Part shown: positions 1 to 64,000 of the stretch, one piece after another
How the letters are laid out: every line of letters starts with the position of its first letter
Numbering within the stretch: the first letter of the stretch is position 1
Origin: Alphaproteobacteria bacterium
Lineage (GTDB): Bacteria; Pseudomonadota; Alphaproteobacteria; Micropepsales; Micropepsaceae
Assembly (NCBI GenBank): GCA_019241645.1
Contig: JAFAWQ010000022.1
Span: 62,001-126,000 of the forward strand
Direction: 5' to 3'
DNA length: 64,000 nt
Notes under the pieces: model-generated
Databases searched by the model: none
Seen by the model: only the letters and a program-made list of their open reading frames with translations
Told to the model about the DNA's origin: nothing
Program-made: the position numbers and the translations under genes

Positions 1-1361
1 GCGCGATTCTCAATGACGCTACAGTGAACGCGCGCATCTCGGACGCCTTCGAAAAGGAAGGCGCGGATGCGTGGATCAATTCACCGCCCGAGCGCTTTCT
101 TGGCGCCGGCCGCAACGCATCAGAGTATGAACAGGTCAAGGATATTCTGGATGTCTGGTTCGATTCCGGCTCCACGCATGTGTTCACGGTGGAAGAACCA
201 ATCGATCCGCACTGGCCCGAAGCCGATCACGCCGACGTTTATCTCGAAGGCTCGGATCAGCACCGCGGCTGGTTTCAGTCCTCGCTCCTGGAAGGTTGCG
301 GCACACGCGGCCGCGCGCCATACGATGCGGTTATCACCCACGGTTTCGTGCTGGACGAGTCCGGCGACAAGATGTCGAAATCGCTCGGCAACACGCTGCT
401 GCCGCAGGTTATCGCCGAACGGAACGGCGCGGAAATCCTGCGCCTCGTCACCGCCAGCGCCGACTACACCGGCGATTTGCGCATCTGGGATGACATCATC
501 AAATCGAATGTCGAGTCGTATCGCCGGCTGCGCAACACCATCCGTTTCATGCTGGCCAACCTCTCCGGGTTCACGGAGGCCGAGCGCATCTCGCTAGACA
601 AGATGCCGGAGCTCGAGCGCTACATGCTGGCGCGTCTCGCCGCGCTGGATGCACTGGTGCGAGAGGGATACGCGCAATACGACTTCAACCGGGTCTTCAC
701 GGCGCTGTTCGCCTTCTGCACCAACGATCTTTCCGCCTTCTACTTCGACATCCGCAAGGACTCGCTCTATTGCGACCGCGCCGATAGCGTGCGCCGCCGG
801 TCCGTGCGCACGGTTATCGACGAGAATTTCCGCCGCGTGGTGACCTGGTTCGCACCCATCCTGTGCTTCACCATGGAGGAAGCCTGGCTGTCCCGCTTCG
901 CAGGCGAGAACGAAAGCGTTCACTTGCAGATATTTCCCGAGGTGCCCACGGAATGGCAAAATGAAGATCTTGTCGGGAAATGGGATCGCATTCGCGACCT
1001 GCGCCGCGTCGTCACCGGAGCGCTTGAGGTCAAGCGCAAGGACAAGGTGATCGGTGCGTCGCTTGAAGCTTCGCCGCTTATCTATCTGGAGAACGATGCG
1101 GACCGCGCGATGGTGGAAGGCATTAATCTCTCTGAAATCGCCATCACCTCCGGCATCCATCTCGCCCAGGTCTCGGCGCCGGACGATGTCTTCCTCCTGC
1201 CCGACGTTCCAGGTGTTGCCGTCCGTTTCGAACATGCCCAAGGCGACAAATGCGCGCGCTGCTGGATGATCCTGACGGAAGTCGGCAGCAATGCCGCGCA
1301 TCCCGATCTCTGCAATCGCTGTTCGGACGCCGTGGACGCCTTGGCGCGTGTGTCCGCATGA
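1..1361 (+). CDS. ileS: Isoleucyl-tRNA synthetase, 3' part (5' end outside window)
   Basis: This is the C-terminal half of isoleucyl-tRNA synthetase, the cytoplasmic class I enzyme that charges tRNA-Ile. The reading frame is open to the left edge, so the GTG at 24 is an internal valine and not a start. About 120 residues into the visible part lies the class I KMSKS signature (DKMSKSLGN). The anticodon-binding helical domain follows, and the protein ends with the zinc-binding C-terminal domain (CARCW then CNRC). Its stop overlaps the lspA start (ATGA), so the two genes are translationally coupled, an arrangement common in Proteobacteria. The catalytic HIGH motif and the editing domain must lie upstream of the window. 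Confidence 0.97.
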   Translation, partial: AILNDATVNARISDAFEKEGADAWINSPPERFLGAGRNASEYEQVKDILDVWFDSGSTHVFTVEEPIDPHWPEADHADVYLEGSDQHRGWFQSSLLEGCGTRGRAPYDAVITHGFVLDESGDKMSKSLGNTLLPQVIAERNGAEILRLVTASADYTGDLRIWDDIIKSNVESYRRLRNTIRFMLANLSGFTEAERISLDKMPELERYMLARLAALDALVREGYAQYDFNRVFTALFAFCTNDLSAFYFDIRKDSLYCDRADSVRRRSVRTVIDENFRRVVTWFAPILCFTMEEAWLSRFAGENESVHLQIFPEVPTEWQNEDLVGKWDRIRDLRRVVTGALEVKRKDKVIGASLEASPLIYLENDADRAMVEGINLSEIAITSGIHLAQVSAPDDVFLLPDVPGVAVRFEHAQGDKCARCWMILTEVGSNAAHPDLCNRCSDAVDALARVSA

Positions 1362-1888
1362 AATTGTCGGTGCGCGATTGGGGCTTCATCGGCGCGATGG
1401 CCGCGCTGGTGCTCGATCAGGCAAGCAAGCTCCTGCTGCTCTACGGCTTGGGTTTCCGGGACATGTTGCCGGGTTCCGCCGTTCCGGTTTTGCCCTTTTT
1501 CAATCTTGTGATGGTCTGGAACCCGGGCGTCAGCTATGGCCTGTTTCCCGCCCGTGGATTGCTCGGCACCGCCTTTCTGGCCCTTTTTTCCGTCGTTGCC
1601 GTGGCAGCTCTGGGCTGGTGGTTGTGGAATGCGCACCGGACTTCGCTTGCTGTCGGTCTCGGCCTTGTGATCGGAGGCGCCATCGGCAATTTGATTGACC
1701 GGCTCGTATATGGCCGGGTTGCCGACTTTTTTCACTTTTATTTCCGGGGCTACGATTGGTATGTGTTCAACGTTGCGGATTGCGCCATCACCGTGGGGGT
1801 CGGCGCACTCCTGTATGATGCCTTGCTGCGGCCGGAACCCATAACCGCAGCCGCCAAAGAAAGCCCGGGAGTTACCGATGTGGAGTAA
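1358..1888 (+). CDS. lspA: Lipoprotein signal peptidase (signal peptidase II)
   Basis: This inner-membrane aspartyl protease removes the signal peptide of prolipoproteins after they are lipidated. The 176-residue product has four hydrophobic segments and the family blocks VLDQASK, GNLIDR and FNVAD; the last two carry the catalytic aspartates. I chose the ATG at 1358 because it overlaps the ileS stop as ATGA and begins with the usual short cytoplasmic start (MKLSVRDW); a longer in-frame extension upstream would lie inside ileS. The next gene starts inside its last codons and itself encodes a lipoprotein, a likely substrate of this enzyme. Confidence 0.97.
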   Translation: MKLSVRDWGFIGAMAALVLDQASKLLLLYGLGFRDMLPGSAVPVLPFFNLVMVWNPGVSYGLFPARGLLGTAFLALFSVVAVAALGWWLWNAHRTSLAVGLGLVIGGAIGNLIDRLVYGRVADFFHFYFRGYDWYVFNVADCAITVGVGALLYDALLRPEPITAAAKESPGVTDVE

Positions 1889-2441
1889 TCGCGCACGCAA
1901 GCCCGTGTTGCTTGCAGGCTTGGCAGGATTGGCACTTTCGCTGACAGCATGCGAAACGGTTCGCAATGTGGTGGGCGGAGACAAGTCGCCGCCGGACGAA
2001 TTTGCGGTGGTGAGCAAGGCGCCGCTGATCATTCCTCCGGACTACAATTTGAAGCCCCCAAAGCCCGGCGCGCCGCCGTTGAACCAGGTTTCTCCCACCG
2101 AGAGCGCCCAGGCCGCTCTCTATAACAGCGACCCCAAAACGGCGGCGAGCGCGATCACCGGCAGCTACAGCGAGGGCGAAAAGATGCTTCTCGCGCAGTC
2201 GGGCGCCGCCACGGCCAGCGACTCCATCCGGCAGCAGATAACTGCGGACAACCGGGGTCTGGACAGCGCCGACGAAAGCTTCACGGACCGGCTGTTGTTC
2301 AGTTCCAACAATACGAGCGAAGCGCCGCTCGATGCCGATACGGAGAAAGCCCGGATCGATGCAGGGAAGAACGCGCCGCCGGCGCCGCAGGGGCAGGATC
2401 ACAAGAAAGACAGCGGCGGCTGGCTCGATGGAATTTTCTAG
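1878..2441 (+). CDS. DUF3035 lipoprotein, BamF-like
   Basis: The product is a 187-residue predicted outer-membrane lipoprotein. The N-terminus has a basic start, a hydrophobic core and a lipobox (LTAC) with the acceptor Cys near residue 26. Shortly after comes a Pro-rich block (DEFAVVSKAPL then PPDYNLKPPKPG) typical of DUF3035. That family has been linked to BamF, an accessory lipoprotein of the alphaproteobacterial beta-barrel assembly machine, and its Pro-rich block resembles a motif of BamC. The rest is low-complexity and probably disordered. The start lies inside the lspA tail and the end overlaps the next gene, so it belongs to the ileS-lspA-M16 operon. The assignment to the BAM complex rests on family knowledge and not on the sequence alone. 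Confidence 0.85.
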   Translation: MWSNRARKPVLLAGLAGLALSLTACETVRNVVGGDKSPPDEFAVVSKAPLIIPPDYNLKPPKPGAPPLNQVSPTESAQAALYNSDPKTAASAITGSYSEGEKMLLAQSGAATASDSIRQQITADNRGLDSADESFTDRLLFSSNNTSEAPLDADTEKARIDAGKNAPPAPQGQDHKKDSGGWLDGIF

Positions 2442-3792
2442 GCGCCTTGCACAAGGCGTACTCGCGGCCGCTCTCTTCACGTTGACGGCTGCCGCGCCCG
2501 CGCAGCACGCGCAATCCGAAAGGCCGTTTCAGTTCGCGCTGCAGAACGGCATGCAGGTTCTGGTGATTCCGGATCACCGCGCGCCTGTTATCACGCAAAT
2601 GCTGTGGTACCGCGTTGGCGCGGTCGACGATCCGCCGGGCATCAGCGGGCTGGCGCATTTCTTCGAGCACATGATGTTTCGGGGAACCACGAGCAATCCC
2701 GGCGACGCGTTCGCCACCACGGTTGCGCGAAACGGTGGCGAGGACAACGCGTTCACCACCCATGACTACACGGCGTTCTACGAGCAGATCGCTAAAGAAC
2801 GTCTGCGGGTCGTCATGCAGCTTGAAGCGGATCGCATCGCCCATCTCGATCTTTCCGACGCCAACGTCCGTACCGAACGCGACGTGGTCATGGAAGAGCG
2901 CCGCATGCGCGTCGACAACGATCCGCAATCCCTGCTGCGCGAACAGGTGCAGGCCGCCCTCTACATGACGCATCCATATGGACGGCCGGTGATCGGATGG
3001 CCCGAAGAAATCCGCCGCATCGACCGGGTCGCGGCCCAGGATTTCTATGCCCACCACTACGCTCCCAATAACGCCATCCTCGTAATCGCAGGGGATGTTA
3101 CGCCGGATGAGGTGCGCAAGTCGGCCGAAGCGGAATATGGCAAGCTGCCGGCGCGCGAGCTTGTCCCTCGCTGGGAATTCGCGCAGCCGCCGCGCATGGG
3201 CGAGACGAGGCTGGCCGTTTCGCGCGCGGACGTGAAGGTCCCTCTTTTCTTTCGGACCTATCGCGTTGCCAGCTACACGGAAGGCAAGCCGGGCGAGGCC
3301 GAAGCGCTCGAAACCCTGGCGCAGGCGCTTGGCGGAGACTCGACGGCGACGCTGTATCGTGAACTGGTCGTCGAGAAGAAATTGGCGTCGGATGCGGGGT
3401 CCTCATACGACGGCTACAACCGAGATTCGGGGGAGTTCAGCGTGTACGCGATTCCCCGACCCGGCGTGTCGCTCGAGCAGCTGGAGAAAGCGGTCGATGA
3501 CGTGATCCGGGGATATGTTGCCGCGCCAGCCAGCTCAGGCGATCTCAACCGCGCGAAAACCCAACTCATCGCCGCCGCCACCTACCGCAAGGACAACCAG
3601 TATCAGATGGCCTCGACTTATGGGCAGGCCCTGGTCATCGGTTTGACCATCGACGATGTCGATCAATGGCCGGACCGCATCAAAGCAGTGCAACCGGAGG
3701 CGGTTCGGCAAGCCGCAGCGCACCAGCTTAATCGCCGGGAAGCCGTGACCGCGTATCTGACGCCAGCATCGCAATCGGGTGCGAGCAAGTGA
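2428..3792 (+). CDS. M16 zinc peptidase, catalytic subunit
   Basis: This 454-residue exported metalloprotease of the insulinase/pitrilysin M16 family has a signal peptide ending near APA. The inverted zinc motif HFFEH (in GLAHFFEHMMFRG) is intact about 80 residues in, and the downstream acidic region that supplies the third zinc ligand is present. The ATG at 2428 overlaps the end of the lipoprotein gene by 14 bases and gives a clean signal peptide; a longer frame upstream would lie inside that gene. The following gene is an M16 homologue without the zinc motif, so the two probably form an active/inactive heterodimer in the periplasm, as described for paired bacterial M16B proteins. The substrate is unknown. 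Confidence 0.93.
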   Translation: MEFSRRLAQGVLAAALFTLTAAAPAQHAQSERPFQFALQNGMQVLVIPDHRAPVITQMLWYRVGAVDDPPGISGLAHFFEHMMFRGTTSNPGDAFATTVARNGGEDNAFTTHDYTAFYEQIAKERLRVVMQLEADRIAHLDLSDANVRTERDVVMEERRMRVDNDPQSLLREQVQAALYMTHPYGRPVIGWPEEIRRIDRVAAQDFYAHHYAPNNAILVIAGDVTPDEVRKSAEAEYGKLPARELVPRWEFAQPPRMGETRLAVSRADVKVPLFFRTYRVASYTEGKPGEAEALETLAQALGGDSTATLYRELVVEKKLASDAGSSYDGYNRDSGEFSVYAIPRPGVSLEQLEKAVDDVIRGYVAAPASSGDLNRAKTQLIAAATYRKDNQYQMASTYGQALVIGLTIDDVDQWPDRIKAVQPEAVRQAAAHQLNRREAVTAYLTPASQSGASK

Positions 3793-5282
3793 AAGCCCTG
3801 TTCGCCCTTCTTATTCTGGCCGCCGCCTCATTGATGCCCGTCACGGCGAGCGCCGTGAACGTCAAAAGCCTCGACATGGGGAAGAACGTGCAGGTGTGGT
3901 ATGTGGAAGACCACACCCTGCCCATGATCGCGATGACGGCGGCGCTTCCGGCCGGCTCGGCTTACGACCCAGCCGGCAAACCCGGCCTCGCCGCCTTCAC
4001 GGCCGACATGCTCAACGAAGGCGCCGGCAATCTCACGTCGCAAGCCTATCAATCGGCGTTGAGCAACAAGGCCATCCGGCTCAGCATGACGCCGACGCGC
4101 GACTATCTTGTGATTTCGCTCGTCACCCTGAAGGAGAACGCGAAGGAAGCGTTCCGCCTGCTGGGGCTTGCGCTGACCCGCCCGCGCTTCGATCCCGACG
4201 CCATTTCCCGCGTGCGCGCGCAAATTGTCGCCGGCCTGCAGGAGGAAGATGTCGATCCGCAGGATGTCGCCTCCAAAACCTTCATGGCGACATTCATGGG
4301 CGACCATCCGTATGCCCATCCGATCAACGGCACGGTTGCATCCATCTCCCGCATCAGCCGGAACGATTTGCGGACTTTCGCGCGCACGCATTGGGTGCGC
4401 AACGGACTGAAGCTCTCCATCTCCGGAGACGCCGATCCCGATACGCTGAAAATGCTGATCGGCAGTGCCTTCGGCCAGCTGGCGGTGAAATGGGCGCCGC
4501 CATTGCCTGCACCCAAACGCCTTGGCGCGCCGGGCACGAAAGTGATCCCGATGCCCGTTCCGCAGCCCAACGTCGTCATGGGCCTGCCCGGCATCTTGCG
4601 CAGCGACCGCGATTTCATCCCCGGCTATGTCGCCAACTACATTCTTGGCGGCGGCGGCTTTTCCTCGCGCCTGATGCAGGAGGTGCGCGAAAAGCGCGGA
4701 CTGACTTACGGAATCAGCAGCTCGCTCGATACCCTTCGCAAGGCCGGAATTTTCGCCGTGCAGGTGGCGACCCGCGCCGCCGCGATGCGCCAGACCGTGG
4801 ACGTAGCCCGCGCAACGATGAAGGACTTCGCCGAGACGGGAGCCACCGAAAAGGAGCTGGCGGACGCGAAAACCTATCTCACGGGGTCCTTCCCGATGGC
4901 GTTCTCGTCCAATGCCGGAATTGCCGGCCAGCTGAACTCGTTTCAGCGCGCTGGCCTGCCCATCGATTACATCGGCAAGCGCAACGCGCTGATCAATGCA
5001 GTGACTCTGGACGATGTGAAGCGGGTGGCGAAGCGGCTGCTGAATCCCAACAAGCTGACCATCGTGATCGCCGGCAGTTTGCCCGGACGGTCCGCTCCCG
5101 CCCGGCCGTTGCCTGGTCCTGGCAAACCCATCCAACCGGCGACGCCGCCATCCAAACCCGCCGTGCCCAAAACCGGGGCGCCGGGGCCAAAGCCGCCCGT
5201 CTCGTCCACAACGGCCGCAAAGCCCAAGGAACAGGCGCGAATGCCGGCCGCGGACGCCCCCGCTCCAAATCCGCACCCCTGA
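3789..5282 (+). CDS. M16 peptidase-like protein, non-catalytic partner
   Basis: The 497-residue exported M16 homologue has a GTG start that overlaps the stop of the catalytic partner as GTGA. It has a signal peptide ending at ASA. Where the active partner has HFFEH, this one reads AAFTADML, so it cannot bind zinc by the usual motif. It keeps the C-terminal M16 block with the Arg/Tyr pair (EVREKRGLTYGISS), which helps position substrate in the partner's active site. The last 70 or so residues are rich in Pro, Ala and Lys and look disordered. The pairing of an HxxEH-positive and an HxxEH-negative copy is typical of M16B heterodimers. Confidence 0.92.
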   Translation: MKALFALLILAAASLMPVTASAVNVKSLDMGKNVQVWYVEDHTLPMIAMTAALPAGSAYDPAGKPGLAAFTADMLNEGAGNLTSQAYQSALSNKAIRLSMTPTRDYLVISLVTLKENAKEAFRLLGLALTRPRFDPDAISRVRAQIVAGLQEEDVDPQDVASKTFMATFMGDHPYAHPINGTVASISRISRNDLRTFARTHWVRNGLKLSISGDADPDTLKMLIGSAFGQLAVKWAPPLPAPKRLGAPGTKVIPMPVPQPNVVMGLPGILRSDRDFIPGYVANYILGGGGFSSRLMQEVREKRGLTYGISSSLDTLRKAGIFAVQVATRAAAMRQTVDVARATMKDFAETGATEKELADAKTYLTGSFPMAFSSNAGIAGQLNSFQRAGLPIDYIGKRNALINAVTLDDVKRVAKRLLNPNKLTIVIAGSLPGRSAPARPLPGPGKPIQPATPPSKPAVPKTGAPGPKPPVSSTTAAKPKEQARMPAADAPAPNPHP

Positions 5283-5342
5283 GCTGTTGACGAAAGTTCG
5301 GCGCGCAAGTTCGTGCGTGTGGCGTCTGCTAGACTTCGGCGC

Positions 5343-7160
5343 ATGAGCGCCGAATCGGAAACGCGCATCCGCAAGCTGTCCGAGGGCACCGTCAACCGCA
5401 TCGCGGCGGGCGAGGTGGTGGAGCGCCCTGCGAGCGCCGTGAAGGAGCTGGTGGAGAATGCGCTGGACGCCGGCGCGACACGCATCGACATTGCGGCGAG
5501 TAGTGGTGGCGCGGATCTCATCGTGGTCGAAGACGACGGCCACGGCATGAAGGCGCCAGAGCTGCGGCTCGCGGTCGAACGCCACGCAACGTCGAAGCTG
5601 TCTGTTGCCGATGGCGAGGACGACCTTTCGCACATCGCCACCCTGGGCTTTCGTGGCGAAGCGCTGCCGTCGATCGGCGCCGTGGCTCGGCTTTGCATCG
5701 CCAGCCGCACGCGTGGGAGCGAAGCCCATGAAATCAGGGTGGAAGGAGGCGAGGTGCGCGGGCCGGCGCCGTGTGCTTTCCTGGCGGCCGGACAATCCGG
5801 CACGCGTGTTGAAGTGCGCGACCTGTTCTTCGCCACGCCGGCGCGTCTCAAGTTCCTGAAGTCCACACGCTCCGAAGAACTCGCCATTCTCGATGTGGTG
5901 AAGCGCCTCGCCATGGCGCGCGCTGATGTCGCTTTCATGCTAACGTTGGACGGACGCCGCGTGCTGGCGCTGGAAGCAGAAGCAAATCTCGTCGACGGCC
6001 GGTTGCGGCGGCTGTCGGCGATCATGGGCCGCGACTTCGCCGGCAACGCCGCGCCGGTCGAAGCGCAGCGCGAGAACATTTGCATCGGCGGCTTCGCCGG
6101 GCTGCCGACCTACAACCGCGCCACATCCGCGATGCAGTACCTCGTCGTCAACGGCCGGCCGGTGCGCGACCGTCTGCTGATCGGCGCGGTGCGGGGCGCC
6201 TATGCCGACTATCTGGCGCGCGACCGCCATCCCGCGCTGGCGCTGTTTCTCGACTGCGATCCCGCGTTCGTGGATGTGAACGTGCATCCCGCCAAAACGG
6301 AAGTGCGCTTCCGCGATTCCGGCCTGGTGCGCGGGCTCATCGTGTCGTCGCTGAAGTCGGCGCTGCACGAAGCCGCGCATCGCACGTCCACCACTGTGTC
6401 GAGCGAGGCGCTGGCGGCCCTACGGCCGCAGACAGGACCTTTCCATGGTATGCCTCATGCGCCTTTGACAACCGGCTTTTCTGAGGACGCACGCGAATAC
6501 CATGCGCCGCTGTTCGCCAATGGCGAGCAACACATCGCAGCGGCCCGCGTCGAGCCGATAGATGATCCGCCTACGGACCATTCTCCGCTCGGCGTGGCGC
6601 GCGCGCAGGTTCACGAGAACTATATCGTGGCGCAGACGGAAAGCGGCATCGTCATCGTCGATCAACACGCAGCCCACGAACGCATCGTCTACGAACGGAT
6701 GAAGAAAGGTCTCGCCAATGGCGGCGTGGCGCGCCAGCCGCTGCTGATTCCCGAAGTGGTGTCGCTCGATCCCGCGGAAGTGGACCGCATCGCCGCGCGC
6801 GCGGAAGAATTCGCGCAGCTCGGCCTCGTGGTGGAACCGTTCGGGCCGGATGCGGTGATCGTGCGCGAGATGCCGGCGCTGCTTGGCCAGATCGACGTGG
6901 CGGCGCTGCTGCGCGATCTCGCCGACGAACTGGCGGAGCGCGGTTCCGCGGCGTCGCTGAAGGAACGGCTGGATCATGTCGCCGCCACCCTGGCCTGCCA
7001 CACCTCGGTGCGCTCCGGCCGCCGGCTGAATGCCACAGAAATGAACGCGCTGTTGCGCGAGATGGAATCCACGCCGCATTCCGGCCAGTGCAACCACGGC
7101 CGCCCCACTTATGTGGAACTGAAGCTGGCTGACATCGAGCGCCTGTTCGGCAGGCGCTAA
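5343..7160 (+). CDS. mutL: DNA mismatch repair protein MutL
   Basis: MutL links mismatch recognition by MutS to strand removal. The 605-residue product has the N-terminal GHKL ATPase ([29 protein letters not shown]) and the C-terminal dimerisation domain. The C-terminal domain contains [12 protein letters not shown], which fits the DQHA(X)2E(X)4E endonuclease motif, and late QCNHGRP and ACHTSVR blocks that complete the metal site. This MutL is therefore predicted to be a nicking enzyme, as in MutH-less bacteria. The ATG at 5343 is preferred over a GTG at 5313 because it begins immediately before the conserved [17 protein letters not shown] block. It lies 60 bases after the M16 pair and may be read through from it. 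Confidence 0.97.
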
Positions 7161-7171
7161 ACCGCGAAGCG

Positions 7172-7499
7172 GAATTGTTCGTTTTGTTTGGTGGTAAGCG
7201 GGCCCACCCCCTCCCCCTGCGATCTACCAAAACACCACATGTTGTGGCTCGCGCATCCGATGAGCAGTCGATGTCAAGGATTCGCGCGAAAACATGCGCA
7301 TCATCTCCACCATTTCCGCGCGTCTTGGCCGGCCCTGTGCCGGCCATCCATGAACGCGATGCGCGACTGCGCGTATGGGTGGCCGGGACGAGCCCGGCCA
7401 TGACGGAATGGAACAGCGATGTGATGTGCGCAGTCATGCGCGACAATATAAGGCCGAATGCGCGGTGGTAGATAAATTGTAACGAAATAAATTTTTCCC
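7172..7499. repeat. Dispersed intergenic element, copy 1
   Basis: This gene-free stretch between mutL and the next gene resembles the block at 21256-21582. Shared pieces come in the same order: GAATTGTTCGTTTTGTTTGG at the left end, a TCTACCA...ACACCA..TGTTGTG segment, a GGCCGGG...CCCGGCC palindrome near 7320-7410, and an A/T-rich right end (about 7434-7495) that matches 21521-21580 at most positions. The inner palindrome would fold into a long hairpin. No open frame or transposase is visible. It looks like a non-autonomous or regulatory intergenic repeat of unknown kind. Confidence 0.7.
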
Positions 7500-7520
7500 G
7501 CTGACCGCGAAGGAGAATGA

Positions 7521-8219
7521 ATGTTCAGGGACTTTCTCAAGCGCTTTGGCTCTGCCAATCCGACCTCTAGCCTTGCAGGCGGCGACCCGGAATCAACAGA
7601 CAGCGTCTCGTTGCCTCGTCCTTACAATGACGAAGCCAGAGACTTACTCTACAATCTGTTGTTCTGCGATCATCCCGAGCTCTTTCGCTCGAAAACGCAA
7701 AGGTCCTCAGTCGGTGATCTGTTGAACGATCCCGCGGCTGACGCGAGCCAGGTGCAGGCAATTGCCGATGACGCGGGTGAGGAAAGCCGATACCGGGCGT
7801 TGGCGTTCCGGTGGCTGCGAGAACACGGCACAGCGATTCCGTCAAAACTTTTGCTCGGCGTAATTGTTGAAGTGCCGCAAGAGGGTGGACTCGATACGCT
7901 GGCGGCATTCGAGGACGGCCGAATTCGTTACATCAATCAAAGCGGAAGGATGGCCAGCTTCGAAACCGCGCCGCCTGACATAGAAACCAAAGCGCGGGCG
8001 CTGATCGCGGCTGCCAGAGCGGCTGTCGAGCAGATCGGATTGTGGGACAAAGCAAGATTGCCTCCGCCAAGTTCGGGAGTTCGCGTGACCTTTGTTGTCT
8101 CCGATGGACTTTGTTTCGGTGAAGGTCCGTGGGACGCGATTGCGAACGATTCCATCGGCGGTCCGGTATTGAAGTGCGCGACAGAACTTCTGGTACACAT
8201 TACCGAGAGCGCGAAATAG
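7521..8219 (+). CDS. Hypothetical protein
   Basis: I do not recognise this 232-residue protein. It has a good Shine-Dalgarno (AAGGAG) just before the ATG. It has no signal peptide, membrane segment or obvious catalytic motif. The first 45 residues are Ser/Pro-rich and probably flexible. The middle is helical with many acidic residues (residues about 70-95). The second half has alternating strands and helices, including a stretch near residues 105-140 (LLLGVIVEVPQEGG) with a compact alpha/beta look. It stands alone between two repeat-bearing gene-free regions, so the context gives no hint. Codon use resembles that of its neighbours, though it is slightly less GC-rich. Confidence 0.75.
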   Translation: MFRDFLKRFGSANPTSSLAGGDPESTDSVSLPRPYNDEARDLLYNLLFCDHPELFRSKTQRSSVGDLLNDPAADASQVQAIADDAGEESRYRALAFRWLREHGTAIPSKLLLGVIVEVPQEGGLDTLAAFEDGRIRYINQSGRMASFETAPPDIETKARALIAAARAAVEQIGLWDKARLPPPSSGVRVTFVVSDGLCFGEGPWDAIANDSIGGPVLKCATELLVHITESAK

Positions 8220-8340
8220 CTTTGCGAGTGCAACGAAATTTTCTTGCCGGTTCCGCGTGCGAAACGAATCACCTGTGGATGAATCCGGAATTGCAAGCGA
8301 ATTCTGTTGCGCGCACGAAAGGGCGGGCATAGGCTCCTTG

Positions 8341-8630
8341 CAACTGAGGCGCCGGCAAGAAATCAGGGGTGGCGCCCTTGATGGAAAGACGGAAAACGCT
8401 TCAGACCGTGCCGCAAATCAAATTGCGATGCTGGCCGCAAGGCAGGCGACGCGAAGAGAGAGCGGAAGCCAACGGGACTGTGCCTGACGGAGGTACGAAC
8501 GTCAGGATAACAGGGCGATGTTATCACCAAACGACGCCCAAATCGTTCGGTGAGACGCTACAGGCGGTCTGTCAAAGGACCAAATGGTGCGTGACCCGGA
8601 GGGGATCGCCGAAAGGCGGCCCCTTCCCCG
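8341..8630 (+). ncRNA. Candidate structured RNA (family not recognised)
   Basis: Within the 690-base gap between 8220 and 8910 there is a run of perfect or near-perfect hairpins on the + strand: GGCGCC 8348-8353 with 8371-8376; CGCAA/TTGCG 8412-8427; GCC-GCAA-GGC 8434-8443; CCTGACG/CGTCAGG 8483-8506; GATAAC/GTTATC 8506-8525; and GGGG-AT-CGCC-GAAA-GGCG-G-CCCC 8601-8623. Two loops are GNRA tetraloops (GCAA, GAAA) in this orientation only, which favours + strand transcription. No open frame here has a ribosome-binding site. I could not match it to RNase P, tmRNA, SRP RNA or a complete group II intron by eye. Confidence 0.35.
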
Positions 8631-8769
8631 TCGAACCCCCCGCGTCAGGTGCGTTTTGCCTACTGTACTTTTCGGGTCAGCAGCGCGGAAGCGCACGATG
8701 ATGCACGGATATGGGCGGGAAGCTTCGCGGCTTTCCGTCCATTTCGTTTTTGCGTGTGTGCTCTTCTCT

Positions 8770-8900
8770 TATCCCCCCCCCGCGTGTGGGGGAGGTGGAT
8801 CGCCGCGAAGCGGCGAGACGGTAGGGGGCGTTGCAAATCGCCCTTCCGCCTCGCACGTGAATGCGTGCTCGGCACCTCCCCCGTAACTGGGGGGAAGATA
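8770..8900. repeat. Palindromic intergenic repeat (REP/BIME-like), copy 1
   Basis: The block is bounded by two G/C hairpins, CCCCC...GGGGG at 8772-8794 and CCTCCCCC...GGGGGG at 8875-8896. Between them is a conserved core with GGAGGTGGATCGC, GAGACGGTA, CGCCCTTCCGC, TCGCACG and TCGGCACC. The same ordered pieces occur at 25196-25322. It sits next to the 3' end of rsmD and may also end transcription there. It has no coding capacity. Confidence 0.7.
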
Positions 8901-8910
8901 GGTACACCCG

Positions 8911-9486
8911 TTATATGGAAGTGAATCGCAAGAACGAGACGCGCGTGTCGCCGTAGCCGCGCGCATCGAGCGAAACGAAACCGGCAGGCGCAGAGAATTC
9001 TTCATCCTCTGCTGTTTCCGCCACGAGAAGCGCGTTTTCTGTCAGCCAGTTTCCCTCAATCAAACTCGCCAGCGCGGCGGGCACGAGATTTTTCCGATAA
9101 GGCGGATCGAGGAACACGAGATCGAAAGGCCCGCCGCTTCCCACAGGCATGGGCCCGAGCTGCGTGGCATCGCGCCGCCAGATTTTCGTTGTGCCGGTCA
9201 GCTGCAGTGTTTCCACGTTGGTGCGGATAAGCGCGCGGCTGTCGGCGGAGTCGTCCACGAACAGGCAGTAGCGTGCGCCGTGCGACAGCGCCTCGATCCC
9301 CATCGCACCGGTGCCGGCGAAGAGATCGGCGACGCGCGCGCCGTCCAGCGCAAAGCCGATGCCAAAATCATTGTGCGCTAGGATGTTGAAGATCGCCTGG
9401 CGCACCTTGTCCGAGGTCGGGCGCACCCGCGCGTCGGCCGGCCCGGCGAGCGCGCGGCCGCGATAGATGCCGCCGGTGATCCTCAC
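8911..9486 (-). CDS. rsmD: 16S rRNA (guanine(966)-N(2))-methyltransferase RsmD
   Basis: This SAM-dependent enzyme methylates G966 of 16S rRNA in the 30S subunit. The 191-residue product starts with the family signature MRITGGIYRGR, has the SAM loop DLFAGTGAMGIEALSHGA near residues 54-71, and the N6/N2-amino-MTase motif FLDPPY near residue 127. The length is normal. It runs opposite to the dsbD-like gene with about 80 bases between the starts, so the two promoters must share that gap. Its 3' end meets the palindromic repeat at 8770-8900. Confidence 0.95.
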   Translation of the reverse strand: MRITGGIYRGRALAGPADARVRPTSDKVRQAIFNILAHNDFGIGFALDGARVADLFAGTGAMGIEALSHGARYCLFVDDSADSRALIRTNVETLQLTGTTKIWRRDATQLGPMPVGSGGPFDLVFLDPPYRKNLVPAALASLIEGNWLTENALLVAETAEDEEFSAPAGFVSLDARGYGDTRVSFLRFTSI

Positions 9487-9569
9487 GGTGGCGCCATGGC
9501 AGATTCACATCGCTGCGAGGGTAGGGCGGTAACTGGCGAGTCTGGCACGGGGCCTGTATAGCCGCGGGC

Positions 9570-11624
9570 ATGCGCTTTGTGCTCGCGATTTTCGGGCTGC
9601 TCCTGTGTACCGCCGCGGCGGAGGCGCAGGTGGATTCCGCGCCGAAAGTGCGGGCGCGGGTGATCGCGGAAACGGGCGAGATCGCGCCCGGTGGCACGGT
9701 GGCGATAGCGCTGGAGCAGAATATCCGGCGCGGCTGGCACACCTACTGGCGCAATCCCGGCGAGGCGGGGCTTCCCACGGAGATCCATTGGTCGCTGCCC
9801 CCCGGTTGGCGCGCCGGCGCCATTGAGTGGCCATATCCCGAACGCCTGCCGGTCGGGCCGCTGATGAACTATGGCTACGCCGGCAAGGTCTGGCTGCTCA
9901 CGAACGTCACTGCGCCGCGCGATGCCAGGCCCGGCAATGTGTTTTCGCTGAAGGCGACCGGCAGCTGGCTGGTGTGCAAGGAAGTCTGTATCCCGGAAGA
10001 CCAGCCGCTGACATTGTCGCTGACGGTGAGCGCTGCGCCGTCGCCGCCTTACGCCACGGTGCGCGAGCAGTTCGCGGAGGCGCGTGCGAAAATTCCAACG
10101 CCATCGCCGTGGCCCGTGACGTTCGATCTCCGCGACAGCCTCGATTTGTTCATCGCCTCGCCGGCCTTGGCGAAGTCGCAGCTGAAGCAGGCGGCGTACT
10201 TTCCCTTTGCGGCCGGGGCGATCACCGATTTCGCGCCGCAACTTTTTTCGGAAACCTCCGGCGGAGTCATGCTACATCTGCAGCCGGCGAAGAAAGCGAG
10301 GATCGGCAAGACGCTATCCGGCGTTGTTGTGCTCACATCGTCCGATGGTTCGGTGCAGGCGATGACGGTCAATGCCAAGCCCGGCGTCGTTCCCACTGCA
10401 CAGACTTCGGCCGATGGCGGCGTCAGTCTGCCGCTGGCCATTCTGTTCGCGCTGCTGGGCGGCGCGATCCTCAATCTTATGCCGTGCGTGCTGCCGATCC
10501 TGGCGATGAAAGCGCTGGCTATCGCCAATCACGCGCATGGGGACCGCGCACATGCCACGCGTGAAGGGTTGGCCTATGGCGCCGGTGCGGTCCTGAGTTT
10601 CCTGGCGCTCGGATCGGCGATCGCGCTGTTGCGGGCCGGCGGCAACGCCATCGGCTGGGGATTCCAGTTGCAGAATCCCATGGCGGTGGCCGCGTTCGCA
10701 TTGCTGATCTTTATGGTGGGACTGAATCTCTCCGGCGTGTTCGAGGTGCCCGGTGTCGGTGCCGGGGAAAGCTTCACGCGGCGGGGTGGTAGCGTTGGCG
10801 CGTTTTTCACCGGCGTGCTCGCGGTCGCGGTCGCGGCGCCGTGCACCGCGCCGTTTATGGCGGCGGCCTTGGGTTACGCGCTGACGCAGAGTATTGTGGT
10901 TTCGCTGCTGGTCTTTCTTGCGCTGGGCATCGGCTTTGCGGCGCCCTTCGTGCTCATTGGAATTTCACCGGCGCTGACGCGATGGCTGCCGAAGCCCGGC
11001 ACCTGGATGATCCGCTTCCGCCAGCTGCTGGCGTTTCCGATGTACGCGACGGCGCTGTGGCTGCTCTGGGTGCTGGGGTTTGAAACCGATCAGGCGCGCA
11101 CCGTTGGGCTGTTGGGACTTGCACTGCTCGTCGCGTTCGGTCTGTGGGTGTTTGGAAATGCGCAAGGAGCGCAGCGCTGGCGCGGCTTGCGATGGGCAGG
11201 ATTGCTGCTTGTGGTGCTCGCTTTCACGGCCTTGTTTGTTGCGCCTGGCGGCAATACGCAAACGCGATCGCTTGCCAGCGGAAGCACTCCGGCGGAACGC
11301 TATAGCGCGGCGCGACTCAGCAGCCTGCGCGCGCAGCACCGCGCGGTGTTCGTCGATGCGACCGCGGCGTGGTGCATCACCTGCCTGGTCAACGACAAGG
11401 TGGCGTTTTCGGACAGCGCGGTGCAAAGCGCCTTCGCCAGGCGCCGCATCGTCTACCTGGTGGCCGACTGGACCAACCGCGACCCGGAGATCACGGCGCT
11501 GCTGCAGGCCCATGGCCGCTCCGGCGTTCCGCTTTATCTCTATTTCGCGCCGGACGCCTCAGAGCCGGCCGTTCTCCCGCAGGTTCTCACCCCGGGCGAG
11601 GTCTTGGGAGCCGTCGGCGGCTGA
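9570..11624 (+). CDS. Thiol:disulfide interchange protein, DsbD/ScsB type
   Basis: The 684-residue membrane protein moves reducing power from cytoplasmic thioredoxin to the periplasm. A signal peptide (ending at AEA) is followed by a periplasmic domain with a CxxxC pair (WLVCKEVCIPED, about residue 135), typical of the ScsB-like branch. Next comes a membrane core of about eight helices with the redox cysteines in LMPCVLPILAMKAL and APCTAPFMAAALGYAL. At the C-terminus is a thioredoxin-like domain with CxxC (AWCITCLVNDKV, about residue 605). All three redox centres are present. It stands alone, so its client (DsbC/G, cytochrome c maturation or copper stress) cannot be told from the context. Confidence 0.92.
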   Translation: MRFVLAIFGLLLCTAAAEAQVDSAPKVRARVIAETGEIAPGGTVAIALEQNIRRGWHTYWRNPGEAGLPTEIHWSLPPGWRAGAIEWPYPERLPVGPLMNYGYAGKVWLLTNVTAPRDARPGNVFSLKATGSWLVCKEVCIPEDQPLTLSLTVSAAPSPPYATVREQFAEARAKIPTPSPWPVTFDLRDSLDLFIASPALAKSQLKQAAYFPFAAGAITDFAPQLFSETSGGVMLHLQPAKKARIGKTLSGVVVLTSSDGSVQAMTVNAKPGVVPTAQTSADGGVSLPLAILFALLGGAILNLMPCVLPILAMKALAIANHAHGDRAHATREGLAYGAGAVLSFLALGSAIALLRAGGNAIGWGFQLQNPMAVAAFALLIFMVGLNLSGVFEVPGVGAGESFTRRGGSVGAFFTGVLAVAVAAPCTAPFMAAALGYALTQSIVVSLLVFLALGIGFAAPFVLIGISPALTRWLPKPGTWMIRFRQLLAFPMYATALWLLWVLGFETDQARTVGLLGLALLVAFGLWVFGNAQGAQRWRGLRWAGLLLVVLAFTALFVAPGGNTQTRSLASGSTPAERYSAARLSSLRAQHRAVFVDATAAWCITCLVNDKVAFSDSAVQSAFARRRIVYLVADWTNRDPEITALLQAHGRSGVPLYLYFAPDASEPAVLPQVLTPGEVLGAVGG

Positions 11625-11762
11625 GGCGGTTTGTTGCGCGCCTGTGGGCTGTTCGGCACGGCTGTTGCGCGCGCCTTCTGGAAAAGGCAAGCCAATTACG
11701 GTTTCGTGAGCGTATGGTCCGCCGCTTTTTCACCCACGTCATTATATATTCCGGAGCCCTCG

Positions 11763-12830
11763 ATGAGCGCGTTTGAAGCCGCGGATTTCGATCACCACGA
11801 AACAGTCGCGTTCTTCGACGACAAGGCATCCGGGCTTCGCGCCATTATTTCGATTCACTCCACGGCACTTGGCCCCGCGTGCGGTGGAACGCGCATGTAT
11901 CCCTATGCGAACGGTGACGAGGCGTTGACGGATGTGCTGCGGCTGTCGCGCGGCATGAGCTACAAGAGCGCGATCGCGGGACTGCCGCTGGGTGGTGGCA
12001 AGGCCGTGATCATCGGCGATCCGGCGACGGACAAAAGCGAAGCCAAGTTGCTCGCCTATGCCAACGCCGTGAACACCCTTGGCGGCCGCTACATCACGGC
12101 AATGGATGTGGGCATCGGGCCGAAGGATCTGCCGATTGTCGCGCGGCGCACGAAATATGTGGCGGGGTTCGATCAGCCCGGCAAGACCGGCGGCGATTCC
12201 GGGCCGCTGACGGCGCTGGGCGTTTTCGTAGGGCTCAAGGCCGCGGTGAAGCACAAGTTCGGGACGGACAGCACGAAGGGCATGCGCATCGCCATCCAGG
12301 GCATGGGCAAGGTGGGGATGGGGCTGGCAAAACAGCTGCACCAGGAAGGCGCGCAGCTGCTCGTCTCCGACGTCGACCGGCAGGCCGCAGCCAAAGCGGC
12401 GGAGACGTTCAAGGCCGAGGTGGTTTCACCCGACGCGATCGTGACCGCCGATTGCGATGTGTTCTCTCCGAACGCGCTTGGTGCCATTCTCGACGACAGG
12501 ACGGTTCCCGCGCTGCGCGCCAAGGTCGTCGCCGGAGGCGCCAACAACCAGCTGGCGCGCGATGAACACGGCGAATCGCTCCGGCAGCGCGGTGTGCTTT
12601 ACGCGCCGGATTATGTCATCAATGGCGGCGGCATCATCCGGGTGGCGGGGCAGATTTTCAGTTGGGACGATGCCGATATCGAGCGCCGCGTCCTGGGAAT
12701 CGCCGATACGGTTGCCGAAATTTTCCGGCGCTCAGACGCTGACAGCGTGCCGACGAACGCCATCGCGGACCGGATGGCTGAGGAGCGTATGGCTAATGCG
12801 GCCGGCAAGATGGCACACGCAGCGGAATAG
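11763..12830 (+). CDS. Glu/Leu/Phe/Val-type amino acid dehydrogenase
   Basis: This 355-residue NAD-dependent oxidative deaminase is most like leucine or phenylalanine dehydrogenase. It converts a branched or aromatic amino acid to its 2-oxo acid. The catalytic Lys region reads PLGGGKAVI (about residue 78), followed by DVGIGPKDL and the Rossmann motif GMGKVGMGL (about residue 180). It is shorter than hexameric glutamate dehydrogenase, which supports the Leu/Phe/Val branch. The ATG at 11763 is chosen because the family N-terminus begins there and GGAG lies about 10 bases upstream; the longer frame from 11631 has no homology. The exact substrate cannot be read from the sequence. Confidence 0.9.
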   Translation: MSAFEAADFDHHETVAFFDDKASGLRAIISIHSTALGPACGGTRMYPYANGDEALTDVLRLSRGMSYKSAIAGLPLGGGKAVIIGDPATDKSEAKLLAYANAVNTLGGRYITAMDVGIGPKDLPIVARRTKYVAGFDQPGKTGGDSGPLTALGVFVGLKAAVKHKFGTDSTKGMRIAIQGMGKVGMGLAKQLHQEGAQLLVSDVDRQAAAKAAETFKAEVVSPDAIVTADCDVFSPNALGAILDDRTVPALRAKVVAGGANNQLARDEHGESLRQRGVLYAPDYVINGGGIIRVAGQIFSWDDADIERRVLGIADTVAEIFRRSDADSVPTNAIADRMAEERMANAAGKMAHAAE

Positions 12831-12998
12831 CTAGTGCAGGACGTGGCTGCCGAAAATGTGTGGCCACAATCCCACAAGTCCGACAATGATCAGGTAGATC
12901 GCAACCAGATAATTCAGGATCCGTGGCAGCATCAGAATCAGAATGCCGAAGATCAGCGCGATCAGCGGCTGGATGATAATCAAATCAACCGTTGCCAT
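12831..12998 (-). CDS. DUF3096 small membrane protein
   Basis: This is a 55-residue, almost wholly hydrophobic protein with two adjacent membrane spans (LIIIQPLIALIFGILILML and a second span near residues 30-46) split by a PRILNY turn. The pattern, with a Pro-Arg-(I/L)LNY motif between the spans, matches DUF3096, a common small alphaproteobacterial inner-membrane family of unknown role. It is too short for most gene callers' length limits. It starts 6 bases after the end of the next gene on the same strand, so the two are probably co-transcribed. It ends directly at the stop of the converging dehydrogenase gene. Confidence 0.8.
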   Translation of the reverse strand: MATVDLIIIQPLIALIFGILILMLPRILNYLVAIYLIIVGLVGLWPHIFGSHVLH

Positions 12999-13004
12999 CG
13001 AGGT

Positions 13005-13214
13005 TCACTCTTTCTCTTGCGGGTTGTCGCAATCGGGCTTGGCGCAATCGGGCGCCGGCGTTTCGCGTTTCTGCGGCGCGCCGACAATATGCTTGCCGCC
13101 CATGAAGGCAGGCGGATCGCTGGCCGGGAAAGTTTCCTCGACCTGTTCGTCGATCTTGCGGTTCTGCGCGCGCTTTGCCGCTTTCTGGCTTGCCTTGGAT
13201 TCGCGCTGGGGCAT
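13005..13214 (-). CDS. Small charged protein with FPASDPP motif
   Basis: This is a 69-residue, highly charged, probably disordered cytoplasmic protein. It carries the VEETFPASDPPAF motif near the middle, which recurs in small uncharacterised alphaproteobacterial proteins. I chose the ATG at 13214 because a strong Shine-Dalgarno (GGAGGTTGG) lies just upstream; a longer frame beginning at 13259 lacks one. Two cysteines near the C-terminus (CAKPDC) are spaced like a metal or redox pair but are not part of a known motif. It is followed within 6 bases by the DUF3096 gene. The function is unknown. Confidence 0.75.
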   Translation of the reverse strand: MPQRESKASQKAAKRAQNRKIDEQVEETFPASDPPAFMGGKHIVGAPQKRETPAPDCAKPDCDNPQEKE

Positions 13215-13315
13215 CAACCAACCTCCGGGTTCGGCTAGCCAACGATTATCATTCGACATCGGTTCCGGACGCCGGTCAACAGGCCAGTCCCGTCGGGTTC
13301 CTCAACTTTCGAAGA

Positions 13316-14167
13316 TCAGCCGAATCGGCCGGTGACATAATCGGCCGCTTTCGATGTGCGCGGATTGTTGAACACGCGTTCCGTGGAGCCGTACTCGATC
13401 AGCCTGCCAAGGAACATGAAGGCGGTATGGTCCGACACACGCGCGGCCTGCTGCAGATTGTGGGTGACGATGGCGATGGAAATGTCGCGCTTCAGCTCCA
13501 CGATGGTTTCTTCAAGCTTTGCGGTTGAAATGGGATCGAGTGCGGACGCCGGTTCGTCCAAGAGCAAAACTTCCGGCCTCACCGCCACGCTGCGCGCCAC
13601 GCAAAGCCGTTGCTGCTGGCCGCCCGATAGCCCGAGCGCCGAGGTTTCCAGTTTGTCCTTCACTTCCTCCCACAGCGCGGAGCGGCGCAGACTTTCCTCC
13701 ACGCGCGCAGAGAGCTCCGCCTTGTGCAGATTCTCATAGAGACGGACGCCGAACGCCACATTGTCGTAGATCGACATGGGAAACGGCGTGGATTGCTGGA
13801 ACACCATGCCGACCCGCGAGCGAAGCCAGGGAAGATCGGTGCTGCGGTCGAGAATGTTCTGGCCATCGAGCATCACTTGCCCTTCGGCGCGCTGTCCAGG
13901 ATACAGCGCATAAATGCGGTTGATGACGCGCAGCAGCGTGGACTTTCCGCAACCCGACGGTCCGACGATCGCGGTCACGGCATTTTGCGCGACAGGAAGG
14001 CTTACCGAATAAAGCGCCTGATTCCGCATGTAGAAGAAATCGAGACCGCGAATATCCACCTTCGTGCTTTCGGGTGGAATGGTTTCGACGAATTGTTCGA
14101 ATTCGTTCGTACCCGGTTGCTGCGCAACGTAGGCCTCGGCAAACGGCTTTCCAGCGAAATCGTTCAT
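13316..14167 (-). CDS. pstB: Phosphate ABC transporter ATP-binding protein PstB
   Basis: PstB is the ATPase of the high-affinity phosphate importer on the cytoplasmic face of the inner membrane. The 283-residue product has Walker A (GPSGCGKST), the Q-loop, the ABC signature LSGGQQQR, Walker B with [12 protein letters not shown], and the H-loop THNLQQA. The N-terminus is about 30 residues longer than the compact E. coli protein. Its start overlaps the pstA stop (ATGA), placing it last in a pstC-pstA-pstB operon. Loss of the Pst complex normally derepresses the Pho regulon through PhoU, whose gene lies across the divergent gap. Confidence 0.97.
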
Positions 14168-15024
14168 GTCCGCCGCCTCTTGCTTGCCAGAATGCGTACC
14201 AATGTGTTGATCGACAGAACGGTGAAAGCAATCAGCAGTGAACCAGCCCAGGCCAACCGCTGCCAGTCCTCATAGGGGCTCAGTGCGAAGCTGAAAATCG
14301 TCACCGGCAGATTGGCAATCGGCTTCAGCAGATTCAGGCTGAAGAACTGATTGTTGAGCGAGGTGAACAGCAGCGGCGCCGTTTCACCGGAAATGCGGGC
14401 GAAGGCCAGCAGCGCGCCTGTGATGATTCCGCCGGCCGAGGCTTTCCACAGAATGCGCCGGATTGTGATCCAGATGGGCGTGCCCAACCCTGCGCCGGCC
14501 TCCCGCAATGCCCTGGGCTGCAGCCGCAAAACATCTTCCGTCGCCCGGGTGACGATGGGAGCGGCAATCAGCGCCAGCGCCAGCGCGCCCGCCAGGGCGG
14601 AGAAGCTGTGCAGCGGACGCACGGCAATGACATAAACAAACAGGCCCACCAGGATCGATGGGGCGGACAACAGCACGTCGTTGATGAAGCGGACAGTCTT
14701 CGCATACCAATTGTCGGTGCTGTATTCGGCAAGCCAGGTCCCCGCCAGCATGCCCACAGTCACGGCTATGGTCATAGCCGCCGAGCACAGAAACAACGAT
14801 CCCAGAAGAGCGTTGCGCAATCCGCCCGGCGCGCCAGGCGGCGGCGTGTCTTCGGTGAATACCGCCAGGTCCAGCCCGCCGATTCCCTTGCGCAACAGCG
14901 AGGCGAGAATGATCGCCAGAACGACGAGCGCGACAACGGTCGCCAGCGTGCAGACGATTACGAACGTGGCGTTGGCTAGCCTGCGCCGGCCGCGTCGATC
15001 GAAGATGCCAGTGAAGCCGCTCAT
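14164..15024 (-). CDS. pstA: Phosphate ABC transporter permease PstA
   Basis: This is one of the two inner-membrane channel subunits of the phosphate importer. The 286-residue product has about six membrane helices and the binding-protein-dependent permease loop near residues 165-195 ([21 protein letters not shown]), which docks onto PstB. It overlaps pstB at its end and pstC at its start, each by four bases. The N-terminal helix is preceded by a short basic stretch ([10 protein letters not shown]). Confidence 0.95.
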
Positions 15025-15983
15025 GTTCCGTGACCGTGCCCCAGAAGGGCGCGGGCAATGGCCAGCACCGCGAAGGTGATCAGGAAGAGCAGAAATCCAA
15101 GCGCGAGCAGCGCGGAAATGTGCATGGGGCTGGTCGCTTCGGCAAATTCATTGGCGATGATGGAGGAGATGGTGGCGCCGGAATCGAACAGGCCGCGCGG
15201 CAAACGGTGCGAATTGCCGATCACGAAGGTGACGGCCATGGTTTCGCCCAGCGCCCGGCCGAGCCCCAGCATCACGGCGCCGATGGCACTGCGGCGCACA
15301 TAAGGGACGATCACCGACCATACCACTTCCAGAGGGGTGCAGCCCATTCCATAAGCGCTTTCGCGCACGCGCGGCGGGATCGACAGGAAGAGCTCCCGGA
15401 GGGTGGCCGCGATGTAGGGCAGGATCATGATCGCAAGAATGATCGACGCGGTGAACACGCCGGAGCCGTTGGGAATACCGGTGAAAATCTTTCCCCAGAT
15501 CGAGTCTGGCGCCGCCCACGCCATCAGCGGCGCCTCCACGTACTTTGCAAACACCGGCGCAAAGACGAAAAGCCCCCACATGCCGTAGACGATAGATGGA
15601 ATTCCCGCCAACAGCTCGACCGCGATTCCGATGGGCCTTCGCAGGAATTGCGGACAAAACTCGGTGAGGAAAACGGCGGTAAAAAATGCGAGCGGGAGAG
15701 CAATCAGAAGCGCGACCACGGAAGTGATCAGGGTGCCCAGGATGGGACCGGCGCCGCCGTAGACGTCGGTCACAGGGTTCCAGGTCGTGGAGGTGAAAAA
15801 GCTCAGGCCGAAGGTCGATAGTGCCGGCCATCCGCCGATCGCCAGCAGAATGCAGAGCCCGCCCATGGCACAAAGCAGCGCAGTTGCCGCCGCGCCGCAG
15901 GCATAACGGAAGAAAGGCTCCGCCAGCGCCCCTCGCGCCTGGGCAAGCATCGGTCGGCTGGACACGGCTGTGGCGGAAACCAT
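15021..15983 (-). CDS. pstC: Phosphate ABC transporter permease PstC
   Basis: This is the second channel subunit of the Pst importer, 320 residues long, with six membrane helices. The permease docking loop is RESAYGMGCTPLEVVWSVIV, near residues 205-225. It is first in the leftward operon; no periplasmic phosphate-binding protein gene (pstS) precedes it here, so pstS must lie elsewhere. A Pho-box-like site at 16036-16053 in the same orientation lies about 53 bases upstream of the start, consistent with induction by PhoB on phosphate starvation. A clear Shine-Dalgarno is not visible. Confidence 0.95.
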   Translation of the reverse strand: MVSATAVSSRPMLAQARGALAEPFFRYACGAAATALLCAMGGLCILLAIGGWPALSTFGLSFFTSTTWNPVTDVYGGAGPILGTLITSVVALLIALPLAFFTAVFLTEFCPQFLRRPIGIAVELLAGIPSIVYGMWGLFVFAPVFAKYVEAPLMAWAAPDSIWGKIFTGIPNGSGVFTASIILAIMILPYIAATLRELFLSIPPRVRESAYGMGCTPLEVVWSVIVPYVRRSAIGAVMLGLGRALGETMAVTFVIGNSHRLPRGLFDSGATISSIIANEFAEATSPMHISALLALGFLLFLITFAVLAIARALLGHGHGT

Positions 15984-16035
15984 GGTAGGACTTATGTGGA
16001 TCGTTGGGCGCTATCGCGCCATTTACTGGGCCATC

Positions 16036-16053
16036 TTCACGGTTTTATGACGT
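16036..16053 (-). promoter_or_regulatory. Pho-box-like site upstream of pstC
   Basis: Read on the - strand the 18 bases are ACGTCATAAAACCGTGAA. Compared with the consensus CTGTCATAAANCTGTCAY, 13 of the 17 specified positions match, including the GTCATAAA core and the second half C.GT.A. It lies between pstC and the phoR start chosen here. It is the expected position for PhoB activation of pstCAB. Confidence 0.55.
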
Positions 16054-16115
16054 TGCCCCGCCAATCCCAAGCGGCGAGTCGCAAAAGCGTCATGCTTCAG
16101 AGGCAGAATGCGGTC

Positions 16116-17333
16116 ATGGCTGTGCTGTCCTTTCCCTGGCGAAAAAGTGCTGCTTTGCCGGACTCAGCGGCCACGCCGACGGCCAACGACCGCCTGTCCC
16201 TTCTGGCTGCCGTGGTCGACCTGCTGCCGGACCCCGTTCTCATTGTCCAGCGGGCCGCTATGCCGAACGCTCCGGTTCGGGTCATGGCCAGCAACGCGGC
16301 AGCACAGGAACTGCTTCGCATCCGGGGTGACGGCGAAAGCCTGATCGCCGTGCTCCGGCACCCGGAAGTCCTGGGCACTGTCGAGAACACGCTGGCGACA
16401 GGCGAAGGCCGGACCATGACCTATGAGACGGGCGGCCCCCAGTCGCGCGCCTTTCGCGTATGGACGAAAATGCTCGAAAATGATGCCCGGCAATCGGCGC
16501 TTGTCGTTCTCCGCGACGAGACCGACGCACGGCGGCTGGAACGCATGCGCGCGGACTTCCTCGCCAATGCGAGCCATGAATTGCGCACGCCGCTGGCTTC
16601 CATCACGGCATATGTGGAGACCCTGCAAGGTCACGCCCGGGACGACATCGAGGCGCGTGACCGCTTTCTGGCGATCATGTCCGTTCAGGCGCGGCGCATG
16701 GGTCGGCTGATCGACGACCTGATGTCACTTTCGCGCATCGAGCTGAACGAGCGCGTGCCGCCTTCCGGCGTTTGCGATGTGGCGCTGGTGGCGCGTGAAG
16801 TCATCGACGGATTGCTGCCGGTTTGTTCCGGCAAGAACGTCCGGCTGCAACTGACCGCGCCCGCGGGAAGCCAGGTTGTCGCCAGCGGCGAACGGGATCA
16901 AATCGCGCAGGTCATGCAGAACCTGATCGATAACGCGGTGAAATATGCGCCCGAGGGAACAACGGTGTTGATCAGCGTGAATGCGAGCGCATCGTTCGAG
17001 CCCGAAGCCGAAGGGCCCGATGCCAATGTCTTACGGGAACAGGGGGGTGGGCGGGTCTGCCTCGTCTCGCCCGAGCGGTCCCACGAGCAGCGTTATGTGA
17101 TGGTCCGCATCGCGGATCAGGGAAGTGGTATTGCCCGCGAGCACCTTCCCCGGCTGACCGAGCGATTCTATCGCGTTCCAGGGCAGAAGAGCGGAGAGAT
17201 CGGCGGCACTGGCCTCGGACTTGCAATCGTAAAGCATATTGTGAACCGGCATCGGGGCGGGCTGGCCGTTGAAAGCGTGCCGGGGCAGGGCACTGTCTTT
17301 GCTGTCTTTCTCCCGCAGGGGGAATTTGGTTAG
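16116..17333 (+). CDS. phoR: PhoR-like sensor histidine kinase, apparently soluble
   Basis: This kinase is the likely partner of PhoB. A PAS-like domain (about residues 25-125) is followed by a HisKA dimerisation domain with the phospho-acceptor His in ANASHELRTPLASI, then an HATPase with N box (NLIDNAVKYAPEG), DQGSGI and GGTGLGLAIVKH. I see no membrane-spanning segment, whereas PhoR normally has one or two. The start is uncertain: the frame opens at 15996, but that would leave 12 bases to pstC and put the Pho box inside the gene, so I chose the ATG at 16116, with AGAGG upstream. Even the longer version adds no hydrophobic helix. phoU and phoB follow on the same strand. Confidence 0.88.
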   Translation: MAVLSFPWRKSAALPDSAATPTANDRLSLLAAVVDLLPDPVLIVQRAAMPNAPVRVMASNAAAQELLRIRGDGESLIAVLRHPEVLGTVENTLATGEGRTMTYETGGPQSRAFRVWTKMLENDARQSALVVLRDETDARRLERMRADFLANASHELRTPLASITAYVETLQGHARDDIEARDRFLAIMSVQARRMGRLIDDLMSLSRIELNERVPPSGVCDVALVAREVIDGLLPVCSGKNVRLQLTAPAGSQVVASGERDQIAQVMQNLIDNAVKYAPEGTTVLISVNASASFEPEAEGPDANVLREQGGGRVCLVSPERSHEQRYVMVRIADQGSGIAREHLPRLTERFYRVPGQKSGEIGGTGLGLAIVKHIVNRHRGGLAVESVPGQGTVFAVFLPQGEFG

Positions 17334-17426
17334 CGCCGGGGCCAGACACAAAACCTTTGCAAATCTGTCACATGGTGCGCACATGACGGAGACATTTTCG
17401 CCGCGGCGATGGGAGCCATTCCGTAG

Positions 17427-18146
17427 ATGACCGAGCATACCCTCAAATTCTTCGGCGAAGAGCTGGAGCAGTTGAAGGCGGAAGTGATCCGCATGGGCGG
17501 GATTGTCGAGTCGCAGGTGGCTCAGGCGGTCCGCGCGGTGGCAGACAGGGATGTGGGCCTTGCCGAACGCGTGGTGATCGAAGACGAGCGGCTGGATGTG
17601 CTTCAGCATGAGGTCGAGCGCGGAGCCATCCGGCTCATTGCCCTGCGCCAGCCCGTGGCGCAGGACCTCCGCCGTACGGTCGGATCGCTGAAGTTAAGCC
17701 TGGTGCTTGAACGCGCCGGCGACTACGCCAAGAACATCGCCAAGCGGGCGCTGGTGATCGCGCATGCCGATCCGGAGATTCCGCTGACCCGTTCGGTGCA
17801 GAGAATGGGTGAGCTGGTCGGCGACCGGCTGAAAGAGGCGCTCGATGCGTACAGCGCGGGGGATGTCGACGCGGCACGGAACGTCTGGAACCGCGACGAG
17901 GATATCGACGAGCACTACAACAGCCTGTTCCGCGAGCTGCTGACCTACATGATGGGCGATCCGCACACCATCGCCGCCTGCGCGCATCTGCTGTTCGTCG
18001 CCAAGAATCTGGAGCGCATCGGCGATTACTGCACCAGCATCGCGGAGATCGTGCAGTACGAAGTGGCCGGCGAGGAGTTCCTGGACCCGCGGCCGAAATG
18101 GAGCAGTGTGGAGCCGCCGGCGCGCAGCTCGGGAGAGCCGGCATGA
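17427..18146 (+). CDS. phoU: Phosphate signalling regulator PhoU
   Basis: PhoU is a cytoplasmic protein that connects the Pst transporter to PhoR and keeps the Pho regulon off when phosphate is plentiful. The 239-residue product has two copies of the three-helix PhoU domain, each with an acidic metal-binding patch (near RAGDYAKNIAKRA and LERIGDYCTSIAE). It starts about 90 bases after phoR and overlaps phoB at its end, so phoR-phoU-phoB is one unit. A perfect Pho half-site (CTGTCAC) lies in the gap before it, but I could not see a convincing second half. Confidence 0.96.
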   Translation: MTEHTLKFFGEELEQLKAEVIRMGGIVESQVAQAVRAVADRDVGLAERVVIEDERLDVLQHEVERGAIRLIALRQPVAQDLRRTVGSLKLSLVLERAGDYAKNIAKRALVIAHADPEIPLTRSVQRMGELVGDRLKEALDAYSAGDVDAARNVWNRDEDIDEHYNSLFRELLTYMMGDPHTIAACAHLLFVAKNLERIGDYCTSIAEIVQYEVAGEEFLDPRPKWSSVEPPARSSGEPA

Positions 18147-18826
18147 AGCCGTCTGTCCTCGTGGTCGAGGACGAAGACGCGCTTGCCACCCTTCTTCGCT
18201 ACAATCTTGAGCGCGAAGGCTTCGAGCCGCGCCTGGCCGGCGACGGCGAGGAAGCGCTGATTGCCGTGGACGAACAGCTGCCGGACGTGGTGGTGCTCGA
18301 CTGGATGCTCCCCAAAACGTCCGGCGTTGAAGTGTGCCGCCGCCTGCGCAACCGGCGGGAAACGCGCAACGTTCCCATCATCATGCTGACGGCGCGCGGC
18401 GAGGAGACCGACCGCATCCGCGGATTGGAAATCGGCGCCGACGATTACGTCGTCAAGCCGTTCTCGATGGCCGAGCTGATCGCGCGGATTCGTGCCGTGC
18501 TGCGCCGCATCCGCCCGGGCCTTGCCGCGGACCAGCTGAAGCACGGCGAGATCGTGCTCGACCGCGCCGCGCACCGCGTGCTGCGTTCGGGGCGCGAGGT
18601 GCATCTTGGCCCTACCGAATACCGGCTGCTCGAGCACTTCATGCAGTATCCCGGCCGGGTCTTCAGCCGCGAGCAGCTGCTGGATGCTGTGTGGGGCTCG
18701 GACGTTTACGTGGAGATGCGCACGGTGGACGTTCATGTGGGCCGCTTGCGCAAATCGCTGATCGGCGAGGGCGAAACCGATCCCATCCGCACGGTGCGCT
18801 CCGCCGGCTACTCGATGCAGAGCTGA
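18143..18826 (+). CDS. phoB: Phosphate regulon response regulator PhoB
   Basis: This is an OmpR-family DNA-binding response regulator of 227 residues. The receiver domain has the acidic pocket VVEDED, the phospho-acceptor Asp in VVLDWMLP (about residue 53), a Thr in MLTARG and a Lys in YVVKPFS. The C-terminal winged helix ends with RTVDVHVGRLRKSL and VRSAGYSM. I chose the ATG at 18143 because it overlaps the phoU stop as ATGA, with GGGAGAG upstream. It should bind Pho boxes such as the one before pstC. Confidence 0.96.
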   Translation: MKPSVLVVEDEDALATLLRYNLEREGFEPRLAGDGEEALIAVDEQLPDVVVLDWMLPKTSGVEVCRRLRNRRETRNVPIIMLTARGEETDRIRGLEIGADDYVVKPFSMAELIARIRAVLRRIRPGLAADQLKHGEIVLDRAAHRVLRSGREVHLGPTEYRLLEHFMQYPGRVFSREQLLDAVWGSDVYVEMRTVDVHVGRLRKSLIGEGETDPIRTVRSAGYSMQS

Positions 18827-19279
18827 CTCACGCCGCTTCGCCCATAAAAAAGGCGGGACGTTCGATCCCCTTTTCCGTTTCGTCCGCATGTGGCGAACGT
18901 GAGCAGGAATGAAGGGCGCGAAACCCGCCTGGCTTCAAGCTTGGCAGGCCTCCGATGTGCTGACGTCACTCAAGACGCCGCCGGCAGGCACCATCGCTTC
19001 TCCCCACGGAACTTGCGAATATACTTGGAATCTACCCCTGCGAGCGGCCCTTGAGCGCTCCGCAGGCTGGCAAGTTTCCCGATTTCGCGCGGGTGCGCGC
19101 GAGGCTGCACCCTTGCCCTGTATGTCCTCGCGCCTGCCTAGCTCATGACACCAATTCTTCCAAACCATCTAGCAAGAACATAAGACGAACATTGGGAAGG
19201 TGCAAGGGGTAAGGAGGATTATTTTTAGAGTGACGGAAGGACCGATGACGCGGCCGCGCGAGTCGGAGTAAGCACGGCC
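18827..19279. other. Gene-free stretch after phoB
   Basis: About 450 bases lie between phoB and the truncated restriction gene. The short open frames here have neither ribosome-binding sites nor recognisable composition. I see no tRNA, strong hairpin or repeat shared with the rest of the window. A well-formed AGGAGG near 19213 is not followed by a start codon of a usable frame. It borders a rearrangement junction, so it may hold decayed sequence. Confidence 0.5.
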
Positions 19280-19708
19280 ATGCCGCTGTTTAGCCCGAAA
19301 ACGATTTCCGCCGCACTGGCTGGGTTTTCGTTTGCCCCTAACGCAACGCAACTCGAAGCGGCAAAGAAGTGGGCGGAGTTGGTACGCAGTGGCTTCATCT
19401 GGCGGCCGAAGGAAACGTCGCTGGAGGCGGACTTCAACCGCTATGTTGTTCAGGACATTCTCGGATATCGCTCCTTCGATTCTACGGGCGTGGCCACCGT
19501 CTCGGTGAAACAGGCTATCGGCTCGGGCGAAGTCGATCTCGCACTGGGCCATTTCGGACCTGGCAAGGCAGAAGTTCTGGCGCCTTTCGAACTGAAAGGC
19601 CCTTCACTGGAAAATCTCGACTCGAGGGCCGCGAAATTCCACCGTCCCCAACTTCCGGCAACCGTGGCGAAATCGCCAAGTGGCGGCGCTCGCAAGCCGA
19701 AAACCTGA
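19280..19708 (+). pseudogene. Truncated type IIG-like restriction-modification protein (N-terminus only)
   Basis: The first 113 or so residues look like the N-terminal domain of large type IIG (Eco57I-like) restriction-methyltransferases: AAKKWAELVRSG, then KETSLEADF, DILGYR, a GSGEVDLALGHFG strand, and APFELKGPSLENLD. In full-length relatives this runs on into a methylase of several hundred residues. Here the homology stops after LENLD at about 19620, where the DNA changes to a copy of the trmD 3' end read in another frame, and the frame ends at 19708. The ATG at 19280 has a GGAG upstream. It is probably a non-functional scar, although a short protein could still be made. Confidence 0.65.
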
Positions 19709-19761
19709 CAAAATCCATCTGTCCGGACCTCTGGACCCTCTATGAAAAGAGAAAGCCATAG
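19622..19761 (+). pseudogene. trmD: Decayed 3' end of trmD upstream of rplS
   Basis: In the frame ending at TAG 19759-19761 the translation (REIPPSPTSGNRGEIAKW, then RRSQAENLTKS and PDLWTL) matches the last 45 residues of the intact TrmD encoded at 26487-27194. The two DNAs align without gaps at about 80 percent. Several changes hit conserved positions (VLN to SPT, H to R), as expected for a relic. It sits 57 bases before rplS, exactly where the trmD end belongs in the standard rpsP-rimM-trmD-rplS operon. It is too short to be an enzyme. Confidence 0.85.
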
Positions 19762-19818
19762 GCTAAGAGCCGGGCCTTCCAACCATGCTTTCAAAGCCGC
19801 CGCCCGGAGTCCGAAGCC

Positions 19819-20250
19819 ATGAACCTGCTGAAACAGCTCGAAGCCGAGCAGATGAAGGCCGTCCGCGGCGGCAAGGGCCTTCCCGAATTCCGTCCGGGCG
19901 ACACGCTCAAGGTTAACGTCAAGGTGGTCGAGCAGACCTGGGACGAAAAAGCCAAGCAGATGAAGACTCGCGAGCGCCTTCAGGCGTTCGAAGGTGTGTG
20001 CATCGGACGCCAGGGTGCCGGCGTGAACGAGAGCTTCACCGTGCGGAAGATCTCCTATGGCGAAGGCGTGGAGCGTGTGTTCCCCATGTTCTCGCCGCTG
20101 GTCCATTCCGTGCAGGTTGTTCGCAAGGGCCGCGTGCGCCGCGCCAAGCTCTATTACCTGCGCGGACGGCGCGGGAAGAGCGCGCGCATTGCCGAGCGTA
20201 CCGATCGCGGCGTGGAAGAAGGCACGGCACCGGAATCCACCGCCTCCTAA
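19819..20250 (+). CDS. rplS: 50S ribosomal protein L19
   Basis: L19 sits at the 30S-50S interface. The 143-residue product has the family core ([41 protein letters not shown]) and an acidic alphaproteobacterial tail. It normally follows trmD; here it has only a trmD remnant upstream, on the opposite strand from the intact trmD-rimM-rpsP genes about 6.2 kb away. Its promoter must therefore be new or lie in the junction. Bases 19822-19845 just after the start codon recur exactly in inverted orientation at 26473-26496, at the end of the intact trmD. Confidence 0.97.
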
Positions 20251-20283
20251 CCCGTTTCGCCGGCGCGCGAGGGGGCGCACGGC

Positions 20284-21174
20284 ATGGAAACCTTCGAGCG
20301 CTGGTTTCTCGATAGCGACCGCAGGCTGACGCCGCTGTGGCGCGCCATTGTCTATTTCACGCTCACCTTCTTTGCGCTGCCGATGATCCTGGACCCGCTG
20401 GCAGCCGGCCTGGCCGAGCGGCTTCAGCTTGGCACAGCCCTCACGCCCGGCGTCATCGCCTTCGCGGAAGGCGAGCAGCTCCTCATCGCGCTGATCGCGA
20501 CCGGCCTGTTCGCCTGGTACGAAGGCCGCCGCATCGACAGCTACTTCCTCCCATTCGGGCAGGCGCTGGGGCGACGCACCTGGGAAGGCGTTCTGACCGG
20601 CGTCGTCATCGCCGGCGGCGTTGCCATCGGCATGATCGCGCTCGGCGGCATGCAGGTGCATGGTATCGCGCTCAGCGGAACCGCTTTGCTCACTTTCGCC
20701 ATCGCGTGGTTGATTGCGATGGTTCTTGTGGGACTGGCCGAAGAGCTGTGGTTCCGCGCCTACTTTCTCAAGACCTTGTGGCAAGCCATCGGCTTCTGGC
20801 CGGCAAGCCTGATCATCGCGGGCATCTTCGCAGCCATGCACTACTTCTTCAAAGACGGCGAGAATGTGTGGGACGTCATCACCCTCCTCTGGTTCAGTCT
20901 CCTCATCTGCTATTCGGTGCGGAAGACGGGAACCCTGTGGTTCGCCGTTGGCCTGCACTTCGCCTTCGACTATATGCAGTTCTTCGTCATCGGCTCACCG
21001 AATGGCACGCTGGTGCCGCAAGGCCGCCTACTGGACGTGACCTTCAACGGACCCGCATGGGTCACCGGCGGCGTCCTCGGCACAGAAGCGAGCCTCCTGA
21101 TGTATCCGATGCTGGCGCTGGCGACGCTTTACGTCTGGCGGCGCGATCCCACGCCTGCTCTCGATCAGCTCTAG
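20284..21174 (+). CDS. CPBP family intramembrane metalloprotease
   Basis: This is a 296-residue inner-membrane protein of the CAAX protease/bacteriocin-processing (Abi) family. About eight hydrophobic segments are visible. The three conserved blocks are present: EELWFRAYF (EExxxR) near residue 155, an HYFFKDGEN His block near residue 187, and HFAFDY near residue 228; the Glu and His residues bind the catalytic zinc. It begins 33 bases after rplS and may share its transcript. The substrate is unknown; relatives act in bacteriocin immunity or in processing small membrane peptides. Confidence 0.88.
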   Translation: METFERWFLDSDRRLTPLWRAIVYFTLTFFALPMILDPLAAGLAERLQLGTALTPGVIAFAEGEQLLIALIATGLFAWYEGRRIDSYFLPFGQALGRRTWEGVLTGVVIAGGVAIGMIALGGMQVHGIALSGTALLTFAIAWLIAMVLVGLAEELWFRAYFLKTLWQAIGFWPASLIIAGIFAAMHYFFKDGENVWDVITLLWFSLLICYSVRKTGTLWFAVGLHFAFDYMQFFVIGSPNGTLVPQGRLLDVTFNGPAWVTGGVLGTEASLLMYPMLALATLYVWRRDPTPALDQL

Positions 21175-21255
21175 ATTTGGTCCCCTTCTTTCCGTCACCT
21201 CACGATCTTGATTGTTGAAGCAAAGTCGCAAGTGCGTTTCCCATCGCATGCGTCT

Positions 21256-21582
21256 GAATTGTTCGTTTTGTTCGGAAAAAAAATCACCACTCCCCCTCCC
21301 ATTACGGGAATTGTTCGTTTTGTTCGGCGAAAAATGGAGAAGGGGGGCCCCTCTGCCTTCGCTGCATCTACCACCACACCAGATGTTGTGCTTCGCGGGC
21401 GGCGGCGCATTTGAAATCACGACTCCGCGCACTTTCGCGCAACGCCTCTTGCCACGTCATGGCCGGGCGTGACCCGGCGGCGGGCAATGACGAAACAGAA
21501 CAGCAATGAAACCGATTCATTCATGCGCACAATATAAGACCGATTGCGCCGTGGTAGACGAATGGTAACAAAATAAATTTAT
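21256..21582. repeat. Dispersed intergenic element, copy 2
   Basis: This copy matches 7172-7499 in the same order of parts, with the left motif duplicated: GAATTGTTCGTTTTGTTCGG occurs at 21256 and again at 21308. Then come TCTACCACCACACCAGATGTTGTG, a shorter GGCCGGGCGTGACCCGGC palindrome, and the A/T-rich right end 21521-21580. The flanking gene-free sequence (21175-21255 and 21583-21831) shows nothing I can name. The direct repeat contains two GTTC words five bases apart. Confidence 0.7.
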
Positions 21583-21831
21583 CTGCCCGCGCCGTCACCA
21601 GTCATGCCGTCCAGCCACCGCAGATCACGTCGCTGAACATAGCCTTCGCAGGGGCAAAGCGATGCCGGAGCAGTTGCCAGCGAGGCCAGCAAACTGCATT
21701 TCGCGATAGAATAACTGTCACCACATGCGGTCACCAGATGCGCCGTCACCAGATTCGCATCTATGCAGTAATGTGGCTTTTCGAGTCGGCCGGCGGGAAC
21801 AGCATGCCCCGCGTCCTCGTTGACGCTTTGC

Positions 21832-22311
21832 ATGAAAGCTCTCACGTATTTATCCCTGATATGCCTGCTGACGGAAATCGGCAGCGACGCTCTGGCGCAG
21901 GGAGTAACCGGCACTTATTCGAACCGGCAGTTTGGATACTCGATCCGTTATCCGGCAGCGCTTCTCCGTCCTCTCTCAACACACAGCGCTGAGGGACAGG
22001 CATTCACCTCGCTTACCGGACACGCTGGGTTTCGCGTTTACGCGATACACCTCAACGGACGCTCCGCCGAAGATGTCGCCGACGAAGCACAAGCGATTTG
22101 CCCAGACCGCCGGCCGAGCTACCGCATTGTGAAACCGACGCTGGCCGCGATCTCCTGTAAGGTCGGCGACCACATCGTCTACCAAAAATCGTTATTGCGG
22201 CGAGACATCGCAATCACCGTGCGCGGCGCATATCCCATAGCGGAAAGGGCAAAATGGGATCCGGTCGTGACATCCATCGCCCATTCGATGGCGGCGGCGG
22301 ACGCGGTTTAG
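21832..22311 (+). CDS. Small secreted protein of unknown function
   Basis: This 159-residue protein has a signal peptide (MKALTYLSLICLL, cleavage near ALA). The mature part begins with a GTYSNRQFGYSIRYPAAL stretch, resembling the opening strand of small beta-rich periplasmic domains, and contains one Cys pair (ICPDRRP and SCKVGD, about 30 residues apart) that could form a disulfide. I chose the ATG at 21832 over a TTG at 21820 because it gives the better signal peptide. It follows 650 bases of gene-free repeat sequence, and no neighbour suggests a role. Confidence 0.7.
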   Translation: MKALTYLSLICLLTEIGSDALAQGVTGTYSNRQFGYSIRYPAALLRPLSTHSAEGQAFTSLTGHAGFRVYAIHLNGRSAEDVADEAQAICPDRRPSYRIVKPTLAAISCKVGDHIVYQKSLLRRDIAITVRGAYPIAERAKWDPVVTSIAHSMAAADAV

Positions 22312-22397
22312 GCTGAAGCACCCTGGCCGCTGCGAGAACTGCAAAGAGCCTTGCGGATTAACCTTTGAACCCCCTCTCACTACGCGGCGGCGCTACG

Positions 22398-22718
22398 CTA
22401 CTGCACGATCTGCAGGATCTTGCGGGTGTAGGGCTCGACGAAAACCACCTTGCCGCCGGCCACGAAGTATTCATAGTTGCGCACTTCCGGCACTTTCGAA
22501 ACCATTCCCAGCGGCACGGGCGCGAGCTGGACCCCATCCGGAATGGTCGCGCCGATCTCCAGCGGCACGGTGACGACGACCGGCTTCACATGCTCGGTCA
22601 CCACATATTCCCGCACCAGCTTGCCATGCGCCGGTTCGATGGTGAGCTTCGTCTCCTGCGCCTGCGCTGCACCCGCGAGCAGCAGCACCGGAACCAGACT
22701 TAAACATGATCGATGCAT
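22398..22718 (-). CDS. DUF1236-like secreted protein
   Basis: This is a 106-residue exported protein with a signal peptide ending at AQA. The C-terminal half carries the pattern of DUF1236, a small alphaproteobacterial periplasmic module: VPLEIGATIPDGVQL, then YEYFVAGGKVVFVEPYTRKI, meaning a Tyr-rich strand pair followed by (V/F)V(D/E)P.TR. The start has GGGGA about eight bases upstream. The function of the family is unknown. It lies downstream of the RNB ribonuclease gene on the same strand, separated by two G/C hairpins, so the two are probably not co-transcribed. Confidence 0.75.
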   Translation of the reverse strand: MHRSCLSLVPVLLLAGAAQAQETKLTIEPAHGKLVREYVVTEHVKPVVVTVPLEIGATIPDGVQLAPVPLGMVSKVPEVRNYEYFVAGGKVVFVEPYTRKILQIVQ

Positions 22719-22780
22719 CGCAAATTCCCCGTTTTGGGTTCAACGGTTCCGGGCCACTCTCGTTCCACGGGTCTGGTTCA

Positions 22781-22805
22781 CCCTCTCCCCCAATGGGGTA
22801 GAGGG
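22781..22805. repeat. G/C-rich hairpin
   Basis: CCCTCTCCCCC, a two-base AT-rich loop and GGGGTAGAGGG form an imperfect stem of about ten pairs. It lies between the RNB ribonuclease gene and the DUF1236 gene and belongs to the C-run/G-run palindrome type also seen in the two larger intergenic repeats. It may act as a transcription or mRNA-stability boundary. Confidence 0.5.
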
Positions 22806-22851
22806 AAAAGTATCAGTCATTCTCTCACATTCTGCGGCCCCCCACCCCTGG

Positions 22852-22875
22852 CCCCTCCCCTCGCTGGGGGAGGGG
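22852..22875 (-). terminator. G/C hairpin just after the RNB ribonuclease gene
   Basis: CCCCTCCCC, TCGC loop region and GGGGGAGGGG pair over about nine positions. It begins about 20 bases after the ribonuclease stop codon on the - strand. There is no T-run, so it is at best a weak or Rho-assisted terminator or a 3' end stabiliser. Confidence 0.4.
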
Positions 22876-22893
22876 AATAAGCAGCAGCCGATT

Positions 22894-24366
22894 TCACACC
22901 GTTGCGAAGTCGATGAAGCCGCGGGGGACATCGGTGTGCAGAAGCTTCACGTGCACGCGGTCGCCCACATCCAGGCCTTCGAAGCCGCGCACCACCTTGC
23001 CTTCCGCCGCCGGTCCCCAAATCCGCGCCCAGGTGCCTTTCTCCGAGGCGCCGGTGACGATGGCATCGAAGCGCTGGCCGATGCGCGACGATAGCAACAG
23101 CGCGGCGGCGGATTTGCGCACCTGACGCTCAACCTTTTGCGCGTTGTCCTCCTGCAAGGTGCAGTGCGCGGCGAGAGCCGACAGCTCCGCATTGTCGTAC
23201 GGGACGGCGCGGCCGCCAATCGATGCCTTCAGCAGCCGCTGGGTAATTAAATCGGGGAAGCGGCGGTTTGGCGCGGTAGAGTGCGTGTAGTCGCGCACCG
23301 CGAGGCCGAAATGTCCCTCGCCCTCCTGTCCGGGAAGCACCATGGCGTATTCGCCGGAACCCAGTAGCTTGACGATGGTGAGCGAGAGATCCTCGAACCC
23401 GTCGGGATCGATCCGCCGCCGCTTCTGCAGAAACAGATCGAGCGCGCCGGCATCCGGCTCCTCCGGCAGGTGCTCGCCGAGATCGAGCGCCAGCGTCACG
23501 ATGCGGTCCCAGCGCTTGGGCGTTTTCAGCACGCGGCGGAGCGTGGGAAACTTCTTGTTCTCGAGATAGCGCGCCGTCACGCCATTGGCGGCTATCATGA
23601 AATCCTCGATCAGATCCTTGGCACGGTTGCGCTGCTCCGCGCGCATGTCGACGAGATTGTCATTCTCGTAGACGGCGCGGGCTTCGGAGGTTTCCAGCTG
23701 CAGCGCGCCTTGCGCCTGACGATTGCCGCGCAAGGCATGCGCGACCCGATCCTGCAGGCGCAAATTTTCATCGAGACCTTTGACCGCCGCGAGTTTTTCC
23801 GGTGGCGGCGCATCGCCATCCATCCAGGCCGCGACGCCATTGTAGGCCAGCTTGGCGTGGTTGAAGACGGTGGCGCGATAGACATCGCCGGCGCTGACCA
23901 CGCCATCGGCGCCGACCGTCATGTCGATGACGATGGCGAGGCGCTCCGCGCCTTCGTTGAGCGATGTGAGGTTGGTCGAAAGTTTTTCCGGCAGCATGGG
24001 GAAAATTTCGGCGGCGGTGTACACCGATGTCGTGTTGGTGGAGGCGTGACCGTCGATGGCGGAGTTCTTCTCCACCAGCGAATCGACATCCGCGATGGCC
24101 ACGAGAATGCGCACGCGCTCCGCGTCGAGCGATTCGGCGAAGGTCAATTGATCGAGGTCTCGCGAATCGTCGTTGTCGATCGAGCACCAGAGCAGATGGC
24201 GCAGGTCGCGAATTTCCGGCGATGACACGGCCGCCGGTCCATCGATCGTATCCACCTCACGCAGCACGGCCTTGGAAAAATCCGGCAGCAAGCCCCGCTG
24301 CAGCATTACATCGTGCGCGATGTCGCGAAGCCAGCTTCTACGGGATGATGAGTGATGACTGGTCAT
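22894..24366 (-). CDS. RNase II/RNase R family (RNB) exoribonuclease
   Basis: The 490-residue product has the RNB catalytic domain with the aspartate cluster DNDDSRDLDQ near residue 65, which binds the two metal ions that drive 3'-5' RNA hydrolysis. Further RNB blocks are RYLENKKFPTLRRV and RDYTHSTAPNRRFPDLITQR. The last 70 residues look like an S1-type RNA-binding fold. It lacks the N-terminal cold-shock domains of full RNase R/II (typically 650-800 residues), so it belongs to the shorter RNB group found in many Alphaproteobacteria. The next gene runs in the opposite direction across a 150-base gap. Confidence 0.9.
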   Translation of the reverse strand: MTSHHSSSRRSWLRDIAHDVMLQRGLLPDFSKAVLREVDTIDGPAAVSSPEIRDLRHLLWCSIDNDDSRDLDQLTFAESLDAERVRILVAIADVDSLVEKNSAIDGHASTNTTSVYTAAEIFPMLPEKLSTNLTSLNEGAERLAIVIDMTVGADGVVSAGDVYRATVFNHAKLAYNGVAAWMDGDAPPPEKLAAVKGLDENLRLQDRVAHALRGNRQAQGALQLETSEARAVYENDNLVDMRAEQRNRAKDLIEDFMIAANGVTARYLENKKFPTLRRVLKTPKRWDRIVTLALDLGEHLPEEPDAGALDLFLQKRRRIDPDGFEDLSLTIVKLLGSGEYAMVLPGQEGEGHFGLAVRDYTHSTAPNRRFPDLITQRLLKASIGGRAVPYDNAELSALAAHCTLQEDNAQKVERQVRKSAAALLLSSRIGQRFDAIVTGASEKGTWARIWGPAAEGKVVRGFEGLDVGDRVHVKLLHTDVPRGFIDFATV

Positions 24367-24519
24367 GGATTCTGCCGTACCTTACTGTTTTCTCGGCAAC
24401 TGCTTGGCACAGTGGAGGCCGATATTCTATCGAACAAACACCGGCGAATGGGGAAGCGCTTCGGCAGAATGATTGGCCGTGCTATTCCCTGCGCTGTTGC
24501 GCATTGTCTCGGTTAGAAA

Positions 24520-25143
24520 ATGAGCGCCGATCGCCGGTTATTTGCTGCCGCCACCGCGCGCAATCGCGAGCCCATCCTCGCGGTTCTGCGCCGCATGCTG
24601 CCCGTCAACGCGAAGGTGCTGGAGATTGCATCCGGCGCGGGTGAGCACGCCACCTTCATGGCCAAGGCGATGCCGGGGCTCGATTGGCAGCCGAGCGATC
24701 CCGACCGCGAGGCGCGCGACAGCATCGCCAGCTGGGTGGCGCACGAAAAGCTGAGCAATGTTCGCGCGCCGGTTGCCATCGACGCGCGCGACGATGTTTG
24801 GGGAGTCGAAGGCCGGGCGCCGTTCGATGCCATCGTTGCCATCAACATGATTCAAATCGCGCCGTGGAGCGCGACTTTGGGTCTGCTGAATGGCGCCGGT
24901 CGGCTTCTCCGCGGCGGTGGTATCCTCTTTCTCTATGGGCCCTTCATGCGCGATGGCCGCCACACCGCGCCTTCCAACGCCGCCTTCGATGCTTCGTTGA
25001 AGGCACGCAATGCCGAGTGGGGCGTACGCGATCTCGACGACGTTCGGGACGCCGCTGTACTGCACGGTCTTCACTTGCGCGAAACCGTGGAGATGCCGGC
25101 GAACAATCTGTCGGTGATCTTCACGAAGGGCGGCAAGCGTTAA
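24520..25143 (+). CDS. DUF938 SAM-dependent methyltransferase
   Basis: This 207-residue protein has the class I methyltransferase loop LEIASGAGEHATFMA (residues about 34-48), a following acidic strand (WQPSDPD) and the INMIQIAPW and LYGPFMRDG blocks that define DUF938. The C-terminal part reads EMPANNLSVIFTK, another family hallmark. The family is widespread in Proteobacteria and its substrate is unknown. The gene stands alone and is followed by a palindromic repeat. Confidence 0.88.
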   Translation: MSADRRLFAAATARNREPILAVLRRMLPVNAKVLEIASGAGEHATFMAKAMPGLDWQPSDPDREARDSIASWVAHEKLSNVRAPVAIDARDDVWGVEGRAPFDAIVAINMIQIAPWSATLGLLNGAGRLLRGGGILFLYGPFMRDGRHTAPSNAAFDASLKARNAEWGVRDLDDVRDAAVLHGLHLRETVEMPANNLSVIFTKGGKR

Positions 25144-25195
25144 GGCGCGATCAGGTTGTATGGAAGCGCGCAGACAGATTTGTCGCCCCCTGCCT

Positions 25196-25322
25196 TTATC
25201 CTCCCCCGTTTACGGGGAGGTGGATCGCACGAGCGATAGCGAGGGCGAGACGGTAAAGGGGAAAGTCGCCCCTCCGCGTCGCACGCGAAACGCGCATTCG
25301 GCACCCGCAAGCGGGGGAGGAT
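25196..25322. repeat. Palindromic intergenic repeat (REP/BIME-like), copy 2
   Basis: The parts are the same and in the same order as at 8770-8900: CCTCCCCCG...CGGGGAGG hairpin, GGTGGATCGC, GAGACGGTAAAGGGG, CGCCCCTCCGCGTCGCACGCGAA, TCGGCACC and a closing GCGGGGGAGGAT. It lies between the DUF938 gene and the converging repeat-protein gene, where it could end transcription from both sides. Confidence 0.7.
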
Positions 25323-25344
25323 GAATCTTTTGAAGGAGCGCGCC

Positions 25345-26364
25345 TCAAGGGTTTCGCACGAAACCATGGGCTACGTTGGCGCCATCGAAATAGAACCCCG
25401 CGATAGCGCCGCTGCGATTGATGCTCTCGGCGGCTGTATACGTCGATCCGCGAGGATCGAACGTCTTGATCTTCCCATCGGCCGTGCGAACGAAGCCATG
25501 ATAGATGAAGGTGCCGCCCTCGTTGTACGAGCCTGTGACCACACCCTTGTCATTGATGGCGAGCGGTTCGGTGGCATGCCCTTTCGACGGGTCGAATGTC
25601 GTGAAGCCGCCACCCGGCGCTCTCAGGAAACCAATGGGCGAGCCAGATTGGAAGCGGTAAAAGAATCCGGTGATCGCGCCAGCGCTATTAACGCCGTACG
25701 GAAAGACTTGCTGCGAATCGGGAGGGTCGAACTTGGTGAAGGATCCATCCGCTCCGCGCACGAAGCCGGAAATCCCAATGCCGCCGGAATAGTACCCGGT
25801 GATCGCGCCATGGCGGTTGATTTTCCACCCCAGTGTCAGAAGCGAAAATGGGCCGTCGAATTTCGTGATCTTGCCATCGGCTGAACGCATAAATCCGTGC
25901 TCAACGTTGTCGGCCGAACAATCAGCGGTGTCACAGTAGAATCCCGCGATTTCCCCCTTGGCATTGATGCTGTGCGGTATTGTTTTTTGCGATCCGGCCG
26001 GGTCGAATTTCGTGATCGCGCCGTCCGCGGTCCGCACAAAGCCGTGAAACCTTGCTCCGTCGAAATAGTGTCCTGTCACCATGCCATCGGCGTTGATTTC
26101 AAAGGCAGTCGTGCTGGTAGCGCCGGGGCCGTCGAAGCTCGCGATCGTTCCGTCGGGTTCACGCACGAAGCCGTGGCGACCCGAGCTGTCGTCGTACATT
26201 CCTGTAATCGCGCCCTTATCGTTGATGCTGTAGGCGTAGGTTCCGACCGATCCTGGTGGATCGAAGGTGGCGTATTTCGCTTTGGCAGCCGCTGCTCCGC
26301 TGCCGAGACCCGCAAAGGTGAGCGCCACTGCGCTAGAAAAGGCAATGTTGAAAAATCTGGACAT
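25345..26364 (-). CDS. Secreted seven-repeat protein (INxxGxxTG type)
   Basis: This is a 339-residue exported protein with a signal peptide ending near AAA. The mature part is made of seven repeats of about 42 residues with the pattern (I/V)N..G.(I/V)(T/A)G.Y.D....HGF(V/M)R..DG.I..FD.PG. The seven cores are INDKGAITG, INADGMVTG, INAKGEIAG, INRHGAITG, VNSAGAITG, INDKGVVTG and INRSGAIAG. This is close to the protein encoded at 46099-47082 and related in style to HAF-family extracellular repeats. Seven such units suggest a seven-bladed beta-propeller. The start has GGGAGGGGG upstream. No membrane anchor or sorting signal is visible. Confidence 0.8.
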   Translation of the reverse strand: MSRFFNIAFSSAVALTFAGLGSGAAAAKAKYATFDPPGSVGTYAYSINDKGAITGMYDDSSGRHGFVREPDGTIASFDGPGATSTTAFEINADGMVTGHYFDGARFHGFVRTADGAITKFDPAGSQKTIPHSINAKGEIAGFYCDTADCSADNVEHGFMRSADGKITKFDGPFSLLTLGWKINRHGAITGYYSGGIGISGFVRGADGSFTKFDPPDSQQVFPYGVNSAGAITGFFYRFQSGSPIGFLRAPGGGFTTFDPSKGHATEPLAINDKGVVTGSYNEGGTFIYHGFVRTADGKIKTFDPRGSTYTAAESINRSGAIAGFYFDGANVAHGFVRNP

Positions 26365-26462
26365 GGTACCCCCTCCCTATTCTGCACCTTTCTCCACCAA
26401 CGTTTGGAACCGCAGATTTATTCCATGCCACCGAACGCATCCCGGTCTTGCAGGACGCAGCC

Positions 26463-26496
26463 CATCTGATCCGGCTTCGAGCTGTTTCAGCAGGTT
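26463..26496 (-). pseudogene. rplS: Remnant of the rplS 5' end, fused to the end of trmD
   Basis: Read on the - strand, 24 bases (26496 down to 26473) are identical to rplS codons 2-9 (19822-19845, encoding NLLKQLEA), and the likeness continues imperfectly for a few more bases (CAGATG). The rplS ATG and the 57-base trmD-rplS spacer are missing, so the intact trmD now stops at a TGA formed out of frame inside the rplS codons. This is a breakpoint relic. Confidence 0.85.
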
Positions 26497-27194
26497 GGCT
26501 TGGATTTTTCATGAAGGGCCCAGAGGTCCGGGCGGCGGGATTTTGTCAGGTTTTCGGCCTGCTCCCGCCGCCATCGGGCGATCTCGCCATGGTTGCCGGA
26601 GTTGAGGACGGGCGGAATTTCGCGGCCTTCGAAGCTCTGCGGCCTTGTGTATTGCGGGTATTCCAGGAGTCGGGCGGAGAAGCTTTCGGCGGCGGGAGAG
26701 GTTTCATCGCCCAGCACACCGGGAATGAGCCGCACGCAGGCCTCGATCAGCGCCATCGCGGCGATCTCGCCGCCCGCCAGCACGAAATCACCGAGAGAGA
26801 TTTCTTCGAGGCTGCGCGCCTCGATAGCGCGCTGGTCCAATCCCTCAAAACGCCCACAGAGCAGGATAACGCCGGCTCCGTGCGACAGTTCTCGCACGCT
26901 CTTCTGTGTCAGAGGGGCGCCACGAGGGGTAAGATAGATCGTCTGAAGGTCCGGATGGCGTTCGCGCGCGGCGTCGATGGCGGCACAGGCCACGTCGGCC
27001 CGCATCACCATGCCCGGCCCGCCGCCGGCCGGCGTATCGTCAACGGTGCGGTGCTTCCCGATCCCGTGCTCGCGAATGTCGCGAACGTCGAGCGACCAGA
27101 GATTTGTCTGGAGCGCCTTGCCAACGAGCGAAATGCCGAGCGGCCCGGGAAACATCTCGGGAAACAAGGTCAGCACGGCCGCGTGCCAGGTCAT
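26487..27194 (-). CDS. trmD: tRNA (guanine(37)-N(1))-methyltransferase TrmD
   Basis: This essential SpoU-class (trefoil-knot) methyltransferase makes m1G37 in tRNA and prevents frameshifting. The 235-residue product has the knot and SAM-binding blocks (GGGPGMVMR, LCGRFEGLDQR, LGDFVLAGGE) and the C-terminal RWRREQAENLTKSRRPDL segment. The last residues (KPTC) come from sequence of the adjacent rplS start, so the original stop codon has been lost, but the enzyme looks complete. It overlaps rimM by four bases. Its usual downstream neighbour rplS is now 6.2 kb away on the other strand. Confidence 0.96.
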   Translation of the reverse strand: MTWHAAVLTLFPEMFPGPLGISLVGKALQTNLWSLDVRDIREHGIGKHRTVDDTPAGGGPGMVMRADVACAAIDAARERHPDLQTIYLTPRGAPLTQKSVRELSHGAGVILLCGRFEGLDQRAIEARSLEEISLGDFVLAGGEIAAMALIEACVRLIPGVLGDETSPAAESFSARLLEYPQYTRPQSFEGREIPPVLNSGNHGEIARWRREQAENLTKSRRPDLWALHEKSKPTC

Positions 27195-27715
27195 TCAACC
27201 CAGCCTTCGCGTTCGGCCTCGGCCTCTTCCGGTGCAGCGACGACGATGCGCCGCTCGGCAATATCGATGCTCGGCACGATCTCTTGCGTGAACGGCATCA
27301 GCACCGTGCCGCCGCCATCTTCCCGATCGATCTCGATCACATCCCCGGCGCCGAAATTGTGCACGGCAACGACCTTGCCGATGCTTCGGCCCTCGGTGTC
27401 TTCAGCCCGCATGCCCAGAAGGTCGGCGTGGTAGAACTCCTGCGTTTCCGGCGAAGGCAAGGTCGCGCGGGCGATGTAGAGTTCGACACCCTTCAGGGAC
27501 TCCGCCGTTTCGCGTGTTGCAATGCCGTCGAACCGCACGACCGCCAAACCTTTGGCTTCGCGCAGCGCCGCGATCGCGAATTTCCGTCCGTCGCGCGTGT
27601 GCAGCGAACCATAGGCGGCGATGTTCTCTGGAGTCTCGGTGAAGGTCTTCACCTTCACCTCGCCTTTGAGTCCCTGCGCGCCGATCACGACGCCGAGCAG
27701 AACATCGCCGGACAT
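27191..27715 (-). CDS. rimM: Ribosome maturation factor RimM
   Basis: RimM assists assembly of the 30S head by binding protein S19. The 174-residue product has the N-terminal RimM barrel (LGVVIGAQGLKGEVKVKTFTE) and the C-terminal PRC-barrel (FYHADLLGMRAED, IGKVVAVHNFGAGDVIEI). It follows rpsP by 16 bases and overlaps trmD, as in the standard operon. Confidence 0.95.
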   Translation of the reverse strand: MSGDVLLGVVIGAQGLKGEVKVKTFTETPENIAAYGSLHTRDGRKFAIAALREAKGLAVVRFDGIATRETAESLKGVELYIARATLPSPETQEFYHADLLGMRAEDTEGRSIGKVVAVHNFGAGDVIEIDREDGGGTVLMPFTQEIVPSIDIAERRIVVAAPEEAEAEREGWVE

Positions 27716-27731
27716 TGCGCGTCAGCGAACG

Positions 27732-28082
27732 TCAGGCCGCCGGGGCTTCCGCCGCCTTGGCTGCTGCGGCGGCGCGCTCCTGTGCCTTCTTCTTCGGCTG
27801 CATCTTCTGCGGATTGTTCTTCTGCAGCGGCTTCACCAGGCCCGCGTCCGCAAGGAAACGGTGCACGCGGTCGCTTGCCGTGGCGCCCTTCGCCATCCAC
27901 GCCTTCGCCTTGTCGAGATCGAGCTTCAGCCGATCCGCATGGTCTTTCGGCAGCAGCGGATTGTAGAAGCCGATCTTCTCGATGAAGCGGCCATCTCGCG
28001 GGCTGTGCGAATCCGCGATGACGACGTTGTAATGCGGGCGCTTCTTGGTGCCGCCGCGCGAAAGCCTGATTTTCAGTGACAT
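27732..28082 (-). CDS. rpsP: 30S ribosomal protein S16
   Basis: S16 is needed for 30S body assembly. The 116-residue product starts with [16 protein letters not shown] and contains the [10 protein letters not shown] and [14 protein letters not shown] blocks. The C-terminus carries an alphaproteobacterial Lys/Ala-rich extension of about 35 residues. It lies 28 bases after ffh and is followed by rimM and trmD. Confidence 0.97.
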
Positions 28083-28110
28083 AGACTGCTCCTTCGTAAG
28101 TTTGTGCTGA

Positions 28111-29496
28111 CTATCTGCGTCCGGGGAACATCCCCGGTGGAAGCGTGGGCATGCCGCCGCCGCCCATGATGCCCGAAAGGCCTGCCGGCAAACGGCCGCC
28201 GGATTTCTTCATCGCCTTCATCACGTCAGCCATGGCGCGATGCATCTTCATGAGCTTGTTGACCTCGCTCACTTCCACGCCCGCTCCGACCGCGATGCGC
28301 TTGCGGCGCGAACCGTTGAGCACATCCGGATTGGCGCGTTCTTTACGCGTCATCGACGAGATGATGGCTTCCTGCCGCGTGAGGATCTTGTCGTCGAGCC
28401 CAGCTTGCGCCATCTGGTCTTTCACCTTGCCGACGCCGGGCAGCATCGCGAGCACACCCGTCATCCCGCCCATCTTCTTCATTTGGCGCAGCTGCTCGGC
28501 GAGGTCGTTCATATCGAACTCGCCCTTGCGCATTTTCGCGGCGAGCTTTTCGGCCTTCTCCTTGTCCAGAACCTCGGCCGCTTTCTCGACAAGGCTGACC
28601 ACATCGCCCATGTCGAGGATGCGGCTGGCGACGCGTTCCGGATGGAACGGCTCCAGCGCATCGAGCTTTTCGCCCATGCCCAGGAATTTGATCGGCGCGC
28701 CGGTGACGTGGCGCATCGAAAGCGCGGCACCGCCACGGCTATCGCCATCGGCGCGGGTCAGAACGATGCCCGTCAGCGGAACGCGCTCGTTGAACGACTT
28801 TGCGATGTTCACCGCGTCCTGACCGGTGAGGCTGTCGGCCACCAGAAGCGTTTCGTGCGGCTTGGTGGCTTCGCGCACCGCGGCCACCTCCGCCATGAGT
28901 TGCTCATCGATGTGCTGACGGCCGGCGGTATCGAGAATGAGCGCGTCGTAGCCACCAACGCGGGCTGCTGCCATGGCGCGCCGTGCGATGTCGACCGGCG
29001 TCTGATTGGCGACGATGGGCAAGGTCGGCACGCCTGCCTGCTCGCCGAGAATCTTCAGCTGCTCCATCGCAGCCGGGCGGCGCACGTCGAGCGACGCCAT
29101 CAGCACGCGCTTCTTCTCTTTGCCTTGCAGCAAGAAGCCGAGCTTCGCGGACGTGGTGGTTTTGCCGGAGCCCTGCAAGCCCACCATCAGGATCGGCGAC
29201 GGCGGCGAACCTAGATCGAGGCCGGTGGATTCCTGGCCCAGGGTTTCCACCAGCACGTCGTGCACGATCTTGACGACCTGCTGGCCCGGCGTGACGGAGC
29301 GGATGACTTCGGCGCCGGCCGCGCGCGGGCGCACGCGGTCGACGAACTGCTTGACGACCGGCAGCGCCACATCCGCTTCGATGAGCGCGGAGCGGATGTC
29401 ACCCATCGCTTCGTCGACATCGGCTTCCGTCAACGCGCCGCGGCCGCGCAGGCGGTCGAAGGTGGATGTCAGGCGCTGCTGCAGACTGTCGAACAT
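28111..29496 (-). CDS. ffh: Signal recognition particle protein Ffh
   Basis: Ffh is the GTPase that, with 4.5S RNA, targets nascent inner-membrane proteins to FtsY. The 461-residue product has the N domain, the G domain with [14 protein letters not shown] (G1), DTAGR (G3) and [13 protein letters not shown] blocks, and the methionine-rich M domain ([16 protein letters not shown], then [18 protein letters not shown]). It ends with a Gly/Pro/Met tail. It heads the ffh-rpsP-rimM-trmD run. Two stable hairpins lie in the 140 bases before the start. Confidence 0.97.
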
Positions 29497-29519
29497 GCGT
29501 CCTCTTCACAAAGCACAAA

Positions 29520-29598
29520 CGCCCCAGGGGGCGCACCTGCGCTGCCTGGGGGCGATCACCGGCCTAGCCGGCGACCGGAAAGTCATGTGGCTTTCCGG
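29520..29598 (-). promoter_or_regulatory. Two hairpins in the ffh leader
   Basis: CCGGAAAG and CTTTCCGG (29575-29598) form a perfect eight-pair stem with an eight-base loop. CGCCCCAGG and CCTGGGGGCG (29520-29554) form a second stem with a one-base bulge. Both lie between a small membrane-protein gene and ffh. No T-run follows on the - strand, so they may be leader structure and not terminators. Confidence 0.4.
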
Positions 29599-29637
29599 AA
29601 CGGGGCGGGATTTAGGTGAAGCGCGCCGTCAAGTCAA

Positions 29638-29838
29638 TCAAGTCCAGATTGAGAGGGCCGTGTATCCGACGTAGAGCATGATGCCGAGCACGAAGACGCT
29701 GCAGACCAGCCGTACCGCGCCGACGCCGTCCAATCCCCCGCGGCTGATCGTGCGAAGAACCTGCCAGGCGCACATGCCGATCATCAGCGTGATGACCAGG
29801 CCGGCCATGATCATGTTGCGGTTTGCCTCGTCGTCCAT
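29638..29838 (-). CDS. Small two-span membrane protein
   Basis: This is a 66-residue protein with two strongly hydrophobic stretches (residues about 9-27, AGLVITLMIGMCAWQV; and about 42-62, VRLVCSVFVLGIMLYVGY) joined by a short Arg/Gly loop. GAGG lies about eight bases before the ATG. Short acidic N-terminus, no known motif. It is upstream of ffh on the same strand, 140 bases away. Function unknown; the membrane topology supports a real gene. Confidence 0.6.
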   Translation of the reverse strand: MDDEANRNMIMAGLVITLMIGMCAWQVLRTISRGGLDGVGAVRLVCSVFVLGIMLYVGYTALSIWT

Positions 29839-29927
29839 CGCAGGCGCCTCGAGATTGAGTCGCCTCAGTTTAACCGGCCGTTCTTAAAGAGTGGTTGGCG
29901 GCGCCGCGCGAATTGGATGGATTGACC

Positions 29928-32096
29928 CTATCGTGGGGCGGCGGAGTGCGCCGAACCGGCCGCGGTGGAATCGCCGCTTCCCAGCCCCAACTTTTGACGG
30001 AAGAAGGTGTAGGACATCGCCCAGTATTCAGCCTCTGCCTCGTGCGTGACGCCGCCTCCGTGGCCTCCTTCCGCCGTTTCATAAAACAGCACGTCGTGCT
30101 TTTGCGCCTCCATCTTCGCCGCCATCATGCGGGCCCAAATCGGCGTCACGCGGTCATCCGTGGTTTCGGTGATGAAGAGAATGGACGGGTATTTCTCGCC
30201 AGCCTTCACCTTCTGATAGGCCGAGTACTTCGCGATCCATGCGCGATCTGGCGCGTTCGCCGGATCGCCATATTCTTCGACCCAGGATTGCCCGGCGCCG
30301 AAGCGCGTGTAGCGCATCATGTCCACCAGCGGGCGCTGGCAAACCACCGCGTTCAGCAACTCGGGATGCTGGGTCATCGTCACGGTGGTGAGTACGCCGC
30401 CGTTGGACGCGCCGACAATGCCCAGTTGCTTGGGCGTGGAAAACTTGCGCTGCTCCAGATCCATCGCCACTGCCGCGAAATCGTCGAAGGCGCGCTGGCG
30501 ATGTTCCTTCAGCGCCGTCTGATGCCAAGCTGGGCCGAACTCGCCACCACCACGAATATTGGCAACGGCAATGGCGCCGCCTTTGGAGAACCACGGTTCG
30601 CCCGGATAGATCGGCCGGTGGCCGTCGTTCCAGTACCAGGGGTTCAATGACAGCTCGAAGCCGCCATAACTGTAGAGAATGGTTGGGATCGGTCCCTTCG
30701 TATCCTTAGGGCGGATGAGGAAGTACGGCACCTGCGTGCCGTCGCGCGACGTCGCCCAGTTCTGCGTCACGGACAGATTGGAAGCATCGAAGCGTGATGG
30801 CTCGGACTTGATCGCTTTCGGCGCACCGGTCCCGGCATAATGATAGAGCGTCGGCGGCTGGGTGAAGCTCTGATAGGTAAAGTACGCGTCCGGTCCCCAA
30901 TCGTTGGTCGAAACTACCTGCGTCGAGCCTTGCTTCGGCAGTGGCAGCATGGTTTCCGTCCACTTATCGTTAGCGAAGCGGAATTCGTGAATCGAGCCGA
31001 TAACGTTCTCGTAGATCGGCGCGTACACGGCATCGCGGCCGGCGGACACGCTCGCCTCGATCATCGAGCGCGGGCCGGGTGTGTAGAGCAGGGCCGCCGG
31101 TTGCATCTTTCGAGTTTGCGCGAAAGCCAGAACAGGAAAAGCGACCAGCGATCCTTTGGCGATAGCCTTGCCGCCTGCGGGTGTCCATGCGTCGCGCAGG
31201 GTGAAGACCAGCTGCCCCTGTGTGACGCCTTTCATCTGGGCGCCGCGCGGAATTGGTAACTGCTTCGCCGTGTCGTCTGCCGTCACCAAGAAATAGTCGG
31301 CGGTGAAGAAGGTGACTTGGCGTTGAACCAACGGCACGACGCCGTAAGGCCCGCGAAACACCAGCAGGTTCGCGCCGACATCATCCGCCTTCGCCTCGTA
31401 GACGACCTTTGCGCGATCTACCGGCTCGCCGCGATGCCACATCTTGGCGATGCGCGGATAGGATGAAGTCGTGATCGAGTCTGGACCGAAATCGGTGGCG
31501 AACAGAATCGTGTTATTGTCCACATATCGTGCCTGGGACTTGGCTTCAGGAAGGGAAAATCCGCCTTCGATGAATTGTCCTGTCCTGGGATCGAATTCGC
31601 GGACGACGTGTGCGTCGGTGCCGCCGGGCGAAAGCGCGATCAGGCAGCGGTTGAAGGAGGGCGTGCAGTCCGTCCCCTGCCAGACCCAGTTCTTGCCGGT
31701 CTCGCGATCGTATTTGTCGACATCGAAAAGCGTCTGCCAGTGTGGTGCCGCCGTTGCGTATTCCGCGGTGGGTGTGCGTCGCCAAAGGCCGCGCACGTGG
31801 TTCGCGTCCTGCCAGAAATTGAAGACCCATTGGTGATCGACGATTTGCGGTTCGGGGATGCGATCGTTGGAATTCAAAATGGCCAGCAGCGTTTCGTAGT
31901 CGCGCCGATAACCGGGATCGTTCTTGAGAACCGTATCGCTTTTCGCGTTCTGCGTTTTCACCCACGACAGCGCCTTTGCGCCGTGGATGTCAACGAGCCA
32001 GAGATAGGGATCGTTGTCCTTGACCGGGGCGGCGGCGAAAGCTCCCGCGAGTCCCAAGGCAAAGGCGGATAGGGCGGCAAGTGGCAGCAGACGCAT
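29928..32096 (-). CDS. S9 family prolyl oligopeptidase, exported
   Basis: This 722-residue serine peptidase cleaves short peptides after proline or related residues. It has a signal peptide ending at AFAAAP. A long N-terminal beta-propeller region (about residues 70-430) gates the C-terminal alpha/beta-hydrolase. The nucleophile lies in GASNGGVL (about residue 565), the Asp in TTDDRVTPIW (about residue 645) and the His in GGHGGGV (about residue 680). I chose the ATG at 32096 because GGGAGGA lies just upstream and the longer frame has no signal-like start. It stands alone and runs toward the small membrane-protein gene. Confidence 0.92.
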   Translation of the reverse strand: MRLLPLAALSAFALGLAGAFAAAPVKDNDPYLWLVDIHGAKALSWVKTQNAKSDTVLKNDPGYRRDYETLLAILNSNDRIPEPQIVDHQWVFNFWQDANHVRGLWRRTPTAEYATAAPHWQTLFDVDKYDRETGKNWVWQGTDCTPSFNRCLIALSPGGTDAHVVREFDPRTGQFIEGGFSLPEAKSQARYVDNNTILFATDFGPDSITTSSYPRIAKMWHRGEPVDRAKVVYEAKADDVGANLLVFRGPYGVVPLVQRQVTFFTADYFLVTADDTAKQLPIPRGAQMKGVTQGQLVFTLRDAWTPAGGKAIAKGSLVAFPVLAFAQTRKMQPAALLYTPGPRSMIEASVSAGRDAVYAPIYENVIGSIHEFRFANDKWTETMLPLPKQGSTQVVSTNDWGPDAYFTYQSFTQPPTLYHYAGTGAPKAIKSEPSRFDASNLSVTQNWATSRDGTQVPYFLIRPKDTKGPIPTILYSYGGFELSLNPWYWNDGHRPIYPGEPWFSKGGAIAVANIRGGGEFGPAWHQTALKEHRQRAFDDFAAVAMDLEQRKFSTPKQLGIVGASNGGVLTTVTMTQHPELLNAVVCQRPLVDMMRYTRFGAGQSWVEEYGDPANAPDRAWIAKYSAYQKVKAGEKYPSILFITETTDDRVTPIWARMMAAKMEAQKHDVLFYETAEGGHGGGVTHEAEAEYWAMSYTFFRQKLGLGSGDSTAAGSAHSAAPR

Positions 32097-32183
32097 CGGT
32101 GTCCTCCCGCGACGCGCTGGATGTGTGGGAAAGCGCGGGGGCCCGGTCAAGCGCGCCATTGTCACGATTTGCGGAGAACGACT

Positions 32184-32969
32184 CTAGTCAACAGGTGGAT
32201 CGTGCGGCCGGGTGAAGCGCTGGCGGATCGGGCCAGGCGGCCGGCTGCCCAAGGGCAGGGCGCCGAAATAGATCAGCGCGGCCGCGCTCAAGGTTGCCCA
32301 TGGCCAGACGACCACGCACATGGCCAGACCTGCCCCGACCGCGATTACCGGCGCCGCAAGGTGCTTGGGGACGTAGAGATTTTTCAGCGAAAGCGTCGGA
32401 AGACGGCTGACCATCAAAAGGGAAATCAGGGCCATCCAACCGCCGTTGAAAAATGGATCCCGGAGCCATGCGGCGTCGCCCTGGAAGCTGAGCAGCATCG
32501 GCAGAAGAATGAGGCAGGCTGCAGCAGGCGCGGGTACGCCGGTAAAATGCTCTGCCGGAGTGCGGTCATCTTCATCATCGGCCTGGCTGTTGAATCGCGC
32601 CAGGCGAATTGCGCAACAGGCACAAAACACCAGCGCGATGATCCATCCCGCGCCGGCGCCCTGATACAACGTCCACATGTAAACCAGCACTGCGGGTGCT
32701 ATGCCGAAGCTGACGAGATCGGCCAGCGAATCCAGCTGAGCGCCGAATTTGCTCTCCAGCCCGAGCAGCCGCGCAATCCGGCCATCGAGCGTATCGAGCA
32801 CAGCTGCAATCATCACGGCGACCACGGCAGCCTGCCAATGACCGGATAACGCGAAGCGGATGGCTGTCGCCCCCGTACAGAGGCCAAGCAGCGTTAGCGC
32901 GTTTGGAATGAATTTCCCAAATGGCAGGTCGTCGCGCATGGCCGCGATACGGTGAAAACGCTTTGTCAT
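32184..32969 (-). CDS. pssA: CDP-diacylglycerol-serine O-phosphatidyltransferase
   Basis: This inner-membrane enzyme makes phosphatidylserine from CDP-diacylglycerol and serine. The 261-residue product fits the CDP-alcohol phosphotransferase motif DG(X)2AR(X)8G(X)3D(X)3D exactly (DGRIAR, then G, QLD and LAD, residues about 62-84). About seven hydrophobic segments follow. It lies 18 bases after psd, which decarboxylates its product, so the pair forms the phosphatidylethanolamine operon. Confidence 0.95.
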   Translation of the reverse strand: MTKRFHRIAAMRDDLPFGKFIPNALTLLGLCTGATAIRFALSGHWQAAVVAVMIAAVLDTLDGRIARLLGLESKFGAQLDSLADLVSFGIAPAVLVYMWTLYQGAGAGWIIALVFCACCAIRLARFNSQADDEDDRTPAEHFTGVPAPAAACLILLPMLLSFQGDAAWLRDPFFNGGWMALISLLMVSRLPTLSLKNLYVPKHLAAPVIAVGAGLAMCVVVWPWATLSAAALIYFGALPLGSRPPGPIRQRFTRPHDPPVD

Positions 32970-32987
32970 CTCAGTTCAAACCTCAGC

Positions 32988-33626
32988 CTAAAGAATGGCA
33001 AGAACGGTCTCGCCGGCTTGTACTCTTTGACCCGGTTGCGCTGTCACGCGCGCGCCCGGCGGCAGATACACATCCAGCCGGCTGCCAAAGCGGATCAGCC
33101 CGAACCGCTCCCCTCGCGATACTTGTTGTCCCTTTATTAAGGAACAGACAATCCGCCGGGCCACGAGCCCTGCGATCTGTACCACAATAAGGTCCTTTCC
33201 CCCAAACAGGGCCAGCCGGACAGCCATGCGTTCGTTGTGTTCGCTGGCTTTATCGAAAGAGGCGTTGAAGAACTTCCCCTTTTTGTAGGCAAGTTCTCCT
33301 ACCGTCGCACTCTCGGGGATCCGATTCACGTGGATGTCGAAGACGTTCATGAAAATGCTGAGGCGGGTCCGGGCTTCCCCACTTCCACCAAGCTCAGGCG
33401 GCGGCAAAGCGACCGCAACAGGCAACAGCACGCCGTCGGCCGGGCTCACGACGAGGCCTTCGCCTGCTGGCGGGACCCGCTCCGGATCGCGAAAAAAAGC
33501 AACCACCCAGACTGCTATCGGCGTAGCAATCAAACCCCACCAACCGAGAACGACAAACAGGGCTGCATTCAGTGCCGCTGCGATGGCAATGAACGGCCAG
33601 CCCTCGCGATGGATTGGAAGTCTCAA
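32988..33626 (-). CDS. psd: Phosphatidylserine decarboxylase proenzyme
   Basis: This enzyme converts phosphatidylserine to phosphatidylethanolamine at the inner membrane. The 212-residue product is of the short PSD-A type common in Alphaproteobacteria. It has two N-terminal membrane helices, FRDPER, SPADG and FMNVFDIHVNR blocks, and the self-cleavage site in RFGSRLDVYLP, where cleavage at Gly-Ser leaves a pyruvoyl group. It precedes pssA on the same strand. Confidence 0.95.
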   Translation of the reverse strand: MRLPIHREGWPFIAIAAALNAALFVVLGWWGLIATPIAVWVVAFFRDPERVPPAGEGLVVSPADGVLLPVAVALPPPELGGSGEARTRLSIFMNVFDIHVNRIPESATVGELAYKKGKFFNASFDKASEHNERMAVRLALFGGKDLIVVQIAGLVARRIVCSLIKGQQVSRGERFGLIRFGSRLDVYLPPGARVTAQPGQRVQAGETVLAIL

Positions 33627-33804
33627 ATGAGTATCCGATGGGAATGCGCAAGCCCGGCCTTAGCGAAATGGCGCCCGACAGTAAACACAAGGCCCCGCCG
33701 GCCCCGCCAAGAACAATATCTGCAGCGGCGAGCAGCAAGATTGATTCGTGGTGTAGGCTTGAAGCAGAAGCTGCAATACCAACAACCGAAAATCGGAGGC
33801 GCTC

Positions 33805-34467
33805 GTGGTGCAAAGAACTTTGGTGCTCGCCGGTGCGCTGGCGCTCCTTGCTGGTGGCGCCAGCGCGCAGACATCTGAATCTAAATCGCAGTCGCCGCCG
33901 GCAATGGGCATCGCGGTCGCGGCGCCGCCACAGGCAAGGATTGAAACTTCGCTTGGCAGCTTCACGATCACGCTAGACCTCAGCGACGCGCCAAAATCGG
34001 TCGCCAATTTCATCGCCTACGCGCGCGAGGGCCATTACGATGGCACGATCATCTATCGCGTGGCGCCCGGTTTTGTGATTCAGATGGGGAGTTTTGAGGC
34101 CAGCGGTACGGCGCGACCCACGCACGCGCCGATTGCGCTTGAGAGCGCGAACGGCCTGAAGAATGTGCGGGGCACGGTTGCCATGGCACGGCAAGCAGAC
34201 CCAGCGAGCGCGACGGCAGAATTCTTCGTCAATCTGACCGACAATCCGGATCTCGATCCCAAGCCCGATGCCGCCGCCAACGCAAGCGGTTATGCTGTTT
34301 TTGGTCGGGTCAGCGGGGGCATGGACGTGGTCGACAAGATCGCCGCGGTGCCGCTTGGCGGAGAGGGGCCGTTCCCACCGAGCGCCACGCCCGCCACACC
34401 TGTGGTAATCCGCAAGGTCACAATTGCGGAAACGGCATCTCCAAATCCGCCGCCCTACGCGAAGTAG
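33805..34467 (+). CDS. Periplasmic cyclophilin-type peptidyl-prolyl isomerase
   Basis: This 220-residue product speeds cis-trans isomerisation of X-Pro bonds. It starts at GTG with GGAGG five bases upstream and has a signal peptide ending at ASA. The cyclophilin core includes FVIQMGSF, the ATAEFFVNLTDNPDLD strand and GYAVFGRVSGGMDVVDKI. The usual GG after the FVIQ strand is MG here, a mild variation. It runs toward the first repeat-protein gene with 24 bases between the stops. Confidence 0.92.
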   Translation: MVQRTLVLAGALALLAGGASAQTSESKSQSPPAMGIAVAAPPQARIETSLGSFTITLDLSDAPKSVANFIAYAREGHYDGTIIYRVAPGFVIQMGSFEASGTARPTHAPIALESANGLKNVRGTVAMARQADPASATAEFFVNLTDNPDLDPKPDAAANASGYAVFGRVSGGMDVVDKIAAVPLGGEGPFPPSATPATPVVIRKVTIAETASPNPPPYAK

Positions 34468-34491
34468 AGTCGGCAACGCATCGGCTACCGG

Positions 34492-35703
34492 CTACTTTTT
34501 CCCCGGAATTTTCACGGTTGTGCCGTCGGATTGGTTGCCGCCGCGGATCGCGGTCGCATACAAGTCGCCCGTCTCCGGGTCACGCGCCGGCGGCGCCGCG
34601 GGAGTCATTCCGTCACTCACCAGGAAGGTGTGAAGCAGCTTGACATTGCCTTTTGTGTCGGCGCGGTAGACCGTGCCCTCCCGATGCGGATCGTCAAAGG
34701 GGAGGCCGCCCTTTGCGGTCGTGCCGTAGAAGAAACCGTCCTCCGCCAGGATGAAATTGGATTCCGGGTCGTTTCCGGTCAGGCCATCGTTGCGAAAATC
34801 ATGCAGGACGGTGATCTTTCCGTTCCCGTTTGCGCTGAAGATCGTCCCTTCCAAATCGGTGCCGCCGCCGTTCGAAGTGCCATAGAAGAATCCATCCGGG
34901 GCCTGCAGGACGCCGTTCGGCGCCGCTGGTTCGGGATATTGCGTGAAGACGTGAAGCAGCTTGAGCTTGCCGGAATAGCTGGCGCGCCAGAACGTTCCGG
35001 CCCCGAGATTCTGCCCGTTAGGGCCGTCCTGCTTGCAGGTTCCATAGAGAAAACCGTCCGCGGCCTCGGTAACGCTGTCGGGACCGGACCCGTCGATCTC
35101 CTCGCAAAACGTGTGAAGGCGCGTGACCTTACCGTCCGGCGTCATGCGGAACAGCGTGCCGTGCGATTCACTGAGATGGCACCCGGCCTGCGGAATCCCG
35201 CCTATTGAAGCGGTGCCGTAGAAATTCCCGTCCTTGCCAAGTAGCAGGAAATTTGGACCCGCGCCGTCTTTGCTGAAATCGAAATTGTGGATGATCTTGT
35301 AGTGATCGCTGCTGTCGATCGTGTAGACCGTGCCGCCGGAATGCCTTCCGCCGCTGCCCGTCACGCCGTAAATTTTTCCGTTCGGCCCCTGAACCAGGCG
35401 GCCGGGGATGGAGCCATCGGGCGTGTCCGCAAACGCGTGCAGGATCGAGAAATTGCCTTGCGGGTCGATCTTATAGAGCACGCCTCTGCCAGTGGCGTCC
35501 GGAACGCCGCCGCCAAGGACCGTGACGCCGTACAGGGTTTTGTCCGCCGTCAGGAGCACAAACGTCGGCTCGTTGCCATCGGTATTGTTGAAGTTGTGCA
35601 GCACGACAGCATCTTTTGCCGATACGGAATTTGCGGCGCCTTCCGCTGACAGCATGAAAAGCGATGCCGTTGCAGCACGGCCGAGGAACTCGACGAAACG
35701 CAT
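34492..35703 (-). CDS. Secreted GloVer-type seven-repeat protein 1
   Basis: This is a 403-residue exported protein of the Gloeo_Verruco (GloVer, TIGR03803) repeat type. A strong GAAGGA precedes the ATG at 35703, and a signal peptide follows. Seven repeats of about 50-55 residues run from residue 50 to the end; their cores are TLYGVTVLGG, KIYGVTGSGG, NFYGTASIGG, FLYGTCKQDG, FFYGTSNGGG, FFYGTTAKGG and DLYATAIRGG. Each repeat has GT(V/L)(Y/F).I...G......LH.F between cores. Seven copies suggest a seven-bladed propeller. No anchor, lipobox or sortase motif is visible. It is the left edge of the secreted-protein cluster. Confidence 0.85.
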   Translation of the reverse strand: MRFVEFLGRAATASLFMLSAEGAANSVSAKDAVVLHNFNNTDGNEPTFVLLTADKTLYGVTVLGGGVPDATGRGVLYKIDPQGNFSILHAFADTPDGSIPGRLVQGPNGKIYGVTGSGGRHSGGTVYTIDSSDHYKIIHNFDFSKDGAGPNFLLLGKDGNFYGTASIGGIPQAGCHLSESHGTLFRMTPDGKVTRLHTFCEEIDGSGPDSVTEAADGFLYGTCKQDGPNGQNLGAGTFWRASYSGKLKLLHVFTQYPEPAAPNGVLQAPDGFFYGTSNGGGTDLEGTIFSANGNGKITVLHDFRNDGLTGNDPESNFILAEDGFFYGTTAKGGLPFDDPHREGTVYRADTKGNVKLLHTFLVSDGMTPAAPPARDPETGDLYATAIRGGNQSDGTTVKIPGKK

Positions 35704-35863
35704 TGTATATCCTTCTTGGTGTGCACTTTGATAGCTACGGGCCAACGCCGGGATCGCCTGCAAGTTCCGTGGAAAACGCGCATGCGGCAGACGACGTTCG
35801 AAACATAGAGATATTCCCGGCCGTCCATTACTTCTGGACGACCGGGGACTTAGGCGTTTGACG

Positions 35864-36910
35864 TTATTGAGGCTGAATCCAGCCGACCAGACCGTGACGC
35901 TCGCGCTTCATACCGGCGCTGAAGGTGATCGAACCGTTGCCGGTATCGTCCAGTTGCCACAGATGCTCGAGCTCGATGGACCTGCCGTTCGGGCCCTTCA
36001 ACGTGCCGAGCAGCGCGCCGCTGTCGGGATCGAAGACGTTGATGCGGCCTTCGCCGAAATTGCCGACCAACAGCTTGCCGGCGTAGTCGCCGAATGTCGA
36101 AGGAGCGATGGCCAGACCCCACGGCGCATTCAACACGCCGTTGGAGATCAGGCGCTTCTCGAGCACACCAGCCGTCGTAAACACGTCGACATATCCCAGA
36201 CCTGGGCCTTCCTTTGCATCGTCACCGTTCTTCTTGCCGTAGGTGACGTACAGCTTGCCGTTCAGCACCGCGGCGTTGAAAGGCGCATAGCCTGCCGGGA
36301 TGTTGGGGTCGGTGAACGAGCCGATCTTTGCAAACGTGTTGTCGAGGACGATCACCGCGTTGTTGGTGAAGTCGGTGACGAACAGATGGTTGGTAACCGG
36401 ATCGTAGGCGATGCCTGTAAAATAGGGGCCGTCGTCGCCGCCGTGCTTCGGCGCGTGGCCGGTGCTCGCGGAATAGCCAATGACCGCATTGGTTACGTCG
36501 ACGCCGGGGTTCCAGCCCGTCACCGTGCCCTGATTGCTGGCGAAAATGAACAGGGCTTCTCCGCTCTTGCCGTTCTTGGAAACGACGAACCCGTTGCCCG
36601 ACGGAATGGCAACCTGACCGGTTGGTTCGCCCTTCGGAATCTTCACTACCAGATCCTGCTTCGCGCCGGTGGTGGGATCGTAGATGGTGGAAACGCCGGT
36701 GCGGTTGTCGGATACCCAGAGATTGCCGCCGGGAAACTGGGAAATGCCCCAGGGATTCTTGAGAAGCGGATCGGTGTTCGGCGCCTTGCCTTCCTTGTCG
36801 GCGATAAGCGGCACCACTTTGACTGACGGCACGGCATGCTGATGCGCGCCCGCCAACGCGGATGATGACAGCATGGCCAGCGCGGCCACAACGCTCAAAC
36901 TGATTTTCAT
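35864..36910 (-). CDS. TIGR03118-type secreted protein, copy A
   Basis: This is a 348-residue exported protein with a signal peptide ending at ALAGA. It matches the TIGR03118 family: NPWGISQFPGGNLWVSDNRT near residue 55, then YFTGIAYDPVTNHLFVTDF, GYAPFNAAVLNGKLYVTYGK and SNGVLNAPWGLAIAP. The alternating Trp/Gly/Asp strands resemble NHL-like propellers. It is a close paralogue of the protein at 38194-39216, roughly four-fifths identical by eye and nearly identical over the last third, encoded on the opposite strand. The ATG at 36910 is preferred for its GAGGAGG and signal peptide. The function of the family is unknown. Confidence 0.85.
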   Translation of the reverse strand: MKISLSVVAALAMLSSSALAGAHQHAVPSVKVVPLIADKEGKAPNTDPLLKNPWGISQFPGGNLWVSDNRTGVSTIYDPTTGAKQDLVVKIPKGEPTGQVAIPSGNGFVVSKNGKSGEALFIFASNQGTVTGWNPGVDVTNAVIGYSASTGHAPKHGGDDGPYFTGIAYDPVTNHLFVTDFTNNAVIVLDNTFAKIGSFTDPNIPAGYAPFNAAVLNGKLYVTYGKKNGDDAKEGPGLGYVDVFTTAGVLEKRLISNGVLNAPWGLAIAPSTFGDYAGKLLVGNFGEGRINVFDPDSGALLGTLKGPNGRSIELEHLWQLDDTGNGSITFSAGMKRERHGLVGWIQPQ

Positions 36911-37161
36911 ACTTGCTAATGCCTCCTCGGCACTTTGGTTGTCGTTGGTGAACGGTGACAGCAATCAGAGCACCCCGATGTCCACGATCACCGCCGCTAT
37001 TGAGACGCTCGCTTGCTCCGAACTATTCCGTGCAGCTGAGTTTTTGCATGCGACGTACATTGTCGCCGGACGAATCCACCTATGTTAATCGCAACGCAAA
37101 ACGTGATCGCTGGGCGGAGGGAACAAGATCATCGGGCGATTCGATCGCGGCCAATGTGTGT

Positions 37162-38070
37162 CTAGGTACTTTTTTTCTGCCCGAAATGACGCGCGAAATA
37201 GTCTGCCAGCGCGTCGACCCGCTTGGTCTTCAGTCCGCCTGGCGGCGTAACCCAGTACATTGCCGATGCCGGCAGCGACCACTCCGGGAGAACTATTTCA
37301 AGTTCCCCTGCATTGAGCGCGGGCCGCGCGATGAATTCCGGTTCCACTCCGATGCCGAGCCCAGCGATGAGGCACGGCAACATGGCGTAGCCATTGTTCA
37401 CACGCAACGGACCGGATGGACGGGCGGTGGCCACTTCGCCGCTTTTCTTTCGAAGCCGCCAGACATCCTTGGTCAATTGATAAGCGTACTGAAGCGCCAC
37501 ATGGCCGCTCAATTCTCGCGGGTGCGTCGGCCTGCCATGCGCGTCCAGATACGCGGGCGCAGCCACGAGGTAGATCGGCATGGAGCACAATTTGCGGGCC
37601 ACCAACGAAGAATCGGGGAGTGCGGCAATGCGAATCGCGGCGTCGAAGCCGCCGCCAATAATATCGATGACCTCATCGCTGAGGTGCAGATCGATGGAGA
37701 CTTCGGGATAGTCGCGAAAAAATGCGGGCAGTAGTGGCGCGATGTGCAGAACGCCAAACGTCATGGGTGCAGCCAGACGCACGAGTCCCCGTGCGCGCAC
37801 GTTCTGCGAGAACGCTTCGCTTTCTGCTGCTTCGCCATGCGCAAGAACCGCGGCAGCCCGTTCCGCAAGCTGGTGGCCTTCATGTGTCAGGGCCAGGCAA
37901 CGGGACGTGCGATGGAACAGGCGCGCGCGCAGTTTGGTTTCCAGGCGCGCCACCGCTTTGGAAACGGTCGCCTTGGAAAGCTGCAAGTCCTCGGCTGTCC
38001 GGGCGAAGGAACGCAGTTCGACAACCTTGGCGAAAATGGCCAGGCCTTCGAGGTCGGGCAGTTTCCCCAT
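37162..38070 (-). CDS. LysR family transcriptional regulator
   Basis: This is a 302-residue regulator. The N-terminal winged helix-turn-helix (residues about 6-65, FAKVVELRSFARTAEDLQLS then ATVSKAVARLETKL) is followed by the periplasmic-binding-like effector domain from about residue 95. It sits between the two TIGR03118 genes: copy A is downstream on the same strand, copy B is divergent with 123 bases between the starts. LysR regulators usually control divergent neighbours, so copy B is the likely target. The inducer cannot be predicted. Confidence 0.92.
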   Translation of the reverse strand: MGKLPDLEGLAIFAKVVELRSFARTAEDLQLSKATVSKAVARLETKLRARLFHRTSRCLALTHEGHQLAERAAAVLAHGEAAESEAFSQNVRARGLVRLAAPMTFGVLHIAPLLPAFFRDYPEVSIDLHLSDEVIDIIGGGFDAAIRIAALPDSSLVARKLCSMPIYLVAAPAYLDAHGRPTHPRELSGHVALQYAYQLTKDVWRLRKKSGEVATARPSGPLRVNNGYAMLPCLIAGLGIGVEPEFIARPALNAGELEIVLPEWSLPASAMYWVTPPGGLKTKRVDALADYFARHFGQKKST

Positions 38071-38103
38071 CTGGCGCTCCGAATTTTATTCCACCCCATT
38101 GCG

Positions 38104-38118
38104 GAAACAGTGTGTTTC
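38104..38118. promoter_or_regulatory. Perfect palindrome in the LysR/TIGR03118 divergent gap
   Basis: GAAACAgtgTGTTTC is a perfect six-base inverted repeat with a three-base spacer, 34 bases from the LysR start and 76 bases from the copy B start. Position and symmetry suit an operator for the LysR protein, although classic LysR sites are T-N11-A. Binding is inferred. Confidence 0.4.
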
Positions 38119-38193
38119 TATCGTTTCTCTTTATGACGTTACAGGGAAGTAATAGTTCCACGTCTCACGAACCTACCCCCTAAGGAGTGAGAT

Positions 38194-39216
38194 ATGAGAA
38201 CGAAAATAGGCCTGGCGGCCGGGCTGGCGTTGCTCGCAACGTCTGCATTGGCGGCGCCCACCTTCAAGGTGGTGCCGATGATTGCGGACAAGGCCGGCAA
38301 GGCGCCGGTCGTCGATCCGCAGCTGAAGAATCCCTGGGGCATTTCCCAGTTTCCCGGTGGCAATCTCTGGGTATCCGACAACCGCACCGGCGTTTCCACC
38401 ATCTACGATCCCAAGACCTGGGCGAAGAACGATCTGGTTGTGAAGATTCCGAAGGGCGAGCCTACCGGACAGGTGGCTGTGGCACCGGGCCACGGCTTCG
38501 TGGTCACGAAAGGCGCCAACAGCGCGGAGAGCCTGTTCATCTTCGCCACCAACCAGGGCACCGTTCAGGGCTGGAACCCGAACGTCGATTTGACCAACTC
38601 GATCGTCACGTACTCCCAGCAGGCGCCGAAGCACGGCGGTGGCGATGACGGCGTGTACTTCACAGGCATCGCCTACGATCCGGTTACCAATCATCTGTTC
38701 GTCACCGACTTCACCAACAACGCGGTGATCGTCCTCGACAGTACCTGGGCGAAGATCGCGTCCTTCACCGACCCCAACATCCCGGCAGGCTATGCGCCAT
38801 TCAATGCCGCCGTGCTGAACGGTAAGCTGTACGTCACCTACGGCAAGAAGAACGGTGACGATGCAAAGGAAGGCGCAGGACTGGGTTACGTGGATGTGTT
38901 CACCACGGCCGGCGCGCTCGAGAAGCGGCTGATTTCCAACGGCGTGTTGAATGCGCCGTGGGGTCTGGCCATCGCTCCTTCGACATTCGGCGACTACGCC
39001 GGGAAGCTGTTGGTCGGCAATTTCGGCGAGGGCCGCATCAACGTCTTCGATCCCGACAGCGGCGCGCTGCTCGGCACGTTGAAGGATGCCAAAGGCAAGT
39101 CCCTTCAGTACGAGCATCTGTGGCAACTGGACGATACCGGCAACGGTTCGATCACCTTTGCCGCAGGCATGAAGCGCGAGCGTCACGGTCTCATCGGCAT
39201 GATCACGCCGAACTAA
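38194..39216 (+). CDS. TIGR03118-type secreted protein, copy B
   Basis: This 340-residue exported protein starts after a strong AAGGAG and has a signal peptide ending at ALA. It shares every block of copy A (NPWGISQFPGGNLWVSDNRT, DPVTNHLFVTDFTNNAV, ITFAAGMKRERHG). It differs most in the first 130 residues of the mature part and lacks copy A's His-rich start. It diverges from the LysR gene and ends with a perfect ten-pair hairpin, so it is probably a single-gene transcript under that regulator. Confidence 0.85.
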   Translation: MRTKIGLAAGLALLATSALAAPTFKVVPMIADKAGKAPVVDPQLKNPWGISQFPGGNLWVSDNRTGVSTIYDPKTWAKNDLVVKIPKGEPTGQVAVAPGHGFVVTKGANSAESLFIFATNQGTVQGWNPNVDLTNSIVTYSQQAPKHGGGDDGVYFTGIAYDPVTNHLFVTDFTNNAVIVLDSTWAKIASFTDPNIPAGYAPFNAAVLNGKLYVTYGKKNGDDAKEGAGLGYVDVFTTAGALEKRLISNGVLNAPWGLAIAPSTFGDYAGKLLVGNFGEGRINVFDPDSGALLGTLKDAKGKSLQYEHLWQLDDTGNGSITFAAGMKRERHGLIGMITPN

Positions 39217-39231
39217 GCATGCGACGATAGT

Positions 39232-39255
39232 TCCGGCCGCGGCGACGCGGCCGGA
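39232..39255 (+). terminator. Terminator-like hairpin after TIGR03118 copy B
   Basis: TCCGGCCGCG, a GCGA tetraloop and CGCGGCCGGA form a perfect ten-pair stem 16 bases after the stop codon. The sequence that follows (GCATCTTCT) is only weakly T-rich, so termination may be partial. Confidence 0.55.
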
Positions 39256-39392
39256 GCATCTTCTGGAACAAGCTTCGTAATTTATTCCACGGCGCCGGAA
39301 AAAAATATTCCCGCATCGTCTTAACTTAAGTGGTTGCAGCGGCGGAAGGCGCCTGAGCAGGTGCTTGCGTCATTACCTTGAGAGGATTCGTC

Positions 39393-40670
39393 ATGCATCG
39401 CATTGAGCCGCTCGCGCTAGCATTCCTCGCCGGCAGCTGTCTTACCAATTCCATCGAGGCGTCTGCCTCGAACTTCAAGATTCTTTACAGCTTTTGCCAT
39501 GACAACAAATTCGTCTGTTCCGATGGAAAAAGCCCGGCTGCGAACCTTATCCGGGATGCCGAAGGCAATCTCTACGGCACCACCACCGCGGGCGGCGCCA
39601 CGGGCAATGGCGTGATTTTCGAGCTCGTTCATTCCGCTGGAAAATACAAATACCAGGTGCTCCACGATTTTGACGGCAATTCCGATGGCGGCGTGCCGGT
39701 CACTCCCCTGATCATGGATGTCGCAGGAAATTTGTACGGCACCGCGACGGCGGGCGGCGCGATTTTTGGCGGCACGGCCTTTCAGCTTTCCCCGAACGCC
39801 GAGCGCACGAAATGGACCTACAAGGTGCTGATCAATTTCTGCTCCAGCGCGGGCGAGAATTGCATTCTCGGCATGGTGCCGGAATCGCCGTTGACCTATG
39901 CCGGCGCGGCGGCGGGACAGCTGTACGACGGCGCCTCACCGCTTTACGGCACGACTCTGACGGGTGGCTCCAATGGTGTCGGTACGGCGTACCAGCTCAC
40001 AAACACCGGCGGAAAATGGACGGGTAACATCATCTATTCGTTCTGCTCCGTCGCGGGTTGCGCGGACGGTGAGTTTCCAGGCGGCCAGTTGGTGCTTGAT
40101 AACTCCGGTCATCTGTTCGGCACGACCAACGGCGGCGGCAGCAGCGAAAACAGCAGCGGCGTCGCATACAGGATCTCGACAAAGACGGGTGTGCAATCCG
40201 TCGTCTATAATTTCTGCAGCAAGACGGACTGCGTCGATGGATCGGGTCCATTGCTGGGACTTACGCTGCACGACGGACCTCAGTTCTTTGGCGCGACCGC
40301 GGTCGGTGGAAAATTTGGCAGCGGCACGGTTTACTCGCTGAACGCCGCCAACGACCGCGAACAGGTCCTCTATTCATTCTGCAAGCGCACGGACTGCGCC
40401 GACGGCGTGGGGCCGACGGCGCCTATCATCGAATTCGGCGGCGCATTGATTGGCACTGCGCGCGGCGGCAACAGCACGTCCGCGGGCGTGATTTTCCGCA
40501 TCGGTGCCGGCGACAAGGAGGCGGTGCTTCACACCTTCTGCGCAGAAGCGGATTGCACGGACGGATCACAGCCGGTGGGCGTGATAGCCGATGACGCCGG
40601 CAACCTGTTTGGAGTCACGCAGGCCGGCGGCAAGAAAAACTGGGGCATCGTCTACAAGCTGGCGAAATAA
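39393..40670 (+). CDS. Secreted GloVer-type seven-repeat protein 2, Cys-rich
   Basis: This is a 425-residue exported protein; the ATG at 39393 has GAGAGG seven bases upstream and a signal peptide with a Cys in the core. Seven GloVer repeats are visible: NLYGTTTAGG, NLYGTATAGG, PLYGTTLTGG, HLFGTTNGGG, QFFGATAVGG, ALIGTARGGN and NLFGVTQAGG. Six of the seven repeats carry a Cys pair in the loop before the core (for example SFCSVAGCADG, NFCSKTDCVDG, SFCKRTDCADG), spaced to form one disulfide per repeat. The other GloVer proteins of this cluster lack this regular pairing. It sits alone between two hairpin terminators. Confidence 0.85.
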   Translation: MHRIEPLALAFLAGSCLTNSIEASASNFKILYSFCHDNKFVCSDGKSPAANLIRDAEGNLYGTTTAGGATGNGVIFELVHSAGKYKYQVLHDFDGNSDGGVPVTPLIMDVAGNLYGTATAGGAIFGGTAFQLSPNAERTKWTYKVLINFCSSAGENCILGMVPESPLTYAGAAAGQLYDGASPLYGTTLTGGSNGVGTAYQLTNTGGKWTGNIIYSFCSVAGCADGEFPGGQLVLDNSGHLFGTTNGGGSSENSSGVAYRISTKTGVQSVVYNFCSKTDCVDGSGPLLGLTLHDGPQFFGATAVGGKFGSGTVYSLNAANDREQVLYSFCKRTDCADGVGPTAPIIEFGGALIGTARGGNSTSAGVIFRIGAGDKEAVLHTFCAEADCTDGSQPVGVIADDAGNLFGVTQAGGKKNWGIVYKLAK

Positions 40671-41014
40671 ATCATGCACGGATGGTTCCACGAATTCGCG
40701 CGCTCGCAGCCGGCGACGATATCGCGAAGCACCGTCGGTCACGAGAGCGTGAGGGCGCGTAAATTCTTCCATTTCTTATCGCAGGTTATGGCGGCCATGT
40801 TTCAAAAATCGCATGAGAGTGAGGAATATGCGAGCGGGTCGTTTCGTCAATTCTATGCGCGATCGAGTTCGCGCACGGTTGAGACAGTCAGAAATAGTTT
40901 GCCGTGTCTTCTTCCCCTGAGGACGGCAAAATCGGAAAGGGCGGCCATGAGTAAGGCCGCCCTTTTCTGGTCTTGCATCCCATCCTTGCAACTAACAAAC
41001 GAGGGTTCCTTGTC
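40671..41014. other. Intergenic region with a terminator near its right end
   Basis: The 344 bases between two GloVer genes hold no believable gene. The first 260 bases show several GCGCG runs and a GATCGAGTTCGCGC stretch but no strong fold. The right end contains the terminator listed at 40937-40967 and the ribosome-binding site of the next gene. Confidence 0.5.
40937..40967 (+). terminator. Rho-independent terminator
   Basis: AAAGGGCGGCC, an eight-base loop and GGCCGCCCTTTT make a perfect eleven-pair stem ending in TTTT. It closes the transcript of the Cys-rich GloVer gene or acts as an attenuator, because the next gene starts only 47 bases further on, leaving little room for a full promoter. 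Confidence 0.8.
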
Positions 41015-42238
41015 ATGAAGTATTCCGTTCGCGCTTTTGCGCTGGCGTCTGTTTTCGGGTTGGCGGCGACGTCGGCGGCCTACGCGGCGAAAACCACAAT
41101 TCTGCATCGCTTCGATGGGAGCGATGGTACGAATTCGGCTACAGCGTTGACGTTAGGCCCTGACGGGCGTCTCTACGGTACGACGCTCGCGGCCGGTCAA
41201 TTCAATCGCGGAACCGTGTTCGCCGTCGACCCAAAAACCGGCGCCTTCACCACGTTGCATCATTTTGCGAACAACGAGGGTTCCGATCCCTTCGGTCAGT
41301 TGCTGCTCGCCTCCGATGGATTTTTCTATGGCACGACACGCTACGGCGGCGACCCGAATTGTCCGTCGGGCTGCGGCACCATCTATCGCATTTCGGCGAC
41401 CGGCGATTTCACGCAGCTGCATGTCATGAGTTTCGTTGAAGGCACAACGTTGCAAGGCGGGCTGATCGAAGGTACGGACGGCCGGCTGTATGGCACGGCG
41501 ACGCTGGGCGGCCAGGTGGAATGCCACGGAGGCACCGGCGCCGGTTGCGGCACCGTCTACGCGTTCTCTCGCGCCGACTCGAGTGTCAGCGTCATTCACA
41601 AGTTCAACTTTGCCGATGGCCGTTGGCCCTACGGCCGAGTCGTACTGGCATCCAATGGCTCTCTCTACGGCACGACGAGCAGCGGCGCTGCCGGCGAGGC
41701 TGGCACTGTCTATCGCGTCAAGCCGAACGGCAAAGGGTTCAAGACACTCGTGGAGTTCGGCAACACCAGCACGAACGCCGGATGCCAGCCTAAAGCGGGT
41801 CTTATCCAGGCGGACAACGGAAGCTTCTACGGCATGACGGAAGACTGCGGTCATTTCAATTCGGGTGCCGTTTACTCCCTGTCTCCGCGCGGCGAGATCA
41901 GCACGCTTCGCCTTTTCAACCCGGATGGGTATGCGCGCGACGGAAAGAATCCGGTGGCGGAGTTGCTGCAGGGGCCCGACGGCAAGCTGTACGGCACCAC
42001 GCGTTTGGGCGGCTTGCCGGTGGAAAACCCCGACCGCAACGGAACGGTGTTCCGGATCGATCTGAACGGCAGCAATTACAAGCTTCTGCACACCTTCATG
42101 GGCTCGCCGGATGGCGCGCAGCCCACCAGCGGACTGACCGCCGGCCCGGACAACAACCTCTATGGGGTCACCCCGGTTGGCGGCGTCGAGAGCTTCCCGG
42201 GCAACGGCACGGTCTACAAAGTGAGGATCGCGAAATGA
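41015..42238 (+). CDS. Secreted GloVer-type seven-repeat protein 3
   Basis: This 407-residue exported protein has a signal peptide ending at AYA. The seven cores are RLYGTTLAAG, FFYGTTRYGG, RLYGTATLGG, SLYGTTSSGA, SFYGMTEDCG, KLYGTTRLGG and NLYGVTPVGG, spaced about 50-60 residues apart from residue 53 to near 383. A few Cys residues occur but not in a regular pattern. The stop overlaps the start of the HAF-type gene (ATGA), so the two are translated together. The ATG at 41015 is chosen for its signal peptide and the GAGGG upstream. Confidence 0.85.
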   Translation: MKYSVRAFALASVFGLAATSAAYAAKTTILHRFDGSDGTNSATALTLGPDGRLYGTTLAAGQFNRGTVFAVDPKTGAFTTLHHFANNEGSDPFGQLLLASDGFFYGTTRYGGDPNCPSGCGTIYRISATGDFTQLHVMSFVEGTTLQGGLIEGTDGRLYGTATLGGQVECHGGTGAGCGTVYAFSRADSSVSVIHKFNFADGRWPYGRVVLASNGSLYGTTSSGAAGEAGTVYRVKPNGKGFKTLVEFGNTSTNAGCQPKAGLIQADNGSFYGMTEDCGHFNSGAVYSLSPRGEISTLRLFNPDGYARDGKNPVAELLQGPDGKLYGTTRLGGLPVENPDRNGTVFRIDLNGSNYKLLHTFMGSPDGAQPTSGLTAGPDNNLYGVTPVGGVESFPGNGTVYKVRIAK

Positions 42239-43317
42239 TCGAGGCGATGAACCGCCTGCATTTCGCGCTGCTGGGTACGGTTCTTGCCGGGATGGCGTTC
42301 GCCGCCCCGGCAACCGCCCGGCCCGCATATTCTCTCACCGATCTCGGAACCTTGCCAGGCGACCAGCTGAGCGCGCCAAGCGCCATCAATCGGAAAGGCG
42401 AGGTTGTCGGCGCCACCGAGAAGCACGCGTTCCTCTACAGCAACGGCGTCATGCACGATCTTGGCGCGCTGCCGGGCGGCAACATCAGCAGCGCCGCTTC
42501 TATCAATGACAAGAGCGTGGCGGTTGGCGCGTCCCAATTCACCGATGGCGGCGCGATCTTCCATGCGGTCATCTTCAAGCATGGCGATATCGAGGATATT
42601 GGCTTTCTGCCGGACTGGGGCAACTATGGCTTCGCCACCGGCGTCAATAACCACATGCAGGTGGTCGGCTACAGCTCCCCGAGCCGCGGCAGCACGTACA
42701 ACCGCGCCTTCATCTGGGAAAAGAAGAAGGGCATGCAGGATCTGGGCACGCTTGGCGGCCAGTATTCTCTCGCCACGAGCATCAACAATGCTGGAGTTGT
42801 GACCGGGAATTCGCAGGTCCCAACCGGCTTCGGGTCTCGGCACGCTTTTGTCTGGAGCGCGGCCGACGGCATGCGCGACCTGGGCACGATCGCCGGAGAC
42901 ACAAGCTCCGGCCAGCACATCAATGACAAGGGACATGTCGTCGGCGCATCGACGATCAACGGCTTCGACAATCGCAACCACGCGTTCCTCTACAAGGACG
43001 GCGCGATGCAGGATCTCGGATCGCTGGGCGGGAATTCGCAGTTCACCGATTTCAGTGCTGCCTATGGGATCAACATCAAAGATGAGGTCGTCGGAAGCAC
43101 CTACCGAAAGTATCAGGGCGGTGCGGCCTACCAGATCGCCTTCGTCTGGAAGAAAGGAAAAATGACCGACCTGGAGAAACTCGTAGACGCGTCTGGCGCG
43201 GATTACCGCTTTTATACCGCCACTGCGATCAACGACGCCGGGCAGATCGCGATCGATGCCATCAGGAAATCGACGGGTGAAAAACGCGCCGTCCTGCTGA
43301 CGCCGACCGGTTCCTGA
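42235..43317 (+). CDS. Secreted HAF-type seven-repeat protein
   Basis: This is a 360-residue exported protein of the HAF extracellular repeat type (TIGR02913-like). A signal peptide ends at ATA. Seven repeats are marked by a D(L/I)(G/E) strand: LTDLGTLPG, MHDLGALPG, IEDIGFLPD, MQDLGTLGG, MRDLGTIAG, MQDLGSLGG and MTDLEKLVD, each followed by .A..IN..G.VVG and (H/R)AF(L/V)(Y/W)..G. It overlaps the preceding GloVer gene by four bases, a direct sign that the two repeat classes are co-expressed. GAGG lies eight bases before the ATG. Confidence 0.87.
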   Translation: MIEAMNRLHFALLGTVLAGMAFAAPATARPAYSLTDLGTLPGDQLSAPSAINRKGEVVGATEKHAFLYSNGVMHDLGALPGGNISSAASINDKSVAVGASQFTDGGAIFHAVIFKHGDIEDIGFLPDWGNYGFATGVNNHMQVVGYSSPSRGSTYNRAFIWEKKKGMQDLGTLGGQYSLATSINNAGVVTGNSQVPTGFGSRHAFVWSAADGMRDLGTIAGDTSSGQHINDKGHVVGASTINGFDNRNHAFLYKDGAMQDLGSLGGNSQFTDFSAAYGINIKDEVVGSTYRKYQGGAAYQIAFVWKKGKMTDLEKLVDASGADYRFYTATAINDAGQIAIDAIRKSTGEKRAVLLTPTGS

Positions 43318-43353
43318 CGCGCGCAATCACAGACAACGAGATGGGATGATAAT

Positions 43354-44829
43354 ATGACACTCGCTTTTTCGCGCGCGATGGCAATCGCCGGCGCTCTAGG
43401 CTTGCTCGTAATCGGTGCAGCACACGCCGATTCGTTCAAGGTTCTGCACAATTTTGGCGGCAAGGATGGCCTGGCCCCAACCGGCATCATTCAGGCATCG
43501 GATGGAAAGCTCTACGGCGCGACCACCAGCGGTGGGGCGGTGAACAACTGTCTGCCGCCGGATGGCTGCGGCACGCTCTTCGGCATGGACCTGTCGGGTC
43601 AATTTCAGACGCTCCACGTGTTCCATAAAACCGACGGTTTTTATCCCAGCGGCCTGGTCGAGGGTCCGAACGGCAAACTTTACGGCGCCGCGCGGGAAGG
43701 CGGCCAGAAGAGCGGTGGAGGGGGCGGCGTTCTCTTCAGCATTTCTCCGACCGGCGCGGACTTCAAAATTCATCATCGCTTCGTCGGAGGCTCCGACTGC
43801 TGCGATGGTGCACGTCCCCAGCCGGGGATGGTGCTTGCGGCTGACGGCAAGTTTTACGGAACATCGGAGTTCGGCGGCGATTTTCGTGACGTCGATCATC
43901 CCGGCTTCGGCACGGTATTCCGGTTCGATCCCGCTACCAACAAAATCACCTACATCCACTCCTTCCAGCTTGCCGACGGCAACGGCATCTTCCCGAACGG
44001 GTACCTGCTTCAGGCGAAGGACGGATTTATCTACGGCACCACGCGTGAAGGCGGTTCGGCGGGCGGCGGCACGCTGTGGAAGATCAAGGGGGACGGCAGC
44101 GGTTTTCAGGTTCTGGCACAGCTGCCGAATTTGGAGACGCATAGCGGCCCGATTCAGGGCGCCGACGGCAGTTTCTACGGCACGGACGACATCGGCTACG
44201 GCTCAGTCTACAAAGTCGACGTCGCCGGCAATCTCAGCTTCGTCAATCGCTTCGACAGCGCCGACGGAAAGGGATTGTTCTATCCAGTCACTCAGATAAG
44301 TGACGGATTCCTATACGGCACCACGGAGGAAGGCGGGCTACTGGATCCCCAGGGTGGCGATATCTTTCGTCTCAGCACCGAAGGAAAGATCCGCATTCTG
44401 CATTCCTTCGACACGGATGTTCCGCAAGAGGGCTTTATCCCCAATGCCAAGCTTATCCAGGGAACGGACGGCAAGCTGTACGGCACCACGGCGCTTGGCG
44501 GAAAAAAGCGGCTCGGCACCATCTTCCGTTTCGATGCGAAAGATGTCGGACCGGTCAAGACGGTCTCTGCTCCGAAGGAAATGCAGTCCGGCACCAGCAC
44601 CAGGGGCAAGGTGACACTGTTTAAGCCGGCGCCGCAGGGCGGAACCGTTGTCAACCTGAACGCCGGGTTCGGCGCCATCACTGTGCCTGCCACGGTGACG
44701 GTTCCAGCCGGTGAGACCACAGCCAAGTTCAAGATCGACAGCATGAAGATCGGGGCGCAGGCCACCATCCGCATCTACGGTTCGGTGAACGGACAGGGCT
44801 TGCGCACGGTGGTCATCGTCAATCCGTGA
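43354..44829 (+). CDS. Secreted GloVer-type seven-repeat protein 4 with C-terminal Ig-like domain
   Basis: This 491-residue exported protein has a signal peptide ending at AHA. The seven GloVer cores are KLYGATTSGG, KLYGAAREGG, KFYGTSEFGG, FIYGTTREGG, SFYGTDDIG, FLYGTTEEGG and KLYGTTALGG. After the seventh repeat an extra domain of about 94 residues (about 398-491) follows, with VTVPAGETTAKFKI and the strand pattern of a bacterial Ig-like or Calx-beta-like module. It is the only member of the cluster with such an add-on, which could serve for surface or ligand binding. It lies 36 bases after the HAF gene, probably in the same operon. Confidence 0.85.
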   Translation: MTLAFSRAMAIAGALGLLVIGAAHADSFKVLHNFGGKDGLAPTGIIQASDGKLYGATTSGGAVNNCLPPDGCGTLFGMDLSGQFQTLHVFHKTDGFYPSGLVEGPNGKLYGAAREGGQKSGGGGGVLFSISPTGADFKIHHRFVGGSDCCDGARPQPGMVLAADGKFYGTSEFGGDFRDVDHPGFGTVFRFDPATNKITYIHSFQLADGNGIFPNGYLLQAKDGFIYGTTREGGSAGGGTLWKIKGDGSGFQVLAQLPNLETHSGPIQGADGSFYGTDDIGYGSVYKVDVAGNLSFVNRFDSADGKGLFYPVTQISDGFLYGTTEEGGLLDPQGGDIFRLSTEGKIRILHSFDTDVPQEGFIPNAKLIQGTDGKLYGTTALGGKKRLGTIFRFDAKDVGPVKTVSAPKEMQSGTSTRGKVTLFKPAPQGGTVVNLNAGFGAITVPATVTVPAGETTAKFKIDSMKIGAQATIRIYGSVNGQGLRTVVIVNP

Positions 44830-44878
44830 CGGATCAATTCACGCTTCAAATTGCACAGCAAACTAACGGAGATCATGC

Positions 44879-46033
44879 ATGCGTGTGTCCTATGTTTCAC
44901 GCGGACTGTTCCTCGCCGGTAGCTTGCTGGCATCGTTCGCGGCGATGCCCGCCGGGGCCGCCACGGAAAAAGTGATTTACTCCTTCAAGGGGGGGTACGA
45001 CGGTGCCGTTCCCGTTGCCGGTGTCCTAAAGCTCGGCAAGTCGTTCTACGGCACCACCTATAGCGGCGGCGGGACCGGATGCAGCGGAGTCGGTTGCGGA
45101 ACCGTGTTTAGTGTGACGACCGCAGGCAAGGAAACCGTGCTGCATACCTTTGGAGAGGGCGTCGACGGCGCGCGCCCGTTAAGCGTCCTACTCAATTTTG
45201 ACGGCATGCTCTACGGCACAACGCAAGACGGTGGAGACACCAATGCGGGCACCGTTTTTTCGATTACCCCCGACGGTGCTCATACGGTGCTGCATTCCTT
45301 CGGCAGCGGCGCGGACGGTGTCGAACCGTTTGCCGGCCTGATCAATGTCGATGGAACGTTTTACGGCACGACGATTGGCGGCGGCCCGGATTTCAACGGC
45401 ACCGTCTTTTTCATAAAGCCCACGGGGCAAGAAAAGGTGCTTTATTCATTCAATGCGAATGAGAGCGGCTATCCGTTCGCGGCACTTCTTCAGAAGGGCA
45501 AATCGCTTTACGGCACCACCGGGCGGGGCGGTGGCGGTGGTGTGTTCAAGGTTGCAATCAAAAGCGGGAAAGAGAAGGTGCTTCACTCCTTTAAAGCTGG
45601 CACCACTGAGGCGTCATTTCCTTACGCCAGTCTTATTAATGTAGGCGGCACGTTTTACGGCACCACGTTCGGGGGTGGAAGTGGCGACTGCGGCGGTGGT
45701 CAACACTGCGGAACGGTATTTACCGTGACCCCGGATGGGAAAGAGCAAGAGCTTTATTCCTTCAAGGGCGGTTCGGACGGCGCCAATCCGTACGCAGCCT
45801 TGCTGAATGTAAACGGTACGCTGTACGGCACGACGCAGGCTGCTGGGTCGGGAGGCCGCGGGACGGTCTTCAAGATAACCACAACTGGCGTTGAGACGGT
45901 GGTGCATGCGTTTGGCGGCGCCAATGGCGCCAATCCGCAGGGCACGCTGATTGAAGCCAACGGCAAGCTGTATGGCACGACCACTGCGGGCGGCGCTTAC
46001 GGCGAAGGCACAGTGTTCGAACTTACGCCATAA
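44879..46033 (+). CDS. Secreted GloVer-type seven-repeat protein 5
   Basis: This 384-residue exported protein is the most regular of the group. After a signal peptide ending at AGA come seven repeats of about 50 residues with cores SFYGTTYSGG, MLYGTTQDGG, TFYGTTIGGG, SLYGTTGRGG, TFYGTTFGGG, TLYGTTQAAG and KLYGTTTAGG, running from residue 57 to 365. GTVF and LHSF or LYSF strands alternate with them. A CGGAG lies shortly before the ATG. It lies 49 bases after the Ig-tailed gene and 65 bases before the next repeat gene. Confidence 0.87.
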   Translation: MRVSYVSRGLFLAGSLLASFAAMPAGAATEKVIYSFKGGYDGAVPVAGVLKLGKSFYGTTYSGGGTGCSGVGCGTVFSVTTAGKETVLHTFGEGVDGARPLSVLLNFDGMLYGTTQDGGDTNAGTVFSITPDGAHTVLHSFGSGADGVEPFAGLINVDGTFYGTTIGGGPDFNGTVFFIKPTGQEKVLYSFNANESGYPFAALLQKGKSLYGTTGRGGGGGVFKVAIKSGKEKVLHSFKAGTTEASFPYASLINVGGTFYGTTFGGGSGDCGGGQHCGTVFTVTPDGKEQELYSFKGGSDGANPYAALLNVNGTLYGTTQAAGSGGRGTVFKITTTGVETVVHAFGGANGANPQGTLIEANGKLYGTTTAGGAYGEGTVFELTP

Positions 46034-46098
46034 GAGCGAGTGCGAGCGCAACGGCTTCGCCGGCTACAAATTCAACAATCCAAGTAAGGAGTAGAATC

Positions 46099-47082
46099 GT
46101 GAAATTCACTGCCATTTTCTTTCTCGGCACGGCGTTGACCGCTTCGCCATGCCTTGCCGGCCCAAAATTCACGACTGTCGACGTCGAGGGCGTGTTCACG
46201 ATCGTCACCGGGCTCAATCAGTCCGGAGCGGTTACCGGAAGTTACGATGACGCCGATCTCAGCGCGCACGGCTTCTTGCGGACGCCGGACGGAACGGTGA
46301 CGAAGTTCGATGCCGTTTCCGGCAGCCATCGCACTGTGCCCGCCGGCATCAACGATGACGATGCCGTCACCGGAAATTACACCGATCCGGACACCGGCTT
46401 TGCGAAGGGCTTCGTGCGCGATCCCGCCGGCAACATCGCCACCTTCGATGCCACGGATGGAACGGGGCAGACATTCGCAAGCGCCATCAACAAAAAGGGC
46501 GAGGTCACTGGCTTCTACATCGACGGCACCGGCAACACCTTTGCGTTCGTCCGCAGCGCCAAAGGCAAGATCGACAGCTTCACGGTCGACGGCGCCGGCG
46601 CGCAGCCCACGGGCATCAACAACAAGAGAATGGTGACCGGCACCGCCTTCGGAGATCAGCCGTCCGGTTTCGTGCGCAACCGAGACAAGACCGCTATCAC
46701 CTTCACCGCGGCGGCGGACGGACACGGCACCGAATCCAATGCCATCAACGATGCCGGCTGGACCGGCGGCCGCTATGCCGACAGTAAGTTCAAGGTCCAT
46801 GGCTTTCTGCGGAATGCGGATGGAAAGGTAATCACCGTGGATGTGCCGGACGCGAAATCGACCAGTGTTCTCGCGCTCAACCAAGGGCACGACAGTGCCG
46901 GCCGGTGGGACGATGCCAAGACCTTCCACTCGTTCGTCCGCAAGGCGAACAACCGCTATTTCGCCTTCGATCCGCCGAAGGCCGTGAAGTCGATGGCGAC
47001 CGACATCAACGATGACGGCGTCGTGGCGGGCAATTACGAAAAGGCGGATGGAATCAGCCGTGGCTATATCCGGACGCCGTAA
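46099..47082 (+). CDS. Secreted seven-repeat protein (INxxGxxTG type)
   Basis: This is a 327-residue exported protein that starts at GTG with AAGGAG nine bases upstream; the signal peptide ends near CLA. Seven repeats of about 42 residues have cores LNQSGAVTG, INDDDAVTG, INKKGEVTG, INNKRMVTG, INDAGWTGG, LNQGHDSAG and INDDGVVAG, each followed by a HGF(L/V)R or similar strand and an FD turn. The same architecture is found in the protein encoded at 25345-26364. It is the last gene of the rightward cluster before aprM, 138 bases away. Confidence 0.82.
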   Translation: MKFTAIFFLGTALTASPCLAGPKFTTVDVEGVFTIVTGLNQSGAVTGSYDDADLSAHGFLRTPDGTVTKFDAVSGSHRTVPAGINDDDAVTGNYTDPDTGFAKGFVRDPAGNIATFDATDGTGQTFASAINKKGEVTGFYIDGTGNTFAFVRSAKGKIDSFTVDGAGAQPTGINNKRMVTGTAFGDQPSGFVRNRDKTAITFTAAADGHGTESNAINDAGWTGGRYADSKFKVHGFLRNADGKVITVDVPDAKSTSVLALNQGHDSAGRWDDAKTFHSFVRKANNRYFAFDPPKAVKSMATDINDDGVVAGNYEKADGISRGYIRTP

Positions 47083-47220
47083 TTCACAGCCGACTTGAGT
47101 TCGCCGGCGCTGTCCATTTTGTAGGGCCGGCGAATGCCTTTCTGAAGTGGGCCATTTGCCCACGCCGGGGCTTGCCGCTATTGCTCCTCTGACAAAGCAG
47201 GGGAGCAGAGCGGCTTATTC

Positions 47221-48003
47221 ATGTTCGGCCAGAATCCGTTCGCCACACTTTCAGACTGGATCGATCCCGCACTCATGCAGGGTTATATCGGCCTGATGGT
47301 CGCGCTGGTGGTGGGCGGCACGCTGTTGGACATGCTGCACAAGCGAAACGCCGAATACTTCTTCCGCCACCGTCAAAAGGCTGCCGCATCCCAGCGCCGG
47401 AAGGTAGCCGGCGGTGAGAAGGTTCTCCTTGCGGTGGAGGCGGTCGGCGAAGGGCTTGTCTCCGGTGAATTCTGCAACCCGCGCCGGCGCCTCGCCCATC
47501 TACTGACCATGTATGGGTTCCTTGCCTACGCAGCCGCTACCGCCATCATGGTGTTCAGGTACGCGTCGCCCGATGCCGCGACGCCGGTCATCATCCCCTG
47601 GCTGTGGCACGTGGGGGCATTGATGCTGTGCATCGGCGGCGCGTGGTTCTGGTTCTTCATTCGCGTGGATGTTGCCGCCGAAGGGCATTCGCCGTTTCGC
47701 TTCGTGCATGCGGACCTATTTGTCGTGGTGCTGCTGAAGAGTGCGGCCTTGGCCCTCATTTGGTCGTGGCTGCAATGGATGCACAGCCCGCTCGCGATTT
47801 GGGCGCTCGGGCTCTACCTGATCGCCACCACCGCGCTGTTCGCGTCCGTGCCATGGTCGAAATTCTCGCATATGTTCTACAAGCCAGCGGCGGCGTTTCA
47901 GCGCCGGCTGGAGGAAGCGCGCGGGTCGCGCGCGAATCTGCCGCCGCCCGCCGACAAGCCCGAGACCTTCGGCAGCGCTCGCGAACTGCCGCAGCACTAT
48001 TGA
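47221..48003 (+). CDS. aprM: AprM-like membrane protein of the APS reductase locus
   Basis: This 260-residue inner-membrane protein has about five hydrophobic helices and a basic, Pro-rich C-terminal tail, with fold-level likeness to cytochrome-b-type (NarI-like) subunits. It has no Fe-S motif, so it is not a full QmoC. Directly followed by aprB and aprA, it matches the aprM-aprB-aprA order of many sulfur oxidisers, where AprM is thought to tie the soluble reductase to the membrane and pass electrons to quinone. His residues near the helix ends (WLWHVGAL, FVHADLF) could bind haem. The assignment leans on gene order. Confidence 0.8.
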   Translation: MFGQNPFATLSDWIDPALMQGYIGLMVALVVGGTLLDMLHKRNAEYFFRHRQKAAASQRRKVAGGEKVLLAVEAVGEGLVSGEFCNPRRRLAHLLTMYGFLAYAAATAIMVFRYASPDAATPVIIPWLWHVGALMLCIGGAWFWFFIRVDVAAEGHSPFRFVHADLFVVVLLKSAALALIWSWLQWMHSPLAIWALGLYLIATTALFASVPWSKFSHMFYKPAAAFQRRLEEARGSRANLPPPADKPETFGSARELPQHY

Positions 48004-48029
48004 TCCACGCTCCATAGACCGAGGCTGAC

Positions 48030-48491
48030 ATGCCCACCTTCGTGTACATGACGAGTTGCGATGGCTGCGGGCATTGCGTCGATATCTGCCCCTCCGACAT
48101 CATGCATATCGATAAAACTTACCGGCGCGCCTTCAACATCGAGCCGAACTTCTGCTGGGAATGCTATTCCTGCGTGAAGGCGTGCCCGCAGAACGCCATC
48201 GACGTTCGCGGCTATGCTGACTTCGCGCCATTGAATCACAGCGTCCGCGTGCTGCGCGAAGAAAAGAAGGGCGTGATTTCGTGGAAGATCAAGTTCCGCG
48301 ACGGACGCGAGAAAGATTTCGTCTCTCCAATTCGCACCACACCCTGGGGCTCGATCAAGGCGCCGTCCGAATATGCCCCGCCGGGCAAAGCAGCGTTCGC
48401 CGCACAGGAGCTCGCGCATGAGCCGGATGCTCTGAACGTCCCGGCGTTGCCGGCGCTCGCGCGCGAAAAACTGAAACAGGGCATTCTCTGA
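48030..48491 (+). CDS. aprB: Adenylylsulfate reductase beta subunit
   Basis: AprB carries electrons between the flavin of AprA and the membrane partner. The 153-residue product has two [4Fe-4S] ferredoxin motifs, CDGCGHCVDICP near residue 11 and CWECYSCVKACP near residue 47. Next comes a strand region and a C-terminal tail (SPIRTTPWGSIKAPSEYAPP) that wraps the alpha subunit in known structures. It overlaps aprA by one base (TGATG). Confidence 0.95.
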   Translation: MPTFVYMTSCDGCGHCVDICPSDIMHIDKTYRRAFNIEPNFCWECYSCVKACPQNAIDVRGYADFAPLNHSVRVLREEKKGVISWKIKFRDGREKDFVSPIRTTPWGSIKAPSEYAPPGKAAFAAQELAHEPDALNVPALPALAREKLKQGIL

Positions 48492-50332
48492 TGGCGCTGT
48501 TCTCCCGCCGCAAAACCATCCGCGTCGACTCCGATATTCTCATCATCGGCGGCGGCATGGCCGGCTGCGGCGCAACCTACGAATCCCGCTACTGGGGCCG
48601 CGATCTGAAAATCGTCTGCGTCGAGAAAGCGAACATCGAGCGCAGCGGTGCGGTGGCGCAAGGCCTGTACGCCATCAATTGCTACATGGGCATGCAGTGG
48701 GGCGAGAACCAACCCGAGGATCACGTGCGGTACGCACGCAACGACCTGATGGGATTGGTTCGCGAGGACCTCGGCTACGACATCGCACGCCATGTCGACT
48801 CCACCGTGCACAAATTCGAGGAATGGGGCCTGCCGATCATGCGCGATCCCGCCACCGGGCGGTATCAGCGCGAAGGCAAGTGGCAGATCATGATCCACGG
48901 CGAGAGCTATAAGCCCATCGTCGCGGAAGCTGCGCGTAAAAGCGCAACGCAAATCTACAACCGCATTATGGTCACGCATCTGCTGATGGACGCGACCAAG
49001 CAGAATCGCGTCGCTGGGGCCGTCGGTTTCAATGTGCGCACCGGTGATTTCTATGTCTTCCGCGCCAAAGCGGTAATCGTTTCAGCGGGCGGCGCATCGC
49101 ATATCTTCAAGCCGCGGGCAGTGGGCGAGGGCATGGGCCGTACGTGGTATGCGCCGTGGAGCAGCGCCTCGGCCTACGCGCTGCCGATCCTTGCCGGCGC
49201 CAAGATGATGCAGATGGAAAACCGCATTGTGCTGACGCGCTTCAAGGATGGTTACGGCCCGGTCGGCGCCTACTTCCTGCATCTCAAGACGTACACGCAG
49301 AACGCCTATGGGGAGGAATACGAAACCCGCTGGTTCGACAAGCTGCGTGAAAGCATCGGGGATTATGTCGATCACCATCCTGTGCCGACCTGCCTGCGAA
49401 ATCACGCCTTCCTCGAAGAAACCAAAGCCGGACGCGGTCCCATCCGCATGGTGACGAAGGAAGCCTTCCAGGATCCGCACAAGGAAACGGTGGGCTGGGA
49501 GAACTTCTTGGGCATGACCATCGGCCAGGCGGTCGTGTGGGCCTCGCAGAACATCGATCCCAAGCACATCAATCCGGAGCTCACCATGTCTGAGCCGTAT
49601 GTGATGGGTTCGCATGCGACGTGTTCCGGCGCGTGGGCCAGCGGGCCATCGGATTACGCACCGGCGGAATATCAGTGGGGCTACAACCGGATGATGACGG
49701 TGGAAGGGCTGTTCGGCGCCGGCGACACCATCGGCGGCACCGCGCACAAATTCTCTTCCGGCTCTTTCACCGAAGGCCGCATCGCCGCAAAGGCGGCGGT
49801 GAACTACGTGCTCGATCTGCGTGACCAGCCGCAGGTGAGCGAAGCGGAATGCGAAAGCTTGAAGAAAACCGTGTTCCAGCCGATGGAGCACTACGCGGTG
49901 TACCGCAACGAGATCGTCGCAGGCACGGTTTCTCCCAGCTACCTGCTGCCGATCCACGGGCTGCAGCGGCTCGAGAAGATCATGGACGAGTATGTCGGCG
50001 GCATCGGCGCCAACTACACCACCAACGAGCCGCTGCTGATACGCGGCCTCGAACTTCTCGACATGCTGAAGGAAGATCTGGCGCAGATCGGCGCGGAAGA
50101 TCTGCACCAACTGCAGCGCGCCTGGGAATTGCAGCATCGCGTGCTGGCATCGGAAGCCGTCACGCGCCACACGCTCTACCGCACCGAGACCCGCTGGCCG
50201 GGCTATTACTACCGCGCCGATCATCCCAAGCTGGATGACAATGACTGGCATTGCTTCACGCTCTCGCGCTTCGACCGCAACAGCGGTAGCTGGGAGATGG
50301 AGAAGGCGCCGGTCTACCACATCGTGGATTGA
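48491..50332 (+). CDS. aprA: Adenylylsulfate reductase alpha subunit
   Basis: This flavoprotein interconverts APS and sulfite plus AMP. In sulfur oxidisers it works toward APS, after which ATP sulfurylase releases sulfate. The 613-residue product begins with the FAD Rossmann motif GGGMAGCGA, and has the fumarate-reductase-like blocks ERSGAVAQGLYAIN, SAGGASHIF, GEGMGRTWYAPWSS, and CSGAWASGPSDYAP. The C-terminal capping domain ends with RTETRWPGYYYRADHP. Length and motifs fit a functional enzyme. No ATP sulfurylase gene or qmoAB lies in this window. Confidence 0.96.
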   Translation: MALFSRRKTIRVDSDILIIGGGMAGCGATYESRYWGRDLKIVCVEKANIERSGAVAQGLYAINCYMGMQWGENQPEDHVRYARNDLMGLVREDLGYDIARHVDSTVHKFEEWGLPIMRDPATGRYQREGKWQIMIHGESYKPIVAEAARKSATQIYNRIMVTHLLMDATKQNRVAGAVGFNVRTGDFYVFRAKAVIVSAGGASHIFKPRAVGEGMGRTWYAPWSSASAYALPILAGAKMMQMENRIVLTRFKDGYGPVGAYFLHLKTYTQNAYGEEYETRWFDKLRESIGDYVDHHPVPTCLRNHAFLEETKAGRGPIRMVTKEAFQDPHKETVGWENFLGMTIGQAVVWASQNIDPKHINPELTMSEPYVMGSHATCSGAWASGPSDYAPAEYQWGYNRMMTVEGLFGAGDTIGGTAHKFSSGSFTEGRIAAKAAVNYVLDLRDQPQVSEAECESLKKTVFQPMEHYAVYRNEIVAGTVSPSYLLPIHGLQRLEKIMDEYVGGIGANYTTNEPLLIRGLELLDMLKEDLAQIGAEDLHQLQRAWELQHRVLASEAVTRHTLYRTETRWPGYYYRADHPKLDDNDWHCFTLSRFDRNSGSWEMEKAPVYHIVD

Positions 50333-50357
50333 GGCCGGGGAGATCGCGCTGGTTCGG

Positions 50358-51125
50358 TTGTTGCGTTGTGTGGCAGTGATCGGCGTGAGTTTGGCGCTGA
50401 CCAATGACTCGTTCGCGGCTGCCAAAATGCAACCGCCTGCGTCGAAGGCGGCGCCATCGGTATTTCAGCAGGAACAACGCATGAGCTTCGGCCAGCGGAT
50501 GCGCCGCTGGGAGCCGCTGATCGCGCAAGCCGCGAAGCGCTTCGATGTGCCGGCGGAATGGATTCGCGCCGTGATGCAGGCGGAAAGCGGCGGCCGCACC
50601 ATGCTGGCTGAAAACCGGCCGATCATATCGAACATGGGCGCCATGGGGCTCATGCAGCTGATGCCGGACACCTACAACGACATGCGTCGGCAGCACGGTC
50701 TGGGAGCCAATCCATACGATCCGCATGACAACATCTTCGCGGCGACCGCTTACTTGCGCTGGCTGCGCGGCAAGTACGGTTATCCGAAGATGTTCGCGGC
50801 CTACAATGACGGCCCCGGCAATCTCGAAGCGCGGATGATGAATCTGGGGCTGCTGCCGCGCGAAACGCAGGCTTATGTCGCCAGGATCACGGGGCAATCG
50901 ATAACCGGCGGCGTGTTCGCACGCGGCAAGCTGAAATTCACCCGGCCGAACGGCGCGGCGGTGATCATCGAGGGCGCGAGCGTGCGTGCCGTCCGCGCGC
51001 CGTTTCCCGGAGAATATACCGATGGCGTGCAAACGGTGATCACCGCCGGCCGCCTGAGTCAGGGTGTGCGCGAAAGCCTGGCGCGGGTGAAGGCGATCAT
51101 CCGCAGCCACGGCGGCGCGGCTTAA
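50358..51125 (+). CDS. Lytic transglycosylase (SLT domain)
   Basis: This enzyme cleaves peptidoglycan glycan strands in the periplasm. The SLT-type catalytic domain has the Glu in QAESGGRT (about residue 72), then GAMGLMQLMPDTYNDM and AAYNDGPGN. No ATG gives a signal peptide; the first in-frame candidates after the aprA stop are TTG codons at 50358 and 50361, which yield a hydrophobic start (LRCVAVIGVSLAL) cleaved near FAA. A frame reaching back to 50235 would overlap aprA and lacks sense. GGGGAG lies about 15 bases before the TTG. Mature length is about 230 residues. Confidence 0.85.
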   Translation: MLRCVAVIGVSLALTNDSFAAAKMQPPASKAAPSVFQQEQRMSFGQRMRRWEPLIAQAAKRFDVPAEWIRAVMQAESGGRTMLAENRPIISNMGAMGLMQLMPDTYNDMRRQHGLGANPYDPHDNIFAATAYLRWLRGKYGYPKMFAAYNDGPGNLEARMMNLGLLPRETQAYVARITGQSITGGVFARGKLKFTRPNGAAVIIEGASVRAVRAPFPGEYTDGVQTVITAGRLSQGVRESLARVKAIIRSHGGAA

Positions 51126-51238
51126 AAAGGCACTTTCGTGCCGTGTTACGGCCGCGGGGCGCGGTGGGCTGTTGGAGCGTTGCGTGTGCTGCTGATAGAT
51201 TCTGCAAGCCTTGAAGAATCGGCCGAAGAGACTTCGAG

Positions 51239-51424
51239 ATGAAAAGACACAGTTTGCAGAATTCCTTCGCGTTATGGTGGGAACAGCCATCGTCTAAAAT
51301 AAAGGTCGGCGTCTTCGTCGCTATGTTAATTGTGGTGGGACTTTTCGCCTTGGGATTAGAGCCCAAACCTGTTGCCGCCAAATTTGGGCTTGGGCCTGGC
51401 TGGGGTGCGCGCTGGAAGCCTTGA
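51239..51424 (+). CDS. Small single-span membrane protein
   Basis: This is a 61-residue product with a basic N-terminus, one membrane segment (VGVFVAMLIVVGLFALGL, residues about 24-41) and a short Gly/Trp-rich tail. The ribosome-binding site is weak. It lies in the 384-base gap between the lytic transglycosylase and rplU, where nothing else is seen. The function is unknown. Confidence 0.5.
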   Translation: MKRHSLQNSFALWWEQPSSKIKVGVFVAMLIVVGLFALGLEPKPVAAKFGLGPGWGARWKP

Positions 51425-51509
51425 CCCGCGAGGGGCGGTAAGTATATTGCGCGGCTTGCTCGCGGGGCGCTGCTCCAGCGGGACATTAACGATTTCAGGA
51501 ACTTAGCTC

Positions 51510-51827
51510 ATGTTTGCGGTCATCCGCAGCGGCGGAAAACAGTATCGGGTTGCCGAGAACGACGTGCTCTCGCTGGACAAGCTCGAGGGGGAGGTCGGCG
51601 CCAAGCTGACGCTATCCGACGTGCTGATGCTGGGCGGCGACAAGCCGAAGCACGGCGCGCCCCTCATCTCCGGCGCCAGCGTCGCGGCGGAAATCATCGA
51701 GCAGGGCCGCGGCCCGAAGACGATCGCCTTCAAGAAGAAGCGGCGCAAGAACACCCATCGCAAGCGCGGCGGCCGGTCTCACCTGACCACGGTGAAGATC
51801 ACCGGCATCAGCGCGGGCAAGGAATAG
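51510..51827 (+). CDS. rplU: 50S ribosomal protein L21
   Basis: L21 binds 23S rRNA in the large subunit. The 105-residue product starts [14 protein letters not shown] and ends with the conserved [19 protein letters not shown] segment and TVKITGI. It is directly followed by rpmA, the standard pair. Confidence 0.97.
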
Positions 51828-51831
51828 AACG

Positions 51832-52110
51832 ATGGCGCACAAGAAAGCAGGCGGCTCTTCGCGCAACGGGCGCGATTCACCGGGCCAGAGGCTGGGCGTG
51901 AAGATTTTCGGCGGCCAGGAAATTGTCGCCGGCAACATCATCGTCCGCCAGCGCGGCACGCAGTTTCATCCCGGCGAGAATGTCGGCATGGGGCGCGATC
52001 ACACACTGTTCGCCACGGCGGACGGCAAGGTGCAGTTCCGCGAGGGCTTCAAGCGGCGCACCTATGTGTCGGTTGTCACGGCAGGCGCGGAGCAAACCGC
52101 GGCGGAATAG
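51832..52110 (+). CDS. rpmA: 50S ribosomal protein L27
   Basis: L27 reaches toward the peptidyl-transferase centre. The 92-residue product has the N-terminal [20 protein letters not shown] and the [22 protein letters not shown] and GRDHTLFA blocks. No cleavable N-terminal extension is present. A strong terminator follows at 52159-52188. Confidence 0.97.
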
Positions 52111-52158
52111 GCGGCACGGAATTCGGGCCGCCACGAATTGGCGGCCCGTCACGGGCGA

Positions 52159-52188
52159 GGGAAGATGGTCCGCCATCTTCCCTTTTTT
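52159..52188 (+). terminator. Rho-independent terminator after rpmA
   Basis: GGGAAGATGG, a TCCG loop and CCATCTTCCC form a perfect ten-pair stem followed by six T. It separates the rplU-rpmA transcript from the GNAT-obgE unit. Confidence 0.9.
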
Positions 52189-52216
52189 GTTTCCCTCGCA
52201 AGATTGAGGGCGTGCC

Positions 52217-53793
<1,577 letters not shown>

Positions 53794-53819
53794 CCGCCTT
53801 GGGGTAGAATTTGGGTGCC

Positions 53820-54482
53820 ATGAATCAGACGGCTGAGCGGTCCGCGTTCCATTGGCTGAGGCCGCCCGGCCCCGTGGCTGACGGACTGAAAATCGGGCTT
53901 CTCGGCGGCTCCTTCAACCCCGCGCATGAAGGCCATCTCCATGTCAGCGAAGTGGCCCTGAAACAGCTCGGGCTGGATTACGTCTGGTGGCTGGTGGCAC
54001 CGCAAAATCCCCTGAAGGCGATTTGCGGCATGGCCCCGTTGCAGGAGCGGCTGGCCTACGCAGCGGAAAAATTCGAACACCACCCTCGCATTGTCGTGAT
54101 GGATATCGAACGCGGCCTGGGCACGCGGTACACCATCGACACCTTACGCATTCTTCTGCGGCGTTTCCCGGGGGTGCATTTCGTCTGGCTGATGGGCAGC
54201 GACAATCTGGAAGGCTTCCGGGGCTGGCGGCGCTGGCCCGAAATCGTTCGTTCCGTTCCCATCGCAGTTGTGATGCGGCCCACAAGCTCGTTGGCGCCGC
54301 TGCGTTCCAAGGCGATGCAACGTTTTGCCAACGCGCGCGTGACAGATTTGCGAAATTTCGCGGTCATGCCACCGCCCGCGATTGCGGTTCTCGACGGCCA
54401 TCGCTGCCGCCAAAGCGCGAGCGCTATCCGGGCCCGGAATCTTCCGGGTGAAGCATTGGTCCGGCTCGCCGCCTTGTGCTAA
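53820..54482 (+). CDS. nadD: Nicotinate-nucleotide adenylyltransferase
   Basis: NadD makes deamido-NAD from nicotinate mononucleotide and ATP in NAD synthesis. The 220-residue product has the nucleotidyltransferase motif GGSFNPAHEGHL (about residue 30), the WWLVAPQNPLK block and the late ISSTxIR-type motif as SASAIRARNL. An in-frame TTG nine bases upstream is an alternative start; I prefer the ATG. Confidence 0.94.
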   Translation: MNQTAERSAFHWLRPPGPVADGLKIGLLGGSFNPAHEGHLHVSEVALKQLGLDYVWWLVAPQNPLKAICGMAPLQERLAYAAEKFEHHPRIVVMDIERGLGTRYTIDTLRILLRRFPGVHFVWLMGSDNLEGFRGWRRWPEIVRSVPIAVVMRPTSSLAPLRSKAMQRFANARVTDLRNFAVMPPPAIAVLDGHRCRQSASAIRARNLPGEALVRLAALC

Positions 54483-54571
54483 TGTCTCATAGTTAGAAGG
54501 AGCGCCGGCGGCCGCTTTATGCGAACAGAATCTGTGTCTCCGCGTTTCCTTTGTCCAGGAGGAGAAAGACT

Positions 54572-54979
54572 CTGATCAGCAAGCCGTCGAGCACCGGCAA
54601 ATTGCCGCGCCGTTCCAAATCGCCGCTGTCCGCACCGGACGAAACGTTGTTGTCCCGCATTCAAGCTTCGCTGGACGCCGACAAGGCCGAAGATATCGTC
54701 ACCATCGAACTGGAGGGACGATCCTCGATTGCGGATGCTCTCGTGATCGCCAGCGGACGTTCCGCGCGCCACGTTTCCGCGATCGCCGAGAATCTTGCCC
54801 GGAAGCTGAAAGACGCCGGCTACGGCACGCGCCCGGTCGACGGGCTCGCGCAGGGCGATTGGGTGCTCGTCGATGCTGGCGATGTCATCGTGCACATTTT
54901 CCGTCCGGAAGTTCGCGCTTATTACGATCTTGAGGGCATGTGGATCGTGCGCGAGCCGGAGCGCGCAAGCGCGCATTGA
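54572..54979 (+). CDS. rsfS: Ribosomal silencing factor RsfS
   Basis: RsfS binds L14 and blocks subunit joining when nutrients run low. The core reads ASLDADKAEDIVTIELEG, then IASGRSARHVSAIAENLA and DWVLVDAGDVIVHIFRPEVR. There is no ATG near the start. A strong AGGAGGAG at 54557-54564 lies eight or nine bases before an in-frame CTG at 54572, which I take as the start; a TTG at 54551 lacks a ribosome-binding site and includes it. A 30-residue Ser/Lys/Pro-rich N-terminal tail precedes the core. Confidence 0.9.
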   Translation: MISKPSSTGKLPRRSKSPLSAPDETLLSRIQASLDADKAEDIVTIELEGRSSIADALVIASGRSARHVSAIAENLARKLKDAGYGTRPVDGLAQGDWVLVDAGDVIVHIFRPEVRAYYDLEGMWIVREPERASAH

Positions 54980-55032
54980 TTGTGCCGCGAGGATAGTGCT
55001 TACACAGTCACGAAACACTGCAGGCCAGCGCG

Positions 55033-55515
55033 ATGCGCCTTCTCGTCCTCGCTGTCGGCCAGGCACGCGGCACGCCCGAAAGCACGCTGTGCGATGATTT
55101 CTGCGGTCGCGCCGCCGGCATGGGCAAGCGGCTCGGGTTCTCGTCCGTGGCCGTGAAGGAAGTTGCTGTCTCCAAAGCGCGCGATTCGGCGGCGCGGATG
55201 CGCGAGGAAGGCGAGCGGCTGGCAGCGCGAATTCCGGAGCAGGCGCACGTGATCTGTCTCGATGCCAAGGGCAAGGGCATGACAAGCGATGCCTTTGCTG
55301 AAATGCTTGGCGCCATGCGCGACGCCGGTGCCCGCGACCTTGCATTCCTGATCGGCGGTCCGGACGGGCTCGATGTCGGCCCCACCGTAAAGCCCGGCCG
55401 CAGCCTGGCCTTCGGACCGCAGACATGGCCGCATCTGCTGGTGCGCGCAATGCTGGCCGAACAGATCTATCGCGCGATGACGATATTGGCGGGCCATCCC
55501 TATCACCGCGGGTAG
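55033..55515 (+). CDS. rlmH: 23S rRNA (pseudouridine(1915)-N(3))-methyltransferase RlmH
   Basis: RlmH methylates pseudouridine 1915 in helix 69 of 23S rRNA on assembled ribosomes. The 160-residue SPOUT enzyme has LDAKGKGMTSDAFAE, FLIGGPDGL and the C-terminal LLVRAMLAEQIYRAMTI and HPYHRG blocks. It follows rsfS, the usual order. Confidence 0.96.
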   Translation: MRLLVLAVGQARGTPESTLCDDFCGRAAGMGKRLGFSSVAVKEVAVSKARDSAARMREEGERLAARIPEQAHVICLDAKGKGMTSDAFAEMLGAMRDAGARDLAFLIGGPDGLDVGPTVKPGRSLAFGPQTWPHLLVRAMLAEQIYRAMTILAGHPYHRG

Positions 55516-55644
55516 GCTTCGGAGCGAACCACATCCCACAGATTTTACTCTGGCAGATCAAATATTTCGCTTTGAGGCGTCGCACGCTCACCTGTATAAA
55601 CCCGCCCGCTTGGTTTGGGGCGAATCGTTTCAAGGGGTGCGTAT

Positions 55645-56061
55645 ATGGGTATTCAGGTCCCGGTTGGCTATCTGCCGTCGGAAAGCGAGCCCTTCATGAA
55701 TGAGCGGCAGCGCGAATATTTCCGGTGCAAGCTTTCATGCTGGAGGGAAGAAATCCTTCGAGAAAGTCGTGAGACGATTCAGCATCTCCAGGTCGAGACG
55801 ACGCCTTTTGCCGATCTGGGGGATCGCGCCTCGACGGAAGCCGAGCGGCAACTGGAACTCCGCACACGCGATCGTCAACGCAAGCTGATTGCCAAGATCG
55901 ATGCAGCCCTGCGCCGGTTGGAGGATGGATCCTACGGTTTCTGCGAAGAGACCGGCGAACCGATCTCGCTCAAGCGCCTGGACGCGCGGCCGATCGCGAC
56001 GCTCTCGATTGAAGCGCAGGAACGGCACGAGCGGCGCGAACGCGTGTATCGCGACGACTGA
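55645..56061 (+). CDS. dksA: DksA-type transcription factor with reduced zinc finger
   Basis: DksA binds RNA polymerase in the secondary channel and works with ppGpp in the stringent response. The 138-residue product has the coiled-coil with the DxxDxA-like tip (FADLGDRASTEAERQ) and the C-terminal module GSYGFCEETGEPISLKRLDARP. Of the four Cys expected in the classic zinc finger only one remains, the pattern of the alphaproteobacterial Cys-poor DksA branch, which can work without zinc. GGGG lies about 10 bases before the ATG at 55645. Confidence 0.9.
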   Translation: MGIQVPVGYLPSESEPFMNERQREYFRCKLSCWREEILRESRETIQHLQVETTPFADLGDRASTEAERQLELRTRDRQRKLIAKIDAALRRLEDGSYGFCEETGEPISLKRLDARPIATLSIEAQERHERRERVYRDD

Positions 56062-56079
56062 CGGCCGCGTCCGGCGCGC

Positions 56080-56580
56080 CTAAGTTTCCGGTCCGGCCAG
56101 ATCGCGGAACGCGGTGATCACCTTCATATAGGTGTCCCGTTTGAACGGAACGATCATCCGCGGCAGGGCTTCGATCGCCAGCCATTTCCACTCCGCGAAC
56201 TCGGGCTCCGCCGTGTCGACGGTGATTTCCGAATCGCGGCCTAAAAACCGCATGGCCAGCCATTTTTGCCGCTGTCCGCGATAACGGCCTCGCAGTGCCA
56301 CGCCCAACAAATGGCTGGGCAGCTCGTAACAGAGCCACTCCGGATAATCGCGCAGCAGCTTGACGTTTCTGGTTCCGATCTCCTCTTCCAGTTCGCGAAA
56401 CGCCGCCTGTTCGGGCGTTTCGTCGCCGTCGATGCCCCCTTGCGGCATCTGCCAGCCTTCCACGGTCTGGTCGATGCGTTTGCCTACGAAAACCAACCCT
56501 TCGGCGTTCAGCAGCATGACCCCGACGCAGGGGCGATAGGGCAGGTCCTCGCGCTTGATATGCATGTTGTAGCGAGTCAT
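56080..56580 (-). CDS. rppH: RNA pyrophosphohydrolase (Nudix)
   Basis: RppH removes pyrophosphate from 5'-triphosphate mRNA and so starts its decay. The 166-residue product has a perfect Nudix box, GGIDGDETPEQAAFRELEEE then IG, near residues 48-69, and the WQMPQGG and YELPSHLLG family blocks. A second ATG five codons in (56565) could be the true start. It lies after the two S41 proteases on the same strand, as in many Alphaproteobacteria. Confidence 0.94.
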   Translation of the reverse strand: MTRYNMHIKREDLPYRPCVGVMLLNAEGLVFVGKRIDQTVEGWQMPQGGIDGDETPEQAAFRELEEEIGTRNVKLLRDYPEWLCYELPSHLLGVALRGRYRGQRQKWLAMRFLGRDSEITVDTAEPEFAEWKWLAIEALPRMIVPFKRDTYMKVITAFRDLAGPET

Positions 56581-56717
56581 GAGGGCGAGATCGTATTAGT
56601 GAATATGGCGGGCAAGCGGGTATCAGACCAAGGGACTCTCCCGCAAGCAGACATGGTTTCGCCGCCGGCGGAATGGCACAAGAAATCGAATCCCAAGAGG
56701 TTACGGGACGTTAATAT

Positions 56718-58016
56718 TTACGGGCGCGGATGAGGCTTCCGCAATTCCATGCCGGCCTTTCCCTGCAGAATTTGCACGGCATAGCTGAGTTGGAAGTCAG
56801 GATACGTTTTCTTCGGATCGGGCCGAATCACCGAGGCTATGTCGGACTTGATCGGCGGTCCTTCCGCAGCAAGGTGTCGTGGCAGGTCCGCCTCTCGCCC
56901 AATCAAGGCTCGCAGCACGTTGCTTTCCGCTGCGTTGTCGGAAACGGCGATATCCGGCACGATACCCGTCGTCTGGATCGAGCGTCCGGATGGCGTGTAA
57001 TAGCGTGCCGTCGTGAGATGCAGCGCCCCCGCCTTGCCATTTTCGAGGGGGACCACCGTTTGCACCGAACCCTTGCCGAATGTGACACTGCCTTCCACGC
57101 GCGCCCGCTTGTGATCCTGCAAGGCCCCGGCGACAATTTCGGACGCGCTCGCCGATCCGCCGTTCACCAGGATAATGACGGGCTTGCCATCGGCGATGTC
57201 CCCGGGCTGCGCGTCAAAACGCTGCGTCTCGTCCTTGCTTCGTCCGCGAATGGAGACAATTTCACCACCACCCAGAAAATCATCCGAAACGGCCACGGCT
57301 TGATCGAGAAGACCGCCACCATTGTCGCGCAAATCGATGATGTACCCCTTCAGTCTGGGTCCAATCTCTTTCTTTAATGCCGCCACCGCGGCGCGCAGGC
57401 CGGAATCGGTATGCTCGTTGAACGCGGGAAGTCTGATATAGCCGACATCGCCCTGACGCTTGTGCGTGACAGCTTCAACAGCAATCACCTGCCGCTTCAG
57501 TGTCACATCGAACGGGTCATGCAGCCCCTGCCGCATGATGCCGAGCATGACCTTTGTCCCTGCCGGGCCCCGGAGCTTGTCCTGCACGTCGTCGAGCTTC
57601 TGGCCGGTGATGAGTTTGCCGTCGATGGAAAGAATATGGTCTCCCGCCTTGATGCCGGCTTTGGAGGCCGGTGAATCTTCGATCGGCGAAATCACGGTAA
57701 CGAGGCTCTCGTCCAGGCCGATGACGAGACCGACGCCGCCATACTGACCCTCGGTTTTGACCTGCATCGCGGCAAAGGTCCGCGGATCGAAATAGCTGGA
57801 ATGCGGATCAAGCGATCCCAGCATGCCGCTCAGGGCGCCTTCGACCAACTGCTGGTCGCCCGGAGGCTCGACGTAGTTCGCGCGCACGACGGCATAGGCT
57901 TTGCCGAACCGGGCAAGCTCGGCGCTCGAGTCGGCGCCTTGCGCCAGTTGAAGCAAGCCCAGCGTGCCGCAAAAAACTCCAGCCGCGCTCAGGAGGCCCA
58001 GCGAAAAGCCGTTCAC
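56718..58016 (-). CDS. S41 C-terminal processing protease 1
   Basis: This 432-residue exported serine protease has a Ser-Lys dyad. An N-terminal signal or anchor helix (LGLLSAAGVFCGTLGLLQL) is followed by a PDZ domain (GGVGLVIGLDESLVTVISPI) and the catalytic core, with the Ser in GGSASASEIVAGAL (about residue 290) and the Lys in FGKGSVQT (about residue 315). It is a tandem relative of the next gene upstream. In this position such proteases process cell-wall factors; the usual partner EnvC-like gene lies two genes away. Confidence 0.92.
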   Translation of the reverse strand: MNGFSLGLLSAAGVFCGTLGLLQLAQGADSSAELARFGKAYAVVRANYVEPPGDQQLVEGALSGMLGSLDPHSSYFDPRTFAAMQVKTEGQYGGVGLVIGLDESLVTVISPIEDSPASKAGIKAGDHILSIDGKLITGQKLDDVQDKLRGPAGTKVMLGIMRQGLHDPFDVTLKRQVIAVEAVTHKRQGDVGYIRLPAFNEHTDSGLRAAVAALKKEIGPRLKGYIIDLRDNGGGLLDQAVAVSDDFLGGGEIVSIRGRSKDETQRFDAQPGDIADGKPVIILVNGGSASASEIVAGALQDHKRARVEGSVTFGKGSVQTVVPLENGKAGALHLTTARYYTPSGRSIQTTGIVPDIAVSDNAAESNVLRALIGREADLPRHLAAEGPPIKSDIASVIRPDPKKTYPDFQLSYAVQILQGKAGMELRKPHPRP

Positions 58017-58044
58017 GAAAGCTCCATCGCGCTATGGCGCGCGT

Positions 58045-59343
58045 TCAATTTGCCGCCGCGCTTTTCATCGCGGAAGCGACCGTTTTGGTGCCGCGCAGGT
58101 AATCGAGCGCGTAGGAGAGCTGAAAGTCGTCGTATTTCTTGCCCGCCGCCGGCTTAATGACGGTCTGGCCCGGCTTCTTCGCAGCTTCGCCTGCCAGATG
58201 GCCCGGGAGATTGGCCTCACTGGTGCGCAGCAAACCGGCGGTGTCGTCATCGTCTCCCTGACTGACCGCCACGTCTGGAATGATGCCAGTTGCCTGAATG
58301 GAATGACCGGAAGGCGTGTAGTATCGGGCGGTTGTCAGCCGCAATGCGCCGCCGCCCTGCGCAAGCGGAATAATGGTCTGCACCGACCCCTTGCCGAACG
58401 AGGTCATGCCAAGAACCGTTGCCCGCTTGTGATCCTGCAAAGCTCCAGCGACAATTTCCGACGCGCTGGCCGTTCCGCCGTTGATCAACACAACGATACG
58501 TTTGCCGCCAGTGAGATCGCCGCCCCGGGCGTTGTAGCGCTGCGTATCGTCGGCATGCCGGCCGCGGGTCGAAACGATTTCGCCCCCTTCCAGGAAGTCG
58601 TCGGAAACCATGACCGCTTGATCCAACAGGCCACCAGGGTCGTTGCGCAGATCGACAACGTAACCCTTGATGCCTCCACCAATCTGCGTCCTCAGATCGC
58701 GGAGAGCCTTCTCCAATCCCGGTGCGGTGCGCTCGTTGAAGGCTGAGATGCGGACGTAGCCGACATCGCCTTCGCGGCGGTACTTCACGCTGTCCACGCG
58801 GATCACGGCGCGGGTCAGGGTGACGTCGAAAGGCTTCTTCGCGTTGGGGCGCAGAATAGTCAGGCTGATCTTCGAGCCGTTCGGCCCGCGCATCTTATCG
58901 ATGGCCTCGGTCAGCGCCATGCCGCGGATCGGCACGCTGTTTATGGCAGCGATAAAATCGCCGGTCTTGAGCCCGGCTTTTGCCGCAGGCGTGTCATCGA
59001 TTGGCGAAATCACTTTCACCAGCCCATCTTCCATGGTGACTTCGATTCCCAGGCCGCCGAACTCGCCTTTCGTCTGGATCTGCATGTCCGCGAATGTCTT
59101 GGCGTCCATGTAACTGGAGTGCGGGTCGAGCCCCGAAACCATGCCTTCGATCGCATTGTTGACGAGTTCGCTGTCCTGGACGGGGCGAACGTAGTTGGCG
59201 CGGACACGCTCGAAGGCATCGCTGAACAGATCGAGCTGCCGATAGGCGGAAACCTCATTGGCACCGTGGGCCACGGGAAACAACATCAGGGCCGATGCAA
59301 AACCCGCGACACCGCCCAAACCCACCCACGCATACCGCTTCAT
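58045..59343 (-). CDS. S41 C-terminal processing protease 2
   Basis: This is a second 432-residue S41 protease. It has a signal or anchor helix, PDZ (GGLGIEVTMEDGLVKVISPI), the Ser in GGTASASEIVAGAL and the Lys in FGKGSVQT. Starting at 59343 it overlaps the EnvC-like stop as ATGA; the ORF is open 12 codons further but those lie in the neighbour. The C-terminal tails of the two S41 proteins differ and this one is Lys-rich, which may give them different substrates. Confidence 0.93.
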   Translation of the reverse strand: MKRYAWVGLGGVAGFASALMLFPVAHGANEVSAYRQLDLFSDAFERVRANYVRPVQDSELVNNAIEGMVSGLDPHSSYMDAKTFADMQIQTKGEFGGLGIEVTMEDGLVKVISPIDDTPAAKAGLKTGDFIAAINSVPIRGMALTEAIDKMRGPNGSKISLTILRPNAKKPFDVTLTRAVIRVDSVKYRREGDVGYVRISAFNERTAPGLEKALRDLRTQIGGGIKGYVVDLRNDPGGLLDQAVMVSDDFLEGGEIVSTRGRHADDTQRYNARGGDLTGGKRIVVLINGGTASASEIVAGALQDHKRATVLGMTSFGKGSVQTIIPLAQGGGALRLTTARYYTPSGHSIQATGIIPDVAVSQGDDDDTAGLLRTSEANLPGHLAGEAAKKPGQTVIKPAAGKKYDDFQLSYALDYLRGTKTVASAMKSAAAN

Positions 59344-60560
59344 GTCCCTTTTGCCTTCCTTAGACTCACGCCCAGCCATGGCGCCGGGCTAACACCTTTT
59401 CCGTTTCGCCGGAGCTCGAAGTAGAGCTTCGCCCCGTGCTTCCCCAACGGCATCCTGCCGAGAGGTTCGCCGGCGAGCAGTTCGTCGCCGGGCCGGACAT
59501 CGATATGGTCCAGTCCCGCAAGTACCAGATCGTAGCCGCCGCTGACCTCCAGGATCAAGACGCCGCCGGTCCTATGGTAAGGGCCGGCGAAAAGAACCTT
59601 CGAATCTGCCGGGGCAACAACCGCCGCACCCGATGCCGTGACGTAACTGAGGCCTGGAGCCCGGTCCTCCGGCAAGTTCGGCGCGATCTGCCCCACAACC
59701 GGTGGCGCGAGGGATCCTGCCCTTAGCGGCGCAAAAGCGCCATTTCCCGGCGGCTGCACGACAACCATACCCGCCCGGGAAGCGTCGTTGCGCAAAGCCG
59801 CGACGCGGTCGATCAGGGCCTTCAGGTCCGAAGCCTCCGAAGCGATGGCATCGAATTCTGCTTGCAGCGCCCGATAGGCGGCGCCAGCACCCGTCGCCTC
59901 GCGTTCCTTTGTCGCGACAAGTTGATTGAGGTCGGTCTGCGCGGCCACCAATTGTTTGGAATTGCGCAAGCCTTCCTGCCGCCGCGCGAAAAGGACCGTG
60001 CGTGTGTGGCGAAGCGCATCCAGTTGTTTCACCAGCGCCGCCGCCGCGCCATATACGCGGGGCAGCGCAGCGCCCAAAACCATGGCGGCGCGGGTGGAAC
60101 GAAGGGCATCGTCGGGCTCGAGAGCGATGGCCGGCGGCAAATCCGACTGCAAACGTTCCAGAACGGCCAAGAGGTGGGCGACGCGCACGCGATCTTGGGC
60201 AAACCGAAGGGAGAGCGTTTTCTCTTTTCCCGCAAGCTGCGCGATCTCGGAATCGATCCGCAGCTTGTCTCGTTCCAGCCCCTGAACGCGAGCAGCCGTC
60301 TCAATCAATTGGCGGCGCAACGAGGCGGCCTGCGCGGCAAGCGCCGCGCTTTTCTGCCGGGCCGTTTCAACTCCGGGCTTGGCTTTTTCGATTTGCTGTT
60401 GAAGCGCGCGGTAACGCTCCTCGCTCTTGGGAAGTTTTCGCGCCTGCGCGGCCGGAATGGCATTGCGCGTGTCCAGGTCCAGAGAGGGCGTTTGCGACGC
60501 GGCAAACGCCATCGAGACCATAGAGGCCAGGAGTAGCGGCGAAAGGCAGGCCCACGTCAC
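59340..60560 (-). CDS. EnvC-like murein hydrolase activator
   Basis: This is a 406-residue exported protein with a signal peptide, a long coiled coil (residues about 40-240, many Gln, Ala and Arg heptads) and a C-terminal LytM/M23 domain. The zinc-site His residues are not all in place: the normal LHFE strand reads LYFELRRNG and the first HxxxD is not obvious. A degenerate LytM domain fits a regulator of cell-wall amidases and not an active hydrolase, as for EnvC. It overlaps gpmA at its start and the S41 protease at its end. Confidence 0.88.
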   Translation of the reverse strand: MTWACLSPLLLASMVSMAFAASQTPSLDLDTRNAIPAAQARKLPKSEERYRALQQQIEKAKPGVETARQKSAALAAQAASLRRQLIETAARVQGLERDKLRIDSEIAQLAGKEKTLSLRFAQDRVRVAHLLAVLERLQSDLPPAIALEPDDALRSTRAAMVLGAALPRVYGAAAALVKQLDALRHTRTVLFARRQEGLRNSKQLVAAQTDLNQLVATKEREATGAGAAYRALQAEFDAIASEASDLKALIDRVAALRNDASRAGMVVVQPPGNGAFAPLRAGSLAPPVVGQIAPNLPEDRAPGLSYVTASGAAVVAPADSKVLFAGPYHRTGGVLILEVSGGYDLVLAGLDHIDVRPGDELLAGEPLGRMPLGKHGAKLYFELRRNGKGVSPAPWLGVSLRKAKGT

Positions 60561-61330
60561 GCGCGTTGCGTTTGCTTCTGGACGGAGTCGATCTTTGCCT
60601 GGATAGCCGCCGCATCGCCGAGAAAACGCGCCTCCGTCGCCCGCCAGTTTCTATCCAGCCGGTAGACGCGGGGGATGCCCGTCGGTAGGTTCACGTCGAC
60701 AATGGCTTCATCGCTGATGCCTTCGAGGTGCTTCATCAGCGCCCGCAGCGAATTGCCGTGGGCCACGACGATCACGCGCTTGCCATCCGCGAGTTGTGGT
60801 ATGATCGACCCTGTCCAGTAGGGCAGAACGCGCGCGAGAACCTCTTTCAAACTTTCGCTGCATGGCAGATCGCTTCGGCGGATGCCGGCGTATCTTGGAT
60901 CGTTGCCCGGAAAGTCCAGCGAGGTCTTTTCGACGGGCGGCGGCGGGGTCGCGTAGCTGCGGCGCCATTTCTTGACCTGCGCTTCGCCAAATTGCTCGAC
61001 GGCTTCCGCTTTGTTGCGGCCCTGGAGGGCTCCGTAATGGCGCTCGTTCAGCCGCCAGTCATTGGTTACGGGAATCCACATGCGATCCATGGCCTCCAGC
61101 GAAAGCCACAGCGTTTTGATGGCGCGACTGAGAAGCGAGGTGAAGGCGAGATCGAATCCCAGATCCGCTCCCCTCATCAGCCGGCCAGCTTCCCGGGCCT
61201 CGCGCTCTCCCTGATCGGTGAGACGCACATCGCGCCAGCCGGTGAAGAGGTTCAGCTTGTTCCACTCGCTCTCGCCGTGACGGAGGAGAACCAGCGGGTA
61301 CTCGGCGCTCGAAATGCCGGTCTTAATCAT
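60557..61330 (-). CDS. gpmA: 2,3-bisphosphoglycerate-dependent phosphoglycerate mutase
   Basis: This glycolytic enzyme interconverts 3- and 2-phosphoglycerate through a phospho-His. The 257-residue product has LLRHGESEWNKLNLFTGW with the catalytic His, then LNERHYGALQGRNKAE and the second His in VVAHGNSLRAL. It overlaps the EnvC-like gene by four bases, so it heads the gpm-envC-S41-S41 run; rppH follows further downstream. Related clusters often have the cofactor-independent enzyme at this spot. Confidence 0.93.
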   Translation of the reverse strand: MIKTGISSAEYPLVLLRHGESEWNKLNLFTGWRDVRLTDQGEREAREAGRLMRGADLGFDLAFTSLLSRAIKTLWLSLEAMDRMWIPVTNDWRLNERHYGALQGRNKAEAVEQFGEAQVKKWRRSYATPPPPVEKTSLDFPGNDPRYAGIRRSDLPCSESLKEVLARVLPYWTGSIIPQLADGKRVIVVAHGNSLRALMKHLEGISDEAIVDVNLPTGIPRVYRLDRNWRATEARFLGDAAAIQAKIDSVQKQTQRA

Positions 61331-61483
61331 CGCGACTCGGTCTCCCGCCTCTGCTCTGCGTCCCTACCGCAGGGGAACTGCAATGAAAATGGCGGAGACG
61401 GCGAATCCTGCTAGGGTGACGCCAAGATTCGGAAAGCCTTCGACACCCGATTGTTCGCCGATGACCCGTCCCTTTCCAGCCGC

Positions 61484-62683
61484 ATGAAAACCTTGCTGAT
61501 CGTATCGGGCGGGCGGGAAGCACTCCATGCGGCAAGCCTCGCCAAACGCCTTGGCCACTATGTCGTGGTGTCGGATCGTGACATGCAGGCGCCTGCATTT
61601 GCGCATGCGGATTCCTGTGTCATCGCAGACTGGCGCAGCCCGGATGAAACACCGGCGGCCGCGGAACGGTTCAACCGCAAGATCCGCAGGATCGACGGCG
61701 TGATGGCCGCTGAGCCGGCGGCCATCCCCGCAATGGCGGAAACCTGCGAGCGGCTGCGCCTTCCGGGCATCTCAAGCGACGCCGCGAGGCTAAGTGGCGA
61801 CCGGCTGCTTGCGCGCGAGCGCTTGCTTGCCGCCGGCATCCCGCTTCCCTGGTTTTCTTTGGTGGCAACGCTGCAAGCCCTGCAGCGGATTGCCATCGAA
61901 CGCGGGACACCGCTGGTGATCAAACCTGCCGATGGTGTGCGCAGTAGTGCTCAGCGCGTCAGTCGCGCGGAAGACCTTGATAGGGCGTACCACACGGCGC
62001 GCGATCAATCGCCGACCCAGCGCGTCATGGCGGAAGAATTTGTGATTCCGCCGCACGTCACGGCGGCGAGTCTGGTCGTGAACGGCCGTTGCTATACCGT
62101 TGCAATCGCTGACAGCATTCTGGATGAAGAACATCCGCCGTTTCTCATCCGCAATGGCAGAGCCATACCCGGCACGATGCCGGGTGAACTGCTGTCGCGC
62201 GTGGGCCAGGTCATCGCCAAAACAGCCGCTGCGCTCGGCATCGATTTCGGTGCGATGGAAACCACGCTTGCAGTCAGGAATGACCAACTCCAACTGCTGA
62301 ACATACGTATGGGGCTTCCCCCATACGTATGTTGCCGGCAGATCGCTCTGAGTTCGGGCGTGGATATTTACGCATCCGCCATAAAGCTCGCCCTGGGTGA
62401 CTCATTGACGAGCGAGGACACGATCGCGAACAGTGGCCACCCCTCGGTCGTCAAGGTGCGGTACGCGCCGCCCGGCCGGATTGTCGGCATCTGCGGTGAG
62501 GAAGAGGCTCGCATGGTTCCAGGTGTGAGAGAGTTGGTCTTGTCGCTGCAGCCGGGAGAAATTATCCGGCCGGAGCAAGCTCCGACGGCTGCCGTGGCAG
62601 TGCTCGCTACTGGATCATCACGGGAAGCGGCCGAGAGGACAGCGCGCGATGCACTGTCGCTGTTGCGCATAGAGAATGCCTAG
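61484..62683 (+). CDS. ATP-grasp family protein (carboxylate-amine ligase type)
   Basis: This is a 399-residue enzyme with an N-terminal Rossmann-like domain (TLLIVSGGREALHAASLAKR) and an ATP-grasp core (PLVIKPADGVRSSAQRV, AEEFVIPPHVTAASLVV and the metal-binding region near LGIDFGAMETT). It resembles the carbamoyl-phosphate-synthase-like/D-ala-D-ala-ligase branch that joins a carboxylate to an amine or thiol using ATP. The substrate is unknown. I chose the ATG at 61484, where the homology starts. A perfect 14-pair inverted repeat lies in the coding sequence at 62301-62332, encoding NIRMGLPPYV, at the place where relatives normally carry an E.N.R loop. Confidence 0.82.
   Translation: MKTLLIVSGGREALHAASLAKRLGHYVVVSDRDMQAPAFAHADSCVIADWRSPDETPAAAERFNRKIRRIDGVMAAEPAAIPAMAETCERLRLPGISSDAARLSGDRLLARERLLAAGIPLPWFSLVATLQALQRIAIERGTPLVIKPADGVRSSAQRVSRAEDLDRAYHTARDQSPTQRVMAEEFVIPPHVTAASLVVNGRCYTVAIADSILDEEHPPFLIRNGRAIPGTMPGELLSRVGQVIAKTAAALGIDFGAMETTLAVRNDQLQLLNIRMGLPPYVCCRQIALSSGVDIYASAIKLALGDSLTSEDTIANSGHPSVVKVRYAPPGRIVGICGEEEARMVPGVRELVLSLQPGEIIRPEQAPTAAVAVLATGSSREAAERTARDALSLLRIENA
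62301..62332. repeat. Perfect inverted repeat inside the ATP-grasp gene
   Basis: ACATACGTATGGGG, a CTTC loop and CCCCATACGTATGT form a perfect 14-pair stem (15 with the flanking A-T). Each arm contains the ten-base palindrome CATACGTATG. It is unusual inside a coding sequence and is stronger than any terminator in the window. It may be an operator-like or insertion-target sequence, or a folded mRNA element. Confidence 0.75.
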
Positions 62684-62716
62684 ACGAATTGCCGATTGGA
62701 CGCGTCCACAGGGCAT

Positions 62717-63643
62717 TCAGCTGGCGGATGGCGACACTGCTTCGTCGGAAACCAGCGACCGATAGGCAAAGGCGCTCGCGCCCGCCAACAATGCGTAAAT
62801 AACTGCGCCGATCAGCAGGCCCGCAGGATAGAGAATGTACCAATACGTCCGATACAATCCAAACGAGCGAACCATTTGCTCACGCTGGTATTGTTGCCAT
62901 TGCGCAAGTGCCTCGGGCGAGTTGTTAGGCGGAAGGAGGTTTCCTTTGAATGCATAGAGAACGTAGATCAGATCCGCCAAAATCAGGGGAATCATTACTG
63001 CCATAAGGATCGCGAAAATTCGCCAGAAGTTGCCGCGCGTCAGCTGCCAGCCACGAAACAGGTCGATTTTTTCCTCGGCTACAGCGATTGGCGCCATGAA
63101 AAAGGACAATCGTATGGCAGCCAGGAAGAGGAGGCAGACTGCCGCAATGATGCCGAGGATTACTGCAATAGCGAGAATGGCGACCAAACCCTGCCCGCGC
63201 AGCGTGCTCGCGAGCACACCAAATACGATGCCGCCAAGGAGCGATACAATGAGGATCGCAATGTAGACCGCTGCCATCGCGAGTAGAAAAAGAAGATACA
63301 TTGCGAGCAATCGCCAGGTAGCGAGACCAAAGGGGTTTTGCCGAAAAACCGAACCTTTCCGGATGCCAAGAGCCTCCTTCGTCAGTGAGGCCCACTGTGC
63401 GACAAGCAGTACGAATATTACGACGAAATATGCGATCAGAATGAGGGCCGAATTGCGGAAAGGCTGTGGATCACCGCTTGCGAGCTTCGTTAGTGCAGCC
63501 TGATAGGGTCTCGAGATCGCGAAGCTCAGTGCCCAGAGAATGATCACGGGAATCAAGATCACTCCGAGATTGTTGACGATGTTGCCAAAAGCGAAACGGT
63601 ATGCATTCGCTATTGTGGCGCCGACCGGAATTTTCTCCGGCAT
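62717..63643 (-). CDS. Multi-span membrane protein of unknown function
   Basis: This is a 308-residue protein with about six membrane helices: LGVILIPVIILWALSFAI, ILIAYFVVIFVLLVA, LLAMYLLFLLAMAAVYIAIL, LAIAVILGIIAAVCLLFLA, IFAILMAVMIPLILADLI and PAGLLIGAVIYALLAGASAF. Charged loops lie between them. There is no known motif; it resembles glycerophosphoryl-diester-type or DUF-class membrane proteins only in its general layout. It stands alone near the end of the window, converging on the ATP-grasp gene. Confidence 0.75.
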   Translation of the reverse strand: MPEKIPVGATIANAYRFAFGNIVNNLGVILIPVIILWALSFAISRPYQAALTKLASGDPQPFRNSALILIAYFVVIFVLLVAQWASLTKEALGIRKGSVFRQNPFGLATWRLLAMYLLFLLAMAAVYIAILIVSLLGGIVFGVLASTLRGQGLVAILAIAVILGIIAAVCLLFLAAIRLSFFMAPIAVAEEKIDLFRGWQLTRGNFWRIFAILMAVMIPLILADLIYVLYAFKGNLLPPNNSPEALAQWQQYQREQMVRSFGLYRTYWYILYPAGLLIGAVIYALLAGASAFAYRSLVSDEAVSPSAS

Positions 63644-63723
63644 ATGTCTGCCCCCGCGAAGCCCTTCGGGAGATATTGTAACCTATTTTCCGCCTAGATG
63701 AAGCGCTTGCAGCGCCGTCATGC

Positions 63724-64000
63724 TCAAATGCGGAACGATGTAACCGGCGTCCATTTGAGCTTCCGCCGGTCCACGCGGGCCGCTGTGTCCTCGCCGTCGA
63801 AAACCATGGGCTGAAGCGCAAAGTCCAGCGGAGGCGGTTCGCGGAACGTGTTCGCGTTTACCGTGAACCAACCCAGTTCGCCCTCAGGCAACAAGGCCCC
63901 GATGTATGCTCCGCAATGCGAGCAAAGGAGGAAGTCCGCGGTGCGCAGGCCGAATCGGTAGCGCACGAGCCGATCGGGCGAACGGATGTGGATTTGCATC
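63724..64000 (-). CDS. GFA/CENP-V-like zinc protein, partial
   Basis: The visible 92 or so residues contain FLLCSHCGAYIGALL, a Cys-xx-Cys-Gly zinc motif of the second half of GFA (glutathione-dependent formaldehyde-activating-like) proteins, followed by the WFTVNANTF strand. The frame is open to the window edge, and the first zinc motif of the family (CxCG...C..C) would lie beyond it, so the ATG at 63999 may be internal. The function is not established for most family members. Confidence 0.5.
   Translation of the reverse strand, partial: MQIHIRSPDRLVRYRFGLRTADFLLCSHCGAYIGALLPEGELGWFTVNANTFREPPPLDFALQPMVFDGEDTAARVDRRKLKWTPVTSFRI

Follow-up and report, generated by a model that had tools for sequence, protein, structure and literature searches.

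Introduction

DNA duplication associated with inversion was reportedly described in 2011 in Helicobacter pylori, and staggered-break inversions in Drosophila are said to leave the breakpoint DNA duplicated, in inverted orientation, at the two ends. Later papers claim duplication-associated inversion for Thermus as well (PMC8963470) and call upon it to explain hpn/hpn-2 (PMC4671568), and Drosophila inversions with duplicated breakpoints are attributed to staggered breaks (PMC7584159).

The locus analysed here lies in a window of 64,000 nucleotides (the whole stretch of DNA under study) from the draft genome (G000) of an uncultured alphaproteobacterium. It shares the gene content and the order rpsP-rimM-trmD of the trmD operon rpsP-rimM-trmD-rplS and differs from it in that rplS is detached and inverted. 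The locus resembles duplication-associated inversion in that gene order is inverted relative to relatives and that DNA from one breakpoint recurs, in inverted form, at either end of the rearranged stretch; at the one resolvable join, only 4 bp are shared. It departs from that process in having at least three cut sites rather than two, in the position of the seam inside a conserved ribosomal operon, and in the nature of the copied segment, a gene end together with the putative promoter of the next gene. The Drosophila cases differ in being eukaryotic. On balance, the locus is read here as the scar of a chromosome rearrangement with at least three cut sites and a seam of about 230 bp kept at both ends, and not as a gene system.

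Results

Features of the locus are listed in Table 1. An inverted-repeat scan paired positions 19622-19758 with 26496-26632 (137 nt, 79% identity) and positions 19822-19846 with 26472-26496 (25 nt, 100% identity). The original prediction of a decayed trmD tail before rplS and of an inverted rplS start after the intact trmD was thus borne out, with coordinates correct within a few bases. The two seam regions aligned locally with a score of 170, where none of 200 base shuffles exceeded 44, which rules out a chance match as the source of the trmD-like tail. The tail is the sole second TrmD match in its own genome, covers residues 180-234 only, and carries a deletion and an insertion of 1 nt each relative to trmD (local alignment), so that it has no working frame. 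Past its 25 exact bases the rplS remnant shows no similarity that is significant alone (p 0.108); blastn adds 9 bases with two differences, for 34 nt in total (19822-19854 versus 26463-26496). The duplicated seam accordingly spans 19622-19854 and 26463-26632, and by these alignments it is a segment of about 230 bp, made up of the trmD tail, the leader and the first ~12 rplS codons, that is duplicated at both ends. The trmD-side copy is without 64 nt, the counterpart of 19759-19822, which holds the gene's own stop, the end of the promoter-like element described below, the leader and the rplS start. As had been anticipated, the intact trmD stops inside rplS codons, at an out-of-frame TGA in the remnant (26487-26489); its full-length match above the curated cut-off of the TrmD equivalog marks it as functional. 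No known RNA leader was found at the seam by Rfam (E<=1, 19200-27300). The sole Rfam match in that interval, to RT-15, fell within the RNase II-like gene and at 22.8 bits stayed below the gathering score of 82.

Table 1. Features of the split operon and its surroundings (positions in the window; G numbers denote genomes).
Feature	Position	Strand	Evidence or remark
Eco57I/TaqI-type DNA methylase (restriction-modification) gene, N-terminal fragment of ~115 codons truncated at the junction	19280..19625	+	
Decayed copy of trmD 3' end, first part of duplicated seam	19622..19761	+	Alignments; second TrmD match in genome
TCGA, 4-bp microhomology at the methylase-trmD junction	19622..19625	+	Sequences compared side by side
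Own copy of promoter-like element	19741..19767	+	CTAAG end instead of CTATA; outside counted pattern
GGAG, probable rplS ribosome binding site	19806..19809	+	Shared with G074 and G081
rplS (ribosomal protein L19), the genome's only copy	19819..20250	+	TIGR01024 141 bits; one match in genome search
CAAX-type membrane protease gene	20284..21174	+	PF02517; directly after rplS also in G074 and G081
Hypothetical gene	21820..22311	+	63%; order as in G074, where one extra ORF separates CAAX and hypothetical gene
DUF1236 gene, last gene of transported block	22398..22718	-	PF06823; 84%; order as in G074
DNA not found beside the operon in relatives' loci examined	22719..26462	.	RNase II-like, DUF938 and repeat-protein genes
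RNase II-like gene	22894-24366	-	Close relatives on other contigs in G074, G080 and G081
DUF938 gene	24520-25143	+	Within 22719..26462
Repeat protein gene	25345-26364	-	Within 22719..26462
Remnant of rplS start, last part of duplicated seam	26463..26496	-	25 nt exact, 34 nt with two differences
trmD, intact, ending in rplS remnant with two extra codons	26487..27194	-	NF000648 293.1 bits, cut-off 220
rimM	27191..27715	-	Adjoins trmD in 13/13 and 10/10 operon loci of two comparisons
rpsP	27732..28082	-	Present in 13/13 and 10/10 operon loci of two comparisons
ffh, marks usual operon site	28111..29496	-	94% to G074 and G081; in 9/10 loci (not in G004 stretch)

Gene order was surveyed in 68 other genomes of the genus, of which 63 match both TrmD and RplS and 5 match neither. 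The two genes are adjacent on one strand in all 63, and rplS is detached and inverted only in the present genome (64 of 69 genus genomes with matches). The split is therefore the derived state, in agreement with the earlier claim that a rearrangement had split the operon and left rplS inverted relative to trmD. In G074, taken as the near genome on the basis of highest identities and not of a tree, the order is trmD-rplS-CAAX-hyp-DUF1236-Rieske; in G081 trmD-rplS-CAAX is followed by the contig end. The adjacency of Rieske and DUF1236 thus comes from one genome and the position of CAAX after rplS from two. Identities to G074 are 93% (rplS), 79% (CAAX) and 84% (DUF1236) in the moved block and 93% (rpsP), 80% (trmD) and 74% (rimM) in the resident operon. 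An opposite-strand trmD/rplS pair at another locus (L084) was rejected as a similar case after a self search gave no inverted repeats.

The methylase fragment abutting the trmD tail gave its best tblastn match, 47.7% over 107 aa, among plasmid methylases, itself matched no Pfam or NCBIfam family, and aligned to P0001 up to 19624. Methylase residues 114-1056 lie on another contig (G000:C52:62068-64862), and the gene was cut without loss of a residue, residue 114 being present both on C52 and on C40, the contig of the N-terminal part; the two are separate contigs of a draft assembly. On C52 the C-terminal part is located 112 nt from a Rieske orthologue that shares 418 of 526 aligned residues (79%) with the G074 protein, and is followed by a PBP_like_2 (PstS-like) gene. 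The genes preceding the N-terminal part are presumably pst/pho genes. No pstS was found next to phoB in the 20-kb pho loci of four relatives (G013, G022, G021 and G016), so the contiguity phoB-methylase-pstS is drawn from this genome only. Because the Rieske gene, the neighbour of DUF1236 in G074, sits by the methylase C-terminal part on C52, the sites cut number at least three as judged from gene positions: between trmD and rplS, between DUF1236 and Rieske, and within the methylase gene. At the methylase-trmD join TCGA is the only shared sequence, the Rieske-methylase join carries 112 nt of unplaced origin, and the third join, of DUF1236 to the trmD side, is masked by 3.7 kb of unplaced DNA (22719-26462), for which reason a single reciprocal event is not demonstrable. 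A former join of the methylase C-terminal part to the rplS remnant, as in a plain two-cut inversion, was rejected (no similarity, p 0.48-0.82, three scorings). The trmD tail has 10 nt, CCGGACCTCT, in common with the stretch immediately preceding the methylase C-terminal part; 11 of 300 shuffles did as well, and the match was given no weight.

The tail and trmD differ at 29 of 137 positions, compared with 23 between the species G000 and G074 and 26 between G074 and G081; they thus differ as much as species do. About 11-14 changes in the 137 nt fall on the tail branch. By strict count, changes at codon positions 1/2/3 were 4/5/2 on the tail branch (11 in total) and 1/2/5 on the trmD branch (8 in total), a spread that, read from the aligned codons, is as expected for a dead tail and a live trmD. 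At the rate of the tail branch, zero changes in 25 nt have a probability near 0.1, which is not significant, and the perfect rplS match is not the puzzle it had been called. In site patterns with G074 and G081 as outgroup the tail was not grouped with the G000 trmD (3 versus 1 and 3); with seven other outgroup pairs the grouping of tail and G000 trmD led (4-9 versus 0-3).

The element TATGAAAAG-N9-TAGGCTATA was found at fixed spacing in 40 of 46 distinct genus junctions (27 nt each) and in 0 of 200 shuffles. It usually straddles the trmD stop codon; in 5 of the 40 element-bearing junctions the stop lies elsewhere and the spacing is still kept, the element being conserved beyond coding constraint across these junctions of relatives. 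In the present genome two -10-like positions fixed by the pattern are altered in the rplS-side element, which falls outside the pattern. A simple sigma-70 scan of 18700-20400 gave no promoter. A literature search found no paper on an internal promoter of rplS with trmD. The element is a candidate promoter of rplS.

Discussion

The rearrangement would have started from the order ffh-rpsP-rimM-trmD-rplS-CAAX-hyp-DUF1236-Rieske, with a laterally acquired methylase gene probably lying between phoB and pstS. Cuts would have fallen in the trmD-rplS seam, in the gap between DUF1236 and Rieske, and inside the methylase gene at codon ~115. The segment rplS-CAAX-hyp-DUF1236 would then have been joined to the methylase N-terminus, leaving rplS pointed away from trmD, and Rieske would have gained the methylase C-terminus as its neighbour. 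About 230 bp of seam would have been retained at both ends, as in duplication-associated inversion, and therefore trmD would have had its full frame and rplS would have been left with the promoter-like element over the trmD stop. Later a 64-bp deletion that took in the trmD stop would have shortened the trmD-side copy, and the trmD tail on the rplS side would have decayed. The inverted duplicate, the usual gene order of the genus, the split methylase gene and the genus-wide element are visible in the sequences themselves; the three joins would belong to one event, and the overlap of the element with trmD may be the reason the duplication was tolerated. A pair of inversions in succession, with the methylase cut in common, is also compatible with these observations.

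The single inversion of about 6.9 kb with staggered ends that was originally proposed is very unlikely. It predicts the inverted duplicate and could be the second of two steps, but the stretch shared with the G074 neighbourhood is only ~3.1 kb (rplS to DUF1236), and in G074 the RNase II-like, DUF938 and repeat-protein genes do not adjoin DUF1236; moreover DUF1236 and Rieske, neighbours there, are apart here, and the methylase gene split over two contigs and the Rieske gene on C52 need a further cut, so two breakpoints do not suffice. Rather less unlikely, though still doubtful, is a copy that came first and a loss that came later: an inverted copy of the trmD tail and rplS-CAAX-hyp-DUF1236 would have been placed at the methylase site, would have coexisted with the original for a time, and only later would the original rplS block have been deleted save its first ~34 bp. 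Both partial copies would then be explained without a staggered break, and the divergence of the tail (29/137) leaves time for coexistence. The position of the Rieske gene beside the methylase C-terminal part is, however, left unexplained, no significant trace of rplS extends past about codon 12 at the trmD end, and no second CAAX appeared in the inverted-repeat scan of 18800-27200.

Transfer of the rplS block and trmD tail from a close sister lineage, with loss of the native rplS, would suit a tail and a trmD as different as two species and the unresolved quartet with G074 and G081. It is nevertheless improbable: fast decay of a dead 137-nt stretch accounts for the distance, and the identities of rplS, CAAX and DUF1236 to G074 lie within the range of the resident operon, as does the 79% of the Rieske gene left behind. 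An assembly or binning artefact, that is, a chimeric join at 19622, might be suspected in a draft genome of 53 contigs, but is scarcely credible given that the genome, 99.67% complete, has one rplS and one full trmD, that the tail is decayed rather than a plain copy, that trmD independently gained a new end, and that the methylase halves complement each other.

Under the rearrangement with at least three cuts, a deeply conserved operon was broken and neither part was lost, which makes the locus a readable case whose scar shows which DNA each half kept. The seam was probably copied to both ends so that each half kept the DNA it needed: a clean cut at this point would deprive trmD of its end or rplS of its putative promoter, and a duplicated seam would spare both. 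The locus also adds an alphaproteobacterial duplication-associated rearrangement, outside the organisms named in the cited passages. A promoter overlapping a stop codon would offer a testable reason for conserved gene order. Tentatively, the trmD-rplS seam of this genus may be indivisible by a clean cut, with a putative rplS promoter lying over the trmD stop, and a seam-duplicating rearrangement may have allowed an essential operon to come apart with neither side losing anything; such overlaps of gene end and promoter could be a general reason why operons stay together until they are released by a duplicating rearrangement.

Duplicated junction in the window

As originally noted, the genome under study (G000; draft, 2.87 Mb, 53 contigs, 99.67% complete) carried two partial, inverted copies of the trmD-rplS junction. 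They were recovered as inverted-repeat arms (Table) and by aligning the two regions directly (score 170 versus at most 44 in 200 shuffles). The inverted rplS start after the intact trmD (rplS remnant) reached 34 nt with two differences by blastn. Genome searches returned one RplS match, one full TrmD match and the decayed trmD 3' end before rplS (trmD tail). The intact trmD was confirmed to terminate inside rplS sequence, two extra codons preceding a TGA in the remnant, and 64 nt were gone from the trmD-side copy (counterpart of 19759-19822).

Table. Features of the rearranged regions. Positions count within the window (62001-126000 of contig C40) unless marked C52, a second G000 contig.
Feature	Position	Remark
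Inverted repeat arms, trmD tail	19622-19758 / 26496-26632	137 nt, 79% identity
Inverted repeat arms, rplS start	19822-19846 / 26472-26496	25 nt, exact
pstCAB-phoR-phoU-phoB-type genes	13316-18826	
Methylase N-part ORF	19280-19625	
TCGA at methylase-trmD join	19622-19625	common to both parent sequences
Promoter-like element, rplS-side copy	19741-19767	
rplS-CAAX-hypothetical-DUF1236	19819-22718	hypothetical gene, 21820-22311
Segment between DUF1236 and trmD side	22719-26462	RNase II-like, DUF938, repeat protein
GC-rich palindromic stretches	22800-22880; 25195-25325	
Repeat proteins, GFVR/INxxGxITG units	25345-26364; 46099-47082	
pstS-like gene	C52:60936-61958	PBP_like_2, PstS type
Methylase C-part	C52:62068-64862	two frames
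Rieske-methylase intergenic DNA	C52:64863-64974	112 nt; 12863-12974 of locus L195
Rieske-domain gene	C52:64975-66555	

Gene order in relatives

TrmD and RplS were searched for in 69 genomes of the genus, G000 included, and each was matched in 64. In all 63 other genomes with matches the genes were adjacent on one strand, in keeping with the predicted operon split in G000. Adjacency was judged by eye from contig, strand and position in both match lists; among the 63, G069 gave a partial TrmD match and G018 one broken into two pieces, and RplS had an additional short match, on a different contig, in G005 and G024. Neither protein was matched in 5 of the 68 other genomes (G011, G019, G032, G077, G086). 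Judged from these sequences, the split is the derived state. In other alphaproteobacterial contigs, trmD and rplS lay on opposite strands (L084) or were separated by 2060 nt (L123), 1722 nt (L148) and 733 nt (L134), so the split by itself is not unique to G000 within the class; an rplS match was absent within the available DNA of 3 of 80 loci (L086, L097, L110).

G074 and G081 were called nearest by sequence identity (ffh 94% each versus 78-83% in other compared loci with ffh). G081 read trmD-rplS-CAAX to the contig end; G074 read ffh-rpsP-rimM-trmD-rplS-CAAX, then one further ORF, followed by the window's hypothetical gene, DUF1236, and the orthologue of the G000 Rieske-domain gene (418 of 526 aligned residues identical). 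These orders indicate that rplS-CAAX-hypothetical-DUF1236 is a block predating the species split from G074, detached from trmD in G000. Among other genomes listed, CAAX relatives of at least 53% identity lay on a contig other than that of rplS in G013, G023, G035, G070, G072 and G075, with a fragment in G079.

A methylase gene divided between contigs

One inversion of about 6.9 kb, as first proposed, did not suffice as the whole account: a methylase gene was cut over two contigs and DUF1236 was parted from Rieske. The ORF before the trmD tail, which itself hit neither Pfam nor NCBIfam, matched the first 107-114 residues of plasmid methylases (28 records). Searching G000 with an intact plasmid-borne relative (P0001) placed residues 114-549 and 550-1056 on C52, with a frame change near residue 549 and zero residues missing at the cut between the N- and C-parts. 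Eco57I and TaqI_C domains were present in P0001 and the C-part. The C-part was flanked by the Rieske-domain gene and, on its other side, by the PstS-type gene; the genes before the N-part are, as we read them from their sequences alone, pstCAB, phoR, phoU and phoB. From these neighbours, the methylase gene probably used to lie between phoB and pstS, its cut probably coinciding with the separation of DUF1236 from Rieske and of rplS from trmD. No pstS match was found near phoB in four 20-kb pho loci of relatives, so the phoB-methylase-pstS contiguity is drawn from G000 alone; the Rieske-DUF1236 adjacency is known from G074 alone. The pst/pho-type genes of G000 are divided between C40 and C52.

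P0001 was matched in 16 of 69 genus genomes, G000 included. Since the best match outside G000 was partial and just 40% identical (residues 338-673, in G074), the methylase was probably gained within G000's lineage.

Joins and number of events

The segment between DUF1236 and the trmD side covers that join and did not flank the operon in any of the relatives' loci that were compared. One event with three cuts would fit the joins, as would two inversions sharing the methylase cut; cutting the methylase without loss would favour the single event. The DNA past the rplS remnant was not that of the methylase C-part, to whose start it showed no similarity. The signature matches DNA duplication associated with inversion, named for Helicobacter and Thermus in PMC8963470 and PMC4671568, but the two-breakpoint feature of that kind was absent, and the rearrangement is therefore called a variant, not a member.

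CCGGACCTCT occurs both in the 112 nt between Rieske and the C-part and in the trmD tail; a match of 10 nt was reached by 11 of 300 shuffles. The palindromic stretches (CCCCTCCCC...GGGGAGGGG; an inverted repeat) look like interspersed repeats close to the segment between DUF1236 and the trmD side. Proteins with the GFVR/INxxGxITG units were also seen in L080 (near 3174) and L181 (near 429); both window proteins matched the same L080 stretch at 32-33%, and several further repeat-protein-like ORFs were noted by eye in 34492-47082.

Decay and age of the copies

The trmD tail differed from trmD at 29 of 137 sites, the level between species, and by two 1-nt indels. Polarised by G074 and G081, 11 strict changes were the tail's own (codon positions 1/2/3, 4/5/2), a count possibly inflated by alignment without gaps at the indels, and 8 were those of intact trmD (1/2/5); 10 more sites were weak or ambiguous and stood outside these counts. 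When G074 and G081 served as outgroup, 3 site patterns backed a grouping of tail with trmD, against 1 and 3 for the other two groupings; for seven further pairs of outgroups the support was 4-9 against 0-3. These patterns place the tail near this clade. The perfect rplS match, previously thought puzzling, is unremarkable: by our own arithmetic, zero changes in 25 nt has p ~0.07-0.12 at 8-10% change per site on the tail's branch.

A promoter-like element at the junction

Of 46 distinct trmD-rplS junctions from relatives (L003-L078 and L161-L186 of the genus, also L082 and L083), 40 contained the pattern TATGAAA...TAGGCTATA, versus 0 of 200 shuffles, and the remaining 6 kept just part of it. The element (TCTATGAAAAGnnnAAGCnCTAGGCTATACGGCC) spanned 27 nt in all 40, though other lengths were allowed. 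It straddled the trmD stop at one fixed place in 35; the stop lay elsewhere in 5, with the element's spacing unchanged. The element looks like a -35/-10 pair. Caulobacter housekeeping promoters have a similar -10, GCTANAWC. The rplS-side copy in G000 kept all but the last two bases (CTAAG for CTATA) and fails the pattern, these being among its fixed bases; the trmD-side copy lost the entire -10-like half. A simple sigma-70 scan of 18700-20400 returned zero sites. If the element is a promoter, its overlap with the trmD stop would make a clean parting of trmD and rplS impossible, and only a rearrangement that duplicates the junction would let both genes survive.
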